Positions 1-36,562 of a stretch of 36,562 bases of DNA are shown here, piece after piece. Each line of letters starts with the position of its first letter. Within the stretch, counting starts at the first letter, position 1. Made by a program: the position numbers and the translations under genes. Source of the stretch: Opitutales bacterium (GTDB lineage: Bacteria; Verrucomicrobiota; Verrucomicrobiia; Opitutales; Opitutaceae); NCBI GenBank assembly GCA_018700525.1, contig JABITN010000031.1, forward strand, positions 1 through 36,562, read 5' to 3'. The notes beneath the pieces were generated by a model, which saw nothing but the letters and a program-made list of their open reading frames with translations, made no database searches and had not been told where the DNA came from.

Positions 1-628
1 AGAACTGATCGAACCCTCGATCGACTGGACCGTCCGGAATCCGTTTGGTGAAATCAACGCTTTGCACCATCGCGACTGCTTGTTGCGAAGTGTAGTAGTT
101 TGTATGGGTGAGATCGCTCAGTCCCGGGATATTAGCGTCTTTGTTGTAGTTTTCTCCACTTACAGGATCGCCGTTTGCGTCCGAGAACGTCATCCCGATA
201 TGCCATTTGCCGAAGAGGGCGGTTGTGTAGCCGCTTTCTTGGAGCATTTGCGGTAGTGTGAGACGGTCCTCCGTAATGAGGCAGGGCCCCTGAACTCCGG
301 TGAATACGCCGGCATAGTTCAGGCGAAACGCCATTCGCCCGGTCATCACGCTATAGCGAGAAGGGGTACACACAGTGGAAGGGCTGTGCGCATCGGTAAA
401 TCGGATACCGTCGCGGGCGAGTTGGTCGATGTTCGGTGTGGAGACTTTCGACTCCGAATTGTAGCAACTGACGTCGCCATACCCGAGATCGTCGGCGTAG
501 ATGAAGAGGATGTTTAGCGTGTTTGCGCTCGAAGCGAAAACGACGCCATTGAAAAATGAAAATATTAAAATGAAAATTGCGAAACGCGAAGGAACGAAGG
601 GACGAAGATTTAGGGACAAAATATTCAT
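1..628 (-). CDS. Sulfatase, N-terminal part (runs off left edge)
   Basis: This reading frame opens at the ATG at 626-628 and stays open for 209 codons to the window edge, so the C-terminal part of the gene lies outside. Residues 1-33 form a signal peptide with a hydrophobic stretch rich in F and I, so the protein is probably exported. The metal-binding DD pair is at about residues 46-47 in 'YADDLGYGD'. The formylglycine site is C87-T-P-S-R91, followed by a 'MTGR' stretch. 'FGKWHIGM' is the usual downstream sulfatase motif. It is a close relative of the 518-residue sulfatase starting at 13556: both share 'DDLGYGDVSCYN.ESKV', 'TDAHSPSTVCTP' and 'FRLNY.GVFTGV'. It should hydrolyse a sulfate ester after Cys-to-formylglycine conversion. 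The substrate cannot be read from the sequence. Family assignment is very secure. Confidence 0.95.
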   Translation of the reverse strand, partial: MNILSLNLRPFVPSRFAIFILIFSFFNGVVFASSANTLNILFIYADDLGYGDVSCYNSESKVSTPNIDQLARDGIRFTDAHSPSTVCTPSRYSVMTGRMAFRLNYAGVFTGVQGPCLITEDRLTLPQMLQESGYTTALFGKWHIGMTFSDANGDPVSGENYNKDANIPGLSDLTHTNYYTSQQAVAMVQSVDFTKRIPDGPVDRGFDQF

Positions 629-674
629 TCGGAAATTTTGGGTGTTGTTAGCCTAACGGGGATTTGAGATGAGG

Positions 675-781
675 GTAGGGCAACGCCGTCCAGGCGTGCC
701 GCGTAAGAAGATCTGCTTGGACGGCACGACGGGACCAGTCTTCGCCTTGCAGGCTACGCCCGGCACGCGCCGTTGCCTTAC
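675..781. repeat. Imperfect inverted repeat, intergenic palindromic element
   Basis: The gap between two minus-strand genes holds an imperfect inverted repeat. The left arm (about 675-700) begins GTAGGGCAACGCCG and ends GCGTGCC; the right arm (about 761-781) is its approximate reverse complement, CGGCACGCGCCGTTGCCTTAC. Between the arms lies CGCCTTGCAGGCTACG (743-758), which recurs with one mismatch at 25493-25508. This suggests a small dispersed palindromic element. It could also act as a terminator or mRNA-stabilising hairpin for the cytochrome gene that ends at 793. Confidence 0.55.
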
Positions 782-792
782 CTGTTCTACAT

Positions 793-3471
793 TTACAAAC
801 GGGGTTTAATCTCGTGGATGGTGTTTTGGATCTCGCCATTTACCGGTTCACCGTTGGCGCCTTTGAGGTAGTACTTGATCGACATTTGCCAGACGGGTTC
901 AATTTCGGGAATCTTCAGTCTAAGGATTTTTCCGTGGGAGGAAAGGGTGGCACTGGCGATCTCCACCTGTTTTTTGTTGTAGTGATTAGAGCCGTACTCC
1001 GCGCTGCGTTTGAGGGCCCACGTTCGAGCGATGATGGAATCGCGGAGCATATCCGGCGATTGCGGGGCGAGAGGATCCGAGAACTCGATTTCGATTTCGC
1101 CTTCGCTGACGCGTAGTTCGATCGGCAAATGAGAGGGCGCATCGGTTTTACGGATACGGTAGAAACCGCCCGGTTGGTGCAGCTGGGCAGTTCCCCAAGC
1201 CGACATGCCACAAAGATAGAGATGGCCGTTACCGGGGTGGAAACGCCCTCTCATGGTGCCGGTAGGGAAGTCGGGAATGGGCAATCTCGCCAGCCCACCT
1301 TGCGGCTGTCCATTGACGATTTCGTGCGGCACGATTTCCAGCCGTCCGTGGCCATAAGAAAGATTGAGCAGTTTTCCATTGAGCGGTCCCCAGGATTCGC
1401 TATCGATCCAGAGCAATTCGGAAGGCGATCGATCGAAGCCCTTATCCACCCAGGCCAGCGGTTTTTCCATGGCGGAGTCCGAACTGTCTTCGGGTGCGCC
1501 ATAACCCCACATGTTGCCGTAGAAGCGACCTTCGGGGTAGACCCAGTTAATGCGGTTCATGGGGTTCCAATGACCTTCTTGGTCGGTTACAATGAAAGAT
1601 CCATCTGGATTGATACAGACCCCGTTGGCGGCTCGGAATCCTTTGGCTAGGATCTCGGTGCGTTCCCCGTCGGGGCTGACTTTCAACAAGGTTCCGTGAT
1701 GGGCAACGAGGGGAGGTCGGGCGTGGCGGGCGCTCTTGGCGTAGTAGAAATTTCCATCACTGTCGGTTTGTAGCCCCATGGCGAACTCATGAAAGTGCTG
1801 GGTCACTTGATGGTCGGAATTGAAGGCTTCGTGATAGTCCATTTCGCCATCGCCATTCAGGTCATGCAGACGGACGAGCTGGTTGCGGCAAGTGACAAAC
1901 AACTGGCCATTGACTAGCTTAATGCCAAGGGGCTGAAACAATCCTGCTGCGATGCGAAACCATTCGGCGTTGACCACGGTTTCGTCGGCGATGCCTTCGA
2001 CCCTCCAAACATCGCCATCCCATGTGCAGAGGTAGGCCGTTTTACCATCAGGCGAAAAATCGACCCCAGTAGTGCGCAGCCAGCTCTTCCAGGGATTTGC
2101 TTTTGGGAGGGTGAAGCTGTCCCATTGGAACGGGCCGTCTTGATCGCCACGAATGATTGGGGAGGGAACGCTCTGCTGCCATTGGGAGGGACTGCCTTTC
2201 GTGAGGGGATCGAGATCGAGGTCCTTCTTCGAGACCGTACCGGAGCCCGAAATGAAAGCTACTTTGAGAGGTGTGGATTTCGCCGGGATGGTGGCGGTCA
2301 GAAAGCCGTCCTTTTCTGCCAGTTTGATGTCAGTGCCTCCCTGAACCGTTAATTTGCTTCCTCCATTGGCGAGCCGGAGGGTGAGATTTTTGTCGGACTT
2401 CCCGACATTCAAAATTCGAGCGATTCCGCCAGACGTTGTCAGTAAATGGTTTTCCAATACCTTTGTTTTCCCAACTGTATACGCAAAGACGATACGATTT
2501 GCGTGACGGTACAGCCCCGTGAAATGCGTCCATTCGCGTGGCAAGGGACCGAAGCGCCGTCCATCTAAGCCGATGAAGCGCTGATCATCGAAAGAACCGG
2601 TAGCGGGATTGGCCCAGCCAGGGACATCCTCCGTTTCGTAGACAACCTTCCCGCGCGTGCGCGGCCAATGCCAATGCTGGTGGTCGAAATTGATCCCCTG
2701 CCAATCGGTAAAGCCTTCGCCTTTCCAAACGCCGGCGACCCGCATTGTGTCGTGCTCGAAAGCCAGCCACGTATTGCCTTGGGATACACCGCCGTCTCCG
2801 GGATCGAGCCGAACGGCGATGGCTTTGTAGGCGAGGTTAGCATCGGGAGCGACGTAGCCGCGAGTGTCTTTACCTTCAGGCCAGCGATAGCGTTCCGTTT
2901 CTTCGGGAACGATCTCGAAGGTTCCAGTCAGGAAGGGACCATAGTCCATCTCGCTCCACGGTTCCCGCTTGGTGGGTCCGGGGCCTTTCTGCGTGCCCTT
3001 GGGCAATTGAGAAAGATAATCCTCGGTCACCTCGAAGTACTGATCCGAGTTGTGGGGCTTTAGAAAATGCTCTCGAATGTAGTGAATGACTGCATACTTT
3101 TCGCTGGGAACGAGTTGGACCTGAGGTACCATGAGCCGCCATCCTCGGGTGATGGTCTGGTACATGGTGTAGGGGTCGTTCCCGTGCTGGAACACGCCTT
3201 CGCCAAATCGCAGCGAATTGGGAATGGAACCCGACATGTTCAGGTCCCCGTGACACGTGTGGCAGGTCATCTGGTAGATTTCCTGCCCTTTCCTGAAGAC
3301 GGCGTTGTCCGATTCCTCGATCAATCGAGCGTGGTCGATATCCGCCTCGTAATCGGGAAGAGCGGATTCCGGTAGCAGCATCGTGCCTGGCGCTTCTTGC
3401 GAGAAGCTGCTGGGAGCGATTGAGAAAAGGAGGGATAGGGAGATTGAGAGGCTGGTAAGGCGAATCGTCAT
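793..3471 (-). CDS. c-type cytochrome / DUF6797 / beta-propeller protein
   Basis: This is an exported 892-residue protein. Residues 1-24 are a signal peptide. A single haem-attachment site, C70-H-T-C73-H74, lies in a small cytochrome c domain (about 55-135), with 'GWRLMVPQ' as a plausible source of the distal Met ligand. The next region (about 170-340) has the 'GPFLTGTFEI' and 'FDHQHWHWPRTRGK' signatures I associate with DUF6797 of Planctomycetes and Verrucomicrobia. From about residue 470 onward there are NHL/PQQ-type propeller blades ('GVDFSPDGKTAYLCTWDGDVW', 'GNGHLYLCGMSAWGTAQ') and a C-terminal beta-sandwich tail. The likely role is periplasmic electron transfer linked to oxidation or binding of a sugar, but no enzyme activity has been established for this architecture as far as I know. 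The ATG at 3469-3471 is the natural start because it opens the signal peptide. Confidence 0.88.
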   Translation of the reverse strand: MTIRLTSLSISLSLLFSIAPSSFSQEAPGTMLLPESALPDYEADIDHARLIEESDNAVFRKGQEIYQMTCHTCHGDLNMSGSIPNSLRFGEGVFQHGNDPYTMYQTITRGWRLMVPQVQLVPSEKYAVIHYIREHFLKPHNSDQYFEVTEDYLSQLPKGTQKGPGPTKREPWSEMDYGPFLTGTFEIVPEETERYRWPEGKDTRGYVAPDANLAYKAIAVRLDPGDGGVSQGNTWLAFEHDTMRVAGVWKGEGFTDWQGINFDHQHWHWPRTRGKVVYETEDVPGWANPATGSFDDQRFIGLDGRRFGPLPREWTHFTGLYRHANRIVFAYTVGKTKVLENHLLTTSGGIARILNVGKSDKNLTLRLANGGSKLTVQGGTDIKLAEKDGFLTATIPAKSTPLKVAFISGSGTVSKKDLDLDPLTKGSPSQWQQSVPSPIIRGDQDGPFQWDSFTLPKANPWKSWLRTTGVDFSPDGKTAYLCTWDGDVWRVEGIADETVVNAEWFRIAAGLFQPLGIKLVNGQLFVTCRNQLVRLHDLNGDGEMDYHEAFNSDHQVTQHFHEFAMGLQTDSDGNFYYAKSARHARPPLVAHHGTLLKVSPDGERTEILAKGFRAANGVCINPDGSFIVTDQEGHWNPMNRINWVYPEGRFYGNMWGYGAPEDSSDSAMEKPLAWVDKGFDRSPSELLWIDSESWGPLNGKLLNLSYGHGRLEIVPHEIVNGQPQGGLARLPIPDFPTGTMRGRFHPGNGHLYLCGMSAWGTAQLHQPGGFYRIRKTDAPSHLPIELRVSEGEIEIEFSDPLAPQSPDMLRDSIIARTWALKRSAEYGSNHYNKKQVEIASATLSSHGKILRLKIPEIEPVWQMSIKYYLKGANGEPVNGEIQNTIHEIKPRL

Positions 3472-4068
3472 AAGAATACTTCTATTTTCTGAAAGTGTAA
3501 GTGAGTAGGACTGTTTGGGAAAGCAAAACTATGATACTGGTTAAAATGTGTGAAAGTAGGGATTCAATTGAAGCTCAGTGTTCCGGACCTTGTGATCTCT
3601 CTTGTGCCCTATGCTTACGATAGTCTATTAAGGGGATACTTTGCGAGACGGATATTTTGCCCGTAAATTCTCGAGGAGATGACGAAATTCTAGTTGTGAG
3701 GGAAGTTCTTCTGTTGAAATGGCAGGGAAAGTCCTCACTGCGGATCGGTCCTTAACGTTATTTCGAACTGAATATTTGGAAAATAGGGAAACGGTGAGGA
3801 GAAGGGGAGTTACAGTCTTCTTTTTTGAAAGAGATTAAACTGAAGAAAACAGTATTCAAAGATCTGATTCGTTGATCGTCCACGACTGTCGCATTTGTTA
3901 TTGTGAAGTGTCGTTTTTGTCAAACCAACACGCGATCCTTCGCCTGAATTTCGTCGAGACCAGAAAAATAATCCGGGCAATTATTTTGGTTTGCAGAGTA
4001 TCTCATCGAAACCCTTCGCAATGCCCTATTTCGAAACCCTTTGTCACAAGATCAAATAATTCCCCGCT
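3472..4068. other. Divergent intergenic region, AT-rich, with one palindrome
   Basis: This gap of about 600 bases separates the minus-strand cytochrome gene from the plus-strand block and must carry promoters for both directions. I saw no convincing gene in it. The open frame at 3872-4114 has no recognisable content and overlaps the next gene. The clearest structure is the palindrome at 3965-3987, listed separately. Confidence 0.5.
3965..3987. promoter_or_regulatory. Candidate operator: perfect 8-bp inverted repeat
   Basis: AAAATAAT (3965-3972) and ATTATTTT (3980-3987) are perfect inverted arms around a 7-base CCGGGCA core, about 80 bases before the small gene at 4069. The core plus right arm, GGGCAATT, recurs ahead of the sigma factor gene (8233) and ahead of the ThuA gene (10582). 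The position and symmetry suit a transcription-factor site. No regulator has been identified, so the function is inferred. Confidence 0.35.
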
Positions 4069-4428
4069 ATGCCAGTCACTCAATCTCAGTCGAATGATCC
4101 GCACGAGTTTGTGAAGCGTTCGAGCCTCTACCAGGAATTTCTGGCGGAGAGAGAAGCAATTTTGAAACACAAGTGGCTCGAGTCGGAGCGAATGGGAAAA
4201 GACATCGGATTCGACGGCGCTTTAATCAGTTGGGTTCGCAACCATAGAGACGCCTGGTGGGCAAAAAGACGCTGCACCCGATTAACGGGAGACACTGAAC
4301 AATCAGCTTCTTTGCCAAGACTTTCAGAGACTCCACACTGTATTCATGAGCAGTTATTCGCTCCTCAAAATCACTTATTGAAAGCTGATTTTTTCACCTC
4401 ATCCCCATCTTCGAATACACCTCAATAA
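4069..4428 (+). CDS. Small conserved hypothetical protein
   Basis: This frame encodes 119 residues. Residues about 18-66 contain 'EREAILKHKWLESERMGKDI' followed by 'GFDGALISWVRNHRDAWW'. I recognise this as a short conserved pattern (KHKW.ES...G.DIGF..A...W...HR..W) found in small bacterial proteins of unknown function, often beside transport or polysaccharide genes. The last 50 residues are low in recognisable structure and may not be conserved. There is no signal peptide or membrane segment, so it is likely cytoplasmic. It ends 28 bases before the receptor gene and may be co-transcribed with it. The ATG at 4069 lacks a clear ribosome-binding site. The existence of the gene is fairly likely; its function is unknown. 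Confidence 0.6.
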   Translation: MPVTQSQSNDPHEFVKRSSLYQEFLAEREAILKHKWLESERMGKDIGFDGALISWVRNHRDAWWAKRRCTRLTGDTEQSASLPRLSETPHCIHEQLFAPQNHLLKADFFTSSPSSNTPQ

Positions 4429-4456
4429 ACCACGATCCAAACTAATCCTATATACA

Positions 4457-7400
4457 ATGAAACACACATATACACACCTTGGTTTTCCTGTTTTAAGGCT
4501 GCCAATTAACTTTGCGAAAGCCCTGGCTCTGCTGGGTGGCTTTCTAAGCGTATCGCAAGTCGCGCTGGCGCAGAATGAAAATAATGAAGCGGTCCTCGAA
4601 CTCTCTCCATTTACCGTAGACGCGAGTCAAGATCAAGGCTACATGGCGTCGCAGTCCATGGCAGGTGGCCGACTGAGTTCCGAGATCAAGAAGACTGGAG
4701 CCTCCATTCAGGTTATTACAGAGGAGTTTTTTGACGATATCGCAGCGACTAATATTAACGACTTACTGCAATATACTACCAGTACAGAAACGGCCGGGAT
4801 TTCTGGCAATTTCACCGGGGCCACATTCAACGGAACGAGTGGCTCAACAGATGAAGAAGCGACCCGTCGCAATCCGAGCGCTGCCAATCGAATCCGCGGT
4901 ATAGCTGCTCCGGACCGTACTCGCGATTTTTTCAAAACTGAAATTCCCTTTGACACTTACAACACGGAGCGTGTCGATATTAACCGTGGGGCGAATTCTT
5001 TTCTTTTTGGTCTAGGTTCGCCTGCGGGGCTGATTAACAACGGTTTAGCCAAAGCGCGTTTCAACAATTTCAGTGAATTAAACTTTAGGATCGACGACGG
5101 CGGCGGCGAACCCTCTTACCGGACGAACATAGACTTAAATCGGGTTTTGGCGGAGGACGTGCTCGCCGTTCGCGTATCGGGTCTTTACGACCATACCAAA
5201 TTTTACCAGCGCCCCACTAAGAGAAATGACGAGCGTATTTACACAGCACTTACATACCATCCATTTGGCAGGGAGAATAAAAACACCACGATTCGCGCCC
5301 ATTACGAAACGGGAAAAATAGAGGGTATTCCGCCCAGTACCCTTCTGCCCCAAGAGAATCTCTCCCGATTCCTGAACAAGCCCGACTTATTTCCTGAGCT
5401 CCCGGACGTGACGCGGGTCATGGTTAACCCCGTTGAGTTCGCCCGCGAATTCGGACGCAACGAAGGCCCTTACTTCAACGTGGAAACGGGCCAAACACTG
5501 CGCGACTTTGAACCCCGTAGAACATTGGCATTGCGGTTTGATGGCAGCGGGCCAAATGGCATCAATCCGCTGGCTGTCCAAGGGCAGATCCGAGGTAGGG
5601 ATGTATCGAATGGGAATCCATACTTTGATCCCAACAATGTTCTGTCACCCAATCAGACTTACATACAAAATGGAAATTTTGGTCCTATAATGCGGTTGGG
5701 AACGGGCAACGCTGCTTGGCTAAATCAAGGTTTCGTAAACCTCGATACCTTCGACTTTGCCAAATATAACCTAGGTTGGGACGACGAATTTCTGTCGGAA
5801 GATTTCGAAAATTACAATGTAGCTCTGGAACATGTGTTCCTCGACAACAATGCAGGCATTAGTATTAGTTTCGATAAACAGGTTTACGACCGAACTAGCT
5901 ACACAATTTCAGGGACCCCTGGACTTGCGGAGCAAATAACGCTAGACATCAACACTCACATGCTTTTCCCGACTCAAGAGGGTGGGTTTGAACCAGCGCC
6001 GAATCCCAACTTCGGTAGACCGATGATGATGACCAGGCACTTCAATACCCATGTATTTGATGAGTCCACCAGGGAGACAGCCAGAGCTACTTTGTTCTAC
6101 AAGCTTAACTTCGCCAAAGATCGAGATGATTGGATGAAATGGCTTGGCAACCACAATTTCACTCTTCTCGCTGACCGTGAGGAGCAGGACCTATTCCGAT
6201 ACGGATCCCGTGGCTCCTCCTATGCGGGTTCCTTTGATCCTGCAGATCATCTCACCGCTGCGGACCCGACAACTTTTGCGAGAAACGTGCCCTTCATAAT
6301 TTACTTAGGCCCTCCGCAGCTCAATGCCTTCAATGATCCGAATTTCAAATTGGAGGATTTTGTACTAACCGCGGATAATGACTATGATTTCTCCTACGAC
6401 GCTGTAGTTGGAGAACATGACACTTTCTACTGGGACAAGCGGGCCGAAGAGTGGAAGCGCGGTACATTCACCGCAAAAGAGATGTTACAGCGCGACCCTA
6501 ATCTTCAGAATATTCTGATCGAATCCAAAGCTCTAAACCTCAGCAGCGAATTCTTCGACGGCAATTTGGTTGTCAATACCGGCTATCGGGAAGACACCGT
6601 GGAGGACCTCGCCAATCGGATACCGCCACGCGCCTCAGATCGAACTCCAATTCTAGATCCGTCTGTATTTAACTTGCATAACGGGACAGAGCAATTTGCG
6701 GAGGCGGCTGGTTCTATATTCGGATATGGAGCCGTCGGGTTTTTACCGAAATCGTGGAATCCCATGTCTGACTGGATGGAAGTTTCCGTCCACTACAATG
6801 AATCAGATAACTTTGTTCCGTCAGCGGGTATCGAAAGTCCCTTGGGCAGCCCACTTCCAGCGCCTACGGGAGAGAGTAAAGACTATGGTGTAACCTTTTA
6901 TCTTTTTAAGAATAAGGTCGTAGCCCGTTTGAATTGGTACGATTCCACACTTGCTAACCGGTCTCAGGGAGGACCATTGAATCAAACTTATTCAGATGCG
7001 GCACGCTTCCTAGGATTTTTAAACCGGGACATTCAGGACTACAATGCGCCTGATAGTGATAAAAGTGAATACCCCAGAATCGAAGAAGCGAAACAGGCAT
7101 TTAGCGAAATGGACGCCCTGCTACGCGCGCAGGGTAGTCTTTATCAAAACAAGGAAATCTCTTTCAACGAGGATGGCACTGTATCTCAGGTGACGGAAAA
7201 TATCTCAGACACTTCCGATGTCGCAGCCAAAGGGTTTGAAGCTGAGATCATACTGAACCCGACGAATAACTGGCGCATCGCGCTCAACTTAGCCAAACAG
7301 GAAGCAGCCCTTGATCGCTTCATGCCTTTCCTGACTGACTTCTACGAGGACTACTACAATCCTTACGTGGCAAAATGGGGACAATTGGAATTTAACAGTC

Positions 7401-7897
7401 CCGCACAGATAAACAATCCGGATGCCACTTTCTCCAGGCAGGTCGATGTGAATCGCTTTGTCTATCAAACAGGCAAGTTGCAGGAAGGTAGACCCACGGC
7501 TGAACTCCGTCCCTGGAGGTTTAATGCGGTTACCAACTACAACTTCAGTGAAGGCCGATTGAAAGGCTTTGGTATAGGCGGTGCCCTGCGCTGGCAGGAT
7601 TCCGGTGTGATTGGCTTTCCGACCTTGCCGGGGGTAATCGCCGGACGGGACACGTTCATCCCCGACATCGCAAATGGATATCAGGGTAGTACTGAAACCA
7701 ATATCGATGCGTTCCTCAGTTATCGTCGTAAGCTATTCGACAACAAAGTAGACTGGCGCATTCAGCTGAATGTCAGGAATATCAATGCCGACAGGGATGA
7801 TGTCGTTCCTCTCCGAGCGCAACCAGACGGGTCTTTTGCTCGCGTGCGTAGTTCTCCACCGAGAGTCTTCGTGCTTTCTAACAGCTTTAAGTTTTAG
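4457..7897 (+). CDS. TonB-dependent outer-membrane receptor
   Basis: This is a 1146-residue outer-membrane receptor. Residues 1-38 are a signal peptide ending 'VALAQ'. The mature N-terminus has 'VLELSPFTVDASQDQGYMAS', which contains the probable TonB box and is a signature I associate with Opitutae receptors. A plug domain follows (about 60-200), with 'IQVITEEFFDDIAATNINDL', 'RIRGI' and 'VDINRGANSFLFGLGSPAG'. The rest is a long beta-barrel with many alternating aromatic strands. It ends in 'FVLSNSFKF', with the terminal Phe expected by the BAM machinery. It would import a bulky ligand using TonB/ExbBD, which are not in this window. Its place before an ECF/FecR pair and sulfatases suggests a sulfated oligosaccharide as ligand; that is inference. 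No SusD-like partner is present. Confidence 0.95.
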   Translation: MKHTYTHLGFPVLRLPINFAKALALLGGFLSVSQVALAQNENNEAVLELSPFTVDASQDQGYMASQSMAGGRLSSEIKKTGASIQVITEEFFDDIAATNINDLLQYTTSTETAGISGNFTGATFNGTSGSTDEEATRRNPSAANRIRGIAAPDRTRDFFKTEIPFDTYNTERVDINRGANSFLFGLGSPAGLINNGLAKARFNNFSELNFRIDDGGGEPSYRTNIDLNRVLAEDVLAVRVSGLYDHTKFYQRPTKRNDERIYTALTYHPFGRENKNTTIRAHYETGKIEGIPPSTLLPQENLSRFLNKPDLFPELPDVTRVMVNPVEFAREFGRNEGPYFNVETGQTLRDFEPRRTLALRFDGSGPNGINPLAVQGQIRGRDVSNGNPYFDPNNVLSPNQTYIQNGNFGPIMRLGTGNAAWLNQGFVNLDTFDFAKYNLGWDDEFLSEDFENYNVALEHVFLDNNAGISISFDKQVYDRTSYTISGTPGLAEQITLDINTHMLFPTQEGGFEPAPNPNFGRPMMMTRHFNTHVFDESTRETARATLFYKLNFAKDRDDWMKWLGNHNFTLLADREEQDLFRYGSRGSSYAGSFDPADHLTAADPTTFARNVPFIIYLGPPQLNAFNDPNFKLEDFVLTADNDYDFSYDAVVGEHDTFYWDKRAEEWKRGTFTAKEMLQRDPNLQNILIESKALNLSSEFFDGNLVVNTGYREDTVEDLANRIPPRASDRTPILDPSVFNLHNGTEQFAEAAGSIFGYGAVGFLPKSWNPMSDWMEVSVHYNESDNFVPSAGIESPLGSPLPAPTGESKDYGVTFYLFKNKVVARLNWYDSTLANRSQGGPLNQTYSDAARFLGFLNRDIQDYNAPDSDKSEYPRIEEAKQAFSEMDALLRAQGSLYQNKEISFNEDGTVSQVTENISDTSDVAAKGFEAEIILNPTNNWRIALNLAKQEAALDRFMPFLTDFYEDYYNPYVAKWGQLEFNSPAQINNPDATFSRQVDVNRFVYQTGKLQEGRPTAELRPWRFNAVTNYNFSEGRLKGFGIGGALRWQDSGVIGFPTLPGVIAGRDTFIPDIANGYQGSTETNIDAFLSYRRKLFDNKVDWRIQLNVRNINADRDDVVPLRAQPDGSFARVRSSPPRVFVLSNSFKF

Positions 7898-7932
7898 CCT
7901 TTTAGAAACTCAAGTACGTTAGTTTTATTTCC

Positions 7933-7963
7933 ATCGAGGCTCGACCACAAATCGAGCCTCGAT
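7933..7963 (+). terminator. Strong hairpin after the receptor gene
   Basis: A perfect 12-bp inverted repeat, ATCGAGGCTCGA (7933-7944) and TCGAGCCTCGAT (7952-7963), with a 7-base loop, lies 35 bases after the receptor stop codon. Only a short T-rich tract (ATTTGT) follows, so it is a terminator or 3'-end stabiliser rather than a textbook intrinsic terminator. Confidence 0.7.
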
Positions 7964-8268
7964 CATTTGTAGCAAAGGCTACGTTTCTTGTAGATCATGC
8001 GATCTTATACCAAAATGCGTCACAAACTTAACATACGCGGCATAGCGCAAGCACTAACTCTACGGTTGTAAGTGATTGTAGGGCTAGCACTTGCGCTGTG
8101 CCGCATAGTCTCCAGGGGTTTTTGGAAAAGTTAAATTTATGGCGAACTTCAGTATAATACGTTTAACCTCATTCCTTATAGCCTGTTTTGGTGGGAATCT
8201 TAGGGCTTAGAATTTTTTTTGCAATTTACCCGGGCAATTTTTAAAAGTGCTGAAGTATCTTACTTAGC
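7964..8268. other. Intergenic region before the sigma factor
   Basis: No gene is seen here. The stretch holds the long palindrome at 8034-8107 and, near its right end, the direct repeat GCAATTT at 8221-8227 and 8234-8240 around CCCGGG. Together with the GGGCAATT match, this makes 8221-8240 the best candidate control site for the sigma/FecR pair. An AT-rich tract (8212-8226) adjoins it. Confidence 0.4.
8034..8107. repeat. Large stem-loop palindrome
   Basis: The left arm 8034-8057 (starting TACGCGGCATAGCGCAAGCA) is nearly the exact reverse complement of the right arm 8084-8107 (ending GCACTTGCGCTGTGCCGCATA), with a 26-base spacer. I count about 21 of 24 paired positions. No coding potential is seen. 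It resembles a REP/MITE-type intergenic element. Confidence 0.7.
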
Positions 8269-8823
8269 ATGCTTGATACCTTAGTGACCGCACGCCACGA
8301 AACCTTCGTTCGACTGTTTTCGAAATACGAAAGCAACGTGCGAGCTTATGTAGCGTCTCTCTTGCCGCATTGGGAAGGAGTCGACGATGTAATGCAGGAA
8401 ACAAACTTGGTGATTTGGCGGAAATTTGATCAGTTCAATTTAGAAGGCCCGGAATCAAGTTATCTGGCCTGGTCATTTACGATCGCCCGATACGAAGTGT
8501 TAAGATACCGTCGACAACGCGCGACTGATCGTTTGGTTTTCAGTGAGGATGTATATGAGCTACTAGCTGCCGAAGCCGAAGAGGTCGCCGTCGACCAGAC
8601 TCAAAGGCAGAATGCCCTACGGCATTGTCTTACCAAATTGGAAGCTCCGCAGCGCCAGTTGATTCGAATTGTTTACGCGGAGGGAGTTTCTATCAAAAAT
8701 GTAGCCGAAAACACCGGTCGAACCCCAACTGGCCTATACAAAGCGCTTGCTAGGATAAGAAAGGCCCTCCAACGCTGCATACGCTTTAGCCTGGCGGAAG
8801 CGGGTCTGAAAGGGAACGTATGA
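8269..8823 (+). CDS. ECF-type RNA polymerase sigma-70 factor
   Basis: This is a 184-residue ECF sigma factor. Region 2 (about 13-85) includes 'VDDVMQETNLVIWRKFDQF' and 'AWSFTIARYEVLRYRRQR', which should bind core polymerase and the -10 element. Region 4 (about 120-175) includes 'LEAPQRQLIRIVYAEGVSI' and a helix-turn-helix 'NVAENTGRTPTGLYKALARI' for -35 recognition. Spacing and sequence fit the Rhodopirellula/Verrucomicrobium ECF subgroup. Its stop overlaps the start of the FecR-LamG gene (ATGA at 8820-8823), so the two are translationally coupled. It probably responds to an envelope signal passed by that partner and directs transcription of nearby uptake genes; the targets are not shown by the sequence. 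Start ATG at 8269. Confidence 0.93.
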   Translation: MLDTLVTARHETFVRLFSKYESNVRAYVASLLPHWEGVDDVMQETNLVIWRKFDQFNLEGPESSYLAWSFTIARYEVLRYRRQRATDRLVFSEDVYELLAAEAEEVAVDQTQRQNALRHCLTKLEAPQRQLIRIVYAEGVSIKNVAENTGRTPTGLYKALARIRKALQRCIRFSLAEAGLKGNV

Positions 8824-10388
8824 ATAGACGTCATCAAGAACTTGTGGACGGGTATTGTTCGGGCATACTCAGCGATGCGGAATTCGCGGAACTGGAAGTG
8901 GCTCTACGGGAAAATCCCTCAATACGTGAGACACTGTTGGAATACCGCGCTCTGGAATCGGCCTTACGGGTGTCTGCGGCATCAGAAGCAGTCCAGCAAT
9001 TTTCGATTCCTGAATTTGGATTCTTCGACCGTTGGCGGGCTCAGATCTATACGCTCGCAGCAACAATAGCTATTTTACTCACCGGAGCAGCAGTTTTCTT
9101 TATGAAAGAATCCAGTATTCAAGCCATTGAGGAACCTCGTTATGACCTCGGTGTAGCCGTGCTCACCCGTACCATTGAAGCGGAGTGGGAAGGAGAGTGG
9201 GTGCCAGCGCCAGGGGATTCCATCCCGCCGGGGCACTGGAAGCTCTCCGGTGGATCTGCGGAGCTGGAGTTCTACAATGGCGCTTCGGTCATTCTGCAAG
9301 GCCCCGCGGATTTAGAGATCGTATCTGCCAACGGTGGCATTTTACACTCAGGTAAGTTGCGAGCTCAAGTCCCGGAGCACGCCCATGGATTCACTATCAC
9401 GAGCCGGGATGTGGAGCTCGTCGATCTTGGAACGGCCTTTGGTATGGAGGTTGATGCAACTGACGGTACGGATGTGCATGTATTTGAGGGTAGCGTACTC
9501 CTTTTTTCACCACAGCCGGGTACGCCACGCAATGGGGGAAGAGAACTGCTTGCAGGTGAAGGGTCGAGGGTGAGCCTAACCGGCGGCTCTTCTTCAATTT
9601 CTATAGAGCCAACGGACTTTTTAAGTCCGGGTGAGCTGAATCGCCGGTCAAAGGAACATCTCCAGTTCAAGTACACTTCCTGGCGAAACGAGTTTGAAGA
9701 GTCCCTAGGCAAATCAAATTTGCTTGCTCGCTACGGATTTGAGCAGGACTTGGAGCACACGCGACTCTTGAGCAATTCCTCGTCAAATAGTGATCCTGGT
9801 CTCGTCGGTTCCATCGTCGGCGCTCGGTGGAGTACGGGCCGCTGGCCGGGGAAAGAAGGGCTCGATTTTAAGCGTCCGAGCGACCGTGTTCGGATTACTG
9901 TACCGGGTAATTACGAATCGATGACATTGGCCACCTGGGTTCGCGTGGATGGATTCGATTATGGATACTGCTCTTTGTTGCTCAGCGATGGTTGGGATCG
10001 TGAGGGCTCAGTGCACTGGCAGATCTCGAAAAAAGGATACATTTCCCTCGCGGTTTGGAACGGTCCGGATATGGAAAGGCACAATTCAAAGGCGGAATTG
10101 ATCATCGAACCTTCGGACTTCGGACGTTGGATGCACCTTGTCGCGACGTACGACGGAGCGAGTGGCACCGTGCGACACTACCGAAATGGGGAGTTGGTTG
10201 GAAACGTAATTGCTAGCCCAGTAGTTCCTCTAAGCATAGACGATGCATTGATTGGAAACTGGAGCCCTGCGCCTCATTCGCCGAACCAGATCCGCAACTT
10301 TAATGGAAGAATGGATGATCTGGCAATTTTTAGCGAAGCGCTTTCTTCAACCGAAATCCAAGCTCTCTATGAAGCTGGGAAACCCTAG
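8820..10388 (+). CDS. FecR-domain / LamG-domain membrane protein (putative sigma regulator)
   Basis: This 522-residue protein starts inside the sigma factor stop codon. Residues 1-70 are cytoplasmic and contain 'VDGYCSGILSDAEFAELEVA', the usual place for sigma contact in FecR-like anti-sigma factors. A single membrane helix lies at about 76-95 ('IYTLAATIAILLTGAAVFFM'). Residues about 145-255 form a FecR domain ('GFTITSRDVELVDLGTAFGM', 'VHVFEGSVLL'). From about 300 to 520 there is a LamG/concanavalin-like jelly roll ('LLARYGFEQDL', 'ITVPGNYESMTLATWVRVDG', 'NGRMDDLAIFSEALSSTEI'). LamG domains bind carbohydrate or protein, so a periplasmic glycan-sensing role is plausible. That differs from classical FecR, which is signalled by a receptor N-terminal domain. 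Domain calls are firm; the sensing role is inferred. Confidence 0.9.
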   Translation: MNRRHQELVDGYCSGILSDAEFAELEVALRENPSIRETLLEYRALESALRVSAASEAVQQFSIPEFGFFDRWRAQIYTLAATIAILLTGAAVFFMKESSIQAIEEPRYDLGVAVLTRTIEAEWEGEWVPAPGDSIPPGHWKLSGGSAELEFYNGASVILQGPADLEIVSANGGILHSGKLRAQVPEHAHGFTITSRDVELVDLGTAFGMEVDATDGTDVHVFEGSVLLFSPQPGTPRNGGRELLAGEGSRVSLTGGSSSISIEPTDFLSPGELNRRSKEHLQFKYTSWRNEFEESLGKSNLLARYGFEQDLEHTRLLSNSSSNSDPGLVGSIVGARWSTGRWPGKEGLDFKRPSDRVRITVPGNYESMTLATWVRVDGFDYGYCSLLLSDGWDREGSVHWQISKKGYISLAVWNGPDMERHNSKAELIIEPSDFGRWMHLVATYDGASGTVRHYRNGELVGNVIASPVVPLSIDDALIGNWSPAPHSPNQIRNFNGRMDDLAIFSEALSSTEIQALYEAGKP

Positions 10389-10625
10389 CTCTATTATCCT
10401 AGATTCCGCAGTTGCTCGCAGCGATCTGGCCCAATCTGCAGGGCTGCAGCGCCTTGCTCGATTGACTCGATGCTAAAATCAGACGACAAGCCAAAGCGAA
10501 AAAAGAGGCTGTCGAAGCCCCGATTGGCAATTCCAAGCGATAAAAAGACCCGGATGTATTGACGGGTGGACAAAATAGTGTGGGCAATTTTGCGGATTCG
10601 CGTAGTGTTCTTCTAGTAACCTATT
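10389..10625. other. Intergenic gap with a possible micro-ORF and a GGGCAATT site
   Basis: This is a 237-base gap. A possible 30-codon frame begins at the ATG near 10470 and is very basic (KPKRKKRLSKP), but it has no ribosome-binding site and no known match, so I do not call it a gene. CAAAAT (10571-10576) and ATTTTG (10587-10592) form an inverted repeat around GTGTGGGCA. It carries the same GGGCAATT core seen at 3976 and 8233 and lies about 35 bases before the ThuA gene. Confidence 0.35.
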
Positions 10626-11528
10626 ATGAACATTATATCCCGAATATTTATCAGTATTTTCTTAGTTTCCACGGCTTACGCTGCGCCTGTGCATGTATTG
10701 ATGTGGGACGAGCGCCAGCCACGACAGGCGGAAGCCTACGACAACTTTCTTGGAAACGAGATCGTCGAGCGTCTCAAGGCGACGACTACTGGGCTCGAGA
10801 TCCGCTCCGTCGCCTTGGACGATCCCGAGCAGGGACTATCTGCGGAAAATCTGGATTGGGCCGATGTCATTATCTGGTGGGGACACGCTCGCCAATGGGA
10901 GATCTCTCCGGAAACTGCGCAGCGGAAACTCATCAATCGGGTGATGTCCGGAAAACTGGATTTGATCGCCCTTCACTCCGCCCATTGGGCCACGGTTTTC
11001 ATGGAAGCCATGAACGAAAAAACGCGGGCTATCGTCCGCGAACGCTATCTCAACAAGGACCCCAAATTCGAGGTCGAAGTCGAGTATATACCGGTTTCTA
11101 GTAGAATGGCCCCAACGGCTGACTCGGTTGTTACTCCAGCCTATTATGCTCGAAAGAAAGGCAGGAATCTTGCTCATGTTCGTGTGGATATGCCCAATTG
11201 CTGCTTTCCTTCTTACCGCCCCGATGGGGAGCCTGGAGTCATGAGCATCAAGGCACCTAATCATCCAATCGCTAAAGGGCTTCCCCAGACCTTTATAGTA
11301 AAAGCGACGGAGATGTATAACGAGCCTTTTCACGTGCCGGATCCCGACGAGGTTATTTTCGAAGAGCGCTGGAAAGAGGGTGAGTGGTTCCGTAGTGGGA
11401 TGGTTTGGAATATCGGCAAAGGCAAAGTCTTCTACTTTCGACCCGGCCACGAGACCTACCCGGTTTTCAAGCAGCCCGAAATTATCCAGGTTCTCGCCAA
11501 TGCCTGCCATTGGCTGGGCGGGAATTAG
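10626..11528 (+). CDS. ThuA-domain protein (trehalose-utilisation family), exported
   Basis: This is a 300-residue protein. Residues 1-19 are a signal peptide ('IISRIFISIFLVSTAYA'), so it acts in the periplasm or outside. The rest is a ThuA domain with a class-I glutamine amidotransferase-like fold: 'VHVLMWDERQP' at the first strand, 'ADVIIWWGHA', 'DLIALHSAHWATVFMEAM' and the C-terminal 'WNIGKGKVFYFRPGHETYPV'. ThuA-family proteins in this phylum sit in sugar-use clusters, but the biochemical role is not settled. The gene ends 33 bases before the first sulfatase of the cluster and probably heads that operon. The ATG at 10626 opens the signal peptide and is the natural start. Confidence 0.9.
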   Translation: MNIISRIFISIFLVSTAYAAPVHVLMWDERQPRQAEAYDNFLGNEIVERLKATTTGLEIRSVALDDPEQGLSAENLDWADVIIWWGHARQWEISPETAQRKLINRVMSGKLDLIALHSAHWATVFMEAMNEKTRAIVRERYLNKDPKFEVEVEYIPVSSRMAPTADSVVTPAYYARKKGRNLAHVRVDMPNCCFPSYRPDGEPGVMSIKAPNHPIAKGLPQTFIVKATEMYNEPFHVPDPDEVIFEERWKEGEWFRSGMVWNIGKGKVFYFRPGHETYPVFKQPEIIQVLANACHWLGGN

Positions 11529-11561
11529 TAATCTGTTTTTGTTAATTGAACTTCACTAACT

Positions 11562-13535
11562 TTGGTACAAAGATACATTTGGTTTGCCGGTATCGTCCCG
11601 GTAAGGGGGTTAAGTATTGTCCAGATTCTGACTCTAGTTGGGGCAATCTTAGTCGTATCGCAATTTTCATCTGCACAGGATAAGCTAGGCTTACAGAGCA
11701 GACCCAATGTCGTTTTCATACTGACTGACGATCAAGGCTATGGGCCGATGGGCTGCCATGGGGACGTGAATGTCAAGACGCCCGCGCTAGATCGTCTTTA
11801 CGCGGAAAGTGTTCGTTTCACCAATTTCCATGTTCAGCCGAATTGCGCCCCTACAAGAGCGCTTCTCCTAACAGGGAAACCGTCGCTCACGAATGGAGTT
11901 TGGGCTACGATTCGTGGGCGTTCGCTGCTAAGGAGAGGCGAATCTACTATCGCGAATATGTTACAAGACAGTGGATACAGAACTGCATTGTTCGGGAAGT
12001 GGCACCTTGGCGATAACTACCCGTTCCGTCCACAGGATCGCGGATTTGAAGAGGTTCTTGTTCATGGAGGGGGAGGGGTAGGCAACATTCAGGACTATTG
12101 GGCCAACAATTATTTCAATGACTACTACCTGCACAATGGGAAATGGAAGCAATTCAAAGGATATTGTACCGATGTCTGGTTCGATGAAGCTATTCAGTTT
12201 ATTGAAGAAAATCAGGATGACCCTTTTTTCGTCATGATATCCACTAATGCCCCACATCTCCCATTGGTGGCTCCTCAATCGTACATGGAATCTTATCGAG
12301 GCCAGAGAGAGCTGCTGGCTCAGCCGGGAACGGCAGAATTCTATGCTATGGTTGCTAATATTGACGATAATATTGGTCGCTTGCGTGCAAAATTGGATAC
12401 GTTAGATCTGAAAGATAATACGATTCTGATCTTCATGTCAGACAATGGCAGCCTACTCCAGTTTACGACTTGGAATGCCGGTATGGCGGGAGGGAAAGGC
12501 AGGATGTGGGACGGTGGTCACCGTGTACCGTTCTTTATAAGCTGGCCGGATGGATTCAGTGGGGGGCGTGACATCGGAGTGCTCACATCGGGATTGGATT
12601 TACGGCCAACTCTGGAAGAGCTTTGCGGATTGGAGTCAAGTTCTAGGTCGGCCGAAGAGGGTAAAAGTCTGGGGCCGCTGATTCGCGGTCTAACTCCCAG
12701 CTGGATTGATCGTATGATATGTCTGGACTATCAGAATCAGCAGCAGACTCCGCAAAAGAACAATCCGCATGTTGTCATGCAGGGTAATTGGAGATGGTTG
12801 GCTGAGAACCGAGCAGGTCCGCTCACCTGGGAAGAAGGGGTAGATTATACGCTTCCCGATCCTAGAGGAGAACTCCACAATCTAGATGTTGATCCTGGGC
12901 AAAGGCATGACGTCAAAGCGGAGCATCCTGAGCGTGTACGTGAGATGCAGGCGAGTTACAATCGTTGGTGGCGAACTCTAAATTCTCGAGATCCTGCTGC
13001 GGGCCACGAAATTGTTATTGGCTCCGATCACGAGAATCCCACAGCGCTTACGACCCATGACATCAGCGGAGAAGTGGCCTGGAATCATGATCAGGTTCTT
13101 GCGGGATTTCGAGCCACTGGCCACTGGGAGATTGAAGTCACCCAAAACGGCGAGTATGAATTTGCGTTGCGGCGCTATCCAGCCGAGGCGGGTGACCCAA
13201 TACTCGGAACCATCCCGGTCCCGGCAAAACTTAGAAACTTCCATTACTTTGATGGGCGGTACCAATATGCCACGACTCACGAACAAAGTGTCGCTCTACC
13301 GGTTGCATCCGCGTCGCTTAAAATCGGAACATTCGAAAGTGAAAAGGCTCTTCCCGAAAAAACCGCTGCTTCTACTGACTATGAAGTGAATGCAAACGGC
13401 GAGGTAGTAGCGGTAAAATTCACTGCCAACTTGAGAGCGGGTATCACAAAACTCGAAGCCTCCTTCTCCGATGTGTCAGGAAATCTTTTGACCACTCCGT
13501 ATTATATAAAGGTTACTAGAAACCCAGTGTACTAA
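11562..13535 (+). CDS. Sulfatase with long C-terminal beta-sandwich extension
   Basis: This is a 657-residue exported sulfatase. The only reasonable start that keeps the whole signal peptide (1-39, ending 'QFSSAQ') is TTG at 11562; no ATG occurs in that stretch. Active-site elements are D56-D57 ('FILTDDQGYG'), the formylglycine site C95-A-P-T-R99, 'FGKWHLGDNYPFRPQDRGFE', and 'IFMSDNGS' carrying late metal ligands. After about residue 480 comes an extra domain of roughly 170 residues ('GHWEIEVTQNGEYEFALRRY', 'NGEVVAVKFTANLRAGITKL'), likely a beta-sandwich. A decayed copy of this same C-terminal domain lies at 17216-17470 on the other strand. It is the second gene of the probable ThuA-sulfatase operon, 20 bases before the next gene. 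The substrate is unknown. Confidence 0.93.
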   Translation: MVQRYIWFAGIVPVRGLSIVQILTLVGAILVVSQFSSAQDKLGLQSRPNVVFILTDDQGYGPMGCHGDVNVKTPALDRLYAESVRFTNFHVQPNCAPTRALLLTGKPSLTNGVWATIRGRSLLRRGESTIANMLQDSGYRTALFGKWHLGDNYPFRPQDRGFEEVLVHGGGGVGNIQDYWANNYFNDYYLHNGKWKQFKGYCTDVWFDEAIQFIEENQDDPFFVMISTNAPHLPLVAPQSYMESYRGQRELLAQPGTAEFYAMVANIDDNIGRLRAKLDTLDLKDNTILIFMSDNGSLLQFTTWNAGMAGGKGRMWDGGHRVPFFISWPDGFSGGRDIGVLTSGLDLRPTLEELCGLESSSRSAEEGKSLGPLIRGLTPSWIDRMICLDYQNQQQTPQKNNPHVVMQGNWRWLAENRAGPLTWEEGVDYTLPDPRGELHNLDVDPGQRHDVKAEHPERVREMQASYNRWWRTLNSRDPAAGHEIVIGSDHENPTALTTHDISGEVAWNHDQVLAGFRATGHWEIEVTQNGEYEFALRRYPAEAGDPILGTIPVPAKLRNFHYFDGRYQYATTHEQSVALPVASASLKIGTFESEKALPEKTAASTDYEVNANGEVVAVKFTANLRAGITKLEASFSDVSGNLLTTPYYIKVTRNPVY

Positions 13536-13555
13536 TATACCAAATCAGAGTCCAA

Positions 13556-15112
13556 ATGAAGCTAACTTTTATATCTATTTTCTTAATGTGCGTCTCGCTC
13601 AACGGAGTCGAGAGACCTAACATCGTCTTGATTCTGGCTGACGATCTTGGTTATGGAGACGTGAGTTGTTACAATCCGGAGTCCAAAGTGCAGACGCAGA
13701 ATATTGACCGGCTGGCGATGGAAGGCATGCGGTTCACGGACGCGCACAGTCCATCCACGGTCTGCACGCCAACCCGCTACAGCATCATGACCGGCCAGAT
13801 GGTGTTTCGATTGAATTATCCTGGTGTTTTCACGGGAGTCGGTGGACCCGGTTTGATCAAGGAAGATCGCTTAACGCTTCCCGGTATGCTTCGCGACCAG
13901 GGTTACGAAACGGCGCTGTTTGGTAAATGGCACATAGGCATGTCCTTTTTGGATAGGAATGGCGCGGTTATCAACGTAAAGGAGCCGCCCCGGGAAACGA
14001 GCAGGGAATTAAAGCAAAAGATCGGATTGGATGCCGTGAAGCGTATCGACTATTCGCGTGCGATTCCCGATGCGCCGATTCATCGGGGGTTTGATCATTT
14101 CTTTGGCACGGTGTGTTGCCCGACCAGCGATTGGCTCTACGCTTTTATTGATGGAGATCGTATCCCGACGCCACCCACGCAAATATTAGATAGAGACAAA
14201 CTGCCTAAACACGAATGGTCCTTCGATTGCCGTATAGGGATGGTTGCGCCGGACTTCAACCACGAAGAAGTCGATATGGTGTTTCTCGAAAAGAGTCTGG
14301 AATTTCTCGATACACACCATCAGGAAAACCCAAGGAAGCCGTTCTTTCTCTTCCACTCGCTCCAGGCGGTTCACCTTCCATCCTTTCCCGGTAAGGACTT
14401 TCAAGGCAAGACGACGGCAGGGCCTCACGGCGATTTCATCTACCAGTTTGATCATATTGTCGGTCAGTTAATGAAAAAACTCGAAGATCTGGGGATTGCG
14501 GAAAACACCTTGGTGATCGTGACCAGTGATAATGGCCCCGAAGTGGGAACCGTCATCAACATGCGCAGTAAATACCAGCACGATGGAGCGAGACCCTGGC
14601 GTGGTGTGAAACGCGACAACTGGGAAGGCGGACATCGAGTTCCTATGATCGTTCGTTGGCCCGGAAAGGTGGAAGCAGGATCCATTGCGGAACAGACTGT
14701 GTGTCTCACCGATATCATGGCCACTTGTGCCGCGATTACAGACGCAAAGCTGCCTAACGGCGCTGCCGAAGATAGTTTTAATATTCTGCCTGTCCTTTTA
14801 GGTGAGGCGAAAGATGAAATTCGGGAATTCACTTTGCATCAGACCATCAGTCTCGATCTGGCAATACGGAAAGGCGAATGGAAGTATCTCGACCACAAAG
14901 GATCGGGGGGAAACAACTACGATCAAGCAAAGCTGAAACTGTATGCTTTGCCGGATACGGCTCCTAACGCTCCGGGTCAGCTCTACGATTTGAAAAGAGA
15001 TCCAGGAGAGACGAATAACCTGTACTTTGTGTATCCGGAAATCGTCAGGGAATTGAAGAGTAAGCTTGAGCAATTTAAGGAAAGTGGCCGTAGCGCCCCG
15101 AGACGTTTATGA
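13556..15112 (+). CDS. Sulfatase (arylsulfatase-type)
   Basis: This is a 518-residue exported sulfatase. Residues 1-18 are a short signal peptide. The metal ligands D29-D30 lie in 'ILADDLGYGDVS'. The formylglycine site is C70-T-P-T-R74 followed by 'YSIMTG'. 'FGKWHIGM', 'HRGFDHFFG' and 'VIVTSDNGPEVG' are further family motifs. A C-terminal 'GQLYDLKRDPGETNNLYFVY' segment is typical of S1 sulfatases. It is a close paralogue of the partial sulfatase at the left edge. Its stop codon overlaps the start of the next sulfatase (ATGA, 15109-15112), so the two are translationally coupled. It needs formylglycine maturation by an enzyme encoded elsewhere. The sulfated substrate is not known. Confidence 0.95.
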   Translation: MKLTFISIFLMCVSLNGVERPNIVLILADDLGYGDVSCYNPESKVQTQNIDRLAMEGMRFTDAHSPSTVCTPTRYSIMTGQMVFRLNYPGVFTGVGGPGLIKEDRLTLPGMLRDQGYETALFGKWHIGMSFLDRNGAVINVKEPPRETSRELKQKIGLDAVKRIDYSRAIPDAPIHRGFDHFFGTVCCPTSDWLYAFIDGDRIPTPPTQILDRDKLPKHEWSFDCRIGMVAPDFNHEEVDMVFLEKSLEFLDTHHQENPRKPFFLFHSLQAVHLPSFPGKDFQGKTTAGPHGDFIYQFDHIVGQLMKKLEDLGIAENTLVIVTSDNGPEVGTVINMRSKYQHDGARPWRGVKRDNWEGGHRVPMIVRWPGKVEAGSIAEQTVCLTDIMATCAAITDAKLPNGAAEDSFNILPVLLGEAKDEIREFTLHQTISLDLAIRKGEWKYLDHKGSGGNNYDQAKLKLYALPDTAPNAPGQLYDLKRDPGETNNLYFVYPEIVRELKSKLEQFKESGRSAPRRL

Positions 15113-16752
15113 AGATAGTAAATCCAATATCAGTGTTCCTAATAGGGGTGTTATTGATCCCCCATTTATCCTGTGCAATGGATACGAAACCAAACATTGT
15201 TTTCATTTTGGCCGATGATTTGGGTATTGGCGATACGGGTGCTTATGGAGGAGATCGCTGCCTTATCGATACGCCAAACATTGACTCTCTGGCTGCTAGC
15301 GGGTTGCGGTTTACTGATGTTCATCCAAGCGCATCCGTTTGCGGGCCCACTCGACAAGCGCTGATGACCGGACGTTATCCCTGGCGTTTTGGCCCCGCTG
15401 TAAACAGCGGCCCGTGGGGTTTCGTCGGTCCCCAGCCCAATTCAGAAAAGTATACGCTCGGTAAACTACTAAAGAAATCCGGTTACAGTACGGGCTATGT
15501 GGGGAAGTGGCACCTTGGCACGATCATGACTACTTTGGACGGCAAGAAACAGGATCTAGCCAACGTAGATTTCACCAAGCCATTGAAATATGGGCCGGTG
15601 CAATTTGGATTCGACGAAAGTTTCATACTCCCGGGCTCGCTCGACATGTACCCCTACGCTTATGCGCGAAACAATGTTTGGCAGGGTGAAGTCTCAGCCC
15701 AGAAAGGCTGGAGCGCTTTCAACCGGGTGGGACCTGCGGAAAAGGACTTCGAAGACCATGAAGTGCTGGAAACGTTTTATCGCGAAGCGGAATTTTTTAT
15801 AGGGAATCAAGAGAAGGGCACTCCGTTTTTTCTCTTCCTGGCCCTCACGGCTCCCCACACTCCGACCAGCCCTGGAATCAATTGGCAGGGAAAGAGCGAA
15901 CTGGGTGTATATGGAGATTTTGTGATGGAGACCGACCATTCGGTAGAGCGTGTGATGAATGCTCTAAAGGAAAAGGGACTGGACCAAAACACATTGGTTT
16001 TGTTTTCGTCAGACCACGGTGCAGCTCCGTATGCGGGAAACATCCTGAAAGCGACTCCCGGACAGATCAAATTGCTGGAAGAGAAGGGGCACTATCCCAG
16101 TGGGCCGCACCGTGGGTATAAGTTTTCTGTATACGAAGGAGGCTTACGGGTCCCTCTCATTGCTTGGTGGCCGGGAGTTGTTCCTCAAGGATCTACGAGT
16201 GACGCTTTGGTGGGCCTGAACGATTTTATGGCGACCTTTGCGGAACTGACAGGTGTGAAGCTGGGGGACGACGAAGCGCCTGACTCCATCAGTTTCGCGA
16301 ATCTCTTAAGGAACCCCGAGGCCAAAGGGACGCGACGCAACTTGATCATGCAATCCGTTGTGCCGTTTGTCATCAGAGATGGAAGTTGGAAACTGTGTAT
16401 ATGTCCCGGTAGTGGAATGCCTGGTAATTCAGAAAATGGCGCAGGAAACGTGCCATCCCCTGAAAATGCTTGGCGAAAAGCGCTGAGTCAGTTTTCTAAC
16501 GTTCCAAAAGAATCGGAACTACTCAAAGCGCCTTTTGTGCAATTGTTCAATTTGGCTAATGATCCGCACGAGGACCATAACCTTGCAGCGAAAAATCCGG
16601 GAAGAGTAGCGAGAATGATCTCGCTACTGAAGAAGCAAATTGAAAGGGGCCGTAGCACACATGGCCCTAAGCTGGAAAATGATCAGTATATCAAGATTAT
16701 AGATACCAGTGGAAGGCGATTGCCGGAGTTTGTCCGTGATACGTTCCGGTAG
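15109..16752 (+). CDS. Sulfatase (arylsulfatase-type)
   Basis: This is a 547-residue sulfatase and the last gene of the probable ThuA-sulfatase operon. Residues 1-23 form a signal peptide with a Cys near the end ('IPHLSCAMD'), so lipoprotein anchoring is possible but the lipobox is weak. Metal ligands D36-D37 are in 'ILADDLGIGDTGAYGG'. The formylglycine site is C78-G-P-T-R82 followed by 'QALMTGRYPWR'. 'VGKWHLG', 'LFSSDHGAAPYAG' and 'FNLANDPHEDHNLA' complete the S1 pattern. It starts four bases inside the previous gene. After its stop, no clear terminator is visible. The set of three different sulfatases in one operon suggests stepwise desulfation of a glycan with several sulfate positions, which is inference. 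Confidence 0.95.
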   Translation: MKIVNPISVFLIGVLLIPHLSCAMDTKPNIVFILADDLGIGDTGAYGGDRCLIDTPNIDSLAASGLRFTDVHPSASVCGPTRQALMTGRYPWRFGPAVNSGPWGFVGPQPNSEKYTLGKLLKKSGYSTGYVGKWHLGTIMTTLDGKKQDLANVDFTKPLKYGPVQFGFDESFILPGSLDMYPYAYARNNVWQGEVSAQKGWSAFNRVGPAEKDFEDHEVLETFYREAEFFIGNQEKGTPFFLFLALTAPHTPTSPGINWQGKSELGVYGDFVMETDHSVERVMNALKEKGLDQNTLVLFSSDHGAAPYAGNILKATPGQIKLLEEKGHYPSGPHRGYKFSVYEGGLRVPLIAWWPGVVPQGSTSDALVGLNDFMATFAELTGVKLGDDEAPDSISFANLLRNPEAKGTRRNLIMQSVVPFVIRDGSWKLCICPGSGMPGNSENGAGNVPSPENAWRKALSQFSNVPKESELLKAPFVQLFNLANDPHEDHNLAAKNPGRVARMISLLKKQIERGRSTHGPKLENDQYIKIIDTSGRRLPEFVRDTFR

Positions 16753-17215
16753 GGATAATTGTGTTGTGGAAACTTTGGATGGGCAGGAATAAGATTCCGA
16801 CAAGAATTCGTTTCGCACGCATATCGTATTCACTTTTATGGTCTTGTTTGCTTCCGGCTGTGTCTCCCGACGGGGCATCCCCATTGTCGATACGCAAGCA
16901 GTTGGGGATGAATCCCGGCTGGTTGATATTGCCGTGACAGTTGGGGATGGCCTATGAGAAACCGCTGGAAGTGATCGAGAGATAGGAAGAGGCTAGTGAA
17001 ACGAAGATTCATTGGTAGGATACTACGGTTTTTGGAAAGTGTGCGCGAATCGGACGAATTGGGAATAGAAAACGAAGAGGCTGCCAAACACTACTTTGTT
17101 AAATACACTCTAGATATTGTGAAATCAAAAGTAGCACGGGCATCCTGCCTGTGAAGAAACAGGCTGTCCCTTCGACCTAGCTCAGGATCGATGAGAAGCC
17201 TGTCCTACTCTTAGA
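16753..17215. other. Intergenic region, mostly non-coding
   Basis: No gene can be supported in these 463 bases. A 39-codon frame at 16838-16957 starts 'MVLFASGC', which looks like a lipobox, but it has no family match and no ribosome-binding site. A small hairpin, GCCTGT (17147-17152) with ACAGGC (17159-17164), lies in a stretch resembling a dispersed 'CGGGCATCCTGCCTGTG' repeat. The region borders a sulfatase ghost and may be decayed coding DNA. Confidence 0.4.
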
Positions 17216-17470
17216 TTAATTAGAGAATCTTTTTCCCGCTATTTTCGAGTCACCGTTACGCAGTAGGGGCGCTGTCAGGTGCGTTCCGGACTCGTCGGGG
17301 AAGGGTACTTCTAGTTTCGTTATGCCGGCCTTCAACTTAGCTTTAAATTTTACAGCGATGACCTGGCCGCGAGCGTTTACCTCTTAGTCGGCCGAGGCCT
17401 AGCCTTTCTCGGGGAGCGCTTTTTGACCTTCGAATGATCCAACCTTCAGCGATGCGGGAAAAAAAGGGAA
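17216..17470 (-). pseudogene. Sulfatase C-terminal remnant with two in-frame stops
   Basis: Read on the minus strand, this stretch gives 'PASLKVGSFEGQKALPEK', then a stop, then 'EVNARGQVIAVKFKAKLKAG', then 'ITKLEVPFPDESGTHLTAPL'. This matches the last 70 or so residues of the 657-residue sulfatase encoded at 11562-13535 ('SASLKIGTFESEKALPEK', 'EVNANGEVVAVKFTANLRAG', 'ITKLEASFSDVSGNLLTTP') at well over half of positions. There are in-frame stops at 17399-17401 (TAG) and 17384-17386 (TAA); the second replaces the Tyr codon of the intact gene. The frame ends with TAA at 17216-17218. The rest of the gene, including the catalytic domain, is absent. It is a non-functional relic of a second, inverted copy of that sulfatase. 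Confidence 0.88.
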
Positions 17471-17540
17471 AGAGTCCTATAATTCCTTGAGTGAGCGGGG
17501 TATGCATTGAAAGTTGCTTTTGCCATGGGAATTTCCAATT

Positions 17541-17861
17541 ATGCTGCGTATGACTGTTGCTGAATTACCTGTGCAAATAGAGCCTGATAAGATTGCTGCG
17601 TTTTGTCAGGCCCACGGAATTCGTCGATTGAGTTTATTCGGATCTGTGTTGCGGGATGACTTTGACCCAGACCGGAGCGATGTTGACGTATTGGCCGAAT
17701 TTATTCCTGGCGCATTGAATGGGGTCGGGTTTCGCTATATGCGATTTTGGGAGGAACTCTCTGAAATCCTTGGACGAAAAGTGGATTTTTGCTCGCGATT
17801 GAATCCCTATATCGAACCGAATGTTCGCGCGGAGGCTGTTGAAATTTATGAGCAGGCATGA
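17541..17861 (+). CDS. MNT-family nucleotidyltransferase antitoxin (MntA-like)
   Basis: This frame encodes 106 residues of a minimal nucleotidyltransferase. The catalytic pattern 'FGSVLRDDFDPDRSDVDVL' has the Gly-Ser turn, the two metal-binding Asp residues (D.D) and a downstream third Asp in 'RKVDFCSR'. The loop between GS and D.D is eleven residues, one more than the usual ten. Family members pair with HEPN (HepT) proteins and can neutralise them, in studied cases by AMPylating the toxin. The next gene is such a HEPN protein, overlapping by 14 bases. I prefer the ATG at 17541, which has GGGA about ten bases upstream; ATG at 17550 is also possible. The longer TTG-initiated form seems unlikely. 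The gene appears intact. Confidence 0.85.
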   Translation: MLRMTVAELPVQIEPDKIAAFCQAHGIRRLSLFGSVLRDDFDPDRSDVDVLAEFIPGALNGVGFRYMRFWEELSEILGRKVDFCSRLNPYIEPNVRAEAVEIYEQA

Positions 17862-18201
17862 CCCGAAAGTGACTCTTTTGCAGATCCGTGAGGCTACTCA
17901 ACGGGCGCGGAAAATCTGCTCGGACCATGATTCTCTCGATTCGTTGGTGTCGGATTAGAAAGCGACAGCTGCGCTGGACCGATTTATTGAATTCATTGGT
18001 GAGGCTGTAAAACGATTGCCCGTTGATTTGCGGGAAGCCAATTCTGATGGCCCGTGGAAGGAAATTGCCGGGACACGTGATCGACTGAGTCATGGTTATG
18101 ATGATTTGGACTATCGAGTATTGTGGGACGCTGTACAGACTGATATCCCACTGCTTCTTGAAACGATTGAGATTACTCTAAAAAATCTTTCTTCGGATTG
18201 A
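17848..18201 (+). pseudogene. HEPN (HepT/DUF86) toxin gene with premature amber codon
   Basis: Starting at ATG 17848, inside the MNT gene, the frame gives 36 residues ('MSRHDPKVTLLQIREATQRA' and on to 'DSLVSD'), then TAG at 17956-17958. It continues without further stops for 80 residues to TGA at 18199. The continuation has 'AALDRFIEFIGEAVKRLP', 'WKEIAGTRDRLSHGYDDLDY' and 'TDIPLLLETIEITLKNL', a clear HepT/DUF86 pattern including the Arg...His ribonuclease motif (R.RLSHGY). In the family this position usually carries Trp followed by Lys, so the change is most simply TGG to TAG. The split would give a 36-residue peptide and no catalytic half unless translation restarts or reads through. I infer an inactivated toxin beside an intact antitoxin. 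Confidence 0.85.
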
Positions 18202-18535
18202 TCGTAACCTTGCAGGGCGTTACCGATGTTTCCGGTTAAAGCCAATGCTTACGATCTCCCGCGTTAGTTTCATCTACTTTCGCGGCACGCCGGGACGCAT
18301 GCTCATGCCCTTTCCAAGTGTCCGACAAGTCCCGAAACATGTGTCCATCAGGTCACTAATCCATACAGACGTTCTCGCCCTACCTTTAAAAAACCGAAGT
18401 CGCATTCAACCGCAACCTCTAGCGGCTGTTCTGATTTCTCCGCAATCCGTTGAAATAGAAGGGCTGTGATTCATCGCGTGCAGTCCACCGTTTTCACGAT
18501 TGCTAAGCATTCGTAACCTCTCCTTATTTGCTAGC
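18202..18535. other. Intergenic region
   Basis: No gene is supported in these 334 bases. There is a GC-rich stretch 'CGCGGCACGCCGGGACGC' (about 18281-18298) that resembles parts of the palindromic repeats elsewhere in the window. The upstream control region of the NHL-protein gene must lie at its right end. Confidence 0.35.
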
Positions 18536-19663
18536 ATGATGAATACCCCCAACACCCTCATTCCTCGGCGACAGTTTTTGGCCACTGCGGCGACCGCTAC
18601 GGCGTTTACTGCCTTCGGCATTATTGGATGCAAAAAAACGATGACAGTACCGAAACGCAGCTCCGGGATTTTCGTTGGCGAAGGCGTGTTCAAATACGAA
18701 GTCATCAACGATTGGGCAGCTTTGCCAGACAAGTATTCATGGCAGATCACGCACAATGTGTCGGTCGATAAGGATGGGTTTCTTTACGTGATCCACGAAG
18801 GGAATGAATCGCTGCCCGATCACCCGGCGATTTTTGTCTTCGATCCCGCGGGGCAATTCGTGAAAGCCTTTGGAAGTCAGTTTCAAGGGGGTGGCCATGG
18901 TTTGGAAGTGCGGGCCGAGGGGAGCGAGCAATTTCTCTACGTGACAGGTTATCAGAAATTGAAAACCTTCGCCAAACTCACACTCGATGGCGAGGAGGTC
19001 TGGTCGCAAAAAGCGCCGTTGGACTCAGGCGTCTACGCGGCGGATGAAAATACCAAAACAAGCTTCAGCGATCGCACGGAATTCTGGGGGCGGAACCATT
19101 TTCTGCCGACCAATTTTGCCTTCCTCCCCGATGGGAGCTTTTTCGTCGCGGACGGCTATGGCGCGTTCACGATTCACCGTTTCGACAAGGACGCGAACTA
19201 CGTGTCCTCATTTGGCGGCGAAGGTACGGAGGACGGGAAATTTAAGACGCCGCATGGCCTGTGGATCGATACTCGGGGCGATGAATCGCTGATCGTCGTA
19301 GCGGACCGTGCGAACAAACGCCTTCAATGGTTCACTCTCGAAGGAGAACATCGCAAGACGCTGGATGGCTTTATTTTGCCGGCCAACATAGATCAATTCG
19401 AAGATACGCTTCTCGTCCCCGATTTGAGCGCGCGGATCACGATGCTGGACAAGGACAACAATTTGATTCATCTGGGCGAGGATCCCGAGTGGCGAAAGCA
19501 AGTTATTAAAGACAAAAATGCGATGCGCCGCGGTCCGAGAGAGAAATGGGTGTCCGGAAAATTCGTTCACCCGCACGATGCGTGTTTCGCAGACAACGGA
19601 GACATCTACGTCGCCGAGTGGGTGGCGACGGGTAGGATCTCGAAACTGCTGCGGGTCACCTGA
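18536..19663 (+). CDS. NHL-repeat beta-propeller protein with Tat/lipoprotein signal
   Basis: This protein has about 375 residues. The N-terminus has 'RRQFLATAATATAFTAFG', with a twin-arginine motif, followed by 'IIGCKK', which fits a lipobox. The protein is therefore probably exported folded by Tat and lipid-anchored. The rest consists of NHL-type blades: 'VSVDKDGFLYVIHEGNES', 'FVFDPAGQFVKAFGSQF', 'KFKTPHGLWIDTRGDESLIV', 'HPHDACFADNGDIYVAEWV'. Such proteins bind ligands or act as lyase-like enzymes; nothing in the sequence decides between these here. I chose the ATG at 18536 (or 18539) because it gives the normal length before the RR motif; a longer TTG start at 18500 adds 12 residues of no apparent use. 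It stands alone between remnants. Confidence 0.88.
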   Translation: MMNTPNTLIPRRQFLATAATATAFTAFGIIGCKKTMTVPKRSSGIFVGEGVFKYEVINDWAALPDKYSWQITHNVSVDKDGFLYVIHEGNESLPDHPAIFVFDPAGQFVKAFGSQFQGGGHGLEVRAEGSEQFLYVTGYQKLKTFAKLTLDGEEVWSQKAPLDSGVYAADENTKTSFSDRTEFWGRNHFLPTNFAFLPDGSFFVADGYGAFTIHRFDKDANYVSSFGGEGTEDGKFKTPHGLWIDTRGDESLIVVADRANKRLQWFTLEGEHRKTLDGFILPANIDQFEDTLLVPDLSARITMLDKDNNLIHLGEDPEWRKQVIKDKNAMRRGPREKWVSGKFVHPHDACFADNGDIYVAEWVATGRISKLLRVT

Positions 19664-20036
19664 GAAGGGAAGGCGAGTTCCTAGGACCCAAAATAGCGTG
19701 GCTGTATCATTTCCGCGTTTTCTGTGACTTATCTTTCGGTCGGGATGGAGTATTCTACGAAGACGAAATCTATTGCTCGCTGTTGGGTGGAGCGCGAACC
19801 TTTCCCGTCTAGTCTCGCATGTCATGGTTGGTTCCAACTCGGTTATTGGAATCGGTAATACCTTCGGTAATCAGGGGTATGAATGGGTCGGGTTTTTCTT
19901 TTACCGCCCAAGCCATCGATCGGAATATGACAATTCGGAATTCCGGATCATAGTAAGAGAAAGTGTTATGTCCGGCGGTAGTGCCAAAGACGCGGGCTTT
20001 CTCTATTTCCACGGTCCAGAAAACTGGCGAGGTATC
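19664..20036. other. Intergenic region, possibly decayed coding DNA
   Basis: No intact gene is seen. The plus frame that leads into the sulfatase remnant is open from 19773 and contains 'GGSAKDAGFLYFHGPENW', which I cannot assign. It may be upstream sequence of the broken gene or foreign joining DNA. Confidence 0.35.
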
Positions 20037-20290
20037 TTTGCTTATTGGGGAAATGGAGCATCTAATTATTATGGACTTCGAAGCGATCGCTATAAATTGG
20101 TGGTTTACGGAGATGGAAGCCGGGATTTGTACGATTTGGAGACGGACCCGAGGGAGTTGCGAAGCTTCGCGGGAATCGGGAATACGCTACGGTCTTGGCA
20201 GGCCTGGAAAAACAGCTTTTGGAGCTAATGGAAGAGATTGAGATGCCCCAGGAAACCATTCAACAGGCTCGCAAAGTCCGGGCTGCGGCT
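20037..20290 (+). pseudogene. Sulfatase C-terminal remnant with frameshift
   Basis: The plus frame gives 'GLRSDRYKLVVYGDGSRDLY' and 'DLETDPRELRSFAGI', the typical C-terminal segment of S1 sulfatases, where a strand 'R.D.YKL' is followed by 'LYDLE.DP.E...LA'. Near 20185-20195 the frame is lost. The expected ending continues in another frame as 'LAGLEKQLLELMEEIEMPQE', so a one-base deletion or equivalent has occurred. The catalytic N-terminal two-thirds, with the C-x-P-x-R site, are missing. It is a relic of yet another sulfatase, distinct from the remnant at 17216-17470, which matches a different C-terminal type. Confidence 0.78.
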
Positions 20291-20570
20291 ATGGTTCCTT
20301 TCGATCCCTCGTCTACTGATATTAATGTAGCCGCTCGATCTAGCCAAATAGAGGTGCAGAATATGGCGGAAATAGGAAAAAGGGGGAAAGAGGGAAAGGC
20401 GATTCTCGGCTGGAAACGAAAGTGTCCACTTCCAAGCGGTTTGAGCTTTACAAGGCTGACGAGGATGAGGGGTCAGATTCGCCGCCTAGCGAGGCTCTTG
20501 TTGCCAAGGCTGCTTGGTTGTACGAACGGACGGCTCAGGGTTATAGTGAAAATTAATTTGCACGAACGGC
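20291..20570. other. Intergenic, possible C-terminal scrap of a lost gene
   Basis: One plus frame, open from about 20340 to TAA at 20554-20556, reads as plausible protein at its end ('KRFELYKADEDEGSDSPPSE', then 'ALVAKAAWLYERTAQGYSEN'), but it has no start codon and no family I recognise. A short direct duplication of ACGAACGG and GGCTCAGG occurs at 20522-20540 and 20562-20576; the second copy overlaps the stop codon of the DUF1501 gene. Confidence 0.35.
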
Positions 20571-21989
20571 TCAGGCGATGATGTCGTTGACGACATGGCC
20601 GTGGACGTCGGTGAGTCGAAAGTCGCGGCCTTGGAAGCGGTAAGTGAGGCGTTCGTGGTCGAAACCTAACAAGTGAAGCAACGTTGCATTGAGGTCGTGG
20701 ACGTGTACTGGATTTTCGGTTACATTGAATCCAAAGTCATCGGTTGCTCCGTGAACGTGGCCGCCTTTGACGCCGCCGCCGGCTAGCCACATGGTGAATG
20801 CTCGGTTGTGGTGATCGCGTCCGTTGTCGCCTTGGGCCATCGGTGTGCGTCCGAATTCGCCGCCCCAGACAACGAGGGTGTCTTTGAGGAGGTCGCGGTC
20901 TTTCAGATCCTGGAGTAGGGCTGCGACGGGTTGATCGGTGTATTTACAGTTTTTCGGAAGGTCGGTGTCGAGGCTGTCGTGCTGATCCCAGGCTTCATGG
21001 AAGAGCTGGACGAAACGCACGTCGCGCTCGACGAGACGTCGGGCGAGCAGGCAGTTGCGGGCAAAGTTCGATTCTTTGGGATCTTTGATGGCGTAGGCGT
21101 CGAGAGTTGCTTGGGATTCGCTGCCTAGATCCATGAGTTCCGGAGCGCTGGTTTGAAGACGGTAGGCTGTCTCGTAGGCTTGGACACGGGATGCCGTCTC
21201 CGGGTCGGAGATGCTCGCCATCGTATGTTGATTGAGCTGCTTGAGAGCGTCGAGCGAGCTCCGTTGGGTCTGGGCATCGTATCCTTTGGGGTTGGATAGG
21301 TAGAGGATTGGGTCGCCTTTGCCTCGGAAGGGGACGCCGTTGTAGACGGTCGGAAGGAATCCGCAGCCGTAGTTGCTGGCCCCGCCGCTGGTACCTTTGG
21401 CGCTGCTGAGCACGACATATCCGGGTAGGTCTTCGCTCTCGTTGCCAAGCCCGTAGAGAGTCCAAGCTCCGATGCTGGGTCGGCCGAATTGCGAATGGCC
21501 GGTGCTGAGCATGATCTGGGCTGGTGCGTGATTGACCGCGTCGGTCTGCATGGACTTGATGAAGCAGAGGTCGTCGACGTGCTTGGCGATATTGGGCAAG
21601 AGTTCGCTGATCTCGATGCCGCTTTGACCGTGACGGTTGAAATCGAATTTGGTCCCGAGGAGGGCTGACTTAGGATTAATGAAGGCGGCACGATAGCCTT
21701 CGAGCAATTCGGCAGGGGGAAGTTCGCCGTCCCGTTTAATCAGCTCTTGCTTGTGGTCGAAGAGGTCCAGGTGGCTGGGAGCTCCGGCTTGGAAAATGTA
21801 GATGACGCGTTTCGCTTTGGGCACAAAGTGAGGCGAGCGCGAGGCGAGTGGATTGGCGGGCGAGCTGGTTGCGGTGTCGCGGGCGAGCAGCGAGTTGAGG
21901 GCCAGTCCTGCCATGCCTACGCCGCAGTTGCGGAGAAACCAACGGCGCGATTGGATTGATGCCGCTTCGTTTTTGAGTTCGTGATCCAT
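20571..21989 (-). CDS. DUF1501 secreted protein (Tat signal)
   Basis: This is a 472-residue protein. Residues 11-40 carry a Tat-type signal ('SRRWFLRNCGVGMAGLALNS'), so it is exported folded. The rest matches DUF1501, a family related to alkaline phosphatase/sulfatase folds: 'VIYIFQAGAPSHLDLFDHK', 'MQTDAVNHAPAQIMLSTGHS', 'VVWGGEFGRTPMAQGDNGRD', 'HNRAFTMWLAGGGVKGGHVH', 'LNATLLHLLGFDHERLTYRF'. In Planctomycetes and Verrucomicrobia this family is nearly always next to a cytochrome/DUF1549/DUF1553 gene, and that gene lies only five bases upstream here, so the two form an operon. The molecular function is unknown; a role with the cytochrome in degrading a complex sugar has been proposed for the pair. 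The ATG at 21989 gives the usual N-terminus. Confidence 0.93.
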   Translation of the reverse strand: MDHELKNEAASIQSRRWFLRNCGVGMAGLALNSLLARDTATSSPANPLASRSPHFVPKAKRVIYIFQAGAPSHLDLFDHKQELIKRDGELPPAELLEGYRAAFINPKSALLGTKFDFNRHGQSGIEISELLPNIAKHVDDLCFIKSMQTDAVNHAPAQIMLSTGHSQFGRPSIGAWTLYGLGNESEDLPGYVVLSSAKGTSGGASNYGCGFLPTVYNGVPFRGKGDPILYLSNPKGYDAQTQRSSLDALKQLNQHTMASISDPETASRVQAYETAYRLQTSAPELMDLGSESQATLDAYAIKDPKESNFARNCLLARRLVERDVRFVQLFHEAWDQHDSLDTDLPKNCKYTDQPVAALLQDLKDRDLLKDTLVVWGGEFGRTPMAQGDNGRDHHNRAFTMWLAGGGVKGGHVHGATDDFGFNVTENPVHVHDLNATLLHLLGFDHERLTYRFQGRDFRLTDVHGHVVNDIIA

Positions 21990-21994
21990 GATGC

Positions 21995-24900
21995 CTAGTT
22001 TTTGTTAAGCGTTTCGTCTAGGTTCAGCAATACGCGTGAGGCGATGACCCAGGAGGCAACGTCGCGTGGAGTGGTTTCAGGCGGAAGTTCGGGTGGATTG
22101 TCTGGGTCGATGAATGCAATTTCGCGCGTGTTGATCCATCCTTCCGAAAGGCGATGACGTTGTTCTTCTAGAAGATCGAGCAGAACTTTGGTGTCAGCCT
22201 TGCTGGCCGGGCGACCGGTTGCGAGCAGGTAGCCGTAGTTGATTCTGGATACGTCGTCCTTTCCTCCTTCTTCGAGGATTCTCAATCCCATGCCTTGGGC
22301 GGCTTCGACGAAGATGGGTTCGTTGAGAGAGGTGAGGGCGGAGAGTGGTGTATTGGAAAGAATGCGGCGGACGCAGGAGGCGTCGGCGTTAGGAGCATCG
22401 AAGGAAGCGAGAACCGGGTCGGGCATGGCGCGTTTTCGGAAAATATAGAGCGAGCGGCGGTAGCGTTGTTCGTCGGTGGCGACGTCCCAGTATTTAACGG
22501 GTTGGAAATTATCTTTGAGCATGCTTTCCGGTACGGGCGGGAAAACGCTGGGGCCGCCGATTTCTGAATTGAGCAGTCCTGATGCAGCGAGGGCTACGTC
22601 GCGAACGACTTCGGCTTCGGCCCGGAAGCGAGGGCCTCTAGCGAGTAGGACGTTACGGGGATCTTTTTCCGTTAGGTCCGCTCGGAGATTAGAGCTTTGC
22701 TGGTAGGTGTCGCTTGAAAGGATGGTTTTGATGAGGCGTTTTTGGCTCCAGCCAGTTTCCATTAAGTCGACGGCGAGCCAGTCGAGTAGGTCGAGATGGT
22801 CGGGCATAGGGGCTCGGGTACCGAAGTCTTCGGGGGTAGTGACGAGACCTTGGCCGAAGAGTGCTTGCCAGATGCGATTGACTTGAACGCGAGCGGTTAA
22901 CGGGGCGTCTTCGTGGGTGGCCCAGTGGGCTAGGTCGAGACGGGTTGGGTTGTCGTTTGGCAGTGGGTTGAGGATGGCTGGGACGTGTCTTTCGACGGCG
23001 TGTTTCGGGCTGTCCCAGGAACCACGGTCGAGGAGGCGGGTTTCGCGTTTGAATTTGGGATCGGTTTCAGCGGTGTGCAGAACGCTGGTTTTCGCCTCGG
23101 GAAAACTGGCTTCGAAGGCAGCGATTTTTGTATTCAGTTCTTTAAGACCTTCTTGGCTTTGGCGCCAGGCACGAAAGAGAGCGGCGTTGTCGGAGGAAGA
23201 GCGATCGCTTTTCGGTTTCGAGAGAGCCATTGTTGCCGCATGATCGTAAGCGGGTACCAGAGGATTGGCTCCATCGGTTAGTGCGAGTCGGAATCGGCCC
23301 ATTTGCTGGTTGTCTAGACCGCCGTTGCTGCCGCCGTGTCGCTTCGTAAATCGGACCTGCAATTGGCTACCCTGCGGCAATGCGAGCGGTTCTTTGAACG
23401 CGACTGAGGCGCTTGATGGTGCGTGCCTGAGAATAGGGCCTCGATCGGGGCTCCAAGCGGTTTTATTGTCGCCGTCGATAAGGAATCGAGCGGGTCCGAC
23501 GCGTCGTTCGTCTTCCTCTTTATTGGTTTGAAAATACGTGTGAAGTTTGCGCGGTTTGAAATCGAAATCGGCGGTTGCGCTTCTCAATTCGACAAGAGTC
23601 CATTCCGTTTCGTTGGGCCATTTTCGCGAAACCTCCCATTCGCTAATCGCGAAAGTTCCCCAGTAGCTGCGCCCGGGACCGCTAAACGGAAGGTCTTTGT
23701 GGAGCAAGGCTTCGAATCGCATGCCAGTGGCCATGTTGATTTGAGTTTCGCCTTCAATCTTAGCGACGCCGCCGGGAGAGGGATGGCCTAGAATGAGGAT
23801 GCTGTGGTCAGCGAGTTCTTCTGGATGGTTGAGGCCGCCTTCCCATTCTTGTAGGTCGGTATCCCAGGTGGTCCATTCGGTTGCGTCGGTTTGTTGTTCC
23901 ATTTCCCATTCGGCGATCTCGGATTGCCAGTTGGGGCGTTGGGTTTTGATTTCCTGTTCTAGCGTTTCGATTTGGCTGCTTGTGGATTCGATGGACTGAG
24001 TTTGCTCGTCGCTATAGACCCAGGATTTGGCTTCGGAGGTGTCGTTGAAAAACGAGAAGAGCCCGAAGTACTCGTCATGGCTAATCGGGTCGAACTTGTG
24101 GGAATGGCATTGGGCGCATTGGAGGGTGAGTCCGATGGTTGCCTTTCCGAAGCAATCCATACGGTCGAAAATGCCTTCGAGGCGGAATTGTTCGGGGATG
24201 ATGGCCCCTTCTTCGTTGACCATGCCGTTGCGCATGAATCCGCTGGCGACGAGTTGATCCTGGGTGCGGTTCGGGATTAGGTCGCCAGCGATTTGTTCGG
24301 TGAGGAACTGATCGTAGGGCATGTCGGCGTTGAGTGCTTTTATAACCCAGTCGCGATAGATCCATTGTTCGCGTGGCTTGTCTTTTTCGAATCCATTGGT
24401 GTCGGCGTAGCGTGCGATATCGAGCCATTGACGCGCCCATTTCTCGCCAAAGGCGGGTCGGGTCATCAGTTCGTCGATGAGAGTGCCGATACTGGATTGG
24501 GCGTTAGAGCGGTAGGCTTTGACGAAGGCTTCGATTTCTTGAGGGCTGGGAGGGAGTCCGATGAGGTCGAGATGGATACGCCGGATAAGCGTGTGGGCCG
24601 ATGCGGATGATGAGGATTTGAGGCCGGCTTCTTTAAGGCGTTGGCGAATGAACGCGTCGATGGGGTGTTTGGCGGTGGTGGGCGGCGTGTCTTTTTGGGG
24701 TCTGCTGAAGGCCCAGTGTGATTCGTATTCACCGCCTTGCTCGATCCATTGTTCGAGTAATTTCTTTTCGGTTTCGGATAGGATCTTTTTGGATTTCGGA
24801 GGCGGCATTTGCTCGTCTTCGACGTCGGACTGGGTGAGGAAAACCAGATCGCTTGCGTCGGGATCTCCGGGGACGATGGCGATGGCTCCGTCACGGTCGG

Positions 24901-25087
24901 CGTAGGCATGTTCGGCAATGTCTAGTCGAAGATCGGCTTCACGGGTTTCTTCGTCCGGTCCATGGCATTCGAAGCAGTTGTCGGATAGAATCGGCAGGAT
25001 GTCTCGACTGTAGTCAACGCTCGGGTCGTTCGCAAGTAAGAGGGTCGGGGTTAGAAAGGCGGCTGTGATGAATGCGTAGCGTGACAT
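21995..25087 (-). CDS. PSC1 cytochrome / DUF1549 / DUF1553 protein
   Basis: This is a 1030-residue exported protein. Residues 1-20 are a signal peptide. The N-terminal planctomycete-type cytochrome domain has C38-F-E-C41-H42 ('NCFECHGPDEETREADLRLD'). DUF1549 (about 142-345) includes 'LIRRIHLDLIGLPPSPQEI', 'WARQWLDIARYADTNGFE' and a second haem-type motif C324-A-Q-C327-H328 in 'QCAQCHSHKFDPISHDEY'. A middle beta-rich region (about 400-640) looks like a carbohydrate-binding or LamG-like insert. DUF1553 (about 690-960) has 'RVQVNRIWQALFGQGLVTTP' and 'LSALTSLNEPIFVEAAQGMG'. It probably passes electrons in the periplasm together with DUF1501. Activity has not been defined for the family as far as I know. 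Domain order and length are normal for it. Confidence 0.94.
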   Translation of the reverse strand: MSRYAFITAAFLTPTLLLANDPSVDYSRDILPILSDNCFECHGPDEETREADLRLDIAEHAYADRDGAIAIVPGDPDASDLVFLTQSDVEDEQMPPPKSKKILSETEKKLLEQWIEQGGEYESHWAFSRPQKDTPPTTAKHPIDAFIRQRLKEAGLKSSSSASAHTLIRRIHLDLIGLPPSPQEIEAFVKAYRSNAQSSIGTLIDELMTRPAFGEKWARQWLDIARYADTNGFEKDKPREQWIYRDWVIKALNADMPYDQFLTEQIAGDLIPNRTQDQLVASGFMRNGMVNEEGAIIPEQFRLEGIFDRMDCFGKATIGLTLQCAQCHSHKFDPISHDEYFGLFSFFNDTSEAKSWVYSDEQTQSIESTSSQIETLEQEIKTQRPNWQSEIAEWEMEQQTDATEWTTWDTDLQEWEGGLNHPEELADHSILILGHPSPGGVAKIEGETQINMATGMRFEALLHKDLPFSGPGRSYWGTFAISEWEVSRKWPNETEWTLVELRSATADFDFKPRKLHTYFQTNKEEDERRVGPARFLIDGDNKTAWSPDRGPILRHAPSSASVAFKEPLALPQGSQLQVRFTKRHGGSNGGLDNQQMGRFRLALTDGANPLVPAYDHAATMALSKPKSDRSSSDNAALFRAWRQSQEGLKELNTKIAAFEASFPEAKTSVLHTAETDPKFKRETRLLDRGSWDSPKHAVERHVPAILNPLPNDNPTRLDLAHWATHEDAPLTARVQVNRIWQALFGQGLVTTPEDFGTRAPMPDHLDLLDWLAVDLMETGWSQKRLIKTILSSDTYQQSSNLRADLTEKDPRNVLLARGPRFRAEAEVVRDVALAASGLLNSEIGGPSVFPPVPESMLKDNFQPVKYWDVATDEQRYRRSLYIFRKRAMPDPVLASFDAPNADASCVRRILSNTPLSALTSLNEPIFVEAAQGMGLRILEEGGKDDVSRINYGYLLATGRPASKADTKVLLDLLEEQRHRLSEGWINTREIAFIDPDNPPELPPETTPRDVASWVIASRVLLNLDETLNKN

Positions 25088-25473
25088 GAGGCCTTATTTT
25101 TGGAAAGACTGGAATATGGGCGATTTTCGATGGGCGTGCAAATCCTATTATTAATTTCGGAGTCATTCGCACAACATTTTTAAATCAGTTACTGTAAAAG
25201 CTGATGCGGTAACTAGGCTTGAAGGGCTTAGAAACTTGCAAGCGAGAAACTAGAAATAAGCGATGTTGGAAAAACCGCTACTTTAAACCGTCTTTAAAGA
25301 AAACGCCTTGATTCAGATGTCATAATTCAGCACTGGAGCGCCGGGGTATTTCATTTGAGGCTGCTGGAATTAGATCCATTTAATGAAGCGCTTCTCAATG
25401 GCTCGGCTATTGGTGTGCGATCGGAATAATCGTGAACAAATGGATTGGTCAGGGTCGACGAAGTCGACGTAGG

Positions 25474-25527
25474 TGTCGCTTCCGTCTTCACCCGCCTTGC
25501 GGGCTACGTCGTGACAAGGAAGCGACA
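25474..25527. repeat. 10-bp perfect stem enclosing a shared CGCCTTGCGGGCTACG motif
   Basis: The arms TGTCGCTTCC and GGAAGCGACA pair perfectly. The loop contains a 16-base motif that differs by one base from 743-758, inside the palindromic element between the sulfatase and cytochrome genes at the left. This points to a dispersed intergenic element. Confidence 0.6.
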
Positions 25528-25710
25528 GCAGGTTTTGCCAATATTTGGTCAAGTTTACTTTTTTAAAACCTATTCGGCGTTAGCCGATCTGTATCCGCGA
25601 CTCGTTTCGGCCTAGCAAAGCGTAGACGGAAGCGGATCCTGACAATCGATTATGCAGTCAGTTTACGAAACGTTTAGGTTAGGTTTTTTATGCGGAATTC
25701 GTTGTTGATC

Positions 25711-25810
25711 CCGCTCGATTCCCTCGCGTAGTTACGACGCAGCGCGGCGTGGTTTTGCTTCGCCATCTGCACTCCACTCCGTCAGACGATTTCATAGCGG
25801 CTTTGCGTGA
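25711..25810. repeat. Dispersed repeat, copy 2 (CCCTCGCGTAGTTACG type)
   Basis: 25711-25752 aligns well with 30104-30150 (CCCTCGCGTAG.TAC...GCAG.GCGGCGTGG). About 43 bases further, AGCGGCTTTGCGTGA (25796-25810) matches the right arm of the 30033-30186 element. The left arm is missing, so this is a partial copy. It reaches to within 14 bases of the isomerase stop codon. Confidence 0.7.
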
Positions 25811-25823
25811 ACTCTCTATTGAA

Positions 25824-26687
25824 TTAAGCGAGAAACGGGGCGAAGGTTTTGCGGGCTTGGGCGTGCGAGATTTTGTGGGCTTCGAGGCTGTTCATTGTGT
25901 TGAGGGATTTTTCTTCTACAGCTTGTTCGATTGTAATGAGAGGTCGAATACAGCGATTGTTTAAGGTCTTGGTGAGGCGATCGTAGTCGATGTCTCCGTC
26001 GCCGAAGGTTTCGGTCCAGATTCCGTTTTGGGATTGGCGAATGTGCAGTTCGACGATTCGGTCGCCGTAAAGTCGGATCACGTCGTAGAGGACTACGTTT
26101 GAATTTCCTGATCCTCGGTAGATCCAGTGGGAGTCCAGACAGAATTTCACGTGTTCCGGATCGGTCGAAGCGAGCATGTGGTGGAACTCCCGGGCTGCTA
26201 GGCGGAGTTCTGGGTCGTGGTTGTGGTATGCAAGCGTAAGACCTTCGACGGAGAGGGCTTCCCCCAGTTGATTGAGGGCTTCGCCTTGTACGAGTATTTG
26301 ATCGTCGGTTTTGTTCTCAGGGCCTTCCCAGTTTATGGGGCTTGGATTGGTCACTATGATTTTCGTGCCCATTCGCACTTGGGCTTGAGTGGCGAGTCTG
26401 ATGACGGTTTCGATCGATTCCTGGGAACTGCCTTTTTCGTGAAGCTCGCTGTTGACGTAGGCGGAGACCATGGCGACTCCTTGATTCGACATGACATCGC
26501 TGAGGCGGTCGGTGCTTTCGGCTGATTTGAGGACAGGTTCCAGACTATCGGCTCCGCTTTGTTTTACTTCCTTAATGAAGCCTTCAAGGTCCGCTTCGAA
26601 ATCGCGTCCTTGTCGTTTGTAGAATGTGTACCAAGGGTAGACGTTTGTTGCTAGTGGACAGGGTGTATTGAGCTTTTCGTGACTCAT
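25824..26687 (-). CDS. Sugar-phosphate isomerase/epimerase-like protein (AP endonuclease 2 fold)
   Basis: This is a 287-residue protein without a signal peptide, so cytoplasmic. It has the xylose-isomerase-like TIM barrel: 'SLEPVLKSAES' early, 'GTKIIVTNPSP', 'LTLAYHNHDPELR', 'VKFCLDSHWIYRGSG', 'RIVELHIRQSQNG', 'DIDYDRLTKTL' and 'PLITIEQAVEEKS'. The His, Asp and Glu residues in these strands fit divalent-metal ligands. It probably isomerises or epimerises a sugar or sugar acid released from a glycan, or acts with an oxidoreductase such as the one at 34496. The two sulfatase genes upstream on the same strand (gap 52 bases) may share its transcript. Start ATG at 26687. Confidence 0.85.
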   Translation of the reverse strand: MSHEKLNTPCPLATNVYPWYTFYKRQGRDFEADLEGFIKEVKQSGADSLEPVLKSAESTDRLSDVMSNQGVAMVSAYVNSELHEKGSSQESIETVIRLATQAQVRMGTKIIVTNPSPINWEGPENKTDDQILVQGEALNQLGEALSVEGLTLAYHNHDPELRLAAREFHHMLASTDPEHVKFCLDSHWIYRGSGNSNVVLYDVIRLYGDRIVELHIRQSQNGIWTETFGDGDIDYDRLTKTLNNRCIRPLITIEQAVEEKSLNTMNSLEAHKISHAQARKTFAPFLA

Positions 26688-26739
26688 GAGGTGAGTTTTG
26701 TTTGCCGCAAGGTAAACGCTCGCAGGGGAATGGGGTAAA

Positions 26740-28119
26740 CTATCGTTCTGACTGCAGCGTCTGTTGGATACTGCTATCGTATTCGCTTTGAAGGTCGGAG
26801 AGGCGTTTGACGACTTCGGGGTATTTGAATGCGAGATTGGTCATTTCGGTGGGGTCCATGGCTAGGTTGGCTAGGAAGAGTTTGTCGTTTTTGGTGATGG
26901 GAGCTTTTTGGGAATTGTCCTTGGGATTTCCATGCAATTTCCAATTGCCTTCGCGCACGACCCATTCGGGTGTTTTGCCTTTTCCAAGCTGCCAATAGAA
27001 GGTGTCGTGGGGGGAGTTCGCACCGTTGTCCAAAATAACGTCTTTGATGGATTTGCCATCGATGTGATGTCCGGGTAGTTCGATGCCGCAGAATTCCGCT
27101 AGAGTGGGGAACCAGTCGACTCCGGTTACCATCTGGTCTCTCACTTGGTTTTCGGGAATCACTCCGGGAAGCGTGACGATGGAAGGAACGCGAATGCCGC
27201 CTTCGAACAAACATCCTTTGGCACCACGGTAGATACCGGCTGAACCGCCTCCGTGGAAGGTGCGCTCTTCGGTGGAGTGGCCATGGTCAGATTGGAAAAT
27301 GATAATCGTATTGTCAGTCAGTCCTATTTGATCGAGATGGGTCAGCATTTCGCCAATCTTTTCATCGAGCGTGGAGACGAATGCGTTGTATTTGCTTCGC
27401 GGTGACGGGATATCCTTGTAGTAGTCGCGCCATTTGGCAGTGCCTTGCAATGGGTAGTGGGGTGAGTTGAGGGCCCAGTAGACAAAGAAGGGTTTCTCGC
27501 GATTTTGGGTTATGAAGCCATTGATTTCGCGCACCATGCTGTCTTGGAAGAAGAAGCCGTCTTCGTTGATGTGTTCGCCGTTTCGCCAAAGGTCGTGGCG
27601 GTTGGGGCCTTTCCAGAAAAAGAAGTGGGAGTAGTTGTCGATGCATCCGCCCATGTGTCCCCAGGAGTAGTCGAAGCCTTGAGCGTTGGGCATGGTTTCG
27701 GGAGTGTATCCAAGATGCCATTTCCCGATGTGTCCGGTTTTATATCCGGCATCCTTCATCACTTCGGCGATCGTCACTTGGCCAGTCGGCATTCCGGGAA
27801 CGCCTTCTTCGGAGCTAACGTTTCCAGGTACGCCTGCCCGAGCGGGGAAGCGTCCTGTCATAAGTCCCGATCGACTGGCCGAGCAGATCGCGGATGGCGA
27901 GTACATTTGTTGAAACCGAACTCCGCGTTTCGCGAGCGAGTCGATGTGGGGCGTGTAGATGTCCGTAGTTCCGTAGCAGCTTAAGTCCACGGTCCCTTGG
28001 TCATCGGTGTAGATGATGATGACGTTGGGTTTGTCGGTTGCTTGGAGCGGGATGGTCGCGGAGCAGGCGAAGAGTGCGGCGAGGGCGATTAGGGGGAAGC
28101 GAGTGTAGGAGGTGGCCAT
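26740..28119 (-). CDS. Sulfatase with C-x-A-x-R active-site motif
   Basis: This is a 459-residue exported sulfatase. Residues 1-28 are a signal peptide ('LIALAALFACSATIPLQA'). Metal ligands D39-D40 are in 'IIYTDDQGTVDLSCYG'. The active-site segment is C79-S-A-S-R83 followed by 'SGLMTGRFPAR', with Ala where most relatives have Pro. C-x-P/A-x-R is still an accepted formylglycine signature. 'IGKWHLGYTPETMPNAQGFD', 'IIFQSDHGHS' and 'GGSAGIYRGAKGCLFEGGIR' are further motifs. It resembles arylsulfatase A / GALNS-like members. It lies between another sulfatase upstream (gap 199 bases) and the isomerase downstream (52 bases). Start ATG at 28119. Confidence 0.94.
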   Translation of the reverse strand: MATSYTRFPLIALAALFACSATIPLQATDKPNVIIIYTDDQGTVDLSCYGTTDIYTPHIDSLAKRGVRFQQMYSPSAICSASRSGLMTGRFPARAGVPGNVSSEEGVPGMPTGQVTIAEVMKDAGYKTGHIGKWHLGYTPETMPNAQGFDYSWGHMGGCIDNYSHFFFWKGPNRHDLWRNGEHINEDGFFFQDSMVREINGFITQNREKPFFVYWALNSPHYPLQGTAKWRDYYKDIPSPRSKYNAFVSTLDEKIGEMLTHLDQIGLTDNTIIIFQSDHGHSTEERTFHGGGSAGIYRGAKGCLFEGGIRVPSIVTLPGVIPENQVRDQMVTGVDWFPTLAEFCGIELPGHHIDGKSIKDVILDNGANSPHDTFYWQLGKGKTPEWVVREGNWKLHGNPKDNSQKAPITKNDKLFLANLAMDPTEMTNLAFKYPEVVKRLSDLQSEYDSSIQQTLQSER

Positions 28120-28283
28120 AGAGTTTTGGGGTGTAAGGGAAGGTGTTATAAGGCGGTGTTTTAAACCACCGATATCACGAAGGAACGGAGAGTGGGTAGA
28201 TGAGGGTTTGGGAAATGGTTTTCGAGTTGGCGGATGGGGCCGTTGTGGTTGCGTTGACTTCTTTGGGGGCAGTGATGGCCGCT

Positions 28284-28307
28284 CGGATATCGGCCGCTAC
28301 CTTTTGG
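28284..28307. repeat. REP-like repeat, copy 1 (CTCGGATATCGGCCGCTACC)
   Basis: This GC-rich, partly palindromic sequence (GGCCGCTCGGATATCGGCCGC) lies between two sulfatase genes. Nearly the same sequence, with two base changes and one extra C, is at 32210-32236. Both are just after or between stop codons, as expected for REP elements. Confidence 0.6.
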
Positions 28308-28318
28308 TGCTAGGGTGT

Positions 28319-29920
28319 TTATTGTTTTTTGCTGAGGTCGGTGCGTTTGACCCACTGGGTGTGTTGCTTCTCTAAGGCTCTGGCTTTTTCGGGCATTTTT
28401 TGGGCGAGGTCGGAGAGTTCGGTGGGGTCGTCGTTTAGATTGTACAATTCCCATTGTCGTTTATTTTCGGATACAAGTTTCCAGTCGCCGACGCGGATGG
28501 CTTTGCCTTTGCTGTGGGCCCAGAATAGAGCGTCGTGGGGCGAGTAGGTTCCTTTGTCTCCGTTAAGAATGGAAGAGAACGATTGGCCTTCGGTAGGGAG
28601 AGGTTTTTGAGTAACTGGTTGACCTCCCGCGATTTCGACGAGGGTAGGCATAAGATCGATTACATGGCAGACTTCATTGGCAAGGCTTCCTTTGAGCTCT
28701 GATTTGATACCGTCGGGCCAAGTCATGATAAGTGGTGAGCGGGTTCCTCCCTCATGATCGTGTTGTTTGAAAAGGCGAAACGGTGTATTGGATGCATTTG
28801 CCCATCCGTATCCATAGGACTGCCAACTGCTTTGCGGACCTGGCATGACGCTCGGCAGGTTTCCTGGGATGATTGGCGTTCGTTTGCCATCGGTGGTAAA
28901 AGGTCTAGTCCAAGAGCCTGTTCGATCTGGATTGTATTCGACGTGGCAACCGCCGTTGTCCTGTTGGTAAATGAAAAGGGTGTTTTCGTATTCGCCGTTC
29001 GCTTTCAAGTGGTCGATGATACGGCTTATATTCCGGTCCATGCAGGTGATCTGAGCGGCGTAGACTTCCATGCGGCGCTCTTGCCACTCTTTATGGGCTT
29101 CCTCTTTCCAAGCCGGTACATCGGGATGGCGAGGGGAGAGTTGCCAGGCGGGATTTATGATGCCAAGATCTACCATGCGTTCGTATCGTTGTTCCCTCAA
29201 TACGTCCCAACCCATGGAGTAGCGCCCTTTGTAGGGTTCGATGTCTTCGGGTTTAGCATGCAAAGGCCAATGGGCCGCATTGTAGGCGACATAGAGAAAG
29301 AAAGGATCGTCCTTAGCCTGGGCATTGTGGTCTTTGAGAAAAGTCAGGGCATAGTCGGTTATTGAATCTGTGTAGTAGAAGTCTGGATTGTTCTTCCATT
29401 CGTGATCCCTGTTCTCTCCGTTGAGATAGAGATCGACGGGGGCAAAGAAATCGGACGTTCCCCAATAGGTGCTGTAGGCTCGATCAAATCCGCGCTTGTG
29501 CGGAGCGCTGGGACCGTTCGGTTTTGTGGGATCGGAGAGGTGCCATTTTCCGGACATGAAGGTCGAGTATCCGGCGGTTTTCAGTGCTTCGGGTAGAGTT
29601 GTCAGATCCGGGTGGAATCCTCTTGAGGCAGAGCCATCGGCAAGGGCGGATTTTGGGTAGAGTCCCGTTAGGAGGCTAGCTCTTGTAGGCCAGCACATAT
29701 TATTGACGTAGAAATTGGTAAAACGGAGTCCGTTTTCTGCGAGGGCGTCGAGTTGAGGAGTTTCTATTTCACCTCCGTAGCTGCCTAGATCCGAGTAACC
29801 CATGTCGTCTGCGATGACGAGTACGATATTGGGGCTGTCGCTGGCGGCGTTGGCTAGCATGCATAGGCTCAGAGCGAGCAGGATTAGCGAGAGATGAGTG
29901 GGGCTAGGTGATGAGGTCAT
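28319..29920 (-). CDS. Sulfatase (arylsulfatase-type)
   Basis: This is a 533-residue exported sulfatase when started at ATG 29920. An upstream ATG at 29965 would add 15 residues before the signal peptide and is less likely. The signal peptide is residues 1-26 ('LSLILLALSLCMLANA'). Metal ligands D38-D39 are in 'VIADDMGYSDLGSYGGEI'. The formylglycine site is C76-W-P-T-R80 followed by 'ASLLTGLYPKS'. 'MSGKWHLSDPTKP', 'FIYQQDNGG' and the C-terminal 'WELYNLNDDPTELSDLAQKM' fit S1 sulfatases; the length fits the arylsulfatase A/S1_4-like group. It is the first gene of a minus-strand run with the next sulfatase and the isomerase. No terminator was seen after it, only the REP-like repeat. Confidence 0.94.
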   Translation of the reverse strand: MTSSPSPTHLSLILLALSLCMLANAASDSPNIVLVIADDMGYSDLGSYGGEIETPQLDALAENGLRFTNFYVNNMCWPTRASLLTGLYPKSALADGSASRGFHPDLTTLPEALKTAGYSTFMSGKWHLSDPTKPNGPSAPHKRGFDRAYSTYWGTSDFFAPVDLYLNGENRDHEWKNNPDFYYTDSITDYALTFLKDHNAQAKDDPFFLYVAYNAAHWPLHAKPEDIEPYKGRYSMGWDVLREQRYERMVDLGIINPAWQLSPRHPDVPAWKEEAHKEWQERRMEVYAAQITCMDRNISRIIDHLKANGEYENTLFIYQQDNGGCHVEYNPDRTGSWTRPFTTDGKRTPIIPGNLPSVMPGPQSSWQSYGYGWANASNTPFRLFKQHDHEGGTRSPLIMTWPDGIKSELKGSLANEVCHVIDLMPTLVEIAGGQPVTQKPLPTEGQSFSSILNGDKGTYSPHDALFWAHSKGKAIRVGDWKLVSENKRQWELYNLNDDPTELSDLAQKMPEKARALEKQHTQWVKRTDLSKKQ

Positions 29921-30366
29921 GATTGCAGTGAATGATGTCGATCGAATCCTGATGAGGTCAACCAACTTAGGTTCAAAGTGTTTTGAGAAGATTCAAGGAA
30001 GCGGGATGTTTTGAGATAGTTACATCAATGAACTCACGCGAAGCCGCAAAGCCGCTAAGGTTTTGAGTAGGATGGTGATAACAGTTGGGCGAATTGTTGG
30101 AGCCGCGCGAGTCCCTCGCGTAGCTACTTCGCAGTGCGGCGTGGCTTTGGTTGTTCTTACTTTACCGCTTAGCGGCTTTGCGTGAGCCTTTTTCTCTGTG
30201 GATTTAGCTGTTTGAGCCGCACCAATAGGCGGGTTGCGGGGTATTGAGGTTGCTTTGGAGGACGTCTTGACGATTCTCCTTGCTGCGGGCGCTAATCCTC
30301 TTCCTACTTCGCGCCTTTTTTTACGGATATCTATAGAGAAATCCGAACCTATTGAGGTTATAAGAA
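29921..30366. other. Divergent intergenic region before the helicase
   Basis: This is a 446-base gap between a minus-strand sulfatase and the plus-strand helicase. Most of it is the inverted-repeat element at 30033-30186. From 30187 to 30366 lies the leader of the helicase gene. Its last part has GAGG at 30354-30357, nine bases before the ATG, a good ribosome-binding site. The open frame on the minus strand here is made of repeat sequence and is not a gene. Confidence 0.5.
30033..30186. repeat. Dispersed inverted-repeat element, fullest copy
   Basis: The left end CTCACGCGAAGCCGCAAAGC (from 30033, running to about 30060 with GCTAAGG) is inverted at the right end as CCGCTTAGCGGCTTTGCGTG (30165-30186), apart from a seven-base indel. 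The middle (30104-30150) has the palindromic GCGAGTCCCTCGC followed by GTAGCTAC, also present at 25711-25752 and 35602-35632. At about 154 bp with terminal inverted repeats and no coding capacity, it looks like a MITE-like or REP-composite element. Confidence 0.75.
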
Positions 30367-32202
30367 ATGAGCGAGAATACAGATAATCCACAGGGCTTCA
30401 GTGATTTAGGCCTATCCGATTCAGTAATGAAAGTACTGGAGAAAATTGGCTATGAAACACCGTCACCAATCCAAGCGGCTATTATTCCGCATGTATTGGA
30501 GGGGAAGGATGTGATTGGGCAGGCTCAAACGGGTACTGGAAAGACCGCTGCATTCGCGCTTCCGCTACTTTCGACTATCGACGTAAAGCAGATTAAACAG
30601 CCCCAAGTTTTGGTTTTGACGCCTACTCGGGAATTGGCGATTCAAGTTGCTGAAGCTTTTCAGAAGTATGCGGGCAAGATGAGCGGTTTTCATGTTGTGC
30701 CGATCTACGGCGGACAGGATTTCGGGTCACAGCTCAGGCAATTGAAGCGTGGGGTTCATGTTATAGTCGGCACTCCTGGTCGCGTGATGGACCACATGCG
30801 TCGCGAGACTTTGGACCTTCGGGCATTGAAGTGCATCGTCTTGGACGAAGCGGATGAAATGTTGCGGATGGGATTCATCGACGATGTCGATTGGATCATG
30901 GAAAAGACGCCTGATGATCGTCAGGTCGCATTGTTTTCCGCTACAGTGCCGGAACCGATCAAGCGTATTGCCCGCCGGCATTTGACTAATCCGGTCGAAA
31001 TTTCGATCAAGAACAAGACGACGACTGCGGATACGATTCGCCAGCGTTACTGGATGGTGAGTGGCTTGCATAAGCTCGATGCGTTGACCCGTGTTCTGGA
31101 AGGCGAAGAGTTCGATGCGATGATTATTTTCGTTCGGACGAAGATTGCCACGGCTGATCTTGCGGAACGATTGAAAGCGCGCGGATTCGCAGCGGCTCCC
31201 CTAAGTGGAGACATTGCTCAAATTAAGCGCGAGCGGACGGTTAATGATCTCAAAAAAGGCAAGTTGGATATTCTTGTGGCGACTGATGTCGCGGCTCGTG
31301 GATTGGACGTGGATCGCGTGAGTCATGTTGTCAACTATGATATACCTTACGACAATGAATCTTACGTTCATCGTATTGGCCGTACGGGAAGAGCTGGCCG
31401 AAAGGGTGATGCTATTCTGTTTGTCGCGCCGCGCGAGAAACGTCTCTTGAAGTCAATCGAACGTGCGACTAATAATCGTATCGAATTGATGGATATGCCG
31501 ACGACTCAGGATATCAATAATAAGCGTATCGATAAGTTTAAGACGAAGATTACGGAAGTGATGGCCGAAGAGGGCTTGGAATTCTTCACGGAAATGATCG
31601 AACAGTACCGGCAGGAGAAAGATGTTTCGTCGCTCGAAATCGCTGCAGCCTTGGCGAAAATCGCTCAGGGAGATGAACCTTTGTTGCTAGAAGAACAGAA
31701 GCGAAAGGCGATTCAAGAGGATCGCGATCGTAGATCTTCCAGAGATCAGGACCGTGGAGATCGCGTTGGCCGTGGAGATCGCGGACGCGGACGACGTGAT
31801 GACCGTGGAGATCGCGGACGCGGACGACGTGATGACCGTGGAGACCGTCGTGAAAGAAGCGACCGTCCGACGCGCGACCGGAGCGATTTTAAGAAAATGG
31901 CCCCAGCGGCTGGAACAGATAGATTTCGCATCGAGGTCGGTCGCACGCATGGCGTTGCGCCTGGCCATATCGTTGGAGCAATAGCCAATGAAGCAGGTCT
32001 TGATAGCAAGCATATCGGACGTATCGAATTGTACGATGATCACAGTACGGTTGACCTGCCTTCCGGCATGCCACGCGAAGTACTACAAGTGCTGAAGAAG
32101 ACCTGGGTTTCCGGTCAGCAAATGCGTATTTCTCGGATGGATCTGATTCAGAAAAAGAGCAGGGGCAAAGGCTTCGAGAAGGAAATGGATTCTGGGGAAT
32201 AG
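30367..32202 (+). CDS. deaD: DEAD-box ATP-dependent RNA helicase (DeaD/CsdA type)
   Basis: This is a 611-residue cytoplasmic RNA helicase. The Q motif ('GFSDLGLSDSVMKVLEKIGY'), Walker A 'AQTGTGKT', Ia 'PTRELAIQ', DEAD box 'VLDEADEML', 'FSATV', 'IIFVRTK', 'DVAARGLDVD' and 'HRIGRTGRAGR' are all present and in order. An Arg/Asp/Gly-rich linker (about 455-510) is built from a 33-base tandem repeat. A C-terminal DbpA-type RNA-binding domain (about 515-590) follows: 'RFRIEVGRTHGVAPGHIVG', 'IGRIELYDDHSTVDLPSGMP'. It unwinds structured RNA in ribosome assembly, mRNA decay and cold adaptation. The start is set by GAGG at 30354-30357. It is a housekeeping gene not obviously linked to its sulfatase neighbours. 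Confidence 0.95.
   Translation: MSENTDNPQGFSDLGLSDSVMKVLEKIGYETPSPIQAAIIPHVLEGKDVIGQAQTGTGKTAAFALPLLSTIDVKQIKQPQVLVLTPTRELAIQVAEAFQKYAGKMSGFHVVPIYGGQDFGSQLRQLKRGVHVIVGTPGRVMDHMRRETLDLRALKCIVLDEADEMLRMGFIDDVDWIMEKTPDDRQVALFSATVPEPIKRIARRHLTNPVEISIKNKTTTADTIRQRYWMVSGLHKLDALTRVLEGEEFDAMIIFVRTKIATADLAERLKARGFAAAPLSGDIAQIKRERTVNDLKKGKLDILVATDVAARGLDVDRVSHVVNYDIPYDNESYVHRIGRTGRAGRKGDAILFVAPREKRLLKSIERATNNRIELMDMPTTQDINNKRIDKFKTKITEVMAEEGLEFFTEMIEQYRQEKDVSSLEIAAALAKIAQGDEPLLLEEQKRKAIQEDRDRRSSRDQDRGDRVGRGDRGRGRRDDRGDRGRGRRDDRGDRRERSDRPTRDRSDFKKMAPAAGTDRFRIEVGRTHGVAPGHIVGAIANEAGLDSKHIGRIELYDDHSTVDLPSGMPREVLQVLKKTWVSGQQMRISRMDLIQKKSRGKGFEKEMDSGE
31768..31833 (+). repeat. 33-bp tandem repeat inside the helicase linker
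   Basis: Copies at 31768-31800 and 31801-31833 differ at one base, and partial copies flank them (about 31750-31767 and 31834-31850). Each full unit encodes R-G-D-R-G-R-G-R-R-D-D. The number of units could vary between strains without breaking the frame. Confidence 0.8.
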
Positions 32203-32209
32203 AGGACTC

Positions 32210-32236
32210 CTCGGAGACCGGCCGCTACCCTTTGAG
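32210..32236. repeat. REP-like repeat, copy 2
   Basis: CTCGGAGACCGGCCGCTACC followed by CTTTGAG is nearly the same as 28284-28307. It lies eight bases after the helicase stop codon, between convergent genes, and could also act as a 3'-end hairpin. Confidence 0.6.
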
Positions 32237-32298
32237 TTTTTCGGGGCTGTCGAATTGTTGAGGTCCGAAGAGCGAAGACGGTTGCCCTTGGATGATTT

Positions 32299-33723
32299 CT
32301 ACCGGCCTTTGAGCTGGTTTAGCTGACGGGAGAGCTTTTCGATGGTGGGCTTGTACTCGGGGATATTGGCTAGGTTTCGGTTTTCTTCCGGATCCTTGTC
32401 GTGGTCGTAGAGCATGCGCGATACGATACGGCCGTCGCCTCGGTCTTCTTTGGTCGTGTATTCAGTATAGCGCCACCGATTCGAGCGAATCGTATCGCCG
32501 TTGCTGAAGCGGCCGATAGCGTAGCCTTTCCCGGTCGAGTCCGGGTCTTTCAGGACCGGAGCGAGGCTTTGCCCGTCAAGGTGCTTGGGAGCATCGATTC
32601 CGGCGAGCTCGCAGAGAGTGGGATAGATGTCTATGAATTCGGTTAGCGTGTTGGTCGTCTGTCCTTGTGGTGCTGATTCGCTTTGCGGCGTCCGTATTAT
32701 GAGGGGCACCCGCATGGAGTTTTCGAAAGTGCAGTGTTTGGCCCAGAGAGAGTGCTCGCCGAGGTTCCACCCGTGATCTCCCCAGAGGATAACGATTGTG
32801 TTTTCGCTGAGACCTGATTGTTCGAGTTCCTCGAGCACACGTCCTACTTGGGCATCGGTAAAGGAAACAGAGGCATAGTATCCGCGAATCAAGGTTTTGG
32901 CCATTTGATCGCTGACGGGACCTTTATTGGGAACGCCGGCGTAGTTTCTTAGTTCGCCAAAATTGTGGATAGCTTCTTTGGGCGCGTTTTCGGGTATGGA
33001 GTAATTGTCGGGCACGTCGATGGGCGTGTCGTCATAGAGATCCCAATACGTTTTCGGAGCGTTGAACGGGAGATGCGGTTTGAAGAATCCCACTGCTAGA
33101 AAAAATGGGGCTTCTTGTTGGGATAGGCTTTTGAGCTGTTTGATAGCTTCGGCGGCAACTTGTCCGTCGCCGAGGGTATCATCAGGAACATCGTAGGAAG
33201 CGAATGGGAGGCGGTGGTTTCTGGATTGTTCGGTCAGGGCGTCGAGGTCTGTGGGAGGAGACCATCCGACGATTGGTTCTGAGCTTCCTTTGAAATTCCG
33301 TTTTGGCCTCCAAGGGGACTGGGTCCAGCCGTGCTTCATGTCGGCGGGATAGTGGAGGATCTTTCCTAGGCTCGCGGTGTTGTAGCCATTGTTCTTGAGG
33401 TGCAGGTGGAGGGGGGTGATTTCAGGCGCGTCTTCATCGATGCGAGCCGTGTAGCCTACGAAACGGCTGGCGCTTGGGCGAACGCCGCTCATTAGGCTGG
33501 CCCGTGAGGCGCCGCAGGTAGGGACCATGCAATAGGCACGGTTGAACCGGGTTCCGCTAGCGGCGAGTTTGTCGATGTTGGGCGATTGTATCTGCGACTG
33601 GCCATAGGAACTGAGTTGCGGTCGGAGGTCGTCGACGGCGATCATCAGAATGTTCGGCCGCTCTCCGTGGACGAACGTTGAGATTGAAAGAAAGAGAGAA
33701 AGGAGATAAAGTGGAAGTTTCAT
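32299..33723 (-). CDS. Iduronate-2-sulfatase-like sulfatase (C-x-A-x-R)
   Basis: This is a 474-residue exported sulfatase when started at ATG 33723, which directly opens a signal peptide ('KLPLYLLSLFLSISTFVHG'). A longer start at 33801 would put 26 odd residues in front. Metal ligands D31-D32 lie in 'MIAVDDLRPQLSSYG', the pattern typical of iduronate-2-sulfatases. The formylglycine site is C70-G-A-S-R74 followed by 'ASLMSGVRPSASRF', again with Ala for Pro. 'LGKILHYP', 'FFLAVGFFKPHLPFNAPKTY' and 'VILWGDHGWNLGEHSLWAKH' are strong IDS-family motifs. The exact substrate is not known; relatives act on uronate 2-sulfates and on algal glycans. The next gene upstream is the shortened esterase. Confidence 0.94.
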   Translation of the reverse strand: MKLPLYLLSLFLSISTFVHGERPNILMIAVDDLRPQLSSYGQSQIQSPNIDKLAASGTRFNRAYCMVPTCGASRASLMSGVRPSASRFVGYTARIDEDAPEITPLHLHLKNNGYNTASLGKILHYPADMKHGWTQSPWRPKRNFKGSSEPIVGWSPPTDLDALTEQSRNHRLPFASYDVPDDTLGDGQVAAEAIKQLKSLSQQEAPFFLAVGFFKPHLPFNAPKTYWDLYDDTPIDVPDNYSIPENAPKEAIHNFGELRNYAGVPNKGPVSDQMAKTLIRGYYASVSFTDAQVGRVLEELEQSGLSENTIVILWGDHGWNLGEHSLWAKHCTFENSMRVPLIIRTPQSESAPQGQTTNTLTEFIDIYPTLCELAGIDAPKHLDGQSLAPVLKDPDSTGKGYAIGRFSNGDTIRSNRWRYTEYTTKEDRGDGRIVSRMLYDHDKDPEENRNLANIPEYKPTIEKLSRQLNQLKGR

Positions 33724-33824
33724 GAGTTGGGTTTGAGCCTTTTCTTGGCTGCTCAATTCTATTTGTAGCATTTGATTTCCCTGCTTCGTTAGACATCGCA
33801 TCTCGGCGGATCCCTACGGTTTGC

Positions 33825-34286
33825 TCAGTTGAGGGAAGCCATGAATGAATCAATGGTTGGTTTCCCTTTTAGGTAGCCGAGAGATTTTAGGAATGCATCC
33901 ATTTCGGTTACCGTTGCACGAAAAATGGAGTTGTCTCCTTTTCCGTAGTTGAAGAATCCGTGCCCTTGATTTTCGTAGCCGACCATGCCTCGGGATGCGA
34001 GATACTTGCAGTGGTTTTCGAATTGAGCGGGAGTGCCGCCTCTCCAGCCGCCGCCGAAGAAAAAGATGATCGCTGGGCGAGGTCTGGCGGAAGCCTTTCC
34101 ATCGGGCGTGTAGATGTGGATGGGGCGGGAAACATCGTCGATGGTCTTATAGATTTCAGTCGTCGCCCCAGGAAGTGTAGTGGGAGCGGGGCCTGTATTT
34201 TGTGCCTGTAGACTCGCCGAGGCGATTCCCAAAACGAATGCGAGGGCCAGAGTGAAGCTGTGGAGTGTTCTTGTATAGATTCTCAT
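33825..34286 (-). pseudogene. Esterase (alpha/beta hydrolase) with internal deletion of the catalytic core
   Basis: This frame of 153 residues is open from ATG to stop but is far shorter than the family (usually about 300 residues). Residues 1-28 are a signal peptide. Residues 70-101 are the N-terminal part of an exported esterase, with the oxyanion-hole stretch 'FFFGGGWRGGTPAQF' and 'KYLASRGMV'. Directly after this comes 'GYENQGHGFFNYG' (103-115), which in full-length relatives is near the C-terminus and holds the catalytic His; 'VTEMDAFLKSLGYLKG' ends the fold. The whole centre, including the nucleophile G-x-S-x-G and the catalytic Asp, is missing in frame. It is therefore very likely inactive as a hydrolase. 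A clean join suggests one deletion of roughly 170 codons between short homologies. Confidence 0.8.
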
Positions 34287-34495
34287 GGATAGAAAAGAGG
34301 TTTAGGGGATGAGAGTAATTTAGCGGTTTTGGCAAAGGCGGCAAGGAGAGATGTTTCGAGACGATTGCGTATTGTCGCTTACTTGGCAATCGAACCTTCG
34401 CATTCTCAGGCTGTTTGGGCATGCACTGGTTTATCGTGGCGTTTCTTTCTTGTTGAGGCGTGGCGGGCTTGGCCATATTGATTCGATTTATTTCT

Positions 34496-35524
34496 ATGAG
34501 CGATAAATTGAGAATCGGAGTGTTGGGACTGACTCATGATCATGTGTGGAGCGAATCGGATGCGATTGTGGCATGCGAAGAGACGGAGTTGGTTGGCGCG
34601 GCGGATCCGAATGAGCCGCTTACCGCACGATTCGCAGAGCAGTACAGATGCCCGGTTTATGGTTCGAGTGACGAGTTGTTTGAGAATGAAGCACTCGATG
34701 CGGTCTATGTGTACGGCAATAATTTAGAAGGAGCGGCCTTATCGATTCAGGCGATGAATCGTGGGCTTCATGTGCTTATCGAGAAACCGTTGGCAGCGGG
34801 TCTTGAGGATGCTAATCGCATGGTGGCGGCAGCTAGGAAGAATGGCGTACAACTGTTGGTCAATTGGCCTTTTACGTGGTGGCCTCAGCTGCAAAAGGCT
34901 TTGGAGATGGCCAAGGGCGGAGAGCTGGGAGAAATCATTGGAGTGAATTACCGAGCGGCTCACTGCGGTCCGGAGGAGCTTGGTTGTTCGGAGTATTTTT
35001 GCAATTGGCTATTCGACGAGAAACTTAATGGAGCCGGAGCGATGATGGACTATTGTTGTTATGGATCTGTCCTCGCGGCTGTCTTAATGGGAATGCCGGA
35101 TTCGGTGACTGGGATCGAAGGCGGCAAGGTGAAGGGCTTTTTGTCGGTTGAGGATAGTGGAGTCATTGCGATGAAGTATCCGCGCGGACTATCGGTGGCA
35201 TCGGCCTCTTGGACGCAGATTGGAAATCTGACGAGTTATACTACGGTGATTTATGGCGAGAAGGGAACGTTGGTTGTAGATCCCATGGGAGACGGCAAAC
35301 TGTATTTGGCAACTAAGGACAGCCCGGATGGAGTGGAGATTGAAATTCCTGAACACGATATCTCGCTTAAGGATTCCGCTCACCATTTGGCCGCAGTAGT
35401 GAAAGGCCGTCAGGAACCCTGTTTATTGTGTCGGGACGAGTATTCACGCGATGCTCAAGAGATTCTAGAAGCGGGTATTCAATCTGCAAAGACAGGACAG
35501 CAAGTTGCCCTACCACTTGGGTAA
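34496..35524 (+). CDS. Gfo/Idh/MocA family oxidoreductase
   Basis: This is a 342-residue cytoplasmic NAD(P)-dependent oxidoreductase. The N-terminal Rossmann fold begins 'LRIGVLGLTHDHVWSES'; the usual third Gly of GxGxxG is replaced, as in the 'G.THDH' subgroup. 'AADPNEP' ends the second strand and binds the ribose, and 'HVLIEKPLA' (EKP motif, Lys for catalysis) is present. The C-terminal beta-sheet domain includes 'GAMMDYCCYGSVLAAVLMGM' and 'TTVIYGEKGTLVVDPMG'. It probably oxidises or epimerises a sugar or inositol derivative. I chose the ATG at 34496, which gives the normal N-terminus; a GTG at 34460 would add 12 residues. It is convergent with the symporter gene. Confidence 0.92.
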   Translation: MSDKLRIGVLGLTHDHVWSESDAIVACEETELVGAADPNEPLTARFAEQYRCPVYGSSDELFENEALDAVYVYGNNLEGAALSIQAMNRGLHVLIEKPLAAGLEDANRMVAAARKNGVQLLVNWPFTWWPQLQKALEMAKGGELGEIIGVNYRAAHCGPEELGCSEYFCNWLFDEKLNGAGAMMDYCCYGSVLAAVLMGMPDSVTGIEGGKVKGFLSVEDSGVIAMKYPRGLSVASASWTQIGNLTSYTTVIYGEKGTLVVDPMGDGKLYLATKDSPDGVEIEIPEHDISLKDSAHHLAAVVKGRQEPCLLCRDEYSRDAQEILEAGIQSAKTGQQVALPLG

Positions 35525-35601
35525 GGAACATGAGTTGGGCGAAAAAATCTTACTCGAAGCCGCGATCGAGTATTCTTTTGAGGGATTTATTGAAGATACC
35601 A

Positions 35602-35632
35602 CGCGAGTCCCTCGCGTAGCTACCGAGCAGGG
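35602..35632. repeat. Dispersed repeat, copy 3 (GCGAGTCCCTCGCGTAGCTA)
   Basis: CGCGAGTCCCTCGCGTAGCT followed by ACCGAGCAGGGCG matches 30107-30137 closely and 25716-25747 less so. It sits in the 165-base gap between convergent genes. No terminal arms are seen here, so it is the core only. Confidence 0.7.
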
Positions 35633-35689
35633 CGATGGGGTTTCTAGACGATCTCGGTTGAGTTGATGAGTATACGCTCTAGAACGGTA

Positions 35690-36562
35690 TTATTTACGAC
35701 TGGCTATCAATCCAATCGTGAAGGATGCGATGATTCCTAGAGGAGCATATAGGAGGCCGCTCATGGTGGTAAAATAGCGGGCCCAGAGTAGTATGGCGAC
35801 TCCGCAAATTGCGCCTATCACTGCTCCGCGGGCATTGGCGCTTTTGGTGAACATGCCGAGAACGAATATGCCGCAGAGCGGGCCCATGGCGAATCCGATG
35901 ATCGTTAGAAATGTTTTTAGGGCAGACTCGATATCGCTCCATGCTAGCACGAGGGCAAAGGTCGTTCCCAGTCCGCCTAGAGCGACTGTGAGGATTCGCG
36001 CGAGGCGCAGATATGAGCTCTCGGGAGCTTGCCAGCCGAGGCGGCGAACGAAGTCGGTTACGAGGGCAGTGGAAGTGCTGTTCATACTTGTCGATATCGT
36101 CGATTGAGCGGCGGCGAAAACAGCGGCGATTAGAATACCGGCGATTCCGATTGGCAGTTCCCTGGAAATGAAAAGCGGAAATATTGAATCGGTTTTGAAT
36201 GTAGGATCGAGTGCCTCCGGGTACGTTTTATAGAACGCGTAAAGCGCTGTACCGAGGCCGAAGAATAGTAGAGATGCAATGGCGGACATTCCCGCATTCA
36301 ACCAGACGGCGCCTTGGGCTGATTTTTCAGTCGGGGTGGATACGTAACGTTGTACGACGGCTTGATCGGAGCTGTAAGGAATGAGCGAACTGCCGAGGCC
36401 TCCCAGGGCGACGACCCAAAAGGCGGTGGTCATGTAGGATGCTGCTCTGAAGTCCATATCGGCCCAACGTAATTTGCGATCGGCTGCGGCGATGCTTTTC
36501 AATTCGCCGAATCCGCCATCCAGTCCGCTAATAATCAGACCGAAGCAAAGGAATGCTCCTCC
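35690..36562 (-). CDS. Sodium/solute symporter (SSS family), C-terminal part, runs off right edge
   Basis: The minus frame is open from the window edge to the stop at 35690 (290 residues visible); the N-terminal part lies outside. About seven hydrophobic segments are visible. 'SYMTTAFWVVALGGLGSSLI', 'SSDQAVVQRYVSTPTEKSAQ', 'AAVFAAAQSTISTSMNSTST' and 'PLCGIFVLGMFTKSANARGA' are clear motifs of the SSS (SGLT-like) family, which imports sugars, sialic acid, iodide or other small solutes with Na+. The QRY stretch and the Ser/Thr-rich 'STISTSMNS' segment belong to the Na+ and substrate path. Next to a sugar oxidoreductase and sulfatase genes, a sugar or uronate substrate is plausible. An apparent start at 36502 is an internal TTG, not the true start. 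Confidence 0.93.
   Translation of the reverse strand, partial: GGAFLCFGLIISGLDGGFGELKSIAAADRKLRWADMDFRAASYMTTAFWVVALGGLGSSLIPYSSDQAVVQRYVSTPTEKSAQGAVWLNAGMSAIASLLFFGLGTALYAFYKTYPEALDPTFKTDSIFPLFISRELPIGIAGILIAAVFAAAQSTISTSMNSTSTALVTDFVRRLGWQAPESSYLRLARILTVALGGLGTTFALVLAWSDIESALKTFLTIIGFAMGPLCGIFVLGMFTKSANARGAVIGAICGVAILLWARYFTTMSGLLYAPLGIIASFTIGLIASRK

Follow-up and report, generated by a model that had tools for sequence, protein, structure and literature searches.

The open reading frame at 33825–34286 on the minus strand of the window (the whole stretch of 36,562 nucleotides analysed here, which is all of contig C197 in the Opitutales genome G000, an assembly of 268 contigs and 96.5% completeness) is the remnant of a gene for an exported alpha/beta-hydrolase that has lost its catalytic core through an internal, in-frame deletion. 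The frame comprises 153 codons and a stop codon. The best explanation, with a probability of about 0.8, is a young one-step loss of function caused by a single 492-bp deletion, and the open remnant would then be an evolutionarily young pseudogene. A recent deletion is better supported than a retained role of the short protein, because none of the relatives listed showed the short form and there seems to have been little time for decay.

The reference for these comparisons was a congeneric full-length gene of 317 codons, located at L040:6001–6954 (L040 being contig C94 of genome G003). In the DNA alignment with this gene exactly 492 bp (164 codons) are absent, as a single clean gap with no other indel within the gene. 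The remnant consists of the first 102 and the last 51 codons of the orthologue, and reference residues 103–266 are missing. Codons 1–102 occupy 33981–34286 (minus strand) and run past the FFFGGGW motif of the oxyanion hole, and codons 103–153 with the stop codon, equivalent to orthologue residues 267–317, occupy 33825–33980 on the same strand. Blastn returned two collinear blocks, 33980–34205 (81.0%) and 33840–33983 (86.1%), which share the 4 bp GTCG at 33980–33983; in the full-length gene this tetranucleotide is found at each end of the segment that is missing here. When the wider region was aligned globally, the gap came to lie in the wrong place and unrelated stretches were paired; the gene-only alignment and blastn were therefore relied on. 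The original prediction, that an exported esterase has lost its catalytic core by an in-frame deletion with the frame left open, is thus established against the syntenic congeneric orthologue, and its junction near 33981 agrees with the one placed by alignment and blastn. The missing part had been put at about 170 codons including the Ser and the Asp; the loss of both residues is borne out, and the length is corrected to 164 codons. Both ends had also been described as well kept, which is true of the ends of the mature protein; the putative signal peptide (about codons 1–28 in the N-terminal part, minus strand, recognized by eye only) is the least conserved part, with dN of 0.84 against G003 over 28 codons.

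Deletions were simulated in the full-length gene, with the gene of the relative standing in for the ancestor. Homology of at least 4 bp at the ends was found in 4.6% of simulated 492-bp deletions and in 2.0% of simulated deletions of 300–699 bp, and the 4-bp homology at the junction hints at slippage or illegitimate recombination. The frame stayed in phase and open in 32.9% of the simulated 300–699 bp deletions, so the open frame of the remnant needs no special explanation.

With 109.5 bits for the BD-FAE family (Pfam PF20434), the full-length orthologue is above the gathering score of 26.8, whereas the remnant, at 12.2 bits, falls under it. BD-FAE is described as a bifunctional feruloyl and acetylxylan esterase with the triad Ser128-Asp237-His269 (PMC8165983). 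The closest solved relative of the full-length orthologue by sequence is TtEst2 (5ao9, 7bfn; phmmer E 2.4e-85, residues 35–306), which is also matched by two stretches of the remnant (E 2.3e-27). TtEst2 is a carboxylesterase of Thermogutta terrifontis (PDB 5AO9, PMC4655241; PDB 7bfn, PMC7865465), described as having the triad Ser126, Asp216, and His248 and an oxyanion hole formed by Gly53, Gly54, and Ala127 (PMC4655241). Ser152, Asp241, and His273 of the reference align opposite the triad of TtEst2, and the Ser, Asp, and His are each present in 49 of the 49 full-length homologs used. These homologs were obtained from 76 frames at E ≤1e-40 spanning more than 235 residues in the loci examined, of which 58 were distinct and 57 remained without the reference; eight under 35% identity were dropped. 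In the remnant Ser152 and Asp241 are deleted and His273 is kept as codon 109 (33960–33962, minus strand), leaving the Ser-Asp-His triad incomplete. The oxyanion hole is incomplete as well: Gly79 and Gly80, aligned with Gly53 and Gly54 of TtEst2 (PMC4655241), are kept at codons 79–80 (34047–34052, minus strand), and the third residue, which follows the Ser, is deleted. Compared with TtEst2 as described there, the window protein therefore lacks counterparts of Ser126, Asp216, and Ala127, and the oxyanion-hole segment is joined to the catalytic-His segment as had been predicted. Together with the nucleophilic Ser and the catalytic Asp, the deletion took away one oxyanion amide out of three and the greater part of the strands of the core sheet; judged from its sequence, the product of the remnant is not expected to act as a serine esterase.

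The remnant is flanked by a downstream sulfatase gene (32299–33723, minus strand; Sulfatase and SGSH_C domains, start chosen by comparison with L040) and by a divergent gene for a GFO/IDH/MocA oxidoreductase (34496–35524, plus strand), the frames of both being open throughout. In G003 the full-length gene, with a complete triad, lies between the same two neighbors (89% identical protein for the divergent oxidoreductase, 79% for the co-directional sulfatase), which answers the proposal that relatives be compared beside the sulfatase gene. The genus is represented by 11 genomes including G000; full-length orthologues were found in G003 and, at 61% identity to the reference, in G005, G007, and G009, and G002 has an orthologue fragment cut by a contig start. 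The oxidoreductase is the neighbor in G003, G007, and G009, and the sulfatase is conserved in G003 and G009, with a different sulfatase in that place in G007; neither neighbor gene was found in the 9.5 kb examined from G005. Within the 96.5% complete assembly of G000 no second copy of the orthologue was detected, the seven other matches to the full-length protein (best 43% identical) being paralogues.

The contig is rich in sulfatase genes, with two further genes on the minus strand at 26740–29965 (Pfam) and three on the plus strand at 11562–16752 (by eye, from translations). At 20571–25087 a DUF1501 gene lies beside a PSCyt1/DUF1549/DUF1553 gene, a pair that is common in Planctomycetes and Verrucomicrobia. 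The window ends inside a symporter gene (SSF, 35690–36562) that matches one in the relative, where a sodium:solute symporter seems to carry a fused kelch-repeat region (L040:772–4378, by eye) and adjoins an N-acetylneuraminate-lyase-like gene (by eye); L040:772–4378 and the window segment 35690–36562 suggest a sugar-uptake locus.

When the short protein was used as the query, matches were obtained in 88 of 252 family genomes and 39 of 384 class genomes (both counts including G000). Among the matches listed, from sets of 57, 252, and 384 genomes, G000 alone had the short form. With the full-length protein as the query, the matches listed for the 11 genomes of the genus likewise show the short form in G000 only. 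These genome sets overlap and each includes G000; different E-value limits applied to the family and class searches, one genome was taken per species, and up to 15 (family) or 10 (class) candidates were scored per genome in the larger searches. Sharing of the short form by relatives had been named beforehand as one observation that would speak against the original prediction; it was not seen among the relatives listed, and a recent deletion is thereby favored. The other matches listed either end at or near the junction or cross it within longer frames; a single one sits in a frame truncated at a contig start.

Several of these matches were considered as possible short forms and rejected. N-side matches crossing the junction, such as those in G053:C21 (query 7–130), G184:C53 (12–120), G001:C130 (31–131), and G054:C8 (37–123), lie in open frames of at least 299 codons and were taken as full-length genes with stretched alignments. 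The C-side matches crossing it, such as those in G007 (60–152) and G005 (67–152), lie in full-length orthologues, with the exception of G002:C78. Four short frames were examined, all of them without this junction: a 106-codon frame in G002:C78 (69–153), cut by the contig start and with the Asp region still there; a frame in G144:C121 cut by the contig end; a gene in G180:C168 split into two overlapping frames; and a frame in G017:C4 in which only a 44-residue C-terminal stretch is kept. Further short frames with one-sided matches (G248:C89, G186:C278, G009:C9, G009:C34, and G002:C196) were left out. The split gene in G180:C168 (L089:1547–2240) belongs to a distant homologous esterase from another genus of the family, its overlapping frames corresponding to reference residues of about 33–155 and 117–274, and may owe its split to a frameshift or to an error in sequencing. 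In G017:C4 the 44 C-terminal residues of the esterase family (L090:1476–1607) are contained in a frame of 86 codons that precedes a larger open one at 1696–3204; this is possibly another eroded esterase.

It is unlikely that the junction is an assembly artefact or a rare chimeric join in a genome that really has the full-length gene. The division of the assembly into 268 contigs would be compatible with such an error, and a 4-bp homology is short and within the range of a chimeric read. However, the junction shares 4 bp only, which makes repeat collapse unlikely, assemblers joining reads by word lengths far above 4 bp. The alignment with the relative extends over almost the full length of the sulfatase, the oxidoreductase, and the more distant helicase, an intact copy is present on no other contig of G000, and the join is exactly in frame, which has a chance of one in three.

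Comparison of the window with G003 gives 45 synonymous and 23 replacement changes in the 125 mature codons, with dS of 0.88 and dN/dS of 0.096; the neighboring genes have dN/dS of 0.099 (sulfatase), 0.054 (oxidoreductase), and 0.052 (helicase) against the same genome. The mature codons were used because the signal segment has diverged in all relatives compared; with the signal peptide the whole-frame value is 0.172, and the 28-codon signal segment alone has 0.326. The low dN/dS fits either a young deletion or a short protein still under constraint. Had the window branch been neutral ever since the split, about 99–103 replacement differences would be expected vs. 23 observed, and neutral evolution can account for at most 10–21% of this period (95% bounds, for an intact-gene constraint of 0.096 to 0.04). 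If the remnant is now neutral, the deletion took place within the last 10–21% of that time. In codon branch models, where the synonymous branches to the outgroups are saturated, a free omega was 0.160 on the window branch (background 0.035, gain of 1.8 log units) and 0.332 on the intact G003 branch, with the larger gain of 2.7 log units; an omega of 1 on the window branch was compatible with the data even in the case of the intact oxidoreductase, and these models were set aside. Profile scores against the 49 homologs, summed over the 18 differing mature sites, are -1.21 for the window and -5.32 for the intact G003 gene, so that the window is no worse and these sites carry no sign of general decay. 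Arg68 and Ile121, unseen in the 49 homologs and located at variable sites, were discarded as signs of decay, since G003 has five residues scoring as low. Codon 54 (34125–34127, minus strand) encodes Arg where 49 of the 49 full-length homologs used have Leu, which is a hint of relaxation.

These data bear on the alternative that the short protein was kept for some use, such as that of an exported binding or partner protein with the oxyanion-loop and C-terminal segments preserved. The open frame free of stops, the preserved start codon and N-terminal export segment, the low dN/dS between the mature remnant and G003, and the lack of an overall excess of unusual residues are all in line with retention. 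A young deletion predicts the low dN/dS equally well, however, and the radical change at the otherwise invariant Leu and the confinement of the short form to G000 among the matches listed count against retention, the latter in particular against an old mini-protein. Structure prediction points the same way, weakly. The AlphaFold model of the remnant shows no confident fold (pLDDT 43, pTM 0.25, from a shallow alignment of four sequences), and that of the full-length relative is also of low confidence (pLDDT 58, pTM 0.60, three sequences); in the latter model the missing segment contains all or most of each of five strands out of nine, among them the strand that precedes the nucleophile. Retention is, on balance, improbable. 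More doubtful still is the one-step birth of an exported mini-protein, that is, a core-less hydrolase with a secretion signal, an oxyanion loop, and a C-terminal helix that is kept by selection; if true, it might, e.g., bind a ligand or act as a partner for the neighboring sulfatase. The notion that the short form is ancestral and that relatives gained an insertion found no supporting point and can practically be dismissed, as two members of the hydrolase triad, Ser and Asp, sit in the extra segment, which four congeners and TtEst2 (5ao9, 7bfn) possess, the 49 homologs being no independent count in this matter since they were chosen for a span of more than 235 residues.

The sequence of events favored here is that of a recent deletion. 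A single 492-bp deletion would have taken residues 103–266 from a gene for an exported BD-FAE/TtEst2-like carboxylesterase in this lineage, most likely by slippage or illegitimate recombination between the two GTCG tetranucleotides. The frame would have been kept by a chance of roughly one in three, with start and stop codons intact and no effect on the sulfatase frame downstream, and too little time has probably passed for stops or frameshifts to appear in the remnant. The loss may have been tolerated thanks to the paralogues or to a changed substrate use. It suggests that an esterase beside a sulfatase, in a sulfatase-rich neighborhood, is dispensable in one lineage. Such a gene loss would probably be missed by automatic annotation, the frame being open and the product resembling a normal small exported protein. 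Apart from these points, the case represents ordinary genome turnover.

A far from exhaustive search of the literature on pseudogenes and on in-frame or short-homology deletions found no such case. In Salmonella, spontaneous deletions of up to 5 kb with microhomology at the junctions have been described, and an 8-bp homology cut-off was deduced for true deletions (PMC3411829). The present deletion differs from those described in that report in having a homology of 4 bp, below the 8-bp cut-off. It resembles recent pseudogenes formed by short-homology deletion in its clean deletion, short direct repeat, full-length relatives, and little other decay, and differs from them in that the frame is kept.
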